From contig NZ_CP038439.1 of the NCBI RefSeq assembly GCF_004683865.2, positions 2,110,001 to 2,174,000 on the forward strand: a DNA stretch of 64,000 nt, read 5' to 3'. Origin of the DNA: Paracoccus liaowanqingii. GTDB taxonomy: Bacteria > Pseudomonadota > Alphaproteobacteria > Rhodobacterales > Rhodobacteraceae. The notes under the pieces were generated by a model. That model was not told the DNA's origin and did no database searches. It was given only the letters and a program-made list of their open reading frames with translations. This document shows positions 1 to 64,000 of this stretch, one piece after another. Each line of letters starts with the position of its first letter. Positions within the stretch are counted from its first letter, which is position 1. Both the position numbers and the translations under genes were made by a program.

Positions 1-694
1 CGGTGTTCGACGAACCGGCGGGGGTGCCGTCGAAGTTGGTGCCCAGTTCCTGCGCGCCGGTCTTGGTGTAACGGACGCCGACGCCGGCCTGCACACGCCA
101 GGTGGTGTCTGCGCTGTTCAGGATGCGGTAGCCCGGACCAAAGCCCAGGAAAGCGTCGGTGCGGAAATCGTCGAACTCGGCGGCAAAGTCTTCGTCCGTC
201 TGCGACGGGCTGTTGCGCACGCCGTCGACCAGACCGTTCTGGCTGACACGACCCAGAGCGAAGGCATAGAACTGGTCGTTGAAGTAGTACTGCGCGTCAT
301 AGATCGCGTTGATGTCTTCCTGATCCTTGTTGCCGAAGTCATCTTCGCCAAACTCGATCGACAGGCCAACGCTCTGGGCGAACACGCCCTGGTTGTAGTT
401 GACGCGGCCGCCGATGGCCAAGTCCTGGTTCTCGGTGTTGCCGGTCCGGCCGGTGTAGCTCAGCGACATGGTGCCGAACAGGCCCTGACGGCGGTCTGCG
501 GGACCGAAGCGGTCGGCATCGTTGTCGCGGTCAAAGCGGTCGGTCACATCGTCTTCGATGTCGGTGATGCGGTCGTCGATGGCCGAAATACCGGCAGCGT
601 CGGCACCGGTCGAGATTTCGGACTGCGCGAAGGCCGGGACCGACAGGGCGGCCAGGATCGCGGCGGTGCTGGACAGCAGGGTAACTTTTTTCAT
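1..694 (-). CDS. DUF481 (YdiY-like) outer-membrane protein, 3' end beyond window
   Basis: The frame opens at ATG 694 and is still open at position 1, so only the first 231 residues are seen. Residues 1-23 form a Sec signal peptide (KK, a hydrophobic core, then AFA before QS). The mature part is acidic and rich in alternating beta-type segments. It contains the stretch MSLSYTGRTGNTENQDLAIG, typical of the DUF481 'salt-induced outer membrane protein' family, which is predicted to form an outer-membrane beta barrel of unknown role. GAGGA lies 7 bases before the ATG. The gene is transcribed away from nusB across a 507-bp gap that holds a candidate promoter region. A porin is the alternative, but the TGNT repeat favours DUF481. 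Confidence 0.75.
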   Translation of the reverse strand, partial: MKKVTLLSSTAAILAALSVPAFAQSEISTGADAAGISAIDDRITDIEDDVTDRFDRDNDADRFGPADRRQGLFGTMSLSYTGRTGNTENQDLAIGGRVNYNQGVFAQSVGLSIEFGEDDFGNKDQEDINAIYDAQYYFNDQFYAFALGRVSQNGLVDGVRNSPSQTDEDFAAEFDDFRTDAFLGFGPGYRILNSADTTWRVQAGVGVRYTKTGAQELGTNFDGTPAGSSNT

Positions 695-1201
695 GTGTTC
701 GTCCTCATAAGCTGAGTAGGATTGTCCTGACCCCGTGTCGGGCATCAGAGCATCTCTGCTGCCACCTCAATTAGCCTGATGCCCCTCGGGTTCAAAGAGC
801 AGCGCATTTCTTGGTCATATCGCAAAAATGTGACGCCCCTCGGGTCTTGACGAAAACCAGCGGATGTCGGCCGAAATCGGGGTGAAACCAATCTTGATGC
901 AACCATTTGCCGTTTGCGCCAAGCCCATGCGCAAGGTCACTTTTTGCACCGACTATACAAAGTCGGCATTCCCTTCTGAGCATGGAGGTTTTGAAACACG
1001 AACGTGACTGCTCATAATGAAGGCAGCATTCCATGGCCTGTCCGGCACAAAAGTTGTTGCACAGATGCCACGCAGATCGAACCGGAACCACACGGTTTGC
1101 CCCTGTGAAAAAGCCCCGTTCGGCATGTCAACCGGGGGTCTTCATTGAAAAGGCCCAGACCTGAGGGTCCGGGCCTTGTCGGGCGGCGATGGCGATGGAG
1201 G
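695..1201. other. 507-bp intergenic region upstream of the DUF481 gene
   Basis: No convincing gene is seen on either strand. The segment should hold the promoter of the DUF481 gene. It contains an 11-bp direct repeat, GCCCCTCGGGT, at 781-791 and 835-845. The copies are 54 bp apart, about five helical turns, so they could be an operator pair; that is inference only. The nusB-side terminator hairpin (1150-1177) closes the region. Confidence 0.5.
1150..1177 (-). terminator. Terminator hairpin after nusB
   Basis: AAGGCCC at 1150-1156 pairs with GGGCCTT at 1171-1177, and five further pairs with one mismatch close the loop. Read on the minus strand the stem runs into TTTTC. It lies 25 bases past the nusB stop and fits a rho-independent terminator for the rib-nusB operon. 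Confidence 0.65.
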
Positions 1202-1684
1202 TCAGGCCAGAGAATCGGGGCGCAGATCGCGGGCCATGTGGTCCAGCACGGCATTGACGAAACGTGCCTCGCGGCCGTCCGGGAAGAAGGCCTGCGTCAG
1301 GCGGACATATTCGGTGATGACCACCTTGGCCGGGGCGCGTTCGGTGACCAGCTCGGCCCCGGCGGCGCGGAAGACGGCGCGCAGGACCGGGTCGATCCGG
1401 TCGATGGGCCACTTGGCCACCAGCCCCCGGTCGGTCGCCTGGTCGATGCGAGACTGCCACATCACCACGTCGTCGACGATGCGCGAGAACAGCGCCTCAT
1501 CCGCCTCGGCCGTGGGTCCGTCGCGGTCCTCGAAGTCGATGCGGAAATCCTGGAACTCGCGCGTCACGCGATCCGCGGACTGGCCGGCGGCCTCCATCTG
1601 GAACAGCGCCTGGACGGCATACATGCGGGCGGCGGCGGACAGCGTGCGCCGGTCGGGCCGCTTGTCCTGATCGGAACTGCTCAT
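1202..1684 (-). CDS. nusB: Transcription antitermination factor NusB
   Basis: A 160-residue all-helical protein of the NusB/RsmB family. It binds boxA RNA with NusE (S10) and supports antitermination of rRNA operons. Recognisable parts are the N-terminal ARMYAVQALFQMEAAG helix and the C-terminal VVITEYVRLTQAFFPDGREARFVNAVLD segment (shown here in pieces: EYVRL, FVNAVLD). The length is close to the family norm. The start ATG overlaps the ribH stop by 4 bp (ATGA), so translation is probably coupled. The ribH-nusB order is common across bacteria. A terminator hairpin follows. Confidence 0.95.
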   Translation of the reverse strand: MSSSDQDKRPDRRTLSAAARMYAVQALFQMEAAGQSADRVTREFQDFRIDFEDRDGPTAEADEALFSRIVDDVVMWQSRIDQATDRGLVAKWPIDRIDPVLRAVFRAAGAELVTERAPAKVVITEYVRLTQAFFPDGREARFVNAVLDHMARDLRPDSLA

Positions 1685-2229
1685 GCCTTGCCCTGCCCTT
1701 CCAGCTCGCCCGCCAGGCGGATGACGTCATGCGGGGGCGGCTGGCCGCCCTTGCGCGTTTCGGTCCAGGACCGGGACAGCGCGATCAGGTGCAGCGCCGC
1801 CGCGGCCGCGCCGCCGCCCTTGTTCTGTCCCGCCGGATCGGCGCGAACCTCGGCCTGCGCCAGAACCTCGACCGTCAGGATGCCGTTGCCGATGCAGACG
1901 CCTTGCAGCCCCAGAAGGGTCAGCGCGCGCGAGCTGTCGTTGCAGACCGTGTCGTAATGCGTCGTCTCGCCCCGGATCACGCAGCCCAAGGCCACGAAGC
2001 CGTCATAGCGTCCGCTGCGGGCGGCCATGCCGATGGCGGTCGGGATCTCCAGCGCGCCGGGAACCTCGACGACATCCAGGCTGGCGCCGGCGGCCTGCGC
2101 GGTAGCCTGCGCCCCGGCCAGCAAACCGTCGGTGACGTCCTTGTAATAGGGGGCCACGACCGCCAGCAGACGGGTCGGTGCCTCCAGACGCGGCAGCGCC
2201 AGTTCGTGATGTTGCGTGTTCGAGGCCAT
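1681..2229 (-). CDS. ribH: 6,7-dimethyl-8-ribityllumazine synthase
   Basis: RibH condenses 5-amino-6-ribitylaminouracil with 3,4-dihydroxy-2-butanone 4-phosphate, the penultimate step of riboflavin synthesis. The 182 residues contain GALEIPTAIG, which contributes to the active site, and GCVIRGETTHYD with the catalytic histidine. The N-terminal extension of roughly 20 residues is longer than in minimal RibH proteins. The gene starts 3 bp after the ribB stop and overlaps nusB by 4 bp, so it lies inside a tightly packed ribE-X-ribB-ribH-nusB transcript. Confidence 0.95.
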   Translation of the reverse strand: MASNTQHHELALPRLEAPTRLLAVVAPYYKDVTDGLLAGAQATAQAAGASLDVVEVPGALEIPTAIGMAARSGRYDGFVALGCVIRGETTHYDTVCNDSSRALTLLGLQGVCIGNGILTVEVLAQAEVRADPAGQNKGGGAAAAALHLIALSRSWTETRKGGQPPPHDVIRLAGELEGQGKA

Positions 2230-2232
2230 CTC

Positions 2233-3351
2233 TCAGTCCTTGGGAATAGGCCGGGTGGAATGGATCGAAAGCCCGTAGGCGTCAAGACCCACCACCTTCA
2301 CGGGCGCGGAATTGGTCAGCAGGATCAGGTCGGACAGGCCGAGCGCCGACAGGATCTGCGCCCCCAGCCCGTATTGGCGCAGGGTATGGGGGCCCACCTC
2401 GCCCGGATCGCCGACGGCTTCGGACAGGTCGCGGATCAGCACCACGACGCCGCGCCCCTCGGCCGCGATCTCGCGCATGGCGGCGGGCAGGCTGCCCGCA
2501 TCCGTGCGCCCGATGCCCAGCACGTCGTGCAGCGGATCCAGCGCGTGCATGCGCACGAGGACCGGCGCATCGGTGGTCAGGTCGCCCTGGGTCAGCACGA
2601 TATGCTCGATCCCCTGCGTCTCGTCGGCGAAGATGCGCATCATCCAGTCGCCGCCATGGGCCGAGGTCACCCGGCTTTGCGCGCGCTCGGCAATCAGGTT
2701 GTCATGGCGGCGGCGATAGCGGATCAGGTCGCTGATCGTGCCGATCTTCAGCCCGTGGCGCTGCGCGAAATCCACCAGGTCGGGCAGACGCGCCATGCTG
2801 CCGTCCTCGTTCATGATCTCGCAGATCACGCCCGAGGGGTTCAGCCCGGCCAGCCGCGAGATGTCGACCGCCGCCTCGGTATGGCCGGCGCGGACCAGCA
2901 CGCCGCCATCGCGGGCGCGCAGCGGAAAGATGTGGCCGGGCGTCGCGATGTCGGAGGCGCCCCGCATCGGGTCGATGGCCACGCTGATGGTCCGCGCGCG
3001 GTCATGGGCGCTGATGCCGGTGGTCACGCCCTCGCGCGCCTCGATGGACGAGGTGAAGGCGGTCTCGTGGCGGCTGGAGTTCTTGGGGCTCATCAGGGTC
3101 AGGCCCAGGGCCTCGATCCGGGCGGCGGTCAGGGACAGGCAGATCAGCCCGCGCCCGTGCGTCGCCATGAAGTTCACCGCGTCCGGCGTGGCCATCTGCG
3201 CGGGGATCACCAGATCGCCCTCGTTCTCGCGGTCCTCGTGATCGACCAGGATGAACATGCGGCCGTTGCGGGCCTCCTCGATGATCTCCTCGATCGGAGA
3301 GATGGCCTGCGCCAGATCGCGCTCGACGGGGCCGGGTTCTTCAAACTTCAT
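2233..3351 (-). CDS. ribB: 3,4-dihydroxy-2-butanone 4-phosphate synthase with a degenerate GTP cyclohydrolase II domain
   Basis: Residues 1 to about 205 are a complete RibB domain with the acidic motif DHEDRENEGD, THGRGLICLSL and RAGHTEAAVDISRLAG. RibB makes the four-carbon precursor of lumazine from ribulose 5-phosphate. The C-terminal 165 residues resemble RibA (GTP cyclohydrolase II) and keep the fold signature LRQYGLGAQIL. The zinc-binding cysteines of RibA are absent: the expected cysteine-rich loop reads HALDPLHDVLGIGR. So only RibB activity is expected here, and a separate ribA is probably elsewhere. ATG 3351 is chosen because AAGGA lies 7 bases upstream. The start overlaps the upstream gene by 11 bp. 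Confidence 0.92.
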   Translation of the reverse strand: MKFEEPGPVERDLAQAISPIEEIIEEARNGRMFILVDHEDRENEGDLVIPAQMATPDAVNFMATHGRGLICLSLTAARIEALGLTLMSPKNSSRHETAFTSSIEAREGVTTGISAHDRARTISVAIDPMRGASDIATPGHIFPLRARDGGVLVRAGHTEAAVDISRLAGLNPSGVICEIMNEDGSMARLPDLVDFAQRHGLKIGTISDLIRYRRRHDNLIAERAQSRVTSAHGGDWMMRIFADETQGIEHIVLTQGDLTTDAPVLVRMHALDPLHDVLGIGRTDAGSLPAAMREIAAEGRGVVVLIRDLSEAVGDPGEVGPHTLRQYGLGAQILSALGLSDLILLTNSAPVKVVGLDAYGLSIHSTRPIPKD

Positions 3352-3904
3352 GACTCTGTCCTTCGAAATAGCGCTGGCCGCTGACAAATCCCGCCAGCCC
3401 GGCTGCCGCCATGATATCGCGTTCGTGGTCAGTCTCGCCCACCATCAGCACCGCGTCGCCGGGCAGGCGATGGGTGGCAAGCCAGCCCTTCATCCGGTCG
3501 CGCATCCCCGACCAGGGCGTGCCGAAGTCGGGCAGCCGCAGGGCCGAGGCCGCGTCAATGCGCCCGGCCAGCGCGGCCATGTCCAGCCCCGGCCCCGCGC
3601 CCAGATGGCGGGAGGCCTCCAGCCGGGTCAGGCGCGCGCCGCGCCCGGGTGCCGGGTCCTGCCCGTCCCGGAACACGCCAAGCGCGTTCGACGAGAACAG
3701 AAAGGCGATCAGGTCGCGCCCGGTGGTGGCGCGGACCCCGGCATAGGTCTTGTAGTCCAGCCCCAGGGCCTGCGCGCGGCGCACTCGCAAGCGCACGACC
3801 TCGATGGGTAGAATAGGCAGCAGATCGCGGCGCGCGCGGGTCCAGCAATGGCGGCGCCAGCCGGTGCCGTCCAACGCGGGTCCGCGATTGTGGCCGATCT
3901 GCAT
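3341..3904 (-). CDS. Uncharacterised protein embedded in the riboflavin operon
   Basis: A 187-residue basic, soluble protein with no signal peptide or membrane segment. It begins MQIGHNRGP and ends in a segment containing LPGDAVLMVGETDHERDI. I do not recognise a characterised family. An in-frame GTG at 3907 is the alternative start. The gene sits 3 bp after the ribE stop and its end overlaps the ribB start by 11 bp, so it is surely co-translated with the riboflavin enzymes. I infer a link to flavin metabolism or its regulation from position alone; no catalytic motif is visible. Confidence 0.75.
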   Translation of the reverse strand: MQIGHNRGPALDGTGWRRHCWTRARRDLLPILPIEVVRLRVRRAQALGLDYKTYAGVRATTGRDLIAFLFSSNALGVFRDGQDPAPGRGARLTRLEASRHLGAGPGLDMAALAGRIDAASALRLPDFGTPWSGMRDRMKGWLATHRLPGDAVLMVGETDHERDIMAAAGLAGFVSGQRYFEGQSHEV

Positions 3905-3907
3905 CAC

Positions 3908-4507
3908 TCAGACCGCGCCGGCCTCGGCCAGCCGCGCCACATAGCGGGCCAGGGTGTCGATCTCCAGATTGACGGCATCGCCCTCGGCGGCGTCGCCCCA
4001 GGTGGTGACGGTCTGGGTGTGCGGGATCAGGTTGATGCCGAAGCGGCGGCCCTCGACCTCGTTCACGGTCAGCGAGGTGCCGTTCAGCGCCACCGACCCC
4101 TTGGGGGCCACGAAGCGCGCCAGCTCGGCCGGGGCCTCGAAGACCAAGCGCAGGCTGTCGCCCTCGCGCGCGGCGCTGACGATGCGGGCCACGCCGTCGA
4201 CATGGCCGCTGACGATATGGCCGCCCAGCTCGTCACCCACGCGCAGCGCGCGTTCCAGGTTCAGGCGCTGGCCCACCGACCAGCCGGCCGATCCGATGCT
4301 GGTCTTGGACAGGGTCTCGGCCGAGATGTCGACCTCGAACCAGTCCTCGCCCTTGGCGATCACCGTCAGGCAGACGCCGTCGCAGGCGATCGAGGCGCCC
4401 AGGTCCACGCCCGCCATGTCATAGCCGCAGCCGATCCGCGCGCGCATGTCGCCGCGCATCTCGACGCCGCGGACCGTGCCGATATCCGTGATGATGCCCG
4501 TGAACAT
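3908..4507 (-). CDS. ribE: Riboflavin synthase, alpha subunit
   Basis: RibE dismutates two molecules of 6,7-dimethyl-8-ribityllumazine to riboflavin. The 199-residue protein starts with the hallmark MFTGIITDIGTV and shows the internal two-fold repeat of lumazine-binding domains (first with VSGHVDG, second with LNGTSLTVNEVEG). The length is normal for the family. It is the first gene of the minus-strand ribE-X-ribB-ribH-nusB block and is divergent from the capsule gene starting at 4683. The 175-bp gap between them should hold both promoters. Confidence 0.95.
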   Translation of the reverse strand: MFTGIITDIGTVRGVEMRGDMRARIGCGYDMAGVDLGASIACDGVCLTVIAKGEDWFEVDISAETLSKTSIGSAGWSVGQRLNLERALRVGDELGGHIVSGHVDGVARIVSAAREGDSLRLVFEAPAELARFVAPKGSVALNGTSLTVNEVEGRRFGINLIPHTQTVTTWGDAAEGDAVNLEIDTLARYVARLAEAGAV

Positions 4508-4682
4508 GCCCAGCCTTTCCTGCCGTTGGGTCCGAACTAGGCCATCCCCCCTGCCCGTTCAAGCACCAAGCCACCGAAGGCAGGTTAACCCTGATGCACA
4601 AATTTCTGGAACCAAGCGTTCAGACATGGCATGTCGAGGGCAAGGCCCGCCGCTTCCGGCGGATCCGTCTTGCAAGTTGCCC

Positions 4683-6032
4683 ATGTCCCATCACGGCCCC
4701 CTTCCGCTGCAGACCGCACCGCGCCCGTCCAGGGCGGCCGATCCCGCACCTGCCGCGCCGCGGGTCTTCCTGATGCTGCAGGGGCCGCACGGGCCGTTCT
4801 TCGACCGTCTGGCCCGGCTCTTGCGGGCCGCGGGCGCGACCGTCTGGCGCTGCGGCTTCAACGCGGGGGACGAGTTCTTCTGGTCCGACAAGGCCAGCTT
4901 CCTGCGCCACGAGGGCAACGTGCTGGACTGGCCCGAGCGGCTGGAGGCGATCCTGGCCGACAAGGGTGTCACCGACATCGTCCTTTACGGCGACGTGCGC
5001 GCGATCCACGCCACCGCCCGCAGGCTGGCCGACGCGCGCGGCCTGCGCGTCCACGTCTTCGAGGAAGGCTATCTGCGCCCCTACTGGATCAGCTACGAAC
5101 GCCAGGGCTCGAACGGCAACTCGGTGCTGCTGCGCATCCCGCTGGCGCAGATGCGCGCGGCGCTGCGCGAGCAGATCAGCGAGGTGCGCCGCCCCCCCGC
5201 CCATTGGGGCGACATGCGCCAGCACAAGTTCTACGGCGCCTTCTACCACTTCCTGATCCTGATCGCGAACCGCCGCTATCGCGCCTATAGCGGCCATCGC
5301 GCGATCCCGGTCATGCAGGAGTTCCGGCTGAACCTGCGCCGCTTCCTGCTGGCACCGGTCTACAATGTGGCCCGCGCAGCACAATGGCGGCGGCTGCGTC
5401 TGTCGGGCTGGCCCTACAGCCTTGTGCTGATGCAACTGGAACACGATTCGAACTTCCTGGGCCACTCGCCCTTCACCAAGAATGCCCAGTTCGTCGACCT
5501 GGTGGTCGAGGGCTTCGCCCGCTCGGCCCCGCGCCACCACCACCTGGTCTTCAAGGCCCATCCGCTGGAAGACGGGCGCGCGGGCAACCGCCCCGCCATC
5601 CAGGCCGCGGCCGCCAGGCACGGCATCGGCGACCGCGTGCATTACGTCCGCGGCGGCAAGCTGGCCGAGATCCTGTCGCATGCCCGCGCGGTCGTCACCG
5701 TCAATTCGACCGCGGCCCAGCAGGCGCTGTGGCGCGGCATCCCGGTCAAGACCCTGGGCCGGGCGGTCTATGAAAAGCCCGGGCTGGTCTCGGGGCAAAG
5801 CCTGGACGACTTCTTCGCCGCCCCCGAGGCGCCGGACCCGCAGGCCTACCGGGTCTTCCGGAACTACCTGCTGCAGACTAGCCAGATCCCCGGCGGCTTC
5901 TATGCCAGCCGGTCGCGCGCCCATGCGCTGCGTCTGGTGGCCGACATGCTTTTGTCGGAACACGACCCTTACGACGCGCTGGCGTCGGGGCCAATCCTGC
6001 CCCGTCAACAGCTTGCGGACCGAGATCATTGA
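4683..6032 (+). CDS. kpsS: Capsule polysaccharide Kdo transferase, KpsS-like
   Basis: A 449-residue cytoplasmic protein of the Capsule_synth family. In group 2-type capsules KpsS adds the first beta-Kdo to the lysophosphatidylglycerol anchor and KpsC extends the poly-Kdo linker. Visible family features are LMLQGPHGPFFDRLARLL near the N terminus, EEGYLRPYWI, LVFKAHPLEDGRA with the nucleotide-side HP motif, and VVTVNSTAAQQALWRGIPVKTLG near the C terminus. ATG 4683 is the first Met that leaves a normal N terminus. No strong Shine-Dalgarno precedes it, so the start is less sure than the frame. It heads a three-gene capsule module with the OPX gene and kpsC. Confidence 0.88.
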   Translation: MSHHGPLPLQTAPRPSRAADPAPAAPRVFLMLQGPHGPFFDRLARLLRAAGATVWRCGFNAGDEFFWSDKASFLRHEGNVLDWPERLEAILADKGVTDIVLYGDVRAIHATARRLADARGLRVHVFEEGYLRPYWISYERQGSNGNSVLLRIPLAQMRAALREQISEVRRPPAHWGDMRQHKFYGAFYHFLILIANRRYRAYSGHRAIPVMQEFRLNLRRFLLAPVYNVARAAQWRRLRLSGWPYSLVLMQLEHDSNFLGHSPFTKNAQFVDLVVEGFARSAPRHHHLVFKAHPLEDGRAGNRPAIQAAAARHGIGDRVHYVRGGKLAEILSHARAVVTVNSTAAQQALWRGIPVKTLGRAVYEKPGLVSGQSLDDFFAAPEAPDPQAYRVFRNYLLQTSQIPGGFYASRSRAHALRLVADMLLSEHDPYDALASGPILPRQQLADRDH

Positions 6033-6135
6033 AACCTGCCTGCAAGTACTTCTTGGCGCGAGTGGGCAGACCAGTTTAAAACGGCGCGAGAACCGGCCCA
6101 CGACGTCGGAACCAAATAAAACAGGAGTATAAGAG

Positions 6136-7266
6136 GTGACAGTTTCCATTCGGTCGGCGGCCCCCCTGCGGGTGTGCATGATGGCCGCCCTGAGCCTGCT
6201 GGCAGCCTGCGGGCTGCCGCGATCCGGCCCCAACAAGTCCGAAATCTTCGACGGTGCCGTCGAGCGCGGCGGCAACACCCAGGTTATCTATGTCAACGAC
6301 CACGTGACCCGCGCCTCTGCCTTTGCGCCGTCCTATGGCTTCTCCAACAGCTTCCGCAACGCGGGACAGGTGGGCGCCGACGAGATCCGCGCGGGCGACG
6401 TGCTGGGCCTGTCAATCTGGGAAAACGTCGATGACGGCCTGCTGACCTCGCTTGGCGACAGCTCGACCGCTCTGACCGAGATCCAGGTCGACAGCGAAGG
6501 CTTCATCTTCGTGCCCTATGCCGGTCGCGTCCGGGCGGCGGGCAACACCCCCGACCAGCTGCGCCTGCAGATCACCGAGCGCCTGAGCGCGCAGACCCCC
6601 GATCCCCAGGTGACCGTCCAGCGTGTCGCCGGCGACGGCGCGACCGTGTCGGTCGTGGGCCGCGTGGGCGCCCAGGGCGTCTATCCGATCGAGCGTCCGA
6701 CCCGGTCGCTGTCCGCGATGCTGGCGCGCGCCGGCGGCGTGGCGATCGAGCCCGAGGTTGCCGTCGTCACCGTCAAGCGCGGTAATGACAGCGGCCGCAT
6801 CTGGCTGGCCGATCTGTACAGCAGCCCTGGCAACGACATCGCGCTGCGCCCGGGCGACCTGATCCTCGTCGAGGAAGATCAGCGCACCTTCACCGCGCTC
6901 GGTGCGCTTGGCGGGCAGACCCGCGTGCCCCTGGGCAACGAGGTCATCAGTGCCGCCGAGGCCATCGCGATGGTCGGCGGTCTGACCAGCCTTCTGGCCG
7001 ACCCCACGGGCGTCTTCGTGCTGCGCGACGAACCCGAATCGGTCGCCTCGCGCGTGCTGGGCAAGCCGGTCATCGGATCGCAGCGATTCGCCTACGTGCT
7101 GGACCTGACACGCCCGAACGGCCTGTTCCTGGCCCGGGACTTCGTGATCCGCGACGGCGACACCGTCTATGTGACCGAAGCGCCCTACGTCCAGTGGCAG
7201 AAGACCCTGGGTGCCGTCACCGGCAGCGCCGCGACCGCAGACAGCCTGACCAGCATCGCCGAGTAA
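6136..7266 (+). CDS. OPX-family outer-membrane polysaccharide export lipoprotein
   Basis: A 376-residue export protein of the OPX group (Wza/KpsD relatives), which carries capsule across the periplasm and outer membrane. The signal peptide ends in a lipobox, LLAAC, with the lipidated cysteine at residue 25. A polysaccharide export domain follows (about residues 80-165, ADEIRAGDVLGLSIWENVDD), then SLBB-type segments (GRVGAQGVYPIERPTRSL and a second near residue 265). The start is GTG 6136, chosen for the AGGAG at 6123-6127 and the intact signal peptide. The stop is 7 bp before the kpsC ATG, so the two are probably one transcript. Confidence 0.88.
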   Translation: MTVSIRSAAPLRVCMMAALSLLAACGLPRSGPNKSEIFDGAVERGGNTQVIYVNDHVTRASAFAPSYGFSNSFRNAGQVGADEIRAGDVLGLSIWENVDDGLLTSLGDSSTALTEIQVDSEGFIFVPYAGRVRAAGNTPDQLRLQITERLSAQTPDPQVTVQRVAGDGATVSVVGRVGAQGVYPIERPTRSLSAMLARAGGVAIEPEVAVVTVKRGNDSGRIWLADLYSSPGNDIALRPGDLILVEEDQRTFTALGALGGQTRVPLGNEVISAAEAIAMVGGLTSLLADPTGVFVLRDEPESVASRVLGKPVIGSQRFAYVLDLTRPNGLFLARDFVIRDGDTVYVTEAPYVQWQKTLGAVTGSAATADSLTSIAE

Positions 7267-7273
7267 TTCCTGG

Positions 7274-9277
7274 ATGCAGGCCAATGACCTCTCAGCCGCC
7301 GGGACCCCCCGGCGGCTTTGCATATTCAACCTCGGATTCCTCAGGCGGCCGCGCATCGCGCGCATCCTGACGCTGGCCGGATATCGGCCCGTCCTGGCCC
7401 TGCCCCGCCCGGGCGACGCGGTGGGGATCTGGGGTGCCAGCCCGACTGCCTGGCGCGGCCAGGCCATCGCCGCGCGGCGCGGCAGCCCCCTCGTCACCGT
7501 CGAGGATACCTTCCTGCGCTCGGTCCTGCCGGGCCGGGCGCCGGGCCGTCTGGCCACGCGCGGTCCCCTGGGCCTGCTGATCGACCCCGACGGGCTGCAT
7601 TTCGACCCCACCCGCCCCTCGCGGCTGGAACGGCTGGCGGGCCAGCCCCTGCCGCCGGGCATGGCCGAACGCGCCGTGCGGCTGCTGGCGCGGATGCGGG
7701 CGGCGGATCTGTCCAAGTACAACCTGCACGACCCGGCGCGGGAGGTCCCGCCCGCCGGCTACGTGCTGGTCATCGACCAGACGCGCGGTGACGCCTCGCT
7801 GCAGGGCGAGGGGCGCGCGCGCTTCCTGACCATGCTGGAGGCCGCGCGCGACGAGCATCCGGGCCGCCCCATCCTGATCCGCAGCCATCCCGAGACCGCC
7901 GCCGGGCTGCGCCCCGGCCATCTGACCTCCGCCGACCTGCGCCCCGGCGACGGGTTCAGCGACACCCCCGTCTCGCCTTGGCGGCTGGTCGAGGGGGCCG
8001 AGGCGGTCTATGCCGTCAGCTCTCAGCTGGGCTACGAGGCGCTTCTGGCCGGGCACCGCCCGCGCCTCTTCGGGCGTCCCTTCTACGCAGGCTGGGGCCT
8101 CAGCGACGACGAGGTGCCCCTGCCCCCGGGCCGCCGGGGCACGGCCACGCGCGAGGCGCTGTTCACCGCCAGCCACATCACCGGGCCGGTCTGGTACGAC
8201 CCCTGCCGCGACCGGCTGACCGATCTGGAGGGCGCGCTGGGCCAGCTGGAGGCCGAGACCCGCGTCTTTCGCCAGGACCGCGACGGCCATGTGGCCCTTG
8301 GCATGCGGCTGTGGAAGCGCCGCTTCCTGTCGCGCGAGTTCGGGGATTCCAAGCCCCTGCGCTTTGCCGCCAAGCCCGAGCCTGCGGTCACCCTGGCCTG
8401 GGCCAGCGCCGCCGAGGCCGCCCCGCAGGCGATCCGGGTCGAGGACGGGTTCCTGCGCTCGCGTGGGCTGGGAGCGGCGCTGACCCCGCCGCTGTCGGTG
8501 GTCGCGGACGATCTGGGCATCTACTTCGACCCCACCGCGCCCTCGCGGCTGGAACAGCTGATCGCGCTTGGCCCGCCCCCCTGCGGGCGCGACCGCGCGC
8601 AGCGGCTGATCGCGGCGCTGATCGCGGCGCGGCTGACCAAGTACAACCTTGGCGGCGCCGCCGACCTGCCACCCCGCGACGGCCGCCGCCGCATCCTGGT
8701 GCCGGGCCAGGTCGAGGATGACGCCTCGATCCGCAAGGGCGCGGGGGCCGAGCGGACGAACCTGGCCCTGCTGGCCCGCGTGCGTGCCGACAATCCCGAC
8801 GCCTGCGTGATCTACAAGCCCCATCCCGATGTGGAGGCGGGCCTGCGCCCCGGCCTGATCGCGGCCGGGGATCTGTCGCGCCTGGCCGATCACGTGGCCG
8901 GGCAGGCCGATCCGGTGGCACTGATCGCGGCGGTGGACGAGGTCTGGACCATCACCTCGACCCTGGGGTTCGAGGCGCTGCTGCGCGGCACCCCGGTGAC
9001 CGTGCTGGGGGCGCCCTTCTATGCGGGCTGGGGGCTGACTCGGGATCTGGGGCCGATCCCGGGGCGGCGGCGGGCGCGGCCCGATCTGGCGGCGCTGGTG
9101 CATGCCTGCCTGATCGCCTATCCGCGCTATCGCGACCCGGTGACGGGCCTGCCCTGCCCGGTCGAGCTGGCGCTGGAGCGTCTGGCGGCGGGCGAGGTCA
9201 GCCACCCCCCGGCGCTGCGGCTGCTGGCCAAGGCGCAGGGCGCACTGGCGGGCCATGCCTGGATCTGGCGGCGCTAG
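7274..9277 (+). CDS. kpsC: Capsule beta-Kdo transferase KpsC, two-module
   Basis: A 667-residue protein with two homologous glycosyltransferase modules (about residues 15-335 and 340-660). In characterised KpsC proteins the modules are retaining beta-Kdo transferases (GT99/GT107 type) that build the poly-Kdo linker. Each module shows the same motifs: SKYNL then TKYNL, VIDQTRGDAS then PGQVEDDAS, RSHPE then KPHPD, and SSQLGYEALL then TSTLGFEALL followed by FYAGWGL. The gene follows the OPX gene by 7 bp. It runs tail-to-tail into ribD with a 4-bp overlap, so no room is left for a terminator between them. Confidence 0.93.
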   Translation: MQANDLSAAGTPRRLCIFNLGFLRRPRIARILTLAGYRPVLALPRPGDAVGIWGASPTAWRGQAIAARRGSPLVTVEDTFLRSVLPGRAPGRLATRGPLGLLIDPDGLHFDPTRPSRLERLAGQPLPPGMAERAVRLLARMRAADLSKYNLHDPAREVPPAGYVLVIDQTRGDASLQGEGRARFLTMLEAARDEHPGRPILIRSHPETAAGLRPGHLTSADLRPGDGFSDTPVSPWRLVEGAEAVYAVSSQLGYEALLAGHRPRLFGRPFYAGWGLSDDEVPLPPGRRGTATREALFTASHITGPVWYDPCRDRLTDLEGALGQLEAETRVFRQDRDGHVALGMRLWKRRFLSREFGDSKPLRFAAKPEPAVTLAWASAAEAAPQAIRVEDGFLRSRGLGAALTPPLSVVADDLGIYFDPTAPSRLEQLIALGPPPCGRDRAQRLIAALIAARLTKYNLGGAADLPPRDGRRRILVPGQVEDDASIRKGAGAERTNLALLARVRADNPDACVIYKPHPDVEAGLRPGLIAAGDLSRLADHVAGQADPVALIAAVDEVWTITSTLGFEALLRGTPVTVLGAPFYAGWGLTRDLGPIPGRRRARPDLAALVHACLIAYPRYRDPVTGLPCPVELALERLAAGEVSHPPALRLLAKAQGALAGHAWIWRR

Positions 9278-10284
9278 ATCCTACGCCAGCGATGGAACAG
9301 GTCCGGCCCGATCGCCCGCGTCTCGGCCAAGGCAAAGCGCGGCGCCTCGGCCAGATGCGTCCAGCCGGTCGGACCCAGGAAGGGGCGCGCCTCGGCCCCC
9401 AGGGCCAGCCCGGCGGTATAGCCGATCAGCTGGTCGACCAGCCCCGCGACCAGCAGGCTGGCTGCCAGCCGACCGCCCCCCTCGCAGAAGACGCGGGTGA
9501 TCCCCCGCCCGGCCAGATCGGCCATGATCCGCGCGGGCTCTCCGGCCACCCGCCACAAGGGCCCGTGATCCGGCCCCTGCGGCGCGAGGGCGGGCAGCGC
9601 CTGATCCGAGACGACGATGCGCACCGGCTGCAGCGGCGTGTGGATGCCGCGCACGTTCAGCTGCGGCAGATCCGCCCGTGCCGTGGCCCCGCCCACCATG
9701 ATCGCGTCATGCTGGGCGCGCAGCGCATGGACATGGGCGCGGGCGGCGGGGCCGGTGATCCAGCGGCTTTCCCCGCTGGCCATGGCGATCCGCCCGTCCA
9801 GGCTGCTGGCCAGCTTCAGCGTCACGAAGGGCCGCCCCCGGGTGATCCGCAGCAAGAACCCCGCCTGCAGGTCCGAGGCCTCGGCGGCCATCACCCCTTG
9901 GGTCAAAGCCACGCCCGCGGCGCGCAGCATGGCATGCCCGCGCCCGGCCACGCGGGGGTCGGGATCCGTCAGCGCCGTCACCACCCGCGCCACCCCCGCC
10001 TCGACCATCCCCGAGGCGCAGGGCGGCGTGCGGCCGTGATGGGCGCAGGGCTCCAGCGTCACATAAGCTGTGGCGCCCCGCGCCAGCGGTCCCGCCGCAT
10101 CCAGCGCCATGCGCTCGGCATGGGGGCGCCCGCCGGGCTGGGTCCAGCCGCGCCCGACCACGCGGCCCCCGCGCACCAGCACGCAGCCCACGGCGGGGTT
10201 CGGCCAGACATTGCCAAGGCCGCGCCGCGCAAGGCGCAGGGCATGGGCCATGTGGCTGGCATCCTCTGTCGGCTCAGGGGTCAA
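9274..10284 (-). CDS. ribD: Bifunctional diaminohydroxyphosphoribosylaminopyrimidine deaminase / 5-amino-6-(5-phosphoribosylamino)uracil reductase
   Basis: RibD catalyses two successive steps after GTP ring opening: deamination, then NADPH-dependent reduction of the ribosyl group. The N-terminal deaminase domain has the zinc ligands HAE ([11 protein letters not shown]) and [11 protein letters not shown]. The reductase domain (from about residue 150) has [17 protein letters not shown] and [12 protein letters not shown]. The 336-residue length is a little short for the family but both domains are complete. The start overlaps the nrdR stop by 4 bp (ATGA). The gene is cut off from ribE by the opposing capsule module. 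Confidence 0.95.
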
Positions 10285-10745
10285 TCGGTGGCGGCGCCGG
10301 GGCGCAGTTCGGACACGAACTTGTCGAAGTCGTCGGCATCCTGGAAGTTCTTGTAGACGCTGGCGAAGCGCACATAGCCCACGTTGTCGATGCGCGACAG
10401 CGCCTCCATCACGATCTCTCCGATGGCCTTGGACGGGATGTCGGTCTCTCCGGTGCTTTCCAGGCGGCGAACGATGCCGCTGATCATCTGCTCGATCCGC
10501 TCGGGCTCGACCGGGCGCTTCTGCATGGCGATGCGGATCGACCGGGCCATCTTGTCGCGGTCGAAATCCTCGCGCTTGCCGTTGGTCTTGACCACGACCA
10601 GGTCGCGCAGCTGCACCCGTTCATAGGTCGTGAAGCGGCCGCTGCAGGACGGGCAGAACCGCCTGCGGCGGATCGCCACGTTATCCTCGGCCGGGCGCGA
10701 GTCCTTGACCTGCGTGTCGAGGTTTCCGCAAAATGGGCAGCGCAT
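10281..10745 (-). CDS. nrdR: Transcriptional repressor NrdR
   Basis: NrdR is the zinc-finger/ATP-cone repressor of ribonucleotide reductase genes. The 154-residue protein begins [17 protein letters not shown] and continues to [18 protein letters not shown], giving the four zinc-ligand cysteines. An ATP-cone follows ([20 protein letters not shown]). ATG 10745 is used because it starts exactly at the zinc ribbon; upstream sequence in frame has no family similarity. The nrdR-ribD pairing is widespread in proteobacteria. Confidence 0.95.
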
Positions 10746-10904
10746 GGGGTTGTCCCTGTCTGGGGGCGATCCCCCGGAACTATAGGCAGGACGGCAGGGC
10801 TTGGGTAGCCTTATCCACAACCCACAAGATGCGGGTCCCGGAACCTGTGGCTGGAAAGCCGCGTTGGCGGGCAGAATTCCCCAGAATTATCAAGGATTGC
10901 CGCC

Positions 10905-11576
10905 ATGACACAGACCCTGTTCATCACCGGCGCCTCGTCGGGCATCGGCGCCGCCACCGCCCGGGCCGCCGTCGCGGCCGGCTGGACCGTGGGCCTCTTC
11001 GCCCGATCGGCCGACAAGCTGCAGGTGCTGGCGGACGAACTGGGCGCCTCGGCCCATGTCGCCACCGGCGACGCCACCCGGATCGAGGATCTGGAACGCG
11101 CGGTGGCCGAGGTCGCGGGCAGGTTCGGCGGCATCGACGCGGCCTTCGCCAATGCCGGGCGCGGGCTGTCCAAGCCCGGTACCGAGGCGGGCGATCTGGA
11201 CGACATCCGCGGCATGATCGATCTGAACGTGATGGGCGTGGTCCTGACCGCCCGCGCCGTCCTGCCCGAGTTGCGCAAGACGCGCGGCACGCTGGTCCTG
11301 ACCGGATCGGCGGCGGGGCGGCGCCATATCGCGGGCTCGATCTATGGCGCGACCAAGTGGTTCGTGCATGGCTATGCCGGAAACCTGGCCGAGGAGATGC
11401 GGGAATGGGGCGGGCGCTGTTCGGTCGTTGCGCCCGGCATGGTTGACACGCCTTTCTTCGACGACGGCGCGCCGGACAAGCTGCAGCCCGACGACGTGGC
11501 GGCGGCGGTCCTGCACATGATCACCGCGCCCGAACGCGCGGCGATCCGCGAGATCTACCTGATGCCGCAAAGCTAG
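10905..11576 (+). CDS. SDR-family oxidoreductase
   Basis: A 223-residue short-chain dehydrogenase/reductase. The N terminus carries the Rossmann cofactor loop TGASSGIG, followed by NAGRG. The active site has the usual serine in TGSAAG and the YxxxK pair in YGATK. ARSADK after the second strand hints at NADP(H) preference, by general SDR rules. AAGGA sits 8 bases before the ATG. The substrate cannot be told from the sequence. The gene ends tail-to-tail with yjbQ, overlapping by 4 bp. Confidence 0.85.
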   Translation: MTQTLFITGASSGIGAATARAAVAAGWTVGLFARSADKLQVLADELGASAHVATGDATRIEDLERAVAEVAGRFGGIDAAFANAGRGLSKPGTEAGDLDDIRGMIDLNVMGVVLTARAVLPELRKTRGTLVLTGSAAGRRHIAGSIYGATKWFVHGYAGNLAEEMREWGGRCSVVAPGMVDTPFFDDGAPDKLQPDDVAAAVLHMITAPERAAIREIYLMPQS

Positions 11577-11995
11577 AGCGGCTGGAACATCGCCACGACG
11601 CGTCGCTGGTGAGGCTCGCGGCGGTGTTCCATCAGATAGACGCCCTGCCAGCGGCCCAGGGCCATGCGCCCGTCCTCGACCGGGATCTGCAGGCTGGTCG
11701 GCAGCACCGCCGCCTTCAGATGGGCAGGCATGTCGTCCGGCCCCTCGTAGGTATGCGTGATCCAGCCCATCGAGGGGTGGTCCGAGGGCGGCGCCAGCCG
11801 GTCCAGCCAAGCCAGCAGATCGGTCTGCACCTCGGGATCGGCATTCTCTTGGATCAGCAGCGAGGCCGAGGTATGGCGGATCATCAGCGTCAGCAGCCCC
11901 TGCACCGCGCCGACGTCGCGCAGCCAGGCGGACAGATCGCCGGTGATCTCGTGGCAGGCGGGGCCGTCGGTCGGGATCGTCAGGTGGTGGATCAC
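11573..11995 (-). CDS. yjbQ: YjbQ/UPF0047 family protein
   Basis: A 140-residue protein of the UPF0047 family, often annotated as a secondary thiamine-phosphate synthase because homologues have weak activity of that kind. Family motifs seen are LLTLMIRHTSASLLIQENAD (histidine and asparagine site), THTYEGPDDMPAHLKA and LGRWQGVYLMEHR. The start codon overlaps the rmuC stop by 4 bp, which suggests coupled translation. The true cellular role is not settled for the family. Confidence 0.85.
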   Translation of the reverse strand: MIHHLTIPTDGPACHEITGDLSAWLRDVGAVQGLLTLMIRHTSASLLIQENADPEVQTDLLAWLDRLAPPSDHPSMGWITHTYEGPDDMPAHLKAAVLPTSLQIPVEDGRMALGRWQGVYLMEHRREPHQRRVVAMFQPL

Positions 11996-13407
11996 TCGGC
12001 CGCCTCCGGGTTCGGCAGCGCGTCGGGATCATCGCCCCGGTCATGGTCCAGCGCGATCTGCTTGTTGGCCCGCGCGCCCAGAGACCGCAGCATCTCGACC
12101 TGCCGGATCACGTTGCCCGAGCCGCGCGTCAGCCGGTCCATCGCCTGCCCCTGCGCGCGGTTGGCCTGATCCAGCGCGCGGCCCACGCCCTCCATCGCCT
12201 CGACCAGCCCGGCCACCTTGTCGTACAGCTGCCCGGCCCGGCGCGCGATCTCGACCGCATTGCTCTCGCGCCGCTCGACCGCCCAGATATGCTCGACCGT
12301 GCGCAGGGTCAGCATCAGCGTCGTGGGGGTCGTCAGGCCCACGCGGCGTTCCATCGCGAATCCCGCGAGGCCCGGATCGGCCCGCAGCGCGTCCGAGAAG
12401 GCGCCCTCGATCGGAATGAACATCAGCACGTAATCCACGGAATTGTCGTCCATCCGCTGATAGCCCTTGCCCGACAGCGTCGAGATATGGGCGCGGATCG
12501 CGGCCACGTGGCGGCGCAGGGCGGCCTCGGCCTGGGCCGGGTCCTCGTGGGTGACGGACATCTCGTAATCGTTCAGCGACACCTTGCTGTCGATGACCAT
12601 GACCTTGCCGCGCGGCATCTTCACCACGACATCGGGCCGCCACAGCTTGCCGTCCTCGTCGCGCCAGCTGGATTGCAGGTCGTAATGCGTGCCGGCCATC
12701 AGGCCCGAATCCTCCAGGATCCGTTCCAGCACCATCTCGCCCCAAGCGCCCTGCCGCTGCTTGTCGCCCTTGAGCGCGCGGGTCAGGTTCACGGCCTCGC
12801 GGCTGATCTGTTCGCTGCGATTGTGCAGCGACAGGATCTGCTCGCGCAGCCGAGCGGATTCCTCGTCCAGCACCTTGTTGCGGGTCTGCAGCTCGGTCTG
12901 GAAGCGGTCCACCTGGTCGCGGAAGGGCGTCAGCAGGGCCGAGAGCTGGTCGTTCTGGCTGCGCTGCAGATCCTCCTGCTGGGCGCGCAGGGTCTCGGCG
13001 GACAGAAGGCGGAACTGCTGGGTCATCTCGGCACGCAGCTCGCGCAGGGTGGCGATCTCGCGGGCGCTGGCCTCGGCGTCCTTCTCGGCCCGCAGCCGCG
13101 CCTCGGCCAGCCGCGTCTCGAGCTGGGATTGCTGGTGGCGGGCGTGGTGCAGCGCGTCGGTCAGCCCGTCGCGGTCCTCGGTCAGTTCCGAAACGCGGGC
13201 CGCCTGCGCCTCGACCCGGGCGGCGCCGCGGGTCTGGTCCAGCACGGCGGCCTGCAGCGCGGCCTGGGCCACGACCAACTGCCCGGCCAGGTCCGTACGC
13301 GCGCGGCGTCCCCGGCCCCACAGGACCGCCAGCACCAGCGCGGCCAGCCAGCCAGCCGCCGCGGCCAGCATCAACGCGTCGCCCGGCCCGAATTCGATCT
13401 GCCCCAT
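11992..13407 (-). CDS. rmuC: DNA recombination protein RmuC
   Basis: A 471-residue RmuC-family protein. One N-terminal membrane segment (about residues 10-32, ALMLAAAAGWLAALVLAVLW) is followed by a coiled coil (about residues 60-190) and the RmuC nuclease-like core. The core includes KGDKQRQGAWGEMVLERILE, PDVVVKMPRGK and VIDSKVSLNDYE. The family limits DNA inversion and is thought to act at recombination intermediates. ATG 13407 has GGAAG 9 bases upstream; an in-frame GTG at 13413 is the alternative. It is co-transcribed with yjbQ. Confidence 0.92.
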   Translation of the reverse strand: MGQIEFGPGDALMLAAAAGWLAALVLAVLWGRGRRARTDLAGQLVVAQAALQAAVLDQTRGAARVEAQAARVSELTEDRDGLTDALHHARHQQSQLETRLAEARLRAEKDAEASAREIATLRELRAEMTQQFRLLSAETLRAQQEDLQRSQNDQLSALLTPFRDQVDRFQTELQTRNKVLDEESARLREQILSLHNRSEQISREAVNLTRALKGDKQRQGAWGEMVLERILEDSGLMAGTHYDLQSSWRDEDGKLWRPDVVVKMPRGKVMVIDSKVSLNDYEMSVTHEDPAQAEAALRRHVAAIRAHISTLSGKGYQRMDDNSVDYVLMFIPIEGAFSDALRADPGLAGFAMERRVGLTTPTTLMLTLRTVEHIWAVERRESNAVEIARRAGQLYDKVAGLVEAMEGVGRALDQANRAQGQAMDRLTRGSGNVIRQVEMLRSLGARANKQIALDHDRGDDPDALPNPEAAE

Positions 13408-13475
13408 CTGCACCGTCTTCCCGTCTTTTGGAAGGCAGTGTTCACTTTTTGTGCCAGAACTTCAAGGGGGCGGCG

Positions 13476-13908
13476 TCAGCGGGCCATGGACATCATGAAG
13501 GACACCACGCCGCCCGCATATTCCGCCGGATGCACGGTCGAGGTGTCCGAGCGCGCGAACCAGTCCATCAGCGAGGCATGGTCGCGGTCGGAAAACCGCA
13601 TATGCCAGTCCTGGAAGCGGCGACGGTCCAGCGGCCCCTGGTCCAGCACGACGATCCCGTCATGCCGCCCGTCATCCTTCAGCGAGGCCATGATCCGCGC
13701 CAGCCCGTCGCCGGGTCCCTCCAGCCACTGGAAGAACAGCCCGTCCTCGTGATGCAGGCAGCCCGTCAGGCCAAGCGTCTGGTTGCGGCTGCGCGCGGCC
13801 TTCAGGATCGCGCGCATGTCCTCGTTCTCCAGCCCGGGCCGGGCGGTGCTGCGATACAGCACGAAACCCAGCCCGTCGATGCGGCTCAGATCGTCCGGGA
13901 CGGACCTG

Positions 13909-13919
<11 letters not shown>
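13476..13919 (-). CDS. BLUF-domain blue-light sensor protein
   Basis: A 147-residue protein that is essentially one BLUF (FAD-binding blue-light) domain plus a short C-terminal tail. The photocycle residues of AppA-type BLUF domains are all present: Tyr22 in VLYRSTA, Asn46 in [10 protein letters not shown] and Gln64 in FFQWLEGP. Family sequence also continues as [12 protein letters not shown] and RRRFQDWHM. No output domain is fused, so it probably signals by protein-protein contact, as other short BLUF proteins do. The start lies 11 bp inside the 3' end of rpoD on the same strand, so it is likely co-transcribed and possibly translationally coupled with the housekeeping sigma factor. Confidence 0.9.
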
Positions 13920-15882
<1,963 letters not shown>

Positions 15883-16047
15883 CCAGGGCTCCTTCTCGAG
15901 GCGGTCGTGTTCGCAGGCGGTCTTCGGGCGGATGATTCGCCCAAGAGCCGAATCGCCGCAAATCGTCTTGGTTCTAGCGCGGTTCGCGACCGAATCAAAG
16001 GCCGGGCGCCGCGCCGATTCGTACAGGTGTTCCGGCGTGATTCGGGG

Positions 16048-17964
16048 TCATCGCCGGGGCGGCTTTCGCCAGATCTGATCCGACAGCCAGTCCGACAGCT
16101 GGGCGGCCATGGCATCGCGATCCTCGTTCATGTCTCCCGACGTCTCCATCTCGGGATTCTCGGCGCGGTGGCGGGCGCGGGCGATCTGGCTGATGCGCCA
16201 GGTCAGGCCCTCGTCGGCCTCTCCCTGGATCTCGGTCTCGGCGCGCGGCACCTCGTGGGTGGTGGCCCGCGCGACCTCCAGCTTGTCCAGAAGGTCGAGC
16301 AGCATCACGACCGCAGCTTCGTCATCCTTCCGTTCGATGATGGCAGGCGTCAGGCCCAGATGGGAATCGCGCCGCAGCGTTTCAAGGCCGCGCCGCCCGG
16401 CGGGACTGTCGCCTTGGGTCAGCAGATCGTGCAGCAGCGCCGCCCGGTCGGGATCCTGCGGCTGCAGCCGTTCCAGCCGCGATTCGGCCTGCGCGACCAT
16501 GGCCGGGCGCAGCGCGCAGATCAGCAGCGCGGCGCCTTCCAGCAGGTCCTTGCCCTGCTCGGGCATGTGGGGCGAGACGAAAGGCACCAGCGCCCGCGCG
16601 GGCGGCCCGTTCCCCGGGCGCCGTCCCTTGCCCGGCGCGGCGCCGCCCTTCTGATAGGCGCCGCCCGGGCGCTGGCGGGCCGGGCTGAACAGCGCCCACT
16701 GCTTGCGCCGGATGTCCTCGGCATAGTGCTTGCGGGTGACCTCGTCGGGGATGCGCGCCACCGCCTCGGCCAGGCGGCGGTCCAGCGCGGCGCGGCGTTC
16801 GGGGCTGTCGAAGACCTGGCCCTGCGTCTCGCGCGACCACAGCAGGTCCAGAAGCGGGCAGGCCTGATCCAGCAGCGCCGACATCGCGCCCGGCCCCGCC
16901 GCCTTGATCAGGTCGTCCGGGTCCTGACCGCCCGGCAGCACCACGAAGCGCAGCGCCTGCCCCGGCCCGGTCAGGGGCAGCGCCAGGTCGATCAGGCGCT
17001 GCGCCGCGCGCTGGCCCGCCGCATCGCCGTCCAGCGCGATCACCGGCTCGGGTGCCACGCGCCACATCAGGCGCAACTGCTCCTCGGTGATGGCGGTGCC
17101 CAGGGGCGCCACGGCGCCCTCGAAACCCGCGCGGACCAGGGCGATCACGTCCATGTAGCCCTCGGCCACGATCAGCCGCGCGCCCTTGGCCACCGCGGCC
17201 CGGGCCGGCCCGAGGTTGTAGAGGTTGCGCCCCTTGTCGAAGAGGGGCGTTTCGGGGCTGTTGAGATACTTGGCCCGCGCCTCGGGATCCATCGCCCGGC
17301 CGCCGAAGCCGATGCAGCGGTTCTGCCCGTCGCGGATCGGAAAGACGATGCGGCCCCGGAAGCGGTCATAGGCCGCGCCGCCGCCCTCGGGACGGGCGGA
17401 CATGCCGGCCTCGACGATCTGGTCCTCGGCGAAGCCCTTCTCGCGCAGGGCGGAGGTCAGGGCGCTGCGGCTGTCGGGGGCGAAGCCGATCTCGAACCGC
17501 TCGAGCGCCGGGCCGTCCAGCCCGCGCCGGGTCAGGTAGTCGCGCGCGGCGGCCGCCGCCCCGGTCTGCAGCTGCAGGCGGAACCAGCGGCTGGCGGCCT
17601 CGGTCACCTCCAGCAGCTTGGTGCGCCTGTCGGTCTTCTCGCGGGCGCGGGGATCGGGTTCGGGCATGGTCAGCCCGGCCTCGGCCGCCAGCAGTTTGAC
17701 GGCCTCGATGAACTCCATCCCGTCATGGTCGCGCAGAAAGCCGATCGCGTCGCCCTTGGCCTGACAGCCGAAGCAGTAATAATAGCCCTTCTGGTCGTCG
17801 CAGTGGAAGCTGGCGGATTTTTCCTGGTGGAAGGGGCATGGCGCCCACCAGTCGCCCCGCGCCTGATTGGACTTGCGCAGATCCCACACGACCTTCTTCC
17901 CGATCACGCGACTGATCGGGACGCGATTGCGAATCTCGTCGAGGAAGCCGGGGGGCAGGGACAT
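16048..17964 (-). CDS. dnaG: DNA primase DnaG
   Basis: The 638-residue primase that makes RNA primers at the replication fork. The N-terminal zinc-binding domain has CPFHQEKSASFHCDDQKGYYYCFGC (key ligands C-H-C-C). The catalytic Toprim core includes LIVAEGYMDVIAL and ALDGDAAGQRAA. The C-terminal helicase-interaction part is at about residues 450-638. ATG 17964 gives MSLPPGFLDEIRNRV, the family N terminus; the frame continues 31 codons further up without similarity. A 165-bp gap separates it from rpoD. Confidence 0.97.
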   Translation of the reverse strand: MSLPPGFLDEIRNRVPISRVIGKKVVWDLRKSNQARGDWWAPCPFHQEKSASFHCDDQKGYYYCFGCQAKGDAIGFLRDHDGMEFIEAVKLLAAEAGLTMPEPDPRAREKTDRRTKLLEVTEAASRWFRLQLQTGAAAAARDYLTRRGLDGPALERFEIGFAPDSRSALTSALREKGFAEDQIVEAGMSARPEGGGAAYDRFRGRIVFPIRDGQNRCIGFGGRAMDPEARAKYLNSPETPLFDKGRNLYNLGPARAAVAKGARLIVAEGYMDVIALVRAGFEGAVAPLGTAITEEQLRLMWRVAPEPVIALDGDAAGQRAAQRLIDLALPLTGPGQALRFVVLPGGQDPDDLIKAAGPGAMSALLDQACPLLDLLWSRETQGQVFDSPERRAALDRRLAEAVARIPDEVTRKHYAEDIRRKQWALFSPARQRPGGAYQKGGAAPGKGRRPGNGPPARALVPFVSPHMPEQGKDLLEGAALLICALRPAMVAQAESRLERLQPQDPDRAALLHDLLTQGDSPAGRRGLETLRRDSHLGLTPAIIERKDDEAAVVMLLDLLDKLEVARATTHEVPRAETEIQGEADEGLTWRISQIARARHRAENPEMETSGDMNEDRDAMAAQLSDWLSDQIWRKPPRR

Positions 17965-18037
17965 GGGCGCGATTATCCCGGATGGGGCGCGGGGCGGCAA
18001 GCGCGGGATTTGGATATTTGAGTGAAGAAGAAAGGGC

Positions 18038-18625
18038 TCAGGCGGCGCCGACGGCACCCTGCGCTAGGCCCCAGTAGATCTGGGCGATGCGGGCGCGGTC
18101 CAGCCGCCCGCCCTCGCGGTACCAGTTGGTCACGCCGGTCAGCATGGCGATGAGCGCGAGCGTGGTCAGCTTGGGATCCTCGATCCGCATCCGGCCCGCC
18201 GCGATGCCGTCGCGCAGGATGTCCTCCAGCGCGGCCTCGTAGCGGCCGCGCAGGTCGGCGATGCGGGCGAAGTTCCCGGGCGTCAGGTTGCGCAGCTCCA
18301 TGTAGGACAGGAAGACCGCGTCGGAATGGTCCAGGCTGAAGGCGATGTGGAAGCGTACGAAGCGTTCCAGCCGGGCCAGCGGGTCGGCCTGCGCATCGTC
18401 GGACCAGGCGGCCAGCAGGTCCTGCATGTGGCTTTCCAGCAGGTCGGCCAGCAGCGCCTGCTTGTCGGGCGTGTAGCTGTAGAGCGTCCCGGCCTGCACC
18501 CCCACCGCCGCCGCGATCTGGCGCATCGAGACCGCCGCATAGCCCTGCCGCGCGAAGAGGCGCCGGGCCTTGTCGCGGATCAGCGGGCCGGTGATCGTTG
18601 CGCGGGAACCAGTGGTGCGGGCCAT
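18038..18625 (-). CDS. TetR/AcrR-family transcriptional regulator
   Basis: A 195-residue regulator with a TetR-type N-terminal DNA-binding domain: DKARRLFARQGYAAVSMRQIAAAVGVQAGTLYSYTPDKQALL in pieces (LFARQGY, IAAAVGVQAGTLY, DKQALL). The C-terminal helical ligand domain cannot be assigned a ligand. It is divergent from the small lipoprotein gene at 18709, with 83 bp between the starts. That gap could hold its operator, but no clear palindrome stands out. Its 3' end lies 73 bp from the dnaG start. Confidence 0.9.
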   Translation of the reverse strand: MARTTGSRATITGPLIRDKARRLFARQGYAAVSMRQIAAAVGVQAGTLYSYTPDKQALLADLLESHMQDLLAAWSDDAQADPLARLERFVRFHIAFSLDHSDAVFLSYMELRNLTPGNFARIADLRGRYEAALEDILRDGIAAGRMRIEDPKLTTLALIAMLTGVTNWYREGGRLDRARIAQIYWGLAQGAVGAA

Positions 18626-18708
18626 GGCGCCTGTCTAGCGCGGGGCCTGCCCGGGGGGAAGGCGCGAAGGCGTTGCCCGGGCCGCGGCAAGGGCGTAGCG
18701 TCGCCCGC

Positions 18709-18981
18709 ATGAGACATGCCTCCGCCGCCCTGGCCCCCGCCGCCCTGACCCTGGTCCTGCTGATCGCCGCCTGCAGCGAGGGCGGCGAGTTTCCCGCCCT
18801 GCTGCCCACCGACCGGCTGCTGGCCGAGCCCGCCCTGCCCGCCCATGCGGTCGCGGCGCGCGCCGATCCGGCGCCGCTGGAGGCCGCGACCTTGGCGCGG
18901 GCCGAGGCGCTGCAGGCCCGCGCCGCCGCCCTGCAGCGGCCGGTGGTCGATCCCGCGCTGCGGGCCCGCGCGGGCAGGTGA
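18709..18981 (+). CDS. Small putative lipoprotein
   Basis: A 90-residue protein with a signal peptide and lipobox LLIAAC (lipidated cysteine near residue 22). The mature part is alanine-rich and helical, with LPTDRLLAEPALPAHA and a repeated LQARAAALQRP segment near the end. No characterised family is recognised; the pattern of a short lipoprotein with a helical tail is common in Rhodobacteraceae. The gene lies just upstream of lldD, 58 bp apart on the same strand, and could be co-transcribed with it. Confidence 0.65.
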   Translation: MRHASAALAPAALTLVLLIAACSEGGEFPALLPTDRLLAEPALPAHAVAARADPAPLEAATLARAEALQARAAALQRPVVDPALRARAGR

Positions 18982-19039
18982 TTGCCAGACGGTCGCGGCA
19001 CTGGTAAGTCTTTTTGACCAGCTTGCGAAAGGCCCAGCC

Positions 19040-20209
19040 ATGCCCGTCATCACCTGCATCGACGACCTCAAGCGCCTGCACCGCGCCCGAACCCCCAGGA
19101 TGTTCTACGACTATGCGGAATCGGGCAGCTATACCGAACAGACCTTTCGCGACAACTCGACCGACTTCGCGCGCCTCAAGCTGCGCCAGAAGGTGGCCGT
19201 GGACATGTCCGACCGCCGTCTGGCGCGCCGGATGGTCGACCTGCCGGTCAGCATGCCGGTGGCGCTGGCCCCGGTCGGGCTGACCGGCATGCAGCATGCG
19301 GATGGCGAGATCCACGCCGCCCGCGCGGCCGAGCGGTTCGGCGTGCCCTTCTGCCTATCCACCATGTCCATCTGCTCCATCGAGGACGTGGCGGCGCATA
19401 CCACCTCGCCCTTCATGTTCCAGCTGTACGTGATGAAGGACCAGGAGTTCCTGGCCGCCATCATCGAGCGTGCCAAGGCCGCGAAGTGCAGCGCGCTGGT
19501 GCTGACGCTGGACCTGCAGATCCTGGGGCAGCGGCACAAGGATCTGAAGAACGGGCTGTCCGCGCCGCCCAAGATGACCCTGCCCACGATGCTGGACCTG
19601 GCGACGCGCTGGCGGTGGGGCATGGGGATGCTGGGCACCAAGCGCCGCGCCTTCGGCAACATCGTCGGCCATGCCAAGGGCGTGGGCGACACCGGCAGCC
19701 TGATGAGCTGGATCGCCGAGCAGTTCGACGAACGGCTGGACTGGGACAAGATCGCGGCCATCCGCGACATGTGGGGCGGCAAGCTGATCCTCAAGGGCAT
19801 CCTGGATCCCGAGGATGCGCGGATCGCGGCGGATTTCGGCGCCGATGCGATCGTGGTCAGCAACCATGGCGGGCGCCAGCTGGACGGGGCGCTGTCCTCG
19901 ATCCGCATGCTGCCCCATATCGTCGAGGCCGTGGGCGACCGGGTGGAGGTGCACATGGATGGCGGCATCCGGTCGGGTCAGGACGTGCTGAAGGCGCTGG
20001 CGCTTGGCGCGCATGGCACCTGGATCGGGCGGGCCTGGCTGCACGGACTGGGCGCGATGGGCGAGGCGGGCGTGACCCGCGCGCTGGAGATCATCCGCAA
20101 GGAGCTGGACACCAGCATGGCGCTGTGCGGCGAGCGCGATCTGGACAATGTCGGCCCGCAGAACCTGCTGGTCCCGCGCGGCTTCCTGGACGAATACCAG
20201 ATCGCCTAG
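19040..20209 (+). CDS. lldD: FMN-dependent L-lactate dehydrogenase (alpha-hydroxy-acid oxidase family)
   Basis: A 389-residue TIM-barrel flavoprotein that oxidises L-lactate to pyruvate and passes electrons to the respiratory chain. Family motifs are FYDYAESGSYTEQTFRDN at the N terminus, MPVALAPVGLTGMQHADGE, the active-site SNHGGRQLDGA (catalytic histidine) and DGGIRSGQDVLKALALGA (phosphate binding). AAAGG precedes the ATG. Related members use glycolate or mandelate; lactate is the best fit by length and motif. It ends tail-to-tail with the acyltransferase gene, overlapping by 4 bp. Confidence 0.9.
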   Translation: MPVITCIDDLKRLHRARTPRMFYDYAESGSYTEQTFRDNSTDFARLKLRQKVAVDMSDRRLARRMVDLPVSMPVALAPVGLTGMQHADGEIHAARAAERFGVPFCLSTMSICSIEDVAAHTTSPFMFQLYVMKDQEFLAAIIERAKAAKCSALVLTLDLQILGQRHKDLKNGLSAPPKMTLPTMLDLATRWRWGMGMLGTKRRAFGNIVGHAKGVGDTGSLMSWIAEQFDERLDWDKIAAIRDMWGGKLILKGILDPEDARIAADFGADAIVVSNHGGRQLDGALSSIRMLPHIVEAVGDRVEVHMDGGIRSGQDVLKALALGAHGTWIGRAWLHGLGAMGEAGVTRALEIIRKELDTSMALCGERDLDNVGPQNLLVPRGFLDEYQIA

Positions 20210-21141
20210 ACCAGCCGCGCCAGCCAGCGGTGGCGCTGCCCCAACCGGGCGATCGCCCAGACCAAGGCAAAGGGCAGCACGATGCCCAGCACCGTGCCAA
20301 GCGCCGGGTCGGGCAGCCCGATCCGGGGCAGCCCCTGCAGCACGATCACATGCATCACGTAGATCCCCGCCGCCGCCCGGCCCAGCGGCAGCGCGGTCGC
20401 GGGCGCGGGCAGGCGCAGGACCCACAGCAGCAGCGCCGGGCACAGGATCAGGTGGCCAAGCGGGATCTCCAGCAGCGGCTCCTCTCCGATGCGGCCAAGC
20501 CAGGCGATGTTCTCGGCCAGGGTCAGGGCCAGCCCGAGGATCATCAGCGCCCAGAGCGCGGGGGTGGACAGCCGCGGCGGGTGGCGCGCGATCAGCCAGC
20601 CCATGACCAGATAGGGGTACAGGTACAGCGGCCCGTTGCGATAATGCTCGACCGGCACCTCGGACATCCCGCTCATCCGGGCATATTGCAGCGCCAGCCC
20701 GATCAGGCCCAGCAGCACGGCCGAGCCGATCACCGCCCCCTGCCCCAGCCTCAGCATCAGGCCCAGGATGACGCCGGACACCGCAAGCCCCTGCAGGAAC
20801 CACAGATGCATGAAGCCCAAAACAAGCTCGGTCGCGGTCAGCCCGACGGGCCGGGTGGTGTAGTAGGGCCACAGAAACAGCAGGTAGACCGCCGACCAGA
20901 CCGCATAGAGCAGCAGCAGATGCCCCACCCAGCCCGACAGGCGCCCCCGGCGCAGGGTCGAGGCCAGATAGTATCCCGCGATCAGCGTGAAGACCGGCAC
21001 GGCCACCCGCAGGATGCCGTTGCCGGCCGCCAGCCCCCACAGGCCGACCTGCCCCGCCTCGCGCAGGCTGTCGCGCGCCAGGCCCGAATGGGCCAGCACC
21101 ACGTAACAGGCCAGGATCACCCGCAGGTAATCCACCGACAT
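20206..21141 (-). CDS. Acyltransferase family 3 membrane protein
   Basis: A 311-residue integral membrane protein with about ten hydrophobic helices. It starts MSVDYLRVILACYVVLAHSG: the family's N-terminal histidine (VLAHS) follows the first helix. Acyltransferase-3 proteins O-acylate cell-surface sugars or peptides; the substrate is unknown here. ATG 21141 is preferred because it places the first helix at the normal position. A longer frame opens at 21231 but its extra 30 residues look non-coding. The gene is convergent with lldD. Confidence 0.82.
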   Translation of the reverse strand: MSVDYLRVILACYVVLAHSGLARDSLREAGQVGLWGLAAGNGILRVAVPVFTLIAGYYLASTLRRGRLSGWVGHLLLLYAVWSAVYLLFLWPYYTTRPVGLTATELVLGFMHLWFLQGLAVSGVILGLMLRLGQGAVIGSAVLLGLIGLALQYARMSGMSEVPVEHYRNGPLYLYPYLVMGWLIARHPPRLSTPALWALMILGLALTLAENIAWLGRIGEEPLLEIPLGHLILCPALLLWVLRLPAPATALPLGRAAAGIYVMHVIVLQGLPRIGLPDPALGTVLGIVLPFALVWAIARLGQRHRWLARLV

Positions 21142-21319
21142 CACCCGTGCCTGCCCCTGATCCACTGCTGCCCCCCGCGCGCCCGGTCCCTGGACGGGCC
21201 GACCCAAGGCCGGGCATAGAAGGCCGCGCAAGCGCAGGTCAAATCACGTCATCTTTGGCGGCGGCCGCCCGCACGGCGCCCTGCGTTTCCGGCTTCACAT
21301 CCGCGCGCCATTGCGCTAA

Positions 21320-21360
21320 GGGCACCGCTTGGCGCCACGCACCCTTGGAGGGTGGTGCCC
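21320..21360 (+). other. Structured leader before rplY
   Basis: GGGCACC (21320-21326) can pair with GGTGCCC (21354-21360). Inside it CACCC (21340-21344) can pair with GGGTG (21350-21354). The stems compete for a base and end 26 bp before the rplY start. This could be a leader structure for autoregulation, but no known motif is recognised. Confidence 0.3.
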
Positions 21361-21385
21361 TCAACAACGGTTAAGGATTAAAGCA

Positions 21386-22012
21386 ATGGCCAAAGAGATT
21401 CCGAATCTGGTGGCCGAGGCACGCGCGGGGTCAGGCAAGGGGGCCGCCCGCCAGGCTCGCCGTGACGGCAAGGTGCCCGGTATCGTGTATGGTGACAACA
21501 AGGATCCCGTCTCCATCGCGTTCGACTTCAACAAGCTGCTGACCAAGCTGCGGGCCGGACGGTTCATGTCCACCCTGTGGAACCTGCAGGTCGAGGGCCA
21601 GGACGACGTCCGCGTCATCTGCCGCGGCGTGCAGCGCGACGTCGTGAAGGATCTGCCGATCCACATCGACTTCATGCGCCTGCGCCGCACGTCCAAGGTG
21701 AACCTGTTCATCCCGGTCGAGTTCATCAACGAGGACACCTGCCCCGGCCTGAAGAAGGGCGGAACGCTGGTCACCGTGCGCAACGAGGTCGAGCTGATCG
21801 TCACCGCGGGTGACATTCCCGATCACCTGACCGTGGATCTGGCGGGCCGCGAGATCGGCGACACCATCCATATCAGCGACATCACGCTGCCCTCGGGCGC
21901 CAAGGCCACGATCGACCGCGACTTCGTCATCGCCAACCTGGCCGCGCCCTCGGCGCTGCGCTCGGAAGACAGCGAAGGCGGCGAGGCCGAGGCCGAGGTC
22001 GCCGCGGACTGA
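21386..22012 (+). CDS. rplY: 50S ribosomal protein bL25 (L25/Ctc)
   Basis: A 208-residue L25 of the long Ctc type, which binds 5S rRNA. The N-terminal domain has [23 protein letters not shown]. The C-terminal TL5-like beta domain has [20 protein letters not shown]. It ends in an acidic tail ([15 protein letters not shown]). TAAGGA at 21371-21376 supports ATG 21386; the frame is open further up without similarity. A hairpin terminator follows directly. Confidence 0.96.
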
Positions 22013-22041
22013 TCTCCGCGCGCATCGGTCGCATGACCCTG

Positions 22042-22069
22042 GGGGCGGTGCCATCGGCGCCGCCCCTTT
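22042..22069 (+). terminator. Terminator after rplY
   Basis: GGGGCGGTGCC (22042-22052) pairs with GGCGCCGCCCC (22056-22066), with one G-U pair, and is followed by TTTC. It lies 30 bp past the rplY stop and before trmFO. Confidence 0.7.
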
Positions 22070-22114
22070 CCAATTCCGGGCCGCTTTGCTAGCCCCACCC
22101 GCATGGAGACACGC

Positions 22115-23452
22115 ATGGACCCCGTTCACATCGTCGGCGCCGGCCTGGCCGGATCCGAGGCCGCCTGGCAGATCACCCGCGCGGGCATCCCCGTGGTGCT
22201 GCACGAGATGCGCCCGCAGGTGGCGACCTTCGCCCACAAGTCCGGCGACTGCGCCGAGATGGTCTGCTCGAACAGCTTCCGCTCGGATGACGACGTGATG
22301 AACGCCGTGGGCCAGCTGCATTGGGAGATGCGGGCCGCGGACGGGCTGATCATGGCCATGGCCGCCCGCCACCGCCTGCCCGCCGGCGGCGCGCTGGCCG
22401 TCGACCGCGAGGCCTTTGCCGCCTCGGTCACGCAGGCGCTGCGGGCCGAGCCGCTGATCACCTTCGCGCCGGGCGAGGTGACCGACCTGCCCTCGGACGG
22501 CAACTGGATCGTGGCGACGGGCCCGCTGACCTCGGACGCGCTGGCCTCTGCCATCCGCGGCGTGACCGGCACCGAGGCGCTGGCCTTCTTCGACGCCATC
22601 GCGCCCATCGTGCATGCCGACACGATCGACATGAGCGTGGCTTGGGAACAGAGCCGCTACGACAAGGGCGAGACGCTGGCCGAGCAGAAGGCCTATATCA
22701 ACTGCCCGATGACCAAGCCCGACTACGAGGCCTTCATCGACGCCCTTCTGGCCGCCGAGAAGACCGAGTTCCACGAAGGCGAGACGGCGGGCTATTTCGA
22801 CGGCTGCCTGCCCATCGAGGTCATGGCCGAGCGTGGCCGCGAGACGCTGCGCTTCGGCCCCATGAAGCCCGTGGGCCTGACCAATCCGCACAAGCCGGAC
22901 GAAAAGGCCTATGCCGTGGTCCAGCTGCGCCGCGACAATGCCTTGGGAACGCTCTACAATATCGTGGGCTTCCAGACCAAGATGAAGTACGGCGCGCAGA
23001 TCCAGGTCTTCCGCATGATCCCCGGCCTGCAGGAGGCCAGCTTCGCGCGCCTCGGCGGCATCCACAGGAACAGCTTTCTCAATTCGCCCACGCTGCTGGA
23101 CGACCGCATGCGGCTGCGCCTGCGCCCGAACCTGCGCTTCGCGGGCCAGGTGACCGGGGTCGAGGGCTATGTCGAAAGCGCCGCGATGGGCCTGCTGGCG
23201 GGCCGCATGGCCGCCGCCCAAGCCCTGGGCCGCGACCTGCCGCCGCCGCCCGTCACCACCGCGATGGGCGCGCTGATCCATCACATCACCGGCGGGGCCG
23301 AGGCCAAGACCTTCCAGCCGATGAACGTGAATTTCGGCCTCTTCCCGCCCCTGCCCGAGGCGCGCAGCGGGCGCCGGGGCCGCAAGGACCGCTATCCGGC
23401 CTACACGCAGCGCGCCAAGGATGACTTCGCCGCATGGCTGGCCGCGCAATAG
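22115..23452 (+). CDS. trmFO: Methylenetetrahydrofolate-tRNA-(uracil-5-)-methyltransferase TrmFO
   Basis: A 445-residue FAD enzyme that methylates U54 of tRNA (T loop) using methylenetetrahydrofolate. The N-terminal FAD-binding motif is [15 protein letters not shown], then HEMRP and CSNSFRSDD typical of TrmFO/Gid. [13 protein letters not shown] and ALIHHITGG lie near the C terminus. ATG 22115 is preferred to ATG 22103 because GGAG at 22106-22109 is correctly spaced only for the second. The 3' end overlaps gluQRS by 19 bp, pairing two tRNA-modification genes. Confidence 0.95.
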
Positions 23453-24285
23453 GCCCGGGCGAGGTCACGCGCTTCGCCCCCTCGCCCACCGGGCTGCTGC
23501 ATCTGGGCCATGCCTTCTCGGCCCTGACCGCCGCCGCCCAGGGCGCCTTCCATCTGCGCATCGAGGATATCGACCGCGACCGCTGCCGCCCCGAATTCGA
23601 GGCGGCGATCCATGACGACCTGCATTGGCTGGGCCTCGACTGGCCGCAGCCGGTGATGCGGCAATCCGACCGCCTGCCCGCCTACCGGGCCGCGCTCGAT
23701 CGGCTGGCGCCGCTGAGCTATCCCTGCCGCTGCCGCCGCGGCGACATCCGCGCCGCCCTGTCGGCCCCGCAGGAAGGTGCCCTGCCGGCCGGTCCCGACG
23801 GCCTCGTCTATCCCGGCACCTGCCGGGGCCGGGACCTGCGCGATGCCGGCCCCGACGACGTGATCCGCCTCGACACCGCCCGCGCCTTCGAGGCGCTCGG
23901 CCTCGACCGGATCGGCTTTCGCGACCGCAGGGTCCTGCCCGATCACGACCACGTCCTGACCCGCGACCAGGTCGCGCAGGGCATCGGCGACGTGATCCTG
24001 TCCCGGCGCGGCATGGGCACGTCCTATCACCTGGCGGTGGTGGTGGACGACGCGGCCCAAGGCATCACGCTGGTCACGCGCGGCAAGGACCTGTTCGACG
24101 CGACCTACATCCATGTCCTGCTGCAGCGCCTGCTGGACCTGCCGACGCCCGCCTACCTGCACCACCGCCTGATCCGCGACGACGCCGGCCGCCGCCTGGC
24201 CAAGCGCGACGACGCCCGCGCCATCCGCCACTACCGCGACGAGGGCGCCACCCCCGCCGACATCCGCCAGATGATCGGCCTCTGA
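23434..24285 (+). CDS. gluQRS: Glutamyl-Q tRNA(Asp) synthetase
   Basis: A 283-residue class I synthetase paralogue that attaches glutamate to queuosine in tRNA(Asp). It has the catalytic domain of GluRS but no anticodon-binding domain, as expected. The HIGH-type motif is in [18 protein letters not shown], the KMSKS-type motif in [12 protein letters not shown], and zinc-site cysteines in YPCRCRRGD and YPGTCRG. It starts inside the end of trmFO, so the pair is probably translationally coupled. The upstream copy of the start could be a few codons later, but the motif is in place either way. Confidence 0.93.
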
Positions 24286-24329
24286 CCCTTCATCTTGGCG
24301 GGAAATATCCCGGGGGGAGTCCGCAGGAC

Positions 24330-24345
24330 GGGGGCAGCGCCCCCC
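24330..24345. terminator. GC hairpin between gluQRS and hisI
   Basis: GGGGGCAGCGCCCCC-type self-complementary block directly abutting the hisI stop. It lacks a T tract on either side, so its action as a terminator is uncertain. It lies between two convergent genes. Confidence 0.35.
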
Positions 24346-24702
24346 TCACCCCATCGGTGCCATGATCTCGACCTCGGCCCCGTCACGCACCGCCCTGTAG
24401 AAGCAGCTCCGCCGGTTCGTGTGGCAGGCCGGCCCCGTCTGATCGACCCGCAGCAGCAGGCAGTCGCGGTCGCAATCCAGCCGCATCTCGACCAGCGCCT
24501 GCACATGACCCGAGCTTTCGCCCTTGACCCAGAAGGCCTGGCGCGAGCGCGACCAATAGGTCACCCGCCCCGTCTCCAGCGTGCGCGCCACGGCATCGGC
24601 GTTCATCCAGGCCATCATCAGCACCTCGCCCGTGCCCGCATCCTGCGCGATGGCCGGGATCAGCCCCGCCGCGTCATATTTCAAGCTGAGGGGATCGAAC
24701 AT
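24346..24702 (-). CDS. hisI: Phosphoribosyl-AMP cyclohydrolase
   Basis: A 118-residue HisI that opens the adenine ring of phosphoribosyl-AMP in histidine synthesis. The metal sites are visible as [15 protein letters not shown] and [13 protein letters not shown], and [13 protein letters not shown] is the typical N-terminal block. HisE is not fused. The gene stands apart from other his genes and is divergent from the scaffold gene at 24776. Confidence 0.95.
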
Positions 24703-24775
24703 CGGGTTTCCTTTCGCGGGGAGCGTCCCTATCTAATCCGGGACGATGCCGCGGGAAAGCCCGACCGGAGGAATG

Positions 24776-25213
24776 ATGTCCGACAGCGATCTTCTGCAGC
24801 TCTACTCGCGCCGCATCCTGGCCCTGACGACGGCCATCCCGCATCAGGGCATACTGACCGCCCCGCAGGCGAGCGTCCAGCGCCGCTCGCCGCAATGCGG
24901 ATCTTCGGTCACGGTGCATCTGTCGCTGCAGGGCGACCGGATCAGCGAATTCGCACAGGAGGTGCGGGCCTGCGCCTTAGGCCAGGCCTCGGCCTCGGTG
25001 CTGGGCCAAGCGGTCATCGGGCTGGACCGGGCGGCCCTGTCGACGGCGCGCGACCAGCTGCGCGACATGCTGACCCGGGACGCCCCCGCCCCCGATGCCC
25101 CCTTCGGCGATCTCGAGGCGCTGACCCCGGCCCGGGCCTATCCCAACCGCCACGCCTCGATCCTGCTGGCTTGGGACGCCACGCTGGAGGCGATGGACAA
25201 GGCCGCCGCCTGA
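24776..25213 (+). CDS. IscU/SufU-like Fe-S cluster assembly scaffold
   Basis: A 145-residue NifU-N/IscU-family protein. The cysteine sites are RRSPQCGSS (first) and VRACALGQASASVLGQAV (second), matching two of the three scaffold cysteines; I do not see a convincing third near the C terminus, so cluster chemistry may differ from standard IscU. GGAGGA at 24767-24772 fits ATG 24776 better than the adjoining ATG 24773. It stands alone, next to hisI; SufE-type sulfur transfer is encoded at 32.3 kb. Confidence 0.8.
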   Translation: MSDSDLLQLYSRRILALTTAIPHQGILTAPQASVQRRSPQCGSSVTVHLSLQGDRISEFAQEVRACALGQASASVLGQAVIGLDRAALSTARDQLRDMLTRDAPAPDAPFGDLEALTPARAYPNRHASILLAWDATLEAMDKAAA

Positions 25214-25241
25214 CCGACCCGACCCTTCAGGCGAAAAAAAG

Positions 25242-25267
25242 GGACCGACCCCTGCCAGGGTCGGTCC
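25242..25267 (-). terminator. Strong rho-independent terminator of the small-peptide gene
   Basis: A perfect 10-bp stem, GGACCGACCC (25242-25251) with GGGTCGGTCC (25258-25267) and a 6-base loop. On the minus strand it runs into CTTTTTTTCG. It ends a minus-strand transcript that can only be the short gene at 25334-25429. It could also serve the convergent plus-strand scaffold gene, but the T tract points to minus. Confidence 0.85.
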
Positions 25268-25333
25268 AGGTGCGCGTGCCGGGACGGGACAGACGCACAG
25301 GCGGGCGCCGGTCGGGCAACGCGGGGCAGGCGG

Positions 25334-25429
25334 TCAGACCTGAAGGAATGCGGGCATCCACAGCAGGACAATGGTGGTCAGGGCCAAGGCGGCGGCGCCG
25401 AGCATATCGGTGGCAAGTTCACGGGTCAC
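25334..25429 (-). CDS. 31-residue single-helix membrane peptide
   Basis: GTG 25429 opens a 31-codon frame ending at TGA 25334. The peptide reads MTRELATDMLGAAALALTTI then VLLWMPAFLQV: a short charged head and one hydrophobic helix. AGAGGAG lies 7 bases before the GTG, a near-ideal ribosome site. A strong terminator (25242-25267) ends the transcript and an AT-rich stretch (25455-25500) lies upstream. I know no function. The full set of expression signals makes a real small protein likely; a purely regulatory RNA is the alternative. Confidence 0.7.
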   Translation of the reverse strand: MTRELATDMLGAAALALTTIVLLWMPAFLQV

Positions 25430-25469
25430 GGGGCAACTCCTCTCTCTGTTGCTCCTTTGTTCTTACAAT

Positions 25470-25485
25470 TTTACCGATTCGTAAA
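25470..25485 (-). promoter_or_regulatory. AT-rich promoter-like region with a short palindrome
   Basis: TTTAC-N6-GTAAA inverted repeat within an unusually AT-rich stretch between the small peptide gene and recG. It lies about 45 bp upstream of the GTG. A -10-like TAAAAT overlaps it on the minus strand. It may be the promoter and operator of the peptide gene; not matched to a known regulator. Confidence 0.35.
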
Positions 25486-25508
25486 GAACTTTATGAGAAC
25501 ATCCGGGG

Positions 25509-30620
<5,112 letters not shown>

Positions 30621-30637
30621 TGGTCCGTCTTTCCCCC

Positions 30638-30642
30638 GAATC
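30638..30642. promoter_or_regulatory. GANTC methylation site in the ctrA leader
   Basis: GAATC, 18 bp upstream of the ctrA start. CcrM methylates GANTC in alphaproteobacteria and such sites regulate ctrA in Caulobacter. A single five-base match can be chance. Confidence 0.3.
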
Positions 30643-30678
30643 GTCACTCGTCATCACACCGACAATCCCGCGAACTGG

Positions 30679-30693
30679 TTAAGATGAGGTTAT
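30679..30693. promoter_or_regulatory. Candidate CtrA box upstream of ctrA
   Basis: TTAA-GATGAGG-TTAT, seven of eight bases of the TTAA-N7-TTAA CtrA consensus, 59 bp before the ctrA start in the ctrA-sciP gap. It suggests autoregulation. Confidence 0.5.
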
Positions 30694-30720
30694 CAGTCCG
30701 GCCCTTCTGACCCACGCAAT

Positions 30721-30996
30721 CTAAAGTTGTCTATATTTTTGTGCCGATGCGACCTTTAGTCCCGCCGTTCCGTGCCGGGCAACGGCCCTGCACCAGCCGT
30801 CGAATTCCTCGTCGGACAGGCCATAGCGGCGCAACGCCTCCTCTCGCGCGATCAGCCCGTGGGTCACGGCCAGGACCACCGTCTGCTTGCGGTTGGCGAC
30901 CCATCGCGTGTCCGGAGGCGGCAGGTCCGCCACCGAGAGGATGCGCCCGTCCGCCAGGGTCACGATCCGCGGACCGGATGTCTTCTTCACGAACAT
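30721..30996 (-). CDS. sciP: CtrA inhibitor SciP (DUF1153)
   Basis: A 91-residue DUF1153 protein. In Caulobacter SciP binds CtrA at promoters and blocks its activation. The core is ILSVADLPPPDTRWVANRKQ then VLAVTHGLIAREEALRRYGL and SDEEFDGWCRAVARHGTAGLK, a helix-turn-helix-like fold. ATG 30996 with AAGGA upstream is chosen; the longer frame lacks similarity. It lies 100 bp upstream of ctrA on the same strand, an arrangement that fits joint control. A CtrA-box-like site lies 48 bp upstream of its start. Confidence 0.88.
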   Translation of the reverse strand: MFVKKTSGPRIVTLADGRILSVADLPPPDTRWVANRKQTVVLAVTHGLIAREEALRRYGLSDEEFDGWCRAVARHGTAGLKVASAQKYRQL

Positions 30997-31043
30997 GGGC
31001 CAGCATCCTTTCTCGACATGGCCCCATGCTTGCCCCAGACACT

Positions 31044-31058
31044 TTAAGGCGGGGTTAG
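31044..31058. promoter_or_regulatory. Candidate CtrA box between sciP and mnmA
   Basis: TTAA-GGCGGGG-TTAG, seven of eight consensus bases, 48 bp upstream of the sciP start and 118 bp upstream of mnmA. With the site at 30679 it flanks sciP. Confidence 0.45.
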
Positions 31059-31175
31059 CCAGAACGGCCGCAAGGCCCGGCCCGGGGTTGAGAATCCCAA
31101 GCATTTGCCTATATTTCGATGCAGTTCGCAGATGCCCGCCCCCTTCGACATGCCCGCCGGGCCGAAAGACCGCCA

Positions 31176-32345
31176 ATGACCCTGATCGCCACCGCCCCTG
31201 CGCCCGCCCCGACGGCGGAGCTGAACAGCCTGGGTTTCGCAAAGCCGCCCGCCCAGACGCGGGTCGTCGTGGCGATGTCGGGGGGCGTCGACAGTTCCGT
31301 CGTGGCGGCGCAGCTGAAGGCCGAGGGCTATGACGTCATCGGCGTCACGCTGCAGCTTTACGATCACGGCGCGGCGCTGGCCAAGAAAGGCGCCTGCTGC
31401 GCGGGCCAGGACATCCACGATGCGCGCCGCGTGGCCGAGCGCATGGGCTTTCCCCATTACGTGCTGGATTACGAGAACAAGTTCCGCGAATCGGTGATCG
31501 ACGAATTCGCCGACGCCTATCTGGCGGGCGCGACACCGGTCCCCTGCATCCGCTGCAACGAGCGGGTCAAGTTCCGCGACCTGCTGCAGACGGCGCGCGA
31601 TCTGGACGCCGACTGCATGGCGACGGGCCATTACATCCAGCGCAAGCCCGGCCCCCATCGGGCGGAACTGCACATGGCCGCCGACCCGGCCCGCGACCAG
31701 AGCTATTTCCTGTTCTCGACCACGCAGGAGCAGCTGGACTTCCTGCGCTTCCCCTTGGGCCATCTGGTCAGCAAGGCGGAAACCCGGGCCTTGGCAAGCA
31801 CGTACGGCCTGGGCGTCGCGGACAAGCCCGACAGCCAGGACATCTGCTTCGTCCCCAATGGCGACTATGCCGCCGTGATCGAGAAGCTGCGCCCCGGCGC
31901 CGCCGATCCGGGCGAGATCGTCGACCAGCAGGGCCATGTGCTGGGCCGCCACCGGGGCGTGATCCACTACACGATCGGCCAGCGGCGGGGCCTGGGCATC
32001 GGCGGCGGCGATCCCCTGTATGTGCTGCGGCTGGAGCCCGAGACGCGCCGCGTCGTCGTCGGACCGCGCGAGGCGCTGTCGACGAAGACCGTCGCCGTGA
32101 CCGAGGTGAACTGGCTGGGCGACCAGCCCTTCGCGGGCGAGATCCCCTGCCTGGTGCGCATCCGCTCGACCCGGCCGCCGCGCCCGGCGGTCCTGCGGCC
32201 CCTACCCGGCCGCCGCGCTGAGGTCGAGCTGCTGGACCCCGAGGACGGCGTCAGCCCCGGCCAGGCCTGCGTCTTCTACGAGGCCCAAGGCACCCGCGTG
32301 CTGGGCGGCGGCTGGATCAGCCTGCGTCGGCGGCCAGCTGCCTGA
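31176..32345 (+). CDS. mnmA: tRNA-specific 2-thiouridylase MnmA
   Basis: A 389-residue enzyme that thiolates U34 of tRNA Lys, Glu and Gln. The PP-loop is [16 protein letters not shown]. The catalytic cysteine pair lies in [13 protein letters not shown] and [12 protein letters not shown]. An N-terminal extension of about 30 residues precedes the PP-loop. The 3' end overlaps the sufE 3' end by 29 bp on the opposite strand. Sulfur for the reaction comes through IscS/SufE-type relays. Confidence 0.95.
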
Positions 32346-32727
32346 TCCGGCCGATCATCGCGCGCACCCCGTTCGAGCGCTGCGCGGACAGATGCTCGTC
32401 CAGGCCCAACCGCGCCAGCGCGGCCTGGGCGTCGACCTGCCCCACCTGGTCCGGCGGCAGCCCCGCATAGAGCGCATGCAGCACCGCGATCAGCCCGCGC
32501 ACGATCATCGCGTCGCTTTCGCCCTGGAAGTCGAAGCGGTCCTCCTCCAGCCGGGGCAGGATCCAGACCTGGCTGGCGCAGCCATCGACCTTGGTGGCGG
32601 GCACCTGGAAGGCCGGGTCCAGCGGCGGCATCGCGCGGCCCAGCTCGATCAGGTGGCGATACCGCTCTTCCCAGTCATCCAGAAAGTCGAAGGTCTGGGC
32701 GATATCCTCGAAGGCGGGGGTGGGCAT
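32317..32727 (-). CDS. sufE: SufE-family cysteine desulfuration protein
   Basis: A 136-residue SufE, which accepts persulfide from the SufS desulfurase. The active cysteine is in [33 protein letters not shown] is the family N-terminal helix. GGAG precedes the ATG. It is convergent with mnmA and overlaps it by 29 bp. The rest of the suf operon is not in the window. Confidence 0.92.
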
Positions 32728-32843
32728 GGCGTTCTCCTGTGACCGCCTCCGGACCTAGCCCGGGGGCGGGCCGAGGTCAAAGAGGCTTTTCCGCGCGGCC
32801 CGGATCGCCTATCACCGGGAAAAGACCGCCGAAGGGACGCGCC

Positions 32844-33347
32844 ATGACCAGACTGACCCTGCCGCTGCTGATCGGCGCCCTGATCCTGTCGGGCTGCGGG
32901 CGGTTCGGGGACAGCGGCTGGAACCCGCTCGGCTGGGGCCCCGGCACCACCACCGCGCCGCAATCCATCATCCCCGAGGGCGGCTATGCCGCAAGCGCCG
33001 ACCTGCGCCCCGCGGTCCCCCAGATCCTCGGCGCCGACTGGCAGCCCCTGCCCGAGGGGCGTCTGCTGGTCCTGCGCGGCTTCGGCCCGGTCAAGGGCTA
33101 TCACTCGGCGGCCCTCGTCACCGCCCGCCCCCAGCCCGGAGACGCCCTGGCCCCCGATGCCGACGGCGTCCTGCGCCTGCGCTTCGTCGCGGTGCCGCCC
33201 GCGGCGGGCAGCCCGGCCGCCGCCCTGCCCGCCAGCCCCGCCACCGACACGATCACGGTGGCCCTGCCGTTGAGCTTCGTGCAGCTGTCGCAGATCTCGG
33301 CCATCGAGATCGCCGGCGCCGGCGGCACGGTGACCCTGCGCCGCTAA
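32844..33347 (+). CDS. Putative lipoprotein
   Basis: A 167-residue protein with a signal peptide and lipobox LILSGC (lipidated cysteine near residue 17). The mature part has a proline/alanine-rich middle and two beta-rich segments (LLVLRGFGPVKGYHSAALV and TITVALPLSFVQLSQI). No characterised family is recognised. ATG 32844 starts at MTRLTLPLLIGA; the frame is open further up but non-similar. It lies just upstream of tRNA-Ser. Confidence 0.65.
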   Translation: MTRLTLPLLIGALILSGCGRFGDSGWNPLGWGPGTTTAPQSIIPEGGYAASADLRPAVPQILGADWQPLPEGRLLVLRGFGPVKGYHSAALVTARPQPGDALAPDADGVLRLRFVAVPPAAGSPAAALPASPATDTITVALPLSFVQLSQISAIEIAGAGGTVTLRR

Positions 33348-33388
33348 GCCTTGCACCGCCCCCGCCCCCGCGCTAATCGAGCGAGGTC

Positions 33389-33478
33389 GGAGGCGTGGCA
33401 GAGTGGTTGAATGCACCGGTCTTGAAAACCGACGTGGGTGCAAGCCCACCGTGGGTTCGAATCCCACCGCCTCCGCCA
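33389..33478 (+). tRNA. tRNA-Ser (anticodon UGA)
   Basis: A 90-nt type II tRNA. The acceptor stem GGAGGCG pairs with CGCCTCC, the D arm has GGCAGAGTGGTTGAATG, the anticodon loop is CTTGAAA with anticodon TGA, and a long variable arm follows. The T loop is GGTTCGAAT and CCA is encoded (33476-33478). It closely matches the E. coli serine tRNA for UCA. tRNA 3' ends are common integration sites, and the next 540 bp hold no clear gene. Confidence 0.97.
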
Positions 33479-34018
33479 GCATCCCACCTTAGATCACTGC
33501 TTTCATGATGTCTTCCAAGGGATAGATCATCCCTCAGCGTACAATCGTCCGATGGATTTCGGCATTGGCTAAAAATGCGCGGCACGTCCGGGCACGGATG
33601 TCCGCATGCCCGGGCCACGCATCCGTTCAGAGTTCTTCTAAAAGAAAGTGAAGCATGGCCTCGGGTCCGGCACTCCCTCCAACTGTATTTTCGAGAGGGC
33701 CTGCGTCGCGGCGGCGAGGCCCTTTTGCTGGAAAAGTGCAACAGCCTGCCCCGTGTGCGCATCAGGAACGCCTAGAACTATGTTCGCGGGAAACGCAGGT
33801 ACTCAGGTCAGACCACTTGGTGCCCGCGTCAGCAGCGGCCGTTTTCACCTCCCGTGCCATCGGCAAGGGACCGATGACCTGCTGGCGTGACTGCATCCGC
33901 TTGGCGACGAACTCTTGCCTCACCGGGGAAACAAGCGCATCTTGCGAAGTCGTCATTGCCCAGCTGTCGCCGGTTCCGGTTCAGGCCTCGAAGTGGCGGA
34001 GGAGGATGCGGCCAAGGC
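33479..34018. other. 540-bp region with no clear gene downstream of tRNA-Ser
   Basis: Short frames exist on both strands but none shows a recognisable motif, ribosome site or family likeness. A terminator-like hairpin lies at 33697-33726. The segment may hold a small RNA or decayed island sequence. Nothing further can be supported. Confidence 0.4.
33697..33726 (+). terminator. Terminator-like hairpin, 220 bp past tRNA-Ser
   Basis: GGGCCT (33697-33702) pairs with AGGCCC (33717-33722), with a GC-rich interior that can extend the stem imperfectly, and is followed by TTTT. It could end a tRNA-Ser read-through or an unannotated small RNA. Confidence 0.4.
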
Positions 34019-34852
34019 TCATGCCGCCAGCCGGTCCTTGGCGAGGGCATCGAAGGCCCGCAGATCGGCGATCAGCGCCGCCATCTGCTCGATGGGGATC
34101 ATGTTGGGGCCGTCCGAGGGCGCGCGGTCGGGGTCCTCGTGGGTCTCGATGAACAGCGCCGAGACACCGACCGCACAGGCGGCACGGGCAAGCACCGGTG
34201 CGAATTCCCGCTGGCCGCCCGACGAGCCGCCCAGGCCGCCGGGCTGCTGCACCGAATGTGTGGCGTCGAAAACCACGGGCCAGCCGGTCCGCGCCATCGT
34301 GGGCAGACCCCGGAAATCGGTCACCAGGGTGTTGTATCCGAACGAGGTGCCGCGCTCGCACAGCATGATGTTGCGGTTGCCGGTCGATTCGAGCTTGGCC
34401 GCGACATGCACCATGTCCCAGGGGGCCAGGAACTGCCCCTTCTTGACGTTGATCGCCCGTCCCGTTTCCCCCGCCGCAAGCAGAAGATCGGTCTGCCGGC
34501 ACAGGAAGGCCGGAATCTGCAGCACGTCGCAGACCTCGGCGGCCACGGCGCAGTGGGCGGCCTCGTGGACGTCGGTCAACACCGGCACGCCGAACTCGGC
34601 CTTGATGTCGCCCAGGATCTGCAGACCCTTTTCCACGCCAAGCCCGCGCTGGCCCGAGAGCGAGGACCGGTTGGCCTTGTCGTAGCTTGCCTTGAAGATG
34701 AAGCGGGTGCCGGTCGGTGCGCAGGCTTCGGCGATCTTCTCGACCATCATCCGGGCATGGTCGCGGCTTTCCAGCTGGCACGGCCCGAGGATCAGCGAGA
34801 TGGGGTTCGCGCCTCCGATGCGGAGATCGCCGATGTTTACGATATGGGACAT
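34019..34852 (-). CDS. kdsA: 3-deoxy-8-phosphooctulonate synthase (Kdo-8-P synthase)
   Basis: A 277-residue enzyme joining arabinose 5-phosphate and phosphoenolpyruvate to Kdo-8-phosphate. Motifs are [44 protein letters not shown] and [15 protein letters not shown]. The [11 protein letters not shown] stretch with the cysteine suggests the metal-dependent class. AAGGA lies 8 bases before ATG 34852. It is the last gene of a minus-strand Kdo/capsule locus that begins with kdsD. Confidence 0.95.
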
Positions 34853-34989
34853 GCGCTTCATCCTTGCAGTCATGTGAGAGGGCCGCAGCGGACCGGGTCG
34901 GCTGCCTCTATCGGTGGGGTTGCAGGACAGGTCAAGCCGATCACGCCGAAACGGCGCTGCCGGGACCGCATTTGCGTGCGGCCGGCCCT

Positions 34990-36069
34990 CTAGAAGAGGC
35001 GCCGCTTGATGCGGTCGATCAGCGAATACAGGTAAAGCCCGCGCTGATAGCCGGGGCGCCGCAGGTCCGTCGCATCATGCCCTGCATCGGTCCAATCCAG
35101 CGCGGCCGCGATGCGGCGCCGGATGGCGGGGACATCGTCGGCGCGGAGACAGTAGTCCGTCAGATACCAGAACAGGAAGCGGTCGCGCCACCCTGCATCC
35201 GGCGGCGCGGGTGCGGCAATGGCCCGGGCCAGATCGGCATGGTTCCGCACCTGCTGCGTGACCGGGGCGAAATCCGATGCCGCATAGCTGACGACCGGCT
35301 TGCCCTGGACCAAAGCCTCGAAAAGGACGCCGGAATTGGCACCCACCACCAGTGCCGCCCCCTCGATCAGGCGATGGATCGATCGGGTCGAGACGGCGAC
35401 CTGCGGTCGACGCGACAGGTCCTCCAGCAGGCTGGCCATGCGGGCGCTGGTGCAGCGTGGGTGGCGCTTGATGACGGTGCGCAATCCGCAAGCGGAGGCG
35501 GCACGGATCACCGTGAGCAGAGCCTCGCCCGGGTCGAGGAAGGCCCCCTTTGCAACCGAGTCGTTCAGCACCTGCAGGGGTACGAAGACGTAGCCGGCCT
35601 CTTCGGGCGCGTCCACCGGATCGGGCTGGGGATATTTGGATCGGTTGTGACGGCGAAGGTCCTGCGAGAGGGTCTCGCGGAAGCGGGTCGCCGCCCCCTG
35701 ATCTTTTGCGGCGATCGCCGCCTGGAACAGCTCGGGCTGCGTCGCAAGCTGCGAAAAGCAGGCATAGCCCATCGGGTCGAGGCTGTAGAAGGGCGGGATA
35801 TAGGATTCCTTGCAGCGGAGCAGGTTCCCCGCCGCATCGCCGTAAGAGTGGAAGCTGATGATCAGGTCCGACCGGTCGGCGCCGGGGCGCGGCGCGCGTT
35901 CGGCCCCCCGCGGCAGCCAGACCGGGTCGATCAGAAGCCCCAGTTCCGCCAGAGCCGCCAGCGTCGAGGTATAGAACATCCGGTGCCGGTCGCCATCGCT
36001 CGGATTGGCGAACCAGGCTTCGGGAACCTCCAGGATCACTCGCCGCCTGCCCGACCCGCCAGTGCCCAT
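34990..36069 (-). CDS. Capsule-type glycosyltransferase-like protein
   Basis: A 359-residue cytoplasmic protein with a Capsule_synth-like C-terminal half. Motifs parallel those of KpsC/Kps[13 protein letters not shown] (donor-side strand), TVIKRHPRC (HP motif) and [23 protein letters not shown] (the S-x-x-x-EAL block). The N-terminal half starts [15 protein letters not shown] and is not recognised. The stop lies 137 bp before the kdsA start, and 6 bp separate its ATG from the stop of the large upstream gene. I infer a transferase acting in the same polysaccharide pathway; donor and acceptor are unknown. Confidence 0.7.
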
Positions 36070-36075
36070 GTCCCG

Positions 36076-39000
36076 CTATCCGCGCCGCACCAGCGGCGCC
36101 AGACCGCGTAGATACGTCTTCAGGATCCTGCGCGGACCACCCGGTTTGGCGGTCGAATAGGCCAGCCACCGCAGCTTCGGATGGCGCCCCGTCCAATGCG
36201 CGCGGGCAAACGCGGTCGGATCGCTGCGCAGGTCATTGGCCAGATCCGGTCTGCCGCGCAGGCGGTAGGCCTTTGCCAGGAGCGGGATCGAGGACCACAG
36301 CCGCCAGTTCAAGGGGCCGTAATTGGCCAGGCGCCGCGCCTTCGATTTGGGCTGTTGCTGGACGGCATCGGCATAGGCGGTCTCGACGATGCGGAACTCG
36401 GACAGGTGCAGCGGACATTCGGCAGGCGGCTGCGCGCGCGGCAGGAACAGGCTGCCGGCGTCCAGGCCGAAATAGTCCCGCGCGATCCGGCCGTTCCCCG
36501 AGGCGGCCCTGTCCATGATCCGGTCGGCGGTCTCTTCCGACAGCAGCCAGGGGGCCGGCATGGGCAGGCCGTTCGCGTGCCGCCATTCGGTCAGCCGCGA
36601 GGCTGCCGTCTCGACGAAGCTCAGATAGGCGTTCTTGCTTGGAAACTTCCGCTTGTTGAACAGGCGGATCAGCTCGACATGGGTGCCCGAGAGCCGCGCC
36701 TCGTTGGCCTTGATGCGGGACGGCGCCGGCAGAGCCGTGATCTGCGCCAGTCCCGTCGCGCTTGCGAAATCCCGGACGATCTCCCAGTCCGATCCGGGTT
36801 GGCGAAGATAGCGGCGCACATGGATCGACTGTCGAGGCAGAAGCTGCTCCCAGCTGCGGATCAGCTTGTCATAGTCGAGGAATGTCTTGGTCTCGGGCGT
36901 TCCCAGCCATTTGTCAAAGGATTGCGACGTGGAATTGATGGCGCCGCCCGCCACGAATTCGGCATATTGCGAATTGGCCCATTCGTCCTGGCGTCGCAGA
37001 TAGACGACCATCTCGACATCGAAACCGCTGAAATGCGTGGCCAGTGCCGCGGAATTCCGGCTGAGGAAGAAGGCCTCCGACGACAGGACGATCGTATGGA
37101 TCCGCCCCGGCATCAACGCCAGCCCCTGCAGCAGATGCTGGCGCAGGCTCTGCCCGTTCTTCATGGCTTCGGCCATGAAGCGGGAATGCCCGGCCTGCTT
37201 GTGGGGCCGGTTGAGTTGCCAGAACAGCCCGACCTCGGGATACCAGACCCCGTCGCGCAGCAGGGCGGGACGATTGTCCTCCAGCAGATGCTGCAGCGCG
37301 GTGCTGCCGGTCTTGGTCGCCCCCAGATGGATGATCAGGCGCGGGCGCGTCGCGGGGGTTGCCATGGCCTCCGGCGACGGGTCCGCCGCGACCCGCTCGT
37401 TACGGGCATAGACGTTCAGCGCCTCCTGCAGATGCTGCTGGGCAGGGGTTTCGGGCAGACGCAGATATTCGGCATAAAGATCGGCGGCGGCGATCGGCTC
37501 CAGGGCCAGGGCAGTCTCGATCAGGTCGGCCCGCTGCAGTCGGGTGGCCGCCAGAAGAAGACCATAGGCGCCGGCCTGAAGATGCGGGCGCGACAGCTGC
37601 GAGGGATCGGGGATCAGGTCGCGCGGCCCCATGTCGCTGCGCTCCAGCGTGGCAGCCAGCCTGTCGAGGAACCGCGCCGTCCCCTTCTCTGCCTTCGCCG
37701 TTTTCCAGGCGAAGCCGAAATACAGGTAGTGCATGAACTGCGAGACCTGGAACCGGGCCAGCCACGCATGCGGCGAGGCGGGGTCCAGCGCGCCATGCTG
37801 CTGCAGATGGGTGATGACCAGATCGAAATTGTGCAGCTGGTCGTCGACATCCGTCATGGTCTGCGCGCGCCGGACCGCGCTGTCCTGACGAATGCGGTAG
37901 ACGACGCCGTCGCTGTCGCAGATCGAGATCCGCGGATCCGCCATGTAGGCCTGCAGCAGGAAGGCGCGTTCCTCGCGATAGGTGGTCAGGAAGCGGACGT
38001 CATGTCGGGCCAGGAAATCGCGGCGATAGAGCCAGTTCCAGAAATGCCGGGAATGGGCGATCTGCGGATGGCTGGCCACGCTGACGCCGCGCATCTCGTC
38101 CGGGAAGAAGGCTTCGGTCGCATCCGGGCGCATCTGCAGCAGGACGCCGTCCGCATCCTCGACCTGCTCGCGGCGCTTGCGATAGCGGACCATGTCGGCC
38201 TGGTCCTCGTCGGCCATGGTCACGATCCGCCCCAGATGGTCGGCATCGGGCATGTAGTCGTCGGGATCGATGAACAGGACATAGCGCCCGCGCGCAACCT
38301 CCACGCCCTGATTGCGGGCGAAGCCGGGTCCGATATTCTCGGTGCGCCGGATCAGCCGGATGCGCGGATCCCGCGCGGCGTAGCCTTCGGCGATCTCGGC
38401 CGAGCGGTCCGGGCTGACATCATCGATCAGGATCACCTCGAAATCCTGGAATGTCTGCTTCTGAATCGAGATGAGGCATTCGGCCAGATAGTTCTCGACC
38501 CCGTGGACCGGAATGATGATCGAGATGGCCGGCTCGGCCGAAACGACCCTGGGGATAGGGCGGACGGGGCGATGCTGCTCGATGAAGTCCAGCACATCCT
38601 CGATCCGGGCCGGCACCGGACCCTCGGGCAGGTGATAGATCGTGTACCAGATGTAGAATGCGTGGAACAGTTCGGCCAGATCGCGCCTGCGATGACGGTG
38701 AGGCACCTCGGTCCGGTCATCCGTCAGACCCCAGCCCGCATAGGACGGCGCACCGAAGCAGACCACCTGCTTGCCAGCCAGAAGCGCCTCGAGCCCCATG
38801 CCGGAGGTGCCGACATAGACCTTGTCGACCAGATCGAACAGTTCGAACGGGTTGACGCTGTCGCGGACCATCCGCACCCGCCCCGAGGACGTCATCCGGT
38901 CGAAGTAGCCCCGCCGGGTGCCCCCCTTGACCCAGTTCAGGTCGGGATGCGTCTTGACCAGGATCTCGGCATCGGGATTCTCGGCGATGGCTGCCTGCAG

Positions 39001-39765
39001 CATCGCCTGAAAGTCCGTCTCGCTGGCGCGCCCGTAGAAGGTCGACGCATCCGAGAAGTTCTGGTCCACGACCAGCACGCGGCGGGCATAGCCGGGCGAC
39101 ACGGCAGGCCGGTAGAAGGGCTGGGAATTGTATTTCGAGATGCCGGCCTCGACGATCCGGCGCATGGCACGTTCGGCCCGGTCGCGTTCGGCCGGCGACA
39201 GTTCGAAATCGCCATTCAGCTTCTCGTCCAGCCGGGTTTCGTAATCCGACATGTAGTATTGCGCGCGGTCGTCGAAGATGTAGCCCAGGCAGGCCTGCTG
39301 CGGGCTGCGCGACGCCAGCGCTTCGGACCAGCTGGTGGTCGAGGCGAGAAAGCCCATCTCGAAGAACGTGACCGAATCGGTCGGCCGGACATGGGGCAGC
39401 AGGGCCTTGGTGCTGTCATGGGATTTGGACAGGTCATCCAGAACCGCCCCGTACATCAGCACCGGCGCATCGCCGTCGATCTCGGGATCGTCGATGGCGA
39501 TCAGGTTCGGGAAGACGCGCGACAGGTTGGCCGAAAACGCCGTCTGCAGGTTGCTGCGCTGAAAGCCGATCCGGTGGGGCCGTTCGCGACGGGCCCAGAG
39601 CGACTGACGGAAATCGGCCTCTGCCCCTTCCGCCCCGTCGGGATGGGATCGGTCCAGCAGCTGCAGGAACTGACGGTGAAGCTCTCCTCCCACGGGGGTC
39701 GCCTTGGGCATCCCGCGCAGGGTCTTCCGGCTGTCCTTCGGCGTCGTCGTCATGGGCATGGCCAC
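36076..39765 (-). CDS. Three-domain capsule protein: KpsC-like Kdo-transferase module, GT2 glycosyltransferase and sulfotransferase-like domain
   Basis: A 1229-residue protein. Residues 1 to about 400 match one KpsC module: ISKYNSQ (209-215), VLVVDQNFSDAS, ILVKTHPD (268-275), VGTSGMGLEALLAGKQ and APSYAGWGLTDD. Residues 413 to about 660 are a GT-A GT2 domain: ISIIIPVHGVENYLAECL, VILIDDVSPDRS and FIDPDDYMP (the DxD-type site, 499-506). Residues 808 to about 1100 look like a PAPS-dependent sulfotransferase: PRLIIHLGATKTGSTALQHL holds the 5'-phosphosulfate loop. A tail of about 130 residues follows. The ATG at 39765 has alternatives at M3 and M5. Adding Kdo, another sugar and sulfate to one chain is inferred from domain content only. 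Confidence 0.82.
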   Translation of the reverse strand: MAMPMTTTPKDSRKTLRGMPKATPVGGELHRQFLQLLDRSHPDGAEGAEADFRQSLWARRERPHRIGFQRSNLQTAFSANLSRVFPNLIAIDDPEIDGDAPVLMYGAVLDDLSKSHDSTKALLPHVRPTDSVTFFEMGFLASTTSWSEALASRSPQQACLGYIFDDRAQYYMSDYETRLDEKLNGDFELSPAERDRAERAMRRIVEAGISKYNSQPFYRPAVSPGYARRVLVVDQNFSDASTFYGRASETDFQAMLQAAIAENPDAEILVKTHPDLNWVKGGTRRGYFDRMTSSGRVRMVRDSVNPFELFDLVDKVYVGTSGMGLEALLAGKQVVCFGAPSYAGWGLTDDRTEVPHRHRRRDLAELFHAFYIWYTIYHLPEGPVPARIEDVLDFIEQHRPVRPIPRVVSAEPAISIIIPVHGVENYLAECLISIQKQTFQDFEVILIDDVSPDRSAEIAEGYAARDPRIRLIRRTENIGPGFARNQGVEVARGRYVLFIDPDDYMPDADHLGRIVTMADEDQADMVRYRKRREQVEDADGVLLQMRPDATEAFFPDEMRGVSVASHPQIAHSRHFWNWLYRRDFLARHDVRFLTTYREERAFLLQAYMADPRISICDSDGVVYRIRQDSAVRRAQTMTDVDDQLHNFDLVITHLQQHGALDPASPHAWLARFQVSQFMHYLYFGFAWKTAKAEKGTARFLDRLAATLERSDMGPRDLIPDPSQLSRPHLQAGAYGLLLAATRLQRADLIETALALEPIAAADLYAEYLRLPETPAQQHLQEALNVYARNERVAADPSPEAMATPATRPRLIIHLGATKTGSTALQHLLEDNRPALLRDGVWYPEVGLFWQLNRPHKQAGHSRFMAEAMKNGQSLRQHLLQGLALMPGRIHTIVLSSEAFFLSRNSAALATHFSGFDVEMVVYLRRQDEWANSQYAEFVAGGAINSTSQSFDKWLGTPETKTFLDYDKLIRSWEQLLPRQSIHVRRYLRQPGSDWEIVRDFASATGLAQITALPAPSRIKANEARLSGTHVELIRLFNKRKFPSKNAYLSFVETAASRLTEWRHANGLPMPAPWLLSEETADRIMDRAASGNGRIARDYFGLDAGSLFLPRAQPPAECPLHLSEFRIVETAYADAVQQQPKSKARRLANYGPLNWRLWSSIPLLAKAYRLRGRPDLANDLRSDPTAFARAHWTGRHPKLRWLAYSTAKPGGPRRILKTYLRGLAPLVRRG

Positions 39766-39850
39766 CTTTTGCCGCGATCTCCTTCCGACACTGGCGCAGG
39801 AGATGAGCGGATGCTGCTGCTGTTTCGACGGATCTATAGGCGAAACACTG

Positions 39851-40963
39851 TCAGGACGGTAGTCCCGGTGGGCCGCCCTGATCGTCGGTTTCCGTCAGCA
39901 CGCCGATCAATCCTCCCGGCCCCGCAGGCGAGGAGGCCTCCGCATCCTCGTCCCGCCTGCTCCAGGCCATCGTGTGCTGAACGATCGGCCTTCCCCGGAC
40001 GCTGGCGTGAAGCGTGACGACCAGATCGCCCGTGGCGACCAGCGGCGGTGACTGGGGCGACCAGAGCAGCAGATGCTTGAGCTGCCGAGGGGGGCCGCTT
40101 TCGCGGGAACTGATCCGGGTGGAATAAGGGCCGCGACTGTCCCTGCCCGCCCGGAAGGAAATGGCGGGACCGGACGGGGACGAGATCAGGAAGCAGGCCA
40201 GAAGCCGGCCCGTCAGGGGCACATGCAGGTCCTGTCGCAGCGGAAACATGTCGCAGGACAGGATGCGGTTGGCGAACGGCACCGGCGCGACGTTCTGCGG
40301 GGCGACGATCCGCAGGTCCTTGCCCGCGAAGGTCGAAGGATCGGGACGCGGCACCCGGGCGGATGCCGCATGGGTCAGTGCGGCCCGGGCCAGGGCCGCC
40401 GGAAATCCGGTATCGGTCGCATAGTGGGGGTTGTCGCGGTACAGCTGCGCGACCGGCAGATGCGCGAAGTCGCGTTTCCACAGCGCCTGCGCATCCAGGG
40501 CGGCAAGCCCGCGCCGGGCCAGCAGATCGGCCAGCAGCGCGCGATAGGGACTCTCTTCGTCCCCGGCGGCCTCGGCCCGGTTGTACAGCAGGACGGGAAG
40601 CACCCGGATCTGGCGCCGGGCGCAGATCTCGAACAGCCAGGACGTATGGTGCATCAGCAGCTCTGCCGTCTGACCATGCGCCAGGTAATTCGATTCGTTC
40701 AGCGAATATTCCCAGAAGATGACGGAGCCGGGCGGCAGATCGGAGGCGCCAAGCAGCCGGAAAAGCCCCATTGCCGTGGTGGCGGCCCCGATGCTCAGAT
40801 TGAGGACCCCCGCCGGATCCGGATGCAGCTGCTTCAGCTGATCCACCCACCCGTCGCGCAACAGCGAGTTCGATCCCCCGATGACCACCACGGGAGGCGC
40901 GTCACGAACAGGCGCAAGCGGACCCGATGGGCGATGTGAGACATTCAGACTGATCAGAGACAT
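39851..40963 (-). CDS. SGNH-hydrolase-like protein of the capsule locus
   Basis: A 370-residue protein with SGNH/GDSL features: VVVIGGSNSLL (serine block), LNLSIGAATT (glycine block), YSLNES (asparagine block) and DNPHY in the place of the terminal D-x-x-H. No signal peptide is seen. The C-terminal 150 residues look beta-rich and unrelated. Such proteins often add or remove acetyl groups on surface sugars; that role is inferred. AAGG lies just before ATG 40963, which is preferred over the longer frame. It lies between kdsD and the large three-domain gene, all on the minus strand. Confidence 0.7.
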   Translation of the reverse strand: MSLISLNVSHRPSGPLAPVRDAPPVVVIGGSNSLLRDGWVDQLKQLHPDPAGVLNLSIGAATTAMGLFRLLGASDLPPGSVIFWEYSLNESNYLAHGQTAELLMHHTSWLFEICARRQIRVLPVLLYNRAEAAGDEESPYRALLADLLARRGLAALDAQALWKRDFAHLPVAQLYRDNPHYATDTGFPAALARAALTHAASARVPRPDPSTFAGKDLRIVAPQNVAPVPFANRILSCDMFPLRQDLHVPLTGRLLACFLISSPSGPAISFRAGRDSRGPYSTRISSRESGPPRQLKHLLLWSPQSPPLVATGDLVVTLHASVRGRPIVQHTMAWSRRDEDAEASSPAGPGGLIGVLTETDDQGGPPGLPS

Positions 40964-41181
40964 CCCGGACCTTGTGCAATGCGATCCGGCATGTCGCCGG
41001 ATCATGGCAATCCCGCATCGGCCGGTGGCGACAATCGCCCGCTCGATACCGACCATGGAATGGCGGCCGGATCAACCCTGGCGCGACCCGACTGCCAGAA
41101 GGCCGCAGATCCCCGATCGGATGGTTTCCCCCTAGGGGACCCTCCGATCACAGGATAACCGCCGCGCCAGGCCTCGCGACT

Positions 41182-42177
41182 TCAGGCGATCCCGGCCCGC
41201 AGGCAATCGTGGATATGCAGAATGCCCACGGGCCTTTCGTCGTGATCCACGGCGAAAAGCGCGCTGATCTTGTGCGCGTTCATGATCGCCAGCGCCTCGG
41301 CGGCAAGCGTCTCCGGGGTCACGGTCACAGGCTGGCGGGTGCAGACCTGACCGGCCTGACGTTCGATCAGCCCGACCATGTTGCGCCGCAGGTCGCCATC
41401 CGAGATCACGCCGTGCAGTCTGCCGGCGGCATCGGTGACGCCGACGATGCCGAAGCCATGGGCGCTCATTTCCAGGATCGCCTCGCTCATCGGCGTGTCG
41501 ATGCGGGCCAGCGGCAGCTTGGCCGGACCGTGCATCAGCTGGATGACGCGCGACAGTCTTGCGCCCAGCTTGCCGCCGGGGTGAAAGACGTGGAATTCGT
41601 CGGACTGGAACCCCCGCGCCTCCATCAGCGCCACGGCCAGCGCATCGCCCAGGCCAAGCGTCAGGGTGGTCGAGGTGGTGGGCGCCATGCCGATCGAGCA
41701 GACCTCGGGAAGGTCGGGCAAGGTCAGGCGCAGGTCCGCGGCCCGCATCAGCGTGCTGTCCGGACGCTTCGAGATCCCGATCAGGGTCACGCTGAAGCGG
41801 GCGCAATGGGCGATGAGGTCCGACAGCTCTGCCGTTTCGCCCGAGTTCGAGATCAGGATGCAGATGTCGCTTGGCGTGACCATGCCAAGGTCGCCATGGC
41901 TGGCCTCTGCCGGATGGACGAAGAAGGACGGCGTCCCGGTCGAGGCCAGCGTCGCCGCGATCTTGCGTCCGATATGGCCGGACTTGCCCATACCCGACAC
42001 GATGATGCGGCCGGTCGTGGCCAGGATCTTCTCGACGGCCGCGTCGAAATCGACGGGCAGGGATTCGGCGAAGCGACTAAGCGCCTCACCCTCCTGACGC
42101 AGCACGCGCGCGGCCGTGCCCGTCGCAGAGAAGGATGCAGGGAAATGGGCAGCCCTAAGTTCCGAGGATATGGTCAC
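41182..42177 (-). CDS. kdsD: Arabinose 5-phosphate isomerase KdsD/KpsF
   Basis: A 331-residue isomerase that makes arabinose 5-phosphate, the first step to Kdo. An N-terminal SIS domain has IIVSGMGKSGHIGRKIA, ASHGDLGMV and LISNSGETAELSD. Two CBS domains follow (from about residue 205), the second with RPVGILHIHDCLRAG. As KpsF it is typically linked to capsule loci. It is the first gene of the minus-strand block and is separated from the SGNH gene by 218 bp. Confidence 0.95.
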   Translation of the reverse strand: MTISSELRAAHFPASFSATGTAARVLRQEGEALSRFAESLPVDFDAAVEKILATTGRIIVSGMGKSGHIGRKIAATLASTGTPSFFVHPAEASHGDLGMVTPSDICILISNSGETAELSDLIAHCARFSVTLIGISKRPDSTLMRAADLRLTLPDLPEVCSIGMAPTTSTTLTLGLGDALAVALMEARGFQSDEFHVFHPGGKLGARLSRVIQLMHGPAKLPLARIDTPMSEAILEMSAHGFGIVGVTDAAGRLHGVISDGDLRRNMVGLIERQAGQVCTRQPVTVTPETLAAEALAIMNAHKISALFAVDHDERPVGILHIHDCLRAGIA

Positions 42178-42446
42178 GCAGTCCCTGCCTTCCTTACGTC
42201 GTTTCGACGCGCGTAATCTAATTTGGGCCCGAGGTCACGGGGGTAACGCCAATTGTTCGCGCTTGGTGTCCATCCCGCCATCCGCCAGGTGGGGTCCAAG
42301 CCGTTTTCGGACGGGACCTGCAGGGGAAAGTCCCGCTGCGGGGACCAGAGGCGGGCAGTGGCGCGATCCACATAGACTTCGGAGAGCTGCCGACCGCGAA
42401 GCGCTGGCGCCAGAGACCCTGTCCGTGTCATTGGCGCCACGCGGCA
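42178..42446. other. 269-bp gap between kdsD and the repeat copy
   Basis: Should contain the kdsD promoter. No gene is recognised. Just before the repeat, in frame with the regulator fragment, it reads GATRQVLT, the same eight residues that occur at 309-316 of the intact regulator, but with different third codon bases. Confidence 0.4.
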
Positions 42447-42636
42447 GGTGCTGACCGAGGCCGAGGTGCAGGCCATGGCGCGGGCCAACATCCTGAACGC
42501 CCTGCGCGAGACGCGGGGAAAGGTCGCAGGTGCCGGGGGCGCGGCCATCCTGCTGGGCATTCCGGCCACCACATTGTACTCCCGCATGGCCAAGCTGGCG
42601 ATCCGCGAGGCGGAATGGACGGTCCCCGGCGGCTGA
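42447..42636 (+). pseudogene. 3' fragment of the NtrC-like regulator gene
   Basis: The last 62 codons and stop of the regulator encoded whole at 53415-55277, with the Fis-type helix-turn-helix (ILNALRETRGKVAGAGGAAI and LLGIPATTLYSRMAKL). The AAA+ and sensor domains are absent. It has an in-frame GTG and ATGs, but no ribosome site, so it is probably an untranslated relic. Confidence 0.88.
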
Positions 42637-42938
42637 AGGATGGGAAGATGACACTGTTGCTGCCCCGGCGCATCGGCTACAGCCGCTCCGAGACCGTCTC
42701 GGACCTTCTCGTGCACGCGATCGGCTTGGGCGCGGCCCTGCTGGCGGTCCCGATCCTCATCTCGCGGACATGGTCCCTGGGCGGCGAGGCATCGGCCCTC
42801 GTGGGCGTGTCGGTCTATGGCGCGACGCTGATTGGGATGATCCTGTGCTCGGCGCTCTACAACATGCGGCATCCGGACGCCTGGAGCCCGGTCCTGCGGC
42901 GGCTGGACCATGCCGCGATCTATCTCAAGATCGCGGGC
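42447..42938 (+). repeat. Left copy of a 492-bp direct repeat
   Basis: Identical to 55088-55579 except for five base differences that I could see (about 99%). It covers the last 62 codons of the regulator gene and the first 97 codons of the hemolysin-III gene. The two copies are in the same orientation, 12,641 bp apart. Confidence 0.95.
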
Positions 42939-43304
42939 ACCTACACGGCCTTCGCGCTTCTCTCGCCCTATCCGACCGGCTGGTTCCTCGTCTGGATCTG
43001 GAGCTGCGCGGCCCTGGGCGTCGGACTTCGCACCATCGCGCCGGACCGCTGGCGCGGCATGGCGATCGGGCTCTATCTCGTCATGGGATGGTCGGGCGCC
43101 GTCGCGGGCGGCGCGCTCTTTGGCGAGATGTCGTCGCGGGTCTTCGCGCTGATCCTGGGCGGAGGGATCCTCTACACCGCGGGCTTCGCCTTCTTCGTGT
43201 CGCCGCGCCTGCGGTTCCACCGCACGATCTGGCATCTCTTCGTCGTCGTCGCGAGCGCCGTCTTCTACACCGCCGTCGCCACGCATGTCGCGGCACGCGC
43301 CTGA
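42648..43304 (+). CDS. Hemolysin III family protein (intact copy)
   Basis: A 218-residue membrane protein of the HlyIII/PAQR-like family with seven hydrophobic helices. Family motifs are GYSRSETVSDLLVHAIGLG, SALYNMRHP and LRRLDHAAIYLKIAGTYTAF (the H and D residues are the metal-site candidates) and RFHRTIWHLFVVVAS with a histidine near the end. Its cellular role is unknown. A GGA-rich site precedes ATG 42648. Its first 291 bp are repeated at 55289-55579. Confidence 0.88.
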   Translation: MTLLLPRRIGYSRSETVSDLLVHAIGLGAALLAVPILISRTWSLGGEASALVGVSVYGATLIGMILCSALYNMRHPDAWSPVLRRLDHAAIYLKIAGTYTAFALLSPYPTGWFLVWIWSCAALGVGLRTIAPDRWRGMAIGLYLVMGWSGAVAGGALFGEMSSRVFALILGGGILYTAGFAFFVSPRLRFHRTIWHLFVVVASAVFYTAVATHVAARA

Positions 43305-43387
43305 CGGCACGGCTTGCGGGTGGAATGCGTCGCCCTTTCGGCTGACGCCCATGACGGCACCTTGGCCCGCCAGGCGTCAGTCCTAAA

Positions 43388-43411
43388 ACCGGCCCCCGAT
43401 GGGGGGCCGGT
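43388..43411 (-). terminator. Terminator after icd
   Basis: A perfect 10-bp stem, ACCGGCCCCC (43388-43397) with GGGGGCCGGT (43402-43411) and a 4-base loop. On the minus strand it runs into TTTTAGG, 40 bp past the icd stop. Confidence 0.85.
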
Positions 43412-43450
43412 CAATCGGTATCCCGTCGGCCAAGAGGCCGGGGCGCCCCG

Positions 43451-45673
43451 TCAGCCCAGGATGCTGTTCAGGGTCTTCGACGGGCGCATGATCGTCGCGA
43501 CCTTCAGGGGGTCGGTGTGATAGTATCCCCCCAGATCGACCGCCTGGCCCCTGTCGGCGCGCAGCTCGGTCAGGATCTGATCCTCCAGATCGGTCAGCTG
43601 CTGCGCGATGGGGGCGAACTCCTGCGCCAGGGCGGCATCCGAGTCCTGCGCGGCCAGCGCCTGCGCCCAGTACAGCGCGAAGTAATAGTGGCTGTCGCGG
43701 TTGTCGGGCTGGCCGGCCTTGCGGCCCGGAGAGCGCTCGTGATCCAGCACCCCCTGCGTCGCGGCCTCGACGGCGGCGGCCAGGGTGCGGGCCTTGTCGT
43801 TGCCGGTCGCCTCGGCCAGGAAGTTCAGGCTTTCGCCAAGGGCGCAGAACTCGCCCAGGCTGTCCCACCGCAGATGGTTCTCCTGCACCAGCTGCTGGAC
43901 ATGCTTGGGGGCCGATCCGCCGGCCCCGGTCTCGAACATGCCGCCGCCCTGCATCAGCTTGACGATGGACAGCATCTTGGCCGAGGTGCCCAGCTCGAGG
44001 ATCGGGAAGAGGTCGGTCAGATAGTCGCGCAGCACGTTGCCGGTGACGGCGATGCTGTCCCGGCCGGCGCGGATCGTCTCGAAGGACAGCCGCGTCGCGT
44101 CGCGCGGGGCCAGCACGGTGAAGCTGTCGGTGGCGCCAGCATCGGCCAGGATCGGGCGGACATAAGCCAGCAGTTCCCGGTCATGGGCGCGGGTCTCGTC
44201 CAGCCAGAAGACCGCTTGGCAGCCTTCCAGCCGCTGGCGGTCGATGGCCAGGCGCACCCAGTCCTCGATCGCGGCGCGCCGCGTCGAACACAGGCGCCAG
44301 ATGTCGCCCGCCTCGACCGTGTGGCGGTGCAGCTCGTCGCCATTGGCGGCGATGACGGTCACGGTGCCGGCATGGGGGATCTCGAAGGTGGTGGGGTGCG
44401 ATCCGTATTCCTCGGCCTTCTGGGCCATCAGACCGACGTTCTGCACCGTGCCCGCCGTGCGCGGATCCAGCGCGCCGGTTTCCTTGAAGTACCGCACGCT
44501 CTCGTCATAGACATCGGCATAGGAGGTGTCGGGGATGATGCAGGTCGTGTCGACCTCGGCCCCGTCGGGGCCCCAGCTTTTCCCGCCCGCGCGCAGCAGC
44601 GCCGGCAGCGAGGCGTCGATGATCACGTCCGAGGGGACGTGCAGGTTGGTGATACCCTTGTCGGAGTTCACCATGTACAGCGGCGGGCGCTCGGCCATGA
44701 CCGCGTCGATCTCGGCCCGGATGGCGGCGCCGTCCGGCATCTCGGCCACGCGGGCCAGCACGGTGCCCAGACCGCCATTCGGATCGGCTCCCGCCGCGGC
44801 CAGGGCCGCGCCATGGCGCTCGAAGACCGGGGCCAGCCAGGTGCGGACCACATGGCCGAAGATGATTGGGTCCGAGACCTTCATCATCGTGGCCTTGAGG
44901 TGGACCGAGAACAGCGTGCCATCGGCCTGCGTCTTCTCGATCTCGTCCGCGATGAAGCGGGTCAGCTCGGCCACCGACAGGAAGCTGGCATCGACGACCG
45001 TGCCCTCGGGCAGGTCGGGGCCGGACTTCAGGACCGTCTCGGCGCCGTCGGCCCCGGTCAGCAGGATGCGCACCGGACCGGCCTGCGCGGCGCTCAGCGT
45101 CACCGAGGTCTCGTTGCGGCGGAAATCGCCGGTGGACATGGACGCCACGCGGGTCTTGCTGTCCGCCGACCAGGTGCCCATCGAATGGGGATGCGCCATG
45201 GCATAGTTCTTGACGGCCTTTGCCGCTCGGCGGTCGGAATTGCCCTCGCGCAGGACCGGGTTCACGGCGGAGCCCTTCAGCGCGTCATAGCGGGTGCGGA
45301 TCTGGCGCTCGGCCTCGGTCGCGGGATCGACGGGATAGTCGGGCAGATCGAAACCCTGCGCCTGCAATTCGGTGATCGCGCCCACCAGCTGCGGCACCGA
45401 GGCCGACACGTTGGGCAGCTTGATGACATTGGCCTCCGGCGTCTTCACCCATGCGCCCAGGCCCGCCAGATCGTCATCCTGCTGCTGGGCCTCCGTCAGG
45501 CGTTCGGGAAAGGCCGCGATGATGCGCCCGGCCAGCGAGATGTCGCGCGTGGCGACCGAGATCCCCGCAGCCGAGGCGAAGCGGCGGATGATCGGCAGCA
45601 GCGAGGCCGAGGCCAGTTCGGGCGCCTCGTCCACCTTGGTATAGATGATCTGCGGGGTGTCGGTATCGGCCAT
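43451..45673 (-). CDS. icd: NADP-dependent isocitrate dehydrogenase, monomeric type
   Basis: A 740-residue monomeric (IDH-II) isocitrate dehydrogenase, converting isocitrate to 2-oxoglutarate with NADPH formation in the TCA cycle. Recognisable stretches are IIYTKVDEAPELASASLLPI at the N terminus, LPNVSASVPQLVGAI, VNPVLREGNSDRRAAKAVKN (substrate site) and AHPHSMGTWS. The length fits the family. GAGGAG is about 13 bases before the ATG. A strong terminator follows. Confidence 0.97.
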   Translation of the reverse strand: MADTDTPQIIYTKVDEAPELASASLLPIIRRFASAAGISVATRDISLAGRIIAAFPERLTEAQQQDDDLAGLGAWVKTPEANVIKLPNVSASVPQLVGAITELQAQGFDLPDYPVDPATEAERQIRTRYDALKGSAVNPVLREGNSDRRAAKAVKNYAMAHPHSMGTWSADSKTRVASMSTGDFRRNETSVTLSAAQAGPVRILLTGADGAETVLKSGPDLPEGTVVDASFLSVAELTRFIADEIEKTQADGTLFSVHLKATMMKVSDPIIFGHVVRTWLAPVFERHGAALAAAGADPNGGLGTVLARVAEMPDGAAIRAEIDAVMAERPPLYMVNSDKGITNLHVPSDVIIDASLPALLRAGGKSWGPDGAEVDTTCIIPDTSYADVYDESVRYFKETGALDPRTAGTVQNVGLMAQKAEEYGSHPTTFEIPHAGTVTVIAANGDELHRHTVEAGDIWRLCSTRRAAIEDWVRLAIDRQRLEGCQAVFWLDETRAHDRELLAYVRPILADAGATDSFTVLAPRDATRLSFETIRAGRDSIAVTGNVLRDYLTDLFPILELGTSAKMLSIVKLMQGGGMFETGAGGSAPKHVQQLVQENHLRWDSLGEFCALGESLNFLAEATGNDKARTLAAAVEAATQGVLDHERSPGRKAGQPDNRDSHYYFALYWAQALAAQDSDAALAQEFAPIAQQLTDLEDQILTELRADRGQAVDLGGYYHTDPLKVATIMRPSKTLNSILG

Positions 45674-45804
45674 GGCGGAAGATTCTCCTCTGTTTTCTGC
45701 GCGCCACTTGATATGGCCGAGGCCCCGAGGTCAATGTCGGGGGTGCGCGGGAGAGGCCCGTCGATGGGGTTTGGCCGGACCGCGCAGGCGCCGGTGCAAG
45801 GCCA

Positions 45805-46551
45805 TCACCCCAGCCCCACCTTCCGGCGGATCGCTTCGTCGCGCAGGGAGATCTCGGAGCCGAGGAAGCTGTCCGCCGCAGGGGTGCACATCCAGACCAG
45901 CGTGCGCGCGGGCCATTCGGGCGGGATGTGGACCGACCAGTCGATCTGGCTGACCGGGTTGATGCCGCTGGCGCGGATCGTCCGCTGCATGTCGGTGGCC
46001 ACCGTACCGGGCGACAGGCTGATGGCGCGGATGCCCTCGGCGCGCGCCTCGTGGTCCAGCGCGCGGGTCAGCATCAGGGCGCCCGCCTTGCCGGCGCAGT
46101 AGGCGCTCCACCCGATCTGCGGGGCATGGGCCGCGCCCGAACCCACGGTCAGGATCGTCCCGCCCCCGCCCGCCCGCATGACCGGCAGCGCCGCGCGCAT
46201 CCCGTGAAAGACGCCCTTGAGGTTGACGTCGATGGCCTGCCCCCACGCCTCGGGATCGACGGCCGCCAGATCCGCGATGGGTCCGATCAGGCCCGCATTG
46301 TTCACCAGCACGTCCAGCCGCCCGAAGCGGTCGTGCAGGACGGCCACCGCGCGCTCCAGGTCCAAGGCCCGCGCCACATCGCCGCAGATCGCCGTGCCGC
46401 CGATCTCATGGGCCAGGTCCGACACCGCCGCCTCGGTCCGCGCCATGGCGCCGACATGGGCGCCCGCCGCGGCGAAGGCGCGGGCTGCGGCGGCGCCGAT
46501 GCCGCGGCTTGCCCCGGTGATCAGCACCACCTTTCCCTGAAGATCGACCAT
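45805..46551 (-). CDS. SDR-family oxidoreductase
   Basis: A 248-residue classical SDR. It has VVLITGASRGIGAAAARAF (cofactor loop), LVNNAG, the serine in VGSGAAH and the YxxxK pair in AYCAGKAG. The ARTEAA stretch after strand 2 is compatible with NADP(H). GGAGG precedes ATG 46551 by 5 bases. It is divergent from the amidotransferase gene. The substrate is not evident. Confidence 0.85.
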   Translation of the reverse strand: MVDLQGKVVLITGASRGIGAAAARAFAAAGAHVGAMARTEAAVSDLAHEIGGTAICGDVARALDLERAVAVLHDRFGRLDVLVNNAGLIGPIADLAAVDPEAWGQAIDVNLKGVFHGMRAALPVMRAGGGGTILTVGSGAAHAPQIGWSAYCAGKAGALMLTRALDHEARAEGIRAISLSPGTVATDMQRTIRASGINPVSQIDWSVHIPPEWPARTLVWMCTPAADSFLGSEISLRDEAIRRKVGLG

Positions 46552-46765
46552 GTCACCCTCCGTTCCGCGCCTCGGGCGCCCCTGTCCGCTCGGGCCGCCA
46601 TCCGGCCGGCCCCGTGTCATCGCTCCATCTGGATCATGCGCATCCGCGCCGTGCAAGCCGGTCCTGCGCGCGGCCCCCCGCGCCCGGGATGTCGGGATCG
46701 TGTGCGAACGGAAGGGCGCCCGCCCCGTTACCCCTGCCCATTCCCCAGCCACGGACCTGTTCAAC

Positions 46766-47614
46766 GTGCCCCTTCGCGTCCTGATCGTCGCCAGCGAGAC
46801 CCCCTCCCAACGCAGCACCCGGCGCCGATCCGCGGGCACCTCCTCGGACGAAAGCTATGCCCGGACCCTGCGCGGGCTGCGGGACGACCTGTCGGTGGAC
46901 AGCCTGTCCTGCGTCGACGGCGGCGATGCCGAGCTGCCCGATCTGTCCCGCTACGACGGCGTCTTCTTCGCCGGATCGCCGATCCAGATGCACGAGGACA
47001 CGCCCGAGACGCGGGCGGCGGCGCGCTTCATGGCGGGGGTGTTCCAGGCCGGGGTGCCGTCCTTCGGATCCTGCGCGGGCCTGCAGATCGCGGCGGTGGC
47101 GGCGGGGGGCGCGACCGGGCCCCGCACCAGCGGGACCGAGGCCGCCTTCGCGCGCAACATCACCATGACGGATGCCGGCCGGACCCATCCGCTGCTGCAG
47201 GGCCGCCCTGCGGTCTGGTCCGCCCCGGCCATGCATTCCAGCGTGGTGACGACCCTGCCCCCCGGCGCCGTCCTTCTGGCGCGCAACGCCGACACCCCGG
47301 TCGAGGCGGTCGAGATCCGGCATGGCGCGGGTCTGTTCTGGGGCGTGCAGTACCACCCCGAGATCACCTTGGCCGAGATCGCCGCCTCGCTGCGCCGACA
47401 GGCGCAGGACCTGGTCGACGAGGGTCTGGCGCGCGACAGCGCCGCGATCGAGGATCACGCCGCCCGGCTGGAGGCGCTGAACGACGACCCCCACCGCCGC
47501 GACCTTGCCTGGCAGCTGGGACTGGACGCCGAGGTGACGGATGCCGCGCGGCGGACGCTGGAACTGCGCAACTTCCTGGCCATGATCACCGAACGCTCGA
47601 CCGCGATGGCGTGA
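46766..47614 (+). CDS. Class I glutamine amidotransferase-like protein
   Basis: A 282-residue protein with a class I glutamine amidotransferase fold. The nucleophile elbow is FGSCAGLQIA (cysteine), and the His-Glu pair is QYHPEITLAE. FFAGSPIQMHEDTPETRAA is typical of stand-alone members. No synthetase domain is fused and the partner is unknown. Start GTG 46766 (VPLRVLIVASE) is provisional: the frame opens earlier, at 46550, but that stretch is proline/arginine-rich and non-similar, and no clear ribosome site is seen. Confidence 0.78.
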   Translation: MPLRVLIVASETPSQRSTRRRSAGTSSDESYARTLRGLRDDLSVDSLSCVDGGDAELPDLSRYDGVFFAGSPIQMHEDTPETRAAARFMAGVFQAGVPSFGSCAGLQIAAVAAGGATGPRTSGTEAAFARNITMTDAGRTHPLLQGRPAVWSAPAMHSSVVTTLPPGAVLLARNADTPVEAVEIRHGAGLFWGVQYHPEITLAEIAASLRRQAQDLVDEGLARDSAAIEDHAARLEALNDDPHRRDLAWQLGLDAEVTDAARRTLELRNFLAMITERSTAMA

Positions 47615-47843
47615 TCCCCCGGGCGGACCTCAGGGCGCAGGGTCGGCCCCGTCGCCGCGCCGCCGCGAGGTCGCCCGTTCCTGAAGGCATCACATCAGCG
47701 CAAGGCCTTGCGTTTGATGAAGATCATGCCGCAAAAAATGCCGGTCATCGACACGGAACTGGCCGTTGCTTTTCAGGAAGAAGGGCTGAAGGCGGGAGGA
47801 TTGCGCGTTCGTCGGCCAAAAGCATGCTCATCTTTCAGGCCCC
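47615..47843. other. 229-bp gap with a short palindrome
   Basis: CGCAAGGCCTTGCG (47699-47712) is a perfect 14-bp palindrome followed by TTT, which may end the amidotransferase transcript. A frame runs from 47708 through to 48973 but its middle reads as a shadow of the membrane protein gene. Confidence 0.4.
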
Positions 47844-48218
47844 TTGCAGGGCGTAAATCATGCAAAGCGTACGGCCGGGCTTGGCTGGGCGCTCGGTGTT
47901 CTTGTCGGCCTCGCGGCCCGGCTGCCGCGAGAGTTCCAATCTCTGTTGTCCAATCTTCTGGCTGTGTTGTTTGCCGGACTGATGGCTGGAACCTGCGACT
48001 GGCTTGTCGGCGCGGGTCGCGCATCTGGCGGAACATCGCAGACGCTCGTCATGAGCTTGATCGGCGCCATGGTGACCTGCCGCCTCTTCGGCTATCAGTT
48101 CGAAACGGGGCGCGGCCAACGCAGCGCGCGGCAGATGCTGGACCGCGCCAGCGTCCTGCTGACCTTTGTCATTGCTGTTGCCCTCATCAACGTCCTTGTC
48201 GAACTGGGCCTGACATGA
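47844..48218 (+). CDS. Small predicted membrane protein, start uncertain
   Basis: A 124-residue protein with about four hydrophobic segments: GWALGVLVGLAARLP, LLAVLFAGLMAGTCDWLVG, VMSLIGAMVTCRLFGY and VLLTFVIAVALINVLVELGL. The only in-frame start found is TTG 47844, so the N terminus is uncertain or truncated. Its stop overlaps the RDD-FHA start by 4 bp (ATGA). No family is recognised. Coupling to the FHA protein suggests they work together at the membrane. Confidence 0.55.
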   Translation: MQGVNHAKRTAGLGWALGVLVGLAARLPREFQSLLSNLLAVLFAGLMAGTCDWLVGAGRASGGTSQTLVMSLIGAMVTCRLFGYQFETGRGQRSARQMLDRASVLLTFVIAVALINVLVELGLT

Positions 48219-48973
48219 GCCTGCGCGGTATCCTGAAGGAACACGTCGCAGCACGGCTGCTGATGGCCGCGGGCCTTCTAGACCTGATGATCGTCTTTGT
48301 GGCCGCAAGATCCCTTGCGCCGCTGCTGCAAGACGAGATCCCGGCCCTGCGCGTGGATTACGCCGAAATCGTGATCTTTGCCTTGCTGGTTCCCATCATG
48401 TGGATCATCTGCGACCTGCTTCTGCCCGGAACCTCGCCAGGTCGCTTGTCCATGGGCCTCGAGATGGCGCACAAGAGCGGCGGATCCCTGTCCGTCGCGC
48501 GTCGCAGCATGCGTCTGCTGGGCAAGCTGAGCACACTGGGACTGTCGGGACTGCGTGTCGGGCGGCTTGCAGGATACGATCGTGCAACAGGCACGGTCTG
48601 GCTGTCGGCGATGTCGCGCGTTCCCCTGACGCCCCCCGAGCAGTGGCGCTTGAAATTCATCAATGGAACCTATGCAGGACGCTCGATCCAGCTCCTGCGG
48701 ATACCCGGGTTTTCAGACCAGAAAACCCTTCGGATCGGACGGGGCGAGGGGTGGGCGAACATTGTGCTGAACGATCCCAAGGTTTCAGCCCGGCATTGCT
48801 TGCTGCGTGTGCAGGGACAGCAGGTTGAGATCCGCGATGGGGCAGAGCCAGGGCATCCCTCGGCCAACGGGACCTTCGTTCATGATGGACGCATCTCCAG
48901 CGAGCACTGGACCCCACTGCCGCTTGACCAAGTCTTCCAGATAGGCACCACGAAGATGCAACTGGTGGCGTAA
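48215..48973 (+). CDS. RDD-like membrane protein with C-terminal FHA domain
   Basis: A 252-residue protein. The N-terminal half has two hydrophobic helices and the RDD-type motif GTSPGRLSMGLEM. The C-terminal part, about residues 165-250, is a forkhead-associated domain: TLRIGRGEGWANIVLNDPKV, SARHCLLRV and NGTFVHDGR carry the usual GR, S-x-x-H and N-G phosphothreonine-binding residues. The phosphopeptide partner and kinase are not visible in the window. ATG 48215 is coupled to the upstream membrane protein gene. Confidence 0.75.
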   Translation: MSLRGILKEHVAARLLMAAGLLDLMIVFVAARSLAPLLQDEIPALRVDYAEIVIFALLVPIMWIICDLLLPGTSPGRLSMGLEMAHKSGGSLSVARRSMRLLGKLSTLGLSGLRVGRLAGYDRATGTVWLSAMSRVPLTPPEQWRLKFINGTYAGRSIQLLRIPGFSDQKTLRIGRGEGWANIVLNDPKVSARHCLLRVQGQQVEIRDGAEPGHPSANGTFVHDGRISSEHWTPLPLDQVFQIGTTKMQLVA

Positions 48974-49104
48974 GATGCACCCGACGGCGCAAACGCGGAA
49001 CCGGGGTTCTTCGACCGATTGCTTGGCCGGTCGCGCCGATCCGCGAATTAGCAAAGACCTGCGGTTTGCTTCTCCAAGTATCAGACGCGCAGGCCAGGCA
49101 AGTC

Positions 49105-49135
49105 CCCGCGCCCCCGACCGGATCAGGGGCGCGGG
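49105..49135 (-). terminator. Hairpin after cynS
   Basis: CCCGCGCCCC (49105-49114) is fully complementary to GGGGCGCGGG (49126-49135). No T tract follows on the minus strand. It starts 6 bp past the cynS stop and fits the end of the cyanate operon. Confidence 0.55.
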
Positions 49136-49140
49136 CGTCA

Positions 49141-49611
49141 TCACCAGGCGTTGTAGCCCAAGTACTTGCCCGACATCTCCAGCTTGACGCGGTCGCCCTT
49201 GGGGTTCGGCTCGCGCGACAGGGTCATCTCGAAATCGATGGCGGACATGATGCCGGTGCCGAACTTCTCCTCGATCAGCGCCTTGATGGTCGGGCCATAG
49301 ACGCCGACGATCTCGTAGAGGCGATAGATGCAGGGGTCGGTGGGGACGGCTTGGCTCCAGATCTTGGTGGGGGGTTCGGACAGAAGGTCGGTGGCCTCCG
49401 AGGGCAGGTCCAGCGCCGCGACCAGCGCCTGCGCTTTCTCGGCGGGAAAGGCGTTCATGCCCATGCAGGCCGAATGGGTGAAGACGGGGGACATGCCGAT
49501 CATCTCGGCGATGCCCTCCCAGGACAGGCCGCCCGCCTTCTTGGCGGTCAGGATCAGGGCGGTGACATCCTCGCGGGTCAGGGCGGGGGCGATCTGGGTC
49601 TGGTCTTTCAT
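49141..49611 (-). CDS. cynS: Cyanate hydratase (cyanase)
   Basis: A 156-residue cyanase. It converts cyanate and bicarbonate to ammonia and CO2. The catalytic Arg, Glu and Ser are in YRLYEIVGVYGPTIKALIEE and FGTGIMSAIDFEM. The N-terminal helical DNA-binding-like domain contains LSWEGIAEMIGMSPVFTHSA. It ends an operon of transporter genes (SBP, permease, ATPase, DUF1348, cynS), so cyanate uptake and use are likely. Confidence 0.96.
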   Translation of the reverse strand: MKDQTQIAPALTREDVTALILTAKKAGGLSWEGIAEMIGMSPVFTHSACMGMNAFPAEKAQALVAALDLPSEATDLLSEPPTKIWSQAVPTDPCIYRLYEIVGVYGPTIKALIEEKFGTGIMSAIDFEMTLSREPNPKGDRVKLEMSGKYLGYNAW

Positions 49612-49638
49612 GGGGGTCTCCTCGGGTTGTCGAAGGGG

Positions 49639-50103
49639 TTACAGGCCAAGCCCGGTCAGGCCGGGATGGTCGTCGGGGCGCGGGCCCTGGGGCCAGTGAA
49701 ACAGGCGGTCGGGCTCCGCGATCGGCAGATCGTTGATCGAGGCGTGGCGTACGGCCATCAGCCCCTCGGCGTCGAACTGCCAGTTCTCGTTGCCATAGGC
49801 GCGGAACCACTGGCCGTCCGCATCGTGCCATTCATAGCAGAAGCGTACGGCGATGCGGTCGGGGGCGTGGCACCAGATCTCCTTGATCAGGCGATACTCG
49901 TGCTCGGCCTGCCATTTGCGGGTCAGGAAGGCGCGGACCTGGTCGCGGCCGCGCAGGAATTCGGACCGGTTCCGCCAGACCGTGTCGGGCGTATAGGCCA
50001 GCGCCACCCGGTCCGGGTCGCGGCTGTTCCAGGCATCCTCGGCCATGCGGACCTTGGTAACGGCGGCGTCATGCGTGAACGGCGGGACCGGAGGCCGGGT
50101 CAT
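49639..50103 (-). CDS. DUF1348 / NTF2-like protein of the cyanate operon
   Basis: A 154-residue NTF2-fold protein of the DUF1348 group: [39 protein letters not shown] and [20 protein letters not shown]. No catalytic role is established for the family. Its ATG overlaps the ATPase stop by 4 bp, and 27 bp separate it from cynS. That position suggests a link to cyanate use, perhaps as a binding protein or small enzyme. Confidence 0.85.
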
Positions 50104-50996
50104 TCGGCAATCGCGCGCAGATGGGCGGGGGCCGGAGTCGTGGGCTGCGTCAGGTCGATGCGCACCGTCTCGGGGCGCTGCGCCTCGCCGCCCGAGGCCT
50201 GCCCCGCCAGGTCCTTGGACCGCTTGCCCAGGAACTGCACCAGATGGTTGCGGATCGCGTAATAGTTCGGATGCTCGACGATCTCGGTCCGCGTGCGGGG
50301 CCGGGGGATGGTGATCTGCACCGATTCCGCCACGCGGGCGAAGGGACCGTTGGTCATCAGCAGGATGCGGTCGGCCAGCAGGATCGCCTCGTCGATGTCA
50401 TGGGTGATCATGAAGACAGTCTGGTTCGTGCCGCCCCAGATCTTCAGCAACTCGTCCTGGATGGTGCCCCGCGTCAGCGCGTCCAGCGCGCCGAAGGGCT
50501 CGTCCAGCAGCAGCAGCTTGGGATGGTTGGCGAAGGCCCGCGCGATGGAGACGCGCTGGCGCATGCCGCCCGACAGCTGGCTGGGCTTGCGGTGGATCGC
50601 CTCGCCTGTCAGGCCGACCATCGACAGGTAGCGCGTCGATTCCTCGTCGATCCGGGCCCGGGTCCAGTCCGGGTGGCGGGCGCGCACGCCGAAGCGCACG
50701 TTGCCAAGCGCGGTCAGCCACGGCAGCAGCGAATAGTTCTGAAAGACCACGCCCCGATCGAGGCTGGGGCCGCTGACCTCGGCCCCGTCCATCGTGACCA
50801 CGCCCGATGTGGGCTGGGCCAGCCCGGCGAGGATGTTCATGATCGTGGACTTGCCGCAGCCGGAATGGCCCAGGATGACGACGAACTCGCCCTTCTCGAT
50901 CCCGAAGCTGGCATTTTCAAAGACGGTCATCTGGCCGCCCTTGCCGTCGGGAAAGCGCTGCGACAGCAGCTCGACGCTGACAAAGGGTTTGCTCAT
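50100..50996 (-). CDS. cynD: ABC transporter ATPase, nitrate/cyanate type
   Basis: A 298-residue ATPase of the NrtD/SsuB/TauB group. Walker A is [16 protein letters not shown], the Q loop is [10 protein letters not shown], the signature is [15 protein letters not shown], Walker B is [12 protein letters not shown] and the H loop is [13 protein letters not shown] 50996 with AAGGA 6 bases upstream is used. It works with the permease at 51010-51846 and the binding protein at 51843-53213. The cyanate role is inferred from cynS. Confidence 0.9.
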
Positions 50997-51009
50997 GAGA
51001 TGTCCTTTT

Positions 51010-51846
51010 TCATTCCGCATAGGTCAGGCGGCGCTGCAGGACGGCGAAGACGCTGTCCAGAAGCATGCCGGTGACGCCGATCAGCAGGATCGAGAAGATG
51101 ACCGAGGCGAGGTCCAGGTTGTTCCACTCGTTCCAGACGTAATATCCGATGCCGGTTCCGCCGACCAACATCTCGGCCGCGACGATGACCAGCCAGGCGA
51201 TGCCGATCGAGATGCGCATGCCGGTGATGATGGTGGGCGCCGCGGCGGGCAGGATCACGGTCAGCGCGGTGCGCAAGCTGCCCAACTCGTGGGTGCGGGC
51301 GACATTGACCCAGTCCTGCCGCACACCCGACACGCCGAAGGCGGTGTTCAGCAGCATCGGCCAGATCGAGCAGATGAAGATGACGAAGATCGCGCTCGCT
51401 TCGCTGTCCTGGATGATGAACAGCGCCAGCGGCATCCAAGCCAGCGGAGAGATCGGGCGCAGCACCTGGATGAACGGGTTCAGCGCCTTGTAGGCCACCG
51501 GCGACATGCCGATCAGGAAGCCAAGCGGGATGGCGATGATCGCGGCCATGCCGTACCCGGTCAGCACCCGGCCAAGCGAATAGGCGATCTGGATGCCGAT
51601 GCCCTTGTCGTTGGGGCCCGCGTCATAGAAGGGGTTGCTCAGCTGTTCCCACGCCTTGACGGCGACCTCGGACGGGGCGGGAATGCCCGCGCGGGCCGAG
51701 CCGCCGCCCATCAGGCGCTCGTATTCGGTCATCTCGGTGGCCAGCTGCTGGGCGGGGATCGCCATCTCCCATGCCAGCAGGGCCACCGCCAGGATCAGCA
51801 CCGACAGCAGGGCCGCGCGGCGGTTGTCGGACCAGGTGCTGGTCAT
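51010..51846 (-). CDS. cynB: ABC transporter permease, nitrate/cyanate type
   Basis: A 278-residue permease of the NrtB/BPD_transp_1 family with about six membrane helices. An EAA-type loop is seen near ILPAAAPTIITGMRISIGIA. The N terminus has one helix and a periplasmic stretch of about 50 residues. Its start overlaps the binding-protein stop by 4 bp, so translation is coupled. Its stop is 13 bp from the ATPase ATG. The nitrate or cyanate specificity follows from context. Confidence 0.9.
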   Translation of the reverse strand: MTSTWSDNRRAALLSVLILAVALLAWEMAIPAQQLATEMTEYERLMGGGSARAGIPAPSEVAVKAWEQLSNPFYDAGPNDKGIGIQIAYSLGRVLTGYGMAAIIAIPLGFLIGMSPVAYKALNPFIQVLRPISPLAWMPLALFIIQDSEASAIFVIFICSIWPMLLNTAFGVSGVRQDWVNVARTHELGSLRTALTVILPAAAPTIITGMRISIGIAWLVIVAAEMLVGGTGIGYYVWNEWNNLDLASVIFSILLIGVTGMLLDSVFAVLQRRLTYAE

Positions 51847-53213
51847 GCGCCGCGCCCGATGGCGAAGCTGGACAGATAACCCTCGGGATCGGCAGGGTCG
51901 AAGGTCTTGCCCATGATGTCATGGGTCCGGTAATTCTCGGCCGGGGCCTCGTAACCCAGATCCTGCATGACGGTGCGCGCATCGGCGGCCAGATAGACCT
52001 GCTCGGCGATGCCGCGGTAATCGACGTCGCCCTCGATATAGCCCCACCGCTTCATCTGGGTCAGGATCCAGACGCCCATGGATTGCCACGGGAAGGGGTC
52101 GAAATCGATCCGGTCGGGCACCTGGCGCACCTCGCCCAACCCGTCGGCGAATGTGCCGGTCAGCACCTGCTCGATCACCGGGACAGGTTGGTTCAGATAG
52201 TTGGCGGGCGCGATGGCGGCGGCGATCTCGGTCCGGTTGGACGGATCGCTGGCATATTGCGTGGCGTCGATGATCGCGCGCAAGAGGGCGCCATAGGTGT
52301 TGGGCATCTCGGTTGCAAAGCGCGCAGGCGCGGCGAAGGCGCAGCAGGGATGACCCTCCCACAGCTCCTTGGTCAGCAGGTGGATGAAGCCGATCCCCTC
52401 CCACACGGCGCGCTGGTTGAACGGATCGGGCGACAGGAAGCCGTCGAGGTTTCCGGCGCGCAGGTTGGCCACCATGTCCGGCGGCGGCACCACGCGGATC
52501 TGGATGTCCTGATCGGGGTCCAGCCCGTGTTCGGCCACGTAATAGCGCAGCAGGAAGTTGTGCATCGAGTATTCGAAGGGCACGCCGAAGGTCAGGCCCT
52601 TCCATTGCGCGGGGTCGCGCTTGTCCAGATGCTCGTTCGACAGCACGATGGCTTGGCCGTTGATGTTTTCCACCGCCGGCATGATGAAGGGCTGCGCCGT
52701 CGACCCCGCCCCCATCGTCATCGCCAAGGGCATCGGCGTCAGCATGTGACTGGCGTCGTATTCTCCCGACAGCGACTTGTCGCGCGCCACCGCCCAGCCC
52801 GCCGTCTTGATGACCGACACGTTCAGCCCATAGCGGGAATAGAAGCCCATCGGCTCGGCCATGATGATCGGCGTGGCGCAGGTGATCGGCACGAAGCCGA
52901 TGGCCAGGTCCGTCTTTTCCAAGGGCCCCAGGCTTTCCAGCACCGCCGCCTTGGCCTGATCCAGCGGCAGGACCGAAGCCAGCGCGGCGGCCATCGTGCC
53001 GCCCCCCAGCATCCCCATGAAGGACCGGCGCGACACGTCGCTGTGTCCGAACATCGACCGCACGATCGCGCTTTCGACCGCCCGCTCGATCATTGCCTCG
53101 GGGGATGCGGGCAGGGACTGCGGGGTCGCGCGGCAGCCGGTGCAGGCGCATCCGGCCCCATGGCGCAGGTCGGTCTGTGCCGAGAAGGGATCACCCAGGG
53201 CTCTGATCGTCAT
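51843..53213 (-). CDS. cynA: ABC transporter substrate-binding protein, NrtA/CmpA type
   Basis: A 456-residue Tat-dependent binding protein. The N-terminal region of 60 residues has the cysteine cluster GCACTGC (21-27), a feature I recall in related alphaproteobacterial NrtA-type proteins. The twin-arginine motif SRRSFMG is at 61-67, followed by a hydrophobic segment. The mature protein shows GFVPITCATPIIMAEPMGF, the family's binding-pocket region. It heads the operon; the divergent regulator is 201 bp away. Confidence 0.9.
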   Translation of the reverse strand: MTIRALGDPFSAQTDLRHGAGCACTGCRATPQSLPASPEAMIERAVESAIVRSMFGHSDVSRRSFMGMLGGGTMAAALASVLPLDQAKAAVLESLGPLEKTDLAIGFVPITCATPIIMAEPMGFYSRYGLNVSVIKTAGWAVARDKSLSGEYDASHMLTPMPLAMTMGAGSTAQPFIMPAVENINGQAIVLSNEHLDKRDPAQWKGLTFGVPFEYSMHNFLLRYYVAEHGLDPDQDIQIRVVPPPDMVANLRAGNLDGFLSPDPFNQRAVWEGIGFIHLLTKELWEGHPCCAFAAPARFATEMPNTYGALLRAIIDATQYASDPSNRTEIAAAIAPANYLNQPVPVIEQVLTGTFADGLGEVRQVPDRIDFDPFPWQSMGVWILTQMKRWGYIEGDVDYRGIAEQVYLAADARTVMQDLGYEAPAENYRTHDIMGKTFDPADPEGYLSSFAIGRGA

Positions 53214-53414
53214 GTCGGACCTCTCTGATTGTGTTGGATCCAGTTTGACGTGGAGCAGGTGAGGGGAAAACGGTCGGGACAGGCTCGTGACGGTTTTATT
53301 TTACTGTTATAAAATATATACTTAGGTTGCAGCGAACCAACCGTTGCGTTACGAATTTTCATAAAATACGATATTTCGTTTGCGCTTTGTTAACCTGGCG
53401 GGCAGTCATGCCGC
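53214..53414. promoter_or_regulatory. AT-rich divergent promoter between cyn operon and regulator
   Basis: Markedly AT-rich against a GC-rich background. It contains ACGA-TATT-TCGT and TTTT-CA-TAAAA palindromes (about 53350-53380) and a TTATAAAATATATA run (about 53305-53322). The divergent genes make this the natural operator region for the regulator. No exact consensus was identified. Confidence 0.5.
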
Positions 53415-55277
53415 ATGGATGACGACATTGATTCCCTCCTCGGCCACCTGCCCCTTGCCGCGCTAATCCTGGACACGCAGCAGGATCGGATCGCGTGGGC
53501 TAACAGGGCGGCCGCGCAGCTTCTGACCCTGTCCCGCCCTTCCGGTGCCCGCTTCTCGACCCTTCTGGGCCGGGCGCTGCCGAAATTCATCGTCTTCGCC
53601 GACGAGGTCGCGCATCGGGGTCAGGCCTGGGCGCGCGACATCCCCCTGTCGGACGCCCGGGACCAGCCCCTGACGGTCGAGCTGCGCGCCACCCCCCTGC
53701 CCGGCCGGCCCGGACATCTGCTGCTGACGCTGCTGGATCTGCGCGAATTGGACCTGCGGGCCGAAGCCGCCGAGGCGGCGCAGACCTTCCGGTCCGGCCT
53801 GATGGAATGGAAGCACGCGCAGGCCTTCTTCGCCGATCTGGAACGCCAGAACCAGCTGATCCTGAATGCCGCAGGCGAGGGGATCTATGGCGTCAATGCC
53901 GAGGGCAAGACCACCTTCCTGAACCGCGCCGCGCAGGAAATGCTGGGCTGGACCGCCGCCGACCTGCTGGGTCGCGACATCCATTCGGTGATCCATCACC
54001 ATCACCTGAACGGCGACCATTATCCCGCCCATGACTGCCCGATCTATCGCAGCTTCCGTTTCGAGCAGATCCACCGGATCGAGGACGAGGTCTTCTGGCG
54101 CAAGGACGGCCGCCCGATCCGGGTCGAATATGTCTCGACGCCCATCTACGACCACAAGGTGCTGGCGGGCGCAGTGGTGATCTTTCGCGACATCACCGAA
54201 CGCTACGAGAACGAACGGCGGCTGCGCGAGGCGCTGGATCAGGTCGATGCGCTGCGCGACCGGCTGGAGCAGGAGAACGCCTATCTGCAGGAAGCGATCA
54301 CCAGCGAGCGCGCGCATCATGACATCATCGGCGGGTCGGGGGCGACACGGCAGGTGCTGACCCGCATCGCGCTGGTGGCGCCGACCGATGCGCCGGTCAT
54401 GATCACCGGCGAGGCGGGCACGGGCAAGGCGCTGGTGGCCACCGCGATCCACAAGGACAGCCCCCGCCAGCGCCGACCGCTGATCGCCTTCAAGTGCAGC
54501 GCCCATGCCCCCGACATGATCGAGGCCGAGCTGTTCGGCCAGATGCGCAGCCATCAGCTGGGCACGCAGCGCGACCGCCCCGGCAAGCTGGAGCTGGCCC
54601 ATGGCGGCACGCTGTTCCTGGACGATCTGGCCGAGATGCCGCTGGAGCTGCAGGGCCGCCTGCTGCATGCGCTGCAGACCGCGCAGGTCACCCGGCTTGG
54701 CGATCTGCGCGCGCGGCCATTGGACATCCGCGCGATCGCCGCCCTGACCCGCCCCCCCGAGGTCGAGATCGACGCGGGCCGCCTGCGCGACGATCTGGCG
54801 CTGTTCCTCAACGTCTTTCCCATCCAGTGCCGCCCGCTGCGCGACCGCCCCGAGGACATCCCGCCCCTGACCGATCACCTGCTTGGTCTGGCCTGCAAGC
54901 GGATGAACCGCCCCTGCCCCCTCGTCTCGACCCGCACGATGCAGCGTCTGCTGGCCTATGACTGGCCCGGCAATGTCCGCGAACTGGGCAATGTCATCGA
55001 ACGCGCGGTGATCCTGTCCACCGGCCATGACAAGCTGGTCCTGGACATGGGTGAGGAGGCCGCGCCCCTGCCCGCAACGGGGCGCGCGGTGCTGACCGAG
55101 GCCGAGGTGCAGGCCATGGCGCGGGCCAACATCCTGAACGCCCTGCGCGAGACGCGGGGAAAGGTCGCAGGTGCCGGGGGCGCGGCCATCCTGCTGGGCA
55201 TTCCGGCCACCACATTGTACTCCCGCATGGCCAAGCTGGCGATCCGCGAGGCGGAATGGACGGTCCCCGGCGGCTGA
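53415..55277 (+). CDS. PAS-containing NtrC-like AAA+ regulator lacking the GAFTGA loop
   Basis: A 620-residue activator. An N-terminal PAS-like segment (about 1-110), a second PAS (about 145-262, with VFWRKDGRPIRVEYVSTPIY) and a short coiled coil precede an AAA+ domain (about 303-540). Walker A is GEAGTGKA (332-339) and Walker B is GTLFLDDL (398-405). Where sigma-54 activators carry GAFTGA this protein reads MRSHQLGTQRDR (377-388), so the loop that contacts sigma-54 is missing. The C-terminal Fis-type helix-turn-helix is intact. Divergence from the cyn operon makes it the likely cyanate-responsive regulator, though the signal is unknown. Confidence 0.85.
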   Translation: MDDDIDSLLGHLPLAALILDTQQDRIAWANRAAAQLLTLSRPSGARFSTLLGRALPKFIVFADEVAHRGQAWARDIPLSDARDQPLTVELRATPLPGRPGHLLLTLLDLRELDLRAEAAEAAQTFRSGLMEWKHAQAFFADLERQNQLILNAAGEGIYGVNAEGKTTFLNRAAQEMLGWTAADLLGRDIHSVIHHHHLNGDHYPAHDCPIYRSFRFEQIHRIEDEVFWRKDGRPIRVEYVSTPIYDHKVLAGAVVIFRDITERYENERRLREALDQVDALRDRLEQENAYLQEAITSERAHHDIIGGSGATRQVLTRIALVAPTDAPVMITGEAGTGKALVATAIHKDSPRQRRPLIAFKCSAHAPDMIEAELFGQMRSHQLGTQRDRPGKLELAHGGTLFLDDLAEMPLELQGRLLHALQTAQVTRLGDLRARPLDIRAIAALTRPPEVEIDAGRLRDDLALFLNVFPIQCRPLRDRPEDIPPLTDHLLGLACKRMNRPCPLVSTRTMQRLLAYDWPGNVRELGNVIERAVILSTGHDKLVLDMGEEAAPLPATGRAVLTEAEVQAMARANILNALRETRGKVAGAGGAAILLGIPATTLYSRMAKLAIREAEWTVPGG

Positions 55278-55579
55278 AGGATGGGAAGATGACACTGTTG
55301 CTGCCCCGGCGCATCGGCTACAGCCGCTCCGAGACCGTCTCGGACCTTCTCGTGCACGCGATCGGCTTGGGCGCGGCCCTGCTGGCGGTCCCGATCCTCA
55401 TCTCGCGGACATGGTCCCTGGGCGGCGAGGCATCGGCCCTCGTGGGCGTGTCGGTCTATGGCGCGACGCTGATCGGGATGATCCTGTGCTCGGCGCTCTA
55501 CAACATGAAGCATCCGGATGCCTGGAGCCCTGTCCTGCGGCGGCTGGACCATGCCGCGATCTATCTCAAGATCGCGGGC
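55088..55579 (+). repeat. Right copy of the 492-bp direct repeat
   Basis: Matches 42447-42938 with five differences. It covers the end of the intact regulator gene and the first part of the truncated hemolysin-III gene, and stops where IS3-type sequence begins. Confidence 0.95.
55289..55579 (+). pseudogene. 5' fragment of a hemolysin III gene, cut by IS sequence
   Basis: The first 97 codons match the intact gene at 42648 (MTLLLPRRIGYSRSETVSDL through YLKIAG). Then the frame runs into unrelated sequence ending at a stop near 55889. Helices four to seven are lost, so no functional protein is expected. Confidence 0.9.
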
Positions 55580-55847
55580 TTTGCCACGGAGTGGTCATGG
55601 ACTTGCAACAACGACCGCTCGAACACGAGCATTGACGGCATAACGCCCGCGATGAAATTGAAAACGGCTGCGAAAATACGATCACGTCCCGTGAAAAGCG
55701 GGGGGACTACCCGCGCGACGCAGCGAAGGAGTATGGACCGGCAGCGAGATGAACCGCCCCGGGTTTGTCGGAGAGTTTCTGGTTCAAGGATCAGGCTACT
55801 TTTTCGACAGCGTTCAAGTTTGCATAGAAGGCCTCCTCTGCTTGACC
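55580..55847. mobile_element. IS3-family remnants
   Basis: On the plus strand, the frame just after the break reads FATEWSWTCNNDRSNTSIDG and ITPAMKLKTAA, the C-terminal form of an IS3-type OrfB. From 55750 an IS3-type end, TGAACCGCCCCGGG, begins. On the minus strand GQAEEAFYANLNAVEKVA and a stop are read, another IS3 OrfB tail. Two partial elements in opposite orientations appear to abut. Assignment rests on memory of the family's C termini. Confidence 0.55.
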
Positions 55848-55965
55848 TGAGAACGGCGGTGCAAAAATCGGCCACGGTAGCGGCGGGATGACCCTGCTGC
55901 GGGCGGCGTAAAAGTCGTCCGCCTTTACCCTTTCTGGCGACAGGGAGGGCGGGAGGATTTTCACC

Positions 55966-57453
55966 GTGGACTTGTATCGTAGAGTGCGATTGGCCTGTGC
56001 CGAGGGGATGAGCCAGCGCGAGGCAGCGCGTCATTTCAACATCGCGCGCGACAGCGTAGCCAAGATGATGACGTTCTCGGTTCCGCCCGGATATCGGCGG
56101 ACGGCCCCTGTGAAGCGGCCGAAGCTGGATGCCTACACCGGGATCATCGACGGCTGGCTGGAGGGCGATCGGGAGGTCCATCGCAAGCAGAGGCATACGG
56201 CGAAGCGGGTGTTCGAGCGGCTTCGCGATGAGCACGGGTTCGCCGGCGGCTACACGATCGTGAAGGACTACATGCGGGAGCGCGAACGGCGCGGCCGCGA
56301 GATGTTCGTGCCGCTGGCACACCCGCCCGGACATGCCCAGGCCGACTTCGGCGAGGCGGTGGCCATCATCGACAGTGTCGAGCAGAAGGCGCATTTCTTC
56401 GTCATGGACCTTCCGCACGGCGATGCCTGTTATGTCAGGGCCTATCCAGCGGCGACCGCGGAAGCCTGGGTTGACGGTCACGTCCAGGCCTTCGCATTCT
56501 TCGGCAAGGTGCCCGCATCGGTCCTCTACGACAACGACCGCTGCCTGGTTGCGAAGATCCTGCCGGACGGGGCGCGCCAGCGAGCCACGCTCTTCAACGG
56601 GTTCCTGTCGCATTACCTGTTCCGCGACCGCTACGGCCGCCCGGGCAAGGGGAACGACAAAGGTAACGCTGAGGGCTTGGTTGGCTACTCTCGCCGCAAC
56701 TTCATGGTGCCGATCCCGCAGTTTGCGACTTGGGACGCGTTCAACGCCCATCTGGAGGCGCAATGCCGCAGGCGTCAGGGGGATGTCCTGCGCGGCCAGT
56801 CCGAGACGATCGGCCAGCGCCTTGGGCGGGATCTGGCTGCGATGTCCGACCAGCCGGCCGCACCGTTCGAAGCCTGCGATCAGGCCACTGGCCGGGTCAG
56901 CTCGCAGGCGCTGGTGCGTTACAAGACCAACGACTATTCGGTGCCGGTCGCTTACGGACACCGCGATGTCTGGATCAGGGGCTATGTCGCCGAGGTCGTG
57001 ATCGGCTGCGGTGGCGAGGTCATCGCACGTCATCCCCGCTGCTATGACCGCGAGGACATGGTCTTCGATCCGGTGCACTATCTTCCGCTCATCGAGCGCA
57101 AGATCAACGCCCTGGACCAGGCGGCGCCCCTGGCCGAGTGGGATCTACCACCAGAGTTCGCGATCCTACGCCGACTGATGGAGGCGCGGATGAACAAAGT
57201 CGGACGCCGCGAGTATGTTCAGGTTTTACGCCTGCTCGAGACCTTCTGCCTCGACGACCTGCACGCCGCCGTGAAGAAGGCGCTGCAACTGGGTGCCGTC
57301 AGCTTCGATGCCGTTAAGCACCTTGTGCTCTGTCAGGTCGAAAGGCGTCCGCCGAAGCTGGACCTTGATGTCTACCCCTACCTGCCGCGCGCCAACGTCG
57401 CGACCACATCCGTGGCGAGCTACATGTCCCTGCTGTCGGGAGATGTAGCATGA
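55966..57453 (+). CDS. istA: IS21-family transposase IstA
   Basis: A 495-residue transposase. The N-terminal helix-turn-helix is MSQREAARHFNIARDSVAKM, and the DDE core has HAQADFGEAVAII (first D) and VLYDNDRCLVAKI (second D) with a downstream E region. The frame is intact. The start is GTG 55966. Its stop overlaps istB by 4 bp. Confidence 0.93.
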   Translation: MDLYRRVRLACAEGMSQREAARHFNIARDSVAKMMTFSVPPGYRRTAPVKRPKLDAYTGIIDGWLEGDREVHRKQRHTAKRVFERLRDEHGFAGGYTIVKDYMRERERRGREMFVPLAHPPGHAQADFGEAVAIIDSVEQKAHFFVMDLPHGDACYVRAYPAATAEAWVDGHVQAFAFFGKVPASVLYDNDRCLVAKILPDGARQRATLFNGFLSHYLFRDRYGRPGKGNDKGNAEGLVGYSRRNFMVPIPQFATWDAFNAHLEAQCRRRQGDVLRGQSETIGQRLGRDLAAMSDQPAAPFEACDQATGRVSSQALVRYKTNDYSVPVAYGHRDVWIRGYVAEVVIGCGGEVIARHPRCYDREDMVFDPVHYLPLIERKINALDQAAPLAEWDLPPEFAILRRLMEARMNKVGRREYVQVLRLLETFCLDDLHAAVKKALQLGAVSFDAVKHLVLCQVERRPPKLDLDVYPYLPRANVATTSVASYMSLLSGDVA

Positions 57454-58214
57454 CTGAAGCCCCGAGGATCCTGCTCACCCACCATCTGAAAACGCTGAAG
57501 CTGCCGACGTTCCTGCGGGAGTATGAGAAGGTTGCGCGCCAATGCGCCGCTGAAGGGCTGGACCATGTCCAGTTCCTGTCGCGCCTGGTCGAATTGGAAC
57601 TGATCGACCGCGAGCGGCGGATGGTCGAGCGACGCATCAAGGCCGCGAAGTTCCCGACGACCAAGAGCCTCGACAGCTTCGACTTCAAGGCGATCCCCAA
57701 GCTCAACAAGATGCAGGTGCTGGAATTGGCCCGCTGTGAATGGATCCTACGGCGCGAGAACGTCATCGCCCTCGGGCCGAGCGGCACGGGCAAGACCCAT
57801 GTTGCCCTCGGACTGGGGCTGGCCGCCTGTCAGAAGGGCATGGCGGTCAGCTTCACCACCGCCGCGACGTTGGTCAACGAGCTGATGGAGGCCCGCGACG
57901 AACGCCGCCTGCTCCGCCTGCAAAAGCAGCTGGATGGCGTCAAGTTGCTCATCATCGATGAACCAGGCTTTGTGCCGCTGTCCAAGACCGGTGCCGAGCT
58001 CTTGTTCGAGCTCATCTCTCAGCGCTATGAGCGCGGTTCCAAGATGATCACCAGCAACCTGCCATTCGACGAATGGACTGAAACCTTCGGCACCGAACGC
58101 CTGACCGGCGCATTGCTCGATCGACTGACCCACCACGTCAATATCCTCGAGATGAACGGCGACAGTTATCGGCTCGGACAAAGCCGCGCCCGAAAGGCCG
58201 AAGCAACCACATAA
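57450..58214 (+). CDS. istB: IS21-family ATPase IstB
   Basis: A 254-residue AAA+ helper protein. Walker A is ALGPSGTGKTHVALG and Walker B is LLIIDEPGFVPLS; sensor-type ITSNLPFDEW follows. The usual form of Walker B in relatives has Leu where this has Pro (IDELGF), a difference of unknown effect. The frame is intact and starts with an ATGA overlap with istA. Confidence 0.93.
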   Translation: MTEAPRILLTHHLKTLKLPTFLREYEKVARQCAAEGLDHVQFLSRLVELELIDRERRMVERRIKAAKFPTTKSLDSFDFKAIPKLNKMQVLELARCEWILRRENVIALGPSGTGKTHVALGLGLAACQKGMAVSFTTAATLVNELMEARDERRLLRLQKQLDGVKLLIIDEPGFVPLSKTGAELLFELISQRYERGSKMITSNLPFDEWTETFGTERLTGALLDRLTHHVNILEMNGDSYRLGQSRARKAEATT

Positions 58215-58360
58215 TCGCACCTTGCGAGATTGGCCCTGCGGGCCAAAGCGCCATGGCACGCGCCAGCTATTTGGGAAGCGCGCGCGCCATGGCGCTTGGC
58301 GCCTCGCCACTGGCCTGGTTTTGCGCCGCCGCGTGGCCGGTTTTTACGCCGCCGTTGACA

Positions 58361-58411
58361 GCTACAACTACTTCAAAGCCGCAGGCTATGAGGTCGATTG
58401 AGTGCAACCGG
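58361..58411 (+). mobile_element. Possible transposase C-terminal fragment
   Basis: Just beyond the IS21 end, SYNYFKAAGYEVD and a stop are read, resembling the C terminus of some IS630-type transposases. The fragment is too short to assign firmly. Confidence 0.25.
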
Positions 58412-59856
58412 CTCTAGCGCGACTTTGGCATGTTCTTGCTGATGTGATAACTTCTGGATTCACGGGCGGCGGTTTAAGTGATTCATAGGGACCCAGCTTT
58501 GAGGAGGCTGGCGGTTCATGGGGAATTGGCGCGTCAATCTGGAATCCTGGCTGGTGCCGTTTGTTGGGACACACGACACGGGCGCGGATGTGCCCCGGCA
58601 TATATCGCCGGACTGATTGGCCCGGGTGATCGCAAGAGCGTCCAGCCGATGGCCGCGCGGGATGGGGCGGTCAGTTATGATCAACTGCATCACTTTATCG
58701 CAGACGGGGTCTGGGACAGCACGCCGCTGGAGGCGACGCTTCTGGCCGAGGCCGACAGGCTGGTCGGCGGCGAAGATGCCTTTCTGGTCATCGATGATAC
58801 CTGCCTTCCGAAGAAGGGGGACCATTCGGTCGGGGTTGCGCCGCAATATGCGTCCGCACTGGGCAAGACCGCAAATTGCCAGTCACTGGTTTCCGTGACG
58901 CTGGCATCACGTGAGGTGCCGGTGATGGTGGGGTTGCGGCTGTTTCCGCCCGAGATCTGGACGGGAGATTCCGACCGGATGGCCCGCGCCCGCATTCCTA
59001 AAGATCGGCAGGTTGCTCTCAGCAAACCCGAGATCGCCATCCTCGAGATTGACCGGGTAACGACTGCGGGTGTCCGCTTTGGCTGGGTGCTGGCCGATGC
59101 GGGATACGGGTCGAGCGGGCCTTTCCGCCAAGCGCTGAGCGCGCGCGGCCTGAGCTGGGCGGTCGGCCTGTCTCGACGCCAGAACGTCTATCCGGCAGAT
59201 GTCGGGTTAGTCTTTCCGGAAGCGGCCAGAGAGCGGCGGCGGAAATATCACCTCCCGGACTGCGGGGCCGTTTCCGCCGAACGGATGCTGGAGGCTGGGA
59301 AATGGAGGAAGATCAGTTGGCGGCAGGGCACCAAAGGCAAACTGAGCTGCCAGTTCGCCGCAACCCGTGTCCGGATCTCCGATGGCCACCGGCATCGCAT
59401 GGCAGATGGCCGTGTGCAGGCCATGCCCGGCGATGAAGAAGTCTGGCTGATCGGCGAACGTCGTTCGACCGGAGAGCGGAGATACTCCGCCTCCAACCTG
59501 CCAAACGACACGCCGATCAAGGCGCTCGCGGCCGCTATCACGGCAGATGGATCTGTGAACAGGCACATCAGCAACTCAAGGAGGAGCTTGGTCTCGACCA
59601 TTTTGAGGGCCGATCCTGAACCGGCCTGCACAGGCACGCCCTGATGACAATGATCGCCTATGCCTTCCTGCAGTCCCGCCGCCTCGCCGCCGCGGGACGG
59701 GAAAAAAAGAATCCCCGGCCCGCCACCACAGCCGACAATGCCCGCTGTCTGGCAAGCCATCCTCGATATTCTCGCCCGTCCGCCGCCCGTGCGATGCCCT
59801 CACTGTGAAAGCCTTATCAGAGGAAAAAACCACGATCTGCCAAAGTAGTGCTAGGG
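58412..59856 (+). mobile_element. IS701-like insertion sequence, inactive
   Basis: A 1.45-kb element. The ends CTAGCGCGACTTTGGCA (58414 on) and, in reverse complement, CTAGCACTACTTTGGCA (from 59854) are inverted repeats with three differences. The CTAG at both edges could be part of the repeat or a target duplication. Its transposase gene is broken in several places. Confidence 0.75.
58518..59808 (+). pseudogene. IS701-family transposase, frameshifted
   Basis: Homology runs through three frames. The N terminus MGNWRVNLESWLVPFV is in one frame (58518 on). The core APAYIAGLIGPGDRKSVQPM to about 59545 is in another, with VIDDTCLPKKGDHSVGVA and VLADAGYG of the DDE domain. The C terminus [20 protein letters not shown] is in a third, with a TGA at 59617 where Trp is expected. 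At least two indels and one nonsense change are present. Confidence 0.8.
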
Positions 59857-59973
59857 ACCCGTAAACGTCAGATCGTAGCTTCTGTCACCGACCGATTTGT
59901 GGGGAGTAGTTCAAACTTAATGGTCCCAAATGCAGCTTCGCCATATAAGATAACAAGTGTACAATCGCTGAAA

Positions 59974-61212
59974 GGCACCTCGAAGAATTGCCTGACCCGT
60001 CTTGCTGCGGTATGAGTGAGGGTGATCGGCGGCTTGGATTTTGACGATGGCGCAGTTGGGTTTCTTTGATCTTTCGGACCGCTACGCGAGCCTGGACGCC
60101 AAGAGGGACCCACTGGTCGAGATCGACGTTGTCGTGCCGTGGGATGAGTTCCGCCCGACGCTGGAGCGTGTCTGGCGCAAGCCGGATGCAGAGCGCAAGT
60201 CACGTGCCGGGCGCAAACCCATGGATGCCGTGCTGATGTTCAAGACACTGGTGCTGGGCGCGCTTTACAACCTGTCCGACGACCAGATCGAGTATCAGGT
60301 GCGCGACCGTCTGTCGGCCAGGACGGTTTCTGGGCCTGGAGCTCGAGGACCGGGTGCCCGATGCCAAGACGGTCTGGCTCTATCGCGAGGCGTTGGCGCA
60401 GGCAGGCTTGGTGGAGACGCTGTTCAAGCAGTTCGACAGCTATCTGGCGCGACAGGGTTACATCGCGCGGGGCGGGCAGATCCTCGATGCCTCTATTGTC
60501 CCGGTGCCGCGCAACCATAATGCGCGTGATGAAAACAAGGCGATCAAGAACGGTGAGGTGCCCGAAGACTGGGCCGACAAGCCCGCCAAGCGGTCACAGA
60601 AGGACGTTGATGCGCGTTGGACCAAGAAGCACGGGAAATCCCATTACGGCTACAAGAACCATGTGAACATGGACAGCAAGCACAAGCTGGTGCGGCGTTA
60701 CCATGTCAGCGATGCGGCCCTGCACGATAGCCAGGCGGTGGACCACCTGCTGATGCGGGGCAATACCGGCGCGGGGGTCTGGGCTGATCCCGCCTATCGG
60801 TCCGAGGAGATGGAGGCCAGGCTGCGCGCCTTGAAGCTGAAGAGCCACATCCACCGCAAGGGCATGCGCGGCAAGCCGTTGACCGAACAGGCTAAGGGGA
60901 GCAATCGGACCAAATCCTCGGTGCGTGCGCGGGTCGAGCATATCTTTGGCGCGCAAGCCAACGACATGGGCGGCACGCTGGTGCGCACGATCGGCATGGT
61001 TCGGGCGAAGGCCAAAATCGGGATGAAGAACCTGGCTTACAACATGCGGCGCCTTGGTCAGCTGCGCCGCCTGAACCCGTGCCCGGCCTGACCCCGGGGC
61101 ACGGCAATCAGGCCAAGAGGCAGGCGCAGCACCGAAGACCACACAGCACGCAAGGACGCCGACGGGTGACATCATCCCTGCCTCAAGCCGCCCAACCTAT
61201 TATTCGAGGCCG
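59974..61212 (+). mobile_element. IS5-type insertion sequence, frameshifted
   Basis: A 1.2-kb element around a broken transposase gene. The ends are imperfect: CCTCGAAGAAT on the left and, in reverse complement, CCTCGAATAAT on the right. Boundaries are approximate. The right end lies about 20 bp before the phage gene at 61231. Confidence 0.6.
60047..61091 (+). pseudogene. IS5-family transposase with a frameshift
   Basis: The N-terminal part MAQLGFFDLSDRYASLDAKR to YQVRDRLS is in one frame (to about 60318). The rest, from FLGLELEDRVPDAKTVWLYR to RRLNPCPA, is in another. It includes the DDE part, with GGQILDASIVPVPRNHN and YGYKNHVNMD. A one-base excess near 60317-60323 explains the shift. Some IS5 relatives use programmed frameshifting, but this site lacks an obvious slippery sequence. 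Confidence 0.8.
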
Positions 61213-61230
61213 GAAAGCGCAAAAATCGAG

Positions 61231-61530
61231 GTGCCCAGCATTCAAATCGAGCATCGCACCGATGCCGTGAATGACTACGGCACCCCGACCACCACCTGGC
61301 GCCCCTTTGCCAGCGTGCGTGCCGAGCGCATCGACCAGACCACCGAAGAGTTCATGCGCAGCTTTGGCGCCAGTGACGAGGAAGCCGTGGTGTTCCGCAT
61401 CCGGCATCTGGACGGCATCAGCAACGCTGACCGGGTGCTGTGGCGGGGTGAGGCATTCAACATCACCCAAGTGACCCCCATCGGACGCCGCAAGGGCCTC
61501 GACCTGCGCTGCACGAGGCTGACGGAATGA
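61231..61530 (+). CDS. Phage head closure (head-tail adaptor) protein
   Basis: A 99-residue protein from GTG 61231: IQIEHRTDAVNDYGTPTTTW, VRAERIDQTTEEFMRSFGAS and ITQVTPIGRRKGLDLRCTRL, characteristic of the SPP1 gp16/HK97 gp9-type head closure family. The N terminus is short by perhaps five to ten residues against relatives, and the IS5 end lies 20 bp upstream, so an IS may have removed the native start. It overlaps the small terminase gene by 4 bp. Confidence 0.8.
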   Translation: MPSIQIEHRTDAVNDYGTPTTTWRPFASVRAERIDQTTEEFMRSFGASDEEAVVFRIRHLDGISNADRVLWRGEAFNITQVTPIGRRKGLDLRCTRLTE

Positions 61531-61913
61531 AGGGCACCAAACCCCAACTGCGCGAAGCCGATGAACCCGTGACGGAGGCTCAGGCACCCGACTGGCTGGC
61601 CGAGGATGCCCGCGCCGAATGGGACCGCGTGATGCCCGTCCTGACCGAACGCAAGATCCTGACAGATGCCGACCTTGGCAGCCTCGAAAGCTACTGCATC
61701 TGCATCGGGCGGGTGCGGCAGATGGAGGCGGCCATTCAGGTTGAAGCTGAACCCGAGATGATGCTGAAGCTGATCCGGGTGCAGGACAAGGCCATGGCCT
61801 CTGCCCGTCAGCTGGCCGCAGAGATGGGTCTGACGCCTGTCAGCCGGTCCCGCCCCGCGATCCGCGAGGATGGCGACCAGGACAGCACCCCATCGCCTCT
61901 GGACGTGGGGTGA
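61527..61913 (+). CDS. Phage terminase small subunit, P27 family
   Basis: A 128-residue P27-type small terminase that recognises the packaging site. APDWLAEDARAEWDRVMPVL, ADLGSLESYCICIGRVRQME and ASARQLAAEMGLTPVSRSR are the family features. It overlaps the head-closure gene by 4 bp; the large-subunit gene starts 4 bp after its stop. Confidence 0.9.
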   Translation: MKGTKPQLREADEPVTEAQAPDWLAEDARAEWDRVMPVLTERKILTDADLGSLESYCICIGRVRQMEAAIQVEAEPEMMLKLIRVQDKAMASARQLAAEMGLTPVSRSRPAIREDGDQDSTPSPLDVG

Positions 61914-61917
61914 GGTC

Positions 61918-63582
61918 ATGAAAACCATACCCTCGACCTTCCCTGAATGGATCTATGACGGGTCCGAGATCCCTGACCCCTACAGCTATGGTGAGCGGGC
62001 GGTGACCTTCCTGCGCACCCTGCGCCACCCGAAATCGATCCTGCCGAACCGGGCTTTCCAGCTCGATCCCTGGCAAGAGCGGATCGTGCGCCGCATCTAT
62101 GGCCCCCGGCATGAGGACGGCACGCGGATCACCAACACCGTCGCGCTGCTGCTGCCCCGGGGCAATCGCAAGACCTCGCTGGCGGCGGCTCTGGCCCTGC
62201 TGCACACCATCGGCCCTGAGCGCCGGGCGGGCGGTGAAGCCATCTTTGCCGCGGCGGATCGCAAGCAGGCCGGTATCGGCTTCCGCGAGGCCGTGGGCAT
62301 CATTCGCGAAGACAGGCGCATCGTCGCCGCGACTGGCATCTATGACGCGCACAACGCCCCCAAGAAGCTGCTCTATCGCAAGGACGCTTCTTATCTGGAG
62401 GTCATTTCAGGCGATGGCGGGCCGCAGCATGGCCGCACCCCTGCCTTCGTGCTGGCAGATGAAATCCATATCTGGAAGGGCCGCGACCTTTGGGAGGCCC
62501 TGACCACCGGCTTAGAGAAGATCGATGACAGCCTGCTGGTTGTGGCCTCAACTGCCGGGCGGGGTCAGGACACGCTGGCCTTCGACTTCTTCGAGGACGC
62601 CCGCAACGTGGCGCGTGGAAAGGTTGAGGATGACTCGATCCTGCCCATCCTGTTTGAGGCCGACCGCCGCGACGATTGGCAGGACGAGGATCTGTGGCAC
62701 CGCGTGAACCCCGGCTTGCAACACGGCTATCCGAGCCTTGCGGGCTTCCGGCGCCACGCCAAGCGGTCACAGCGCAGCGTGGGCGACAGGCAGTCCTTCA
62801 AGCAGCTCAAGCTGAACATCTGGCTGGATGCCTCGACCGAGCCGCTGGTGGACATGGATGTGTATGACGCCGGGGCCAAGGATTACGACCTCGACACCCT
62901 CAAGGATCAGCCCTGCTGGCTAGCCGTCGATCTGTCTTCGACCAGAGACCTGTCGGTGATCGTGGGTTGCTGGCGGGTTGCCGAGGGTTACGCGGTCAAG
63001 GCGTGGTTCTTCTGCCCTCAGGACACCATCGACAGCAAGAACGATAGCCCGATGCTGGACAGCGAGGACGGCGTCTCCAAGCGCGCTGAGCAGTCTGGGG
63101 CCCCTTATCAGCAATGGCTGGAAGATGGCCTGATCACCGCCACAGTTGGCAACGTGATCGATTACGCCGAGATCGAGAACAAGATTATCGAACTCTGCGA
63201 GGAGTTCAATGTGCAGGAAATCGCCTTCGACCCCTACATGGCCCGCCAGGTGCAGCCGAAGATCCTGGAGGCGGGCTTTCCTGCGGTGGATTTCAGGAAC
63301 GTGCCTTCGCTGATGATGCCCGCTTACATGGAGCTGGAGCGTGCCCTTCTGGGGGGCGAGTTCCACCATGGCGGCAACCCGATCCTGCGTCATTGCTTCG
63401 CCAATGTCGTCGTCGTCAAGCGCAACGATTACGGCCATGTCGTCAAGTTCACCAAACCCAAGCAATGGCTGTCGATCGACGGCGCGGTGGCAGCGGCAAT
63501 GGCCGTATCCCGCGCAGCCGCGAACGAGGGCGGCCTGACCACCAATCAGACATGGTTCACCGAAGACATGTGGACCGCATGA
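61918..63582 (+). CDS. Phage terminase large subunit
   Basis: A 554-residue terminase ATPase/nuclease. The ATPase has a Walker A-type LLLPRGNRKTSLAAALA and Walker B FVLADEIHIW; VVASTAGRGQD follows. The nuclease has AVDLSSTRDLSVIVG and IAFDPYMARQ. The frame is intact. ATG 61918 starts at MKTIPSTFPEW and follows the small-subunit stop by 4 bp. Packaging of a dsDNA phage genome is the family role. Confidence 0.93.
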   Translation: MKTIPSTFPEWIYDGSEIPDPYSYGERAVTFLRTLRHPKSILPNRAFQLDPWQERIVRRIYGPRHEDGTRITNTVALLLPRGNRKTSLAAALALLHTIGPERRAGGEAIFAAADRKQAGIGFREAVGIIREDRRIVAATGIYDAHNAPKKLLYRKDASYLEVISGDGGPQHGRTPAFVLADEIHIWKGRDLWEALTTGLEKIDDSLLVVASTAGRGQDTLAFDFFEDARNVARGKVEDDSILPILFEADRRDDWQDEDLWHRVNPGLQHGYPSLAGFRRHAKRSQRSVGDRQSFKQLKLNIWLDASTEPLVDMDVYDAGAKDYDLDTLKDQPCWLAVDLSSTRDLSVIVGCWRVAEGYAVKAWFFCPQDTIDSKNDSPMLDSEDGVSKRAEQSGAPYQQWLEDGLITATVGNVIDYAEIENKIIELCEEFNVQEIAFDPYMARQVQPKILEAGFPAVDFRNVPSLMMPAYMELERALLGGEFHHGGNPILRHCFANVVVVKRNDYGHVVKFTKPKQWLSIDGAVAAAMAVSRAAANEGGLTTNQTWFTEDMWTA

Positions 63583-63592
63583 GGAGCCAGAG

Positions 63593-64000
63593 ATGAACGC
63601 AGCAGTGGGGGCCGACGAGCGCCTTGTGGTGATGCTGGAAGCCCGGGTGACCGAGTTCGAGCGCCGGATGCGGCAGGCCGAACAGCGCGGCACCAAGACC
63701 TATCAAGGCTTGTCCCGCAATTCCCGGTCGGCCACCCGGCAGATGGAAGCGGACATGATCCGCTCGACCGGCTCGATCAACTGGGCCATCGCCTCGACCA
63801 CGGGGCGCATCGGCACCCTGGCTGCCTCCATGGCAGGCGGGCTGGTGGCCGGCGCAGCGGTGGGCCTGTTTGCAGGCGTCACCGGCAGCATCTCCAACAC
63901 CGTCCGCAGCATGGCCGAGCTTGGCGACGAGGCGAAGCGGGCTGGCATGTCAGCGCAGTCCTTCCAGGAATGGAAGTTCGTGGCCGATCAGAACCGGGTC
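63593..64000 (+). CDS. Phage tail tape-measure-like protein, 3' end beyond window
   Basis: The frame opens at ATG 63593 with GAGGAG upstream and runs off the window after 136 codons. It begins VGADERLVVMLEARVTEFERRM and has a hydrophobic stretch (ASMAGGLVAGAAVGLFAGVT) followed by helical sequence, as in the N termini of tail length tape-measure proteins. It lies 10 bp after the terminase gene. The assignment is moderate because only the start is seen. Confidence 0.6.
   Translation, partial: MNAAVGADERLVVMLEARVTEFERRMRQAEQRGTKTYQGLSRNSRSATRQMEADMIRSTGSINWAIASTTGRIGTLAASMAGGLVAGAAVGLFAGVTGSISNTVRSMAELGDEAKRAGMSAQSFQEWKFVADQNRV

What the first reader, a model, noticed from the sequence alone, without database searches (positions are those of the whole stretch)
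36076..39765. One protein joining a Kdo-transferase module, a GT2 glycosyltransferase and a sulfotransferase-like domain
The sequence shows one uninterrupted 1229-residue frame with KpsC-type motifs (ISKYNSQ, KTHPD, YAGWGL), a GT2 core (IIPVHG, DPDDYM) and a PAPS-loop-like ATKTGSTALQ. Each family is known; I have not met this triple fusion. It suggests that a Kdo backbone, another sugar and a sulfate are added by one polypeptide, i.e. a sulfated Kdo-containing capsule.
Basis: partly seen in the sequence, partly recalled or inferred. Interest (0 to 1): 0.72.

Follow-up and report, generated by a model that had tools for sequence, protein, structure and literature searches.

The report
Three-in-one enzyme for sulfated capsule sugar
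One bacterial gene joins a Kdo-adding enzyme, a second sugar-adding enzyme and a sulfate-adding enzyme in a single protein; the same fusion is found in other bacteria and predicts a sulfated, Kdo-containing surface coat that has yet to be shown.

The parts
36076..39765 (-). the triple-module gene, 1229 aa
38563..39579 (-). module 1 (residues 63-401): retaining beta-Kdo transferase, KpsC-N/GT107-like
39049..39063 (-). QXXXD motif, Q235-D239; D239 aligns with the KpsC nucleophile Asp160
37408..38532 (-). module 2 (residues 412-786): GT2 glycosyltransferase with TarS/TarP-like helical extension
38257..38268 (-). DPDD (D500-D503), DxD-type motif of the GT2 module
   Evidence: D500, D502, D503 in 120 of 120
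36436..37365 (-). module 3 (residues 801-1110): PAPS-dependent sulfotransferase fold
37300..37314 (-). KTGST loop (K818-T822), PAPS 5'-phosphosulfate loop (role recalled)
   Evidence: K818 in 120 of 120
36970..36996 (-). 3'-phosphate binding motif R924...S932 (role recalled)
   Evidence: R924 120 of 120, S932 98 of 120 (Ala in 22)
36079..36408 (-). helical C-terminal tail (residues 1120-1229), unknown role
34990..36069 (-). 359-aa protein, distant KpsC relative with SKY, QXXXD (QVLND) and HP motifs: likely second retaining Kdo-type transferase
   Evidence: 6mgc E 2.9e-5; beside the triple gene in 13 of 17 stretches (window included), and on the Cereibacter plasmid (68% id)
34019..34873 (-). 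kdsA, Kdo-8-phosphate synthase (one of two copies in the genome)
39851..41056 (-). 401-aa protein of unknown family (GGSNSLL motif; SGNH-like by recall only), in 6 of 17 stretches (window included)
41182..42177 (-). kdsD/kpsF, arabinose-5-phosphate isomerase family
4446..6032 (+). KpsS-like Kdo transferase of the general capsule locus
6136..7266 (+). polysaccharide export (OPX-type) protein
7274..9277 (+). canonical two-module KpsC

Best explanation
A single-polypeptide capsule polymerase with a built-in sulfotransferase. Module 1 uses CMP-beta-Kdo and a covalent Asp239-Kdo intermediate (double displacement, as in KpsC) to add beta-Kdo; module 2 uses a nucleotide hexose, by inversion, to add the alternating sugar, giving a [hexose-beta-Kdo]n chain on the KpsS/KpsC phospholipid-Kdo anchor; module 3 uses PAPS to sulfate the growing chain, probably on the hexose; export is by the Kps system. 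Shown by computation: the three folds, the catalytic residues, conservation as a unit, Kdo-supply genes beside it, PAPS and Kps genes in the genome. Inferred: that it polymerises, the alternation, the hexose, the sulfation site, and that the anchor is the acceptor.
Confidence: 0.55

Rival explanations
1. Terminator/cap enzyme: the GT2 (or other enzymes) builds the chain and the Kdo module adds one terminal Kdo that ends it, as in WbbB; sulfate marks the end.
For: WbbB's N-terminal module adds a terminal beta-Kdo to an O-antigen (start of abstract of PMC9587256 seen; its other modules are recalled). The acceptor side of module 1 differs from KpsC.
Against: Extra kdsD/kdsA (and kdsB in some relatives) beside the fusion point to bulk Kdo use; a second Kdo-transferase-like gene could do the capping.
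Confidence: 0.15
2. Decoration enzyme: a poly-Kdo chain (from the 359-aa protein or KpsC) is the backbone, and the triple enzyme extends it by Kdo, adds hexose side branches (TarS-like) and sulfates them.
For: Nearest GT2 folds are TarS/TarP/RmlT, recalled as polymer-decorating; poly-Kdo capsules exist (S. meliloti 1021).
Against: Reverse-order GT2-GT107 fusions and KrkA fit alternating backbone synthesis at least as well.
Confidence: 0.17
3. Linker ('transition') enzyme: it makes a short Kdo-hexose-sulfate junction between the anchor and a polymer made by other genes.
For: Transition transferases exist in capsule systems (PMC11666461 passages); other polymerase genes in this genome were not searched for.
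Against: No second GT2-type gene was recognised among the five genes of the locus; extra Kdo-supply genes would hardly be needed for a short linker.
Confidence: 0.08
4. Module 3 has the sulfotransferase fold but is inactive or acts on another substrate, so the product is unsulfated.
For: The Ser932 position is Ala in 22 of 120; a fold does not prove a function.
Against: K818, E897, R924, H860 in 120 of 120; PAPS synthesis and CysQ present; the window protein keeps Ser932.
Confidence: 0.05

Closest known systems
KpsC (GT107), Escherichia coli and Thermosulfurimonas dismutans
   Different: One module instead of two, on a separate tree branch from KpsC-N and KpsC-C, fused to GT2 and sulfotransferase; Arg45 site not kept
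KrkA (E. coli K13, GT140 + ribosyltransferase)
   Different: Other Kdo family (GT140), other second module (PRPP ribosyltransferase + phosphatase), no sulfotransferase described
TarS / TarP / RmlT teichoic acid glycosyltransferases
   Different: 15-22% identity; recalled as decorating wall teichoic acid in Gram-positives
NDST1 sulfotransferase domain, heparan sulfate 3-O-sulfotransferases, bacterial sulfotransferase 3rnl
   Different: 12-16% identity; NDST1 carries a deacetylase, not Kdo or hexose transferases
Rhizobial K-antigens (S. fredii USDA205, USDA257)
   Same: Hexose-beta-Kdo disaccharide repeats of a group-2-like capsule
   Different: No sulfate in the part of the table seen; polymerase not named in the passages read
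GT2-sulfotransferase didomain proteins (L077, L078; genomes of the window's taxonomic family)
   Same: GT2 followed by a relative of the same sulfotransferase domain in one frame
   Different: No Kdo-transferase module found

Membership tests
GT107 (KpsC-type retaining beta-Kdo transferase), module 1 | sequence and fold similarity to KpsC modules | tested here: met
GT107 (KpsC-type retaining beta-Kdo transferase), module 1 | QXXXD nucleophile motif, general-base Glu, HP CMP motif, active-site Lys | tested here: met
   E136 118; K211, Q235, D239, H273, P274 119 of 120, the rest gaps; 21 of 21
GT107 (KpsC-type retaining beta-Kdo transferase), module 1 | basic residue at the KpsC Arg45 site | tested here: not met
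   I or V in 19 of 21 triples; weakly aligned region; the carboxylate-binding residue comes from different places in the GT99, GT107 and GT140 structures, and 2 of 19 KpsC-N lack it too
GT107 (KpsC-type retaining beta-Kdo transferase), module 1 | Kdo transfer from CMP-Kdo with retention | not testable with these tools
   needs an enzyme assay
KpsC proper (two-module linker synthase) | two tandem Kdo transferase modules | tested here: not met
   one module only; a separate canonical KpsC is at 7274-9277
GT2 | GT-A fold with DxD-type motif | tested here: met
PAPS-dependent sulfotransferase, module 3 | fold | tested here: met
PAPS-dependent sulfotransferase, module 3 | 5'-loop Lys and 3'-phosphate Arg/Ser motifs (motif roles recalled) | tested here: met
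   K818, R924 120 of 120; S932 98 of 120, Ala in 22
PAPS-dependent sulfotransferase, module 3 | match to a curated sulfotransferase profile (Pfam, NCBIfam) | tested here: inconclusive
   no such match for module 3 itself; of 10 related proteins scanned, 4 have sulfotransferase hits, all below cut-off; a profile of 19 sequences hits 3rnl at E 1e-6, over the middle part only
PAPS-dependent sulfotransferase, module 3 | sulfate transfer from PAPS | not testable with these tools
   needs an enzyme assay
Sulfated capsule pathway | PAPS synthesis and PAP removal in the genome | tested here: met
   NF004040 1020 bits (cut-off 669); CysQ TIGR01331 264 bits (cut-off 229)
Group 2 / ABC-transporter capsule | KpsS, KpsC, KpsE, OPX protein present | tested here: met
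   PF05159 over cut-off for KpsS and KpsC, Poly_export for the OPX protein; KpsS, OPX and KpsE NCBIfam hits are below the model cut-offs
Group 2 / ABC-transporter capsule | KpsM and KpsT | not tested
   not searched

The most novel reading that the evidence does not exclude
A single bacterial polypeptide polymerises a Kdo-hexose capsule and sulfates it as it grows, so that chain building and sulfation are coupled by architecture (in animals, as recalled, heparan sulfate is built and sulfated by separate enzymes); it would found a class of sulfating capsule polymerases that moves between bacteria, also on plasmids.
Probability: 0.4. Interest if true: 0.78.

Novelty: new variant of a known kind. 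Interest (0 to 1): 0.6.

Why it matters
Kdo is a backbone sugar of many capsules, yet the abstract of the 2026 KrkA paper says that the responsible enzymes had not been investigated before it. This family offers a different, self-contained candidate and ties Kdo polymer synthesis to sulfation in one protein. If right, it predicts from sequence which bacteria make sulfated Kdo polysaccharides, and gives an enzyme that can be tested in a tube with known donors. It also exposes an annotation gap: about 300 residues with a sulfotransferase fold carry no Pfam or NCBIfam label.

Tried and rejected
Assembly error or chance frame: rejected (119 of the 120 best relatives complete; P0031 of 945 aa is the exception; 97% identical relative). 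Note that the search only considers proteins of 0.55-1.75 times the query's length and lists the best 120 of 325. Module 3 as Tim17 (E 0.002, 5e-4, below cut-off): rejected by the fold match. The first C-terminal query began at residue 825 and so missed the PAPS loop; its 14 hits served only as alignment rows (11 of them in A1) and. In the profile search the next hits after 3rnl are mitochondrial ribosomal S15 chains (E 0.011-0.4), judged chance; other sulfotransferases follow from E 0.37. Expectation that the GT2-linked Kdo module is a close copy of KpsC-N: the tree instead puts triple, solo and reverse-order modules on one side of a branch and all KpsC modules on the other (SH-aLRT 99; quick method, long branches, the window's own KpsC-N flagged as long). 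Profile search of the 401-aa neighbour found only Fc-receptor and other weak hits (best E 0.0028), judged chance. Literature: seven searches gave no paper on this fusion; the library holds open-access papers only, no preprints. In Cobetia (PMC11766843 section 8) the sulfated capsule is ascribed to separate sulfotransferase genes.

Full report
OBSERVATION. The frame 36076-39765 on the minus strand is open over 1229 residues. Pfam reports PF05159 (Capsule_synth) at 222-370 and PF00535 (GT2) at 415-585, and nothing above cut-off beyond; NCBIfam gives GT2-type and one capsule-type hit, all below cut-off (25 of 29 shown). A phmmer search of solved structures gives KpsC N-terminal modules (6mgb, E 2.9e-45, residues 159-394) and GT2 enzymes.

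NOT AN ARTEFACT. A search of 5.8 billion proteins, limited to proteins of 0.55-1.75 times the query's length, gave 325 relatives, the best 120 listed. By alignment, 119 of these 120 carry all three modules; the exception is P0031, 945 aa. The best, from Paracoccus liaowanqingii, is 97% identical over the full length. In one-per-species genomes, 15 of 20 loci encode the fusion, in Paracoccus, Pseudoruegeria, Loktanella, Tateyamaria, Roseivivax, Maritimibacter and Limimaricola; one of them is cut by its contig end, and the other 5 loci match only the GT2 part. Names add Sinorhizobium terangae, Mycoplana, Alloalcanivorax, Microbulbifer, Lamprobacter, Parvularcula and a Myxococcota bin. Names given by sources are mostly 'glycosyltransferase' or 'capsular polysaccharide export protein'; many entries have none.

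OTHER ARCHITECTURES. Among the 253 proteins from three searches (plus four from the window), module searches gave 122 with Kdo + GT2 + sulfotransferase matches, 112 with the Kdo module alone (mostly KpsC-sized), four with GT2 before the Kdo module (P0167, P0195, P0208, P0227), and a few partial forms. The searches were seeded with the window protein, so these numbers are not frequencies. P0136 (839 aa, 85-kb contig) ends inside module 3.

NEIGHBOURHOOD. In the window the gene stands with kdsA, a 359-aa protein, a 401-aa protein and kdsD/kpsF on one strand. Of 19 stretches compared, 17 hold the triple gene, window included (L059 has none, L060 a solo module). Of these 17, the 359-aa family is in 13, kdsD in 7, kdsA in 5, kdsB in 5 and the 401-aa family in 6; several stretches are cut by contig ends. 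The kdsB name was confirmed in all 5, kdsA and kdsD in two relatives each. On a Cereibacter plasmid the gene stands, among several transposase genes, with kpsF, UDP-galactopyranose mutase and, next to it, a 359-aa-family protein of 68% identity. Qingshengfaniella has two copies on a plasmid, with no kds gene named in the 31.6 kb of annotation read. The 359-aa family matches KpsC weakly (E 2.9e-5) and keeps SKY, QXXXD and HP, so it is probably a second retaining Kdo-type transferase.

THE GENOME. It encodes a second KdsA beside a KpsE-family protein, KdsB between CysQ and a GalU-like protein, and a bifunctional sulfate adenylyltransferase/APS kinase. So CMP-Kdo and PAPS can both be made, and the kdsA of the window is an extra copy. 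KpsS, an OPX protein and a canonical KpsC lie at 4446-9277, about 25 kb from the fusion. KpsM/KpsT were not searched.

DISTRIBUTION. In the genus, 11 of 125 genomes (own included) have the sulfotransferase domain at 47% identity or more inside an open frame of over 1250 aa, two of them twice (the rest of those frames was not aligned one by one). In a sample of the family (about one genome per genus) 2 of 149 have a full-length match; in samples of class and phylum only the window's own genome, 1 of 289 and 1 of 398. In some searches at most four candidates a genome were scored. Of 72,556 plasmid records, 2 hold at least 80% of it. This is the pattern of a horizontally moved capsule cassette. 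GC3 of the five locus genes is 0.79-0.87 against 0.85-0.95 for most genes in the first 33 kb of the window, which fits but is weak.

HOW IT LIKELY WORKS. Precedents: KrkA, one protein with Kdo and ribosyl transfer, reported as consistent with sole responsibility for the K13 repeat (PMC12887879, abstract and sections 4 and 13); E. coli K-types in which GT99/GT107-like domains correlate with Kdo in the repeat (PMC13171606 passages); S. fredii K-antigens with hexose-beta-Kdo disaccharide repeats (PMC4881576 passages and part of table 1). Fusions in the reverse order suggest that GT2 and Kdo transfer are coupled. I therefore favour an alternating Kdo/hexose polymerase that sulfates its own chain. 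Rivals (terminator, side-chain decorator, linker enzyme, inactive module 3) are listed with what would refute each.

NOVELTY. Each module belongs to a known fold family; the triple architecture, as a conserved family often beside Kdo-supply genes, was not found in the papers searched (open-access library only). Hence: new variant of a known kind.

Noticed in passing
window 42441-42938 and 55082-55579: A direct repeat of about 499 bp, 98.6% identical, holding the start of a haemolysin-III gene: complete at 42615-43304, truncated frame at 55256-55891 just before a transposase/IstB (IS21-type) pair at 55966-58214. The first copy lies right beside the capsule locus.
   Followed up: partly
window 61527-63582: Phage terminase large subunit (TerL ATPase and nuclease, 61870-63582) and a small frame before it: probably the edge of a prophage.
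   Followed up: no
P0167, P0195, P0208, P0227: Proteins of 728-772 aa with the GT2 at the N-terminus and a GT107-like Kdo module at the C-terminus: reverse order of the fusion; the base-Glu column is Gly in 3 of 4 in my alignment.
   Followed up: partly
L077:253-2646 (+), L078:367-2634 (+): GT2-sulfotransferase didomain proteins (798 and 756 aa) in two genomes of the same taxonomic family, without the Kdo module.
   Followed up: partly
window 34990-36069: The 359-aa family is a very divergent KpsC-like protein that usually accompanies the fusion gene; one distant match exists elsewhere in the genome. Its role is unknown.
   Followed up: partly
window 36079-36408 (residues 1120-1229): Helical tail found by BLAST in about half of the fusion proteins; at least three relatives (P0007, P0008, P0020) carry some 30 further residues that the window protein lacks.
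   Followed up: no
L058 (G094:C2:70000-89999): Between and beside the two fusion genes of Qingshengfaniella lie a solo Kdo-module frame (with a stop in the longer alignment) and a 105-residue piece of the module, on the other strand: apparently remnants of further copies.
   Followed up: no
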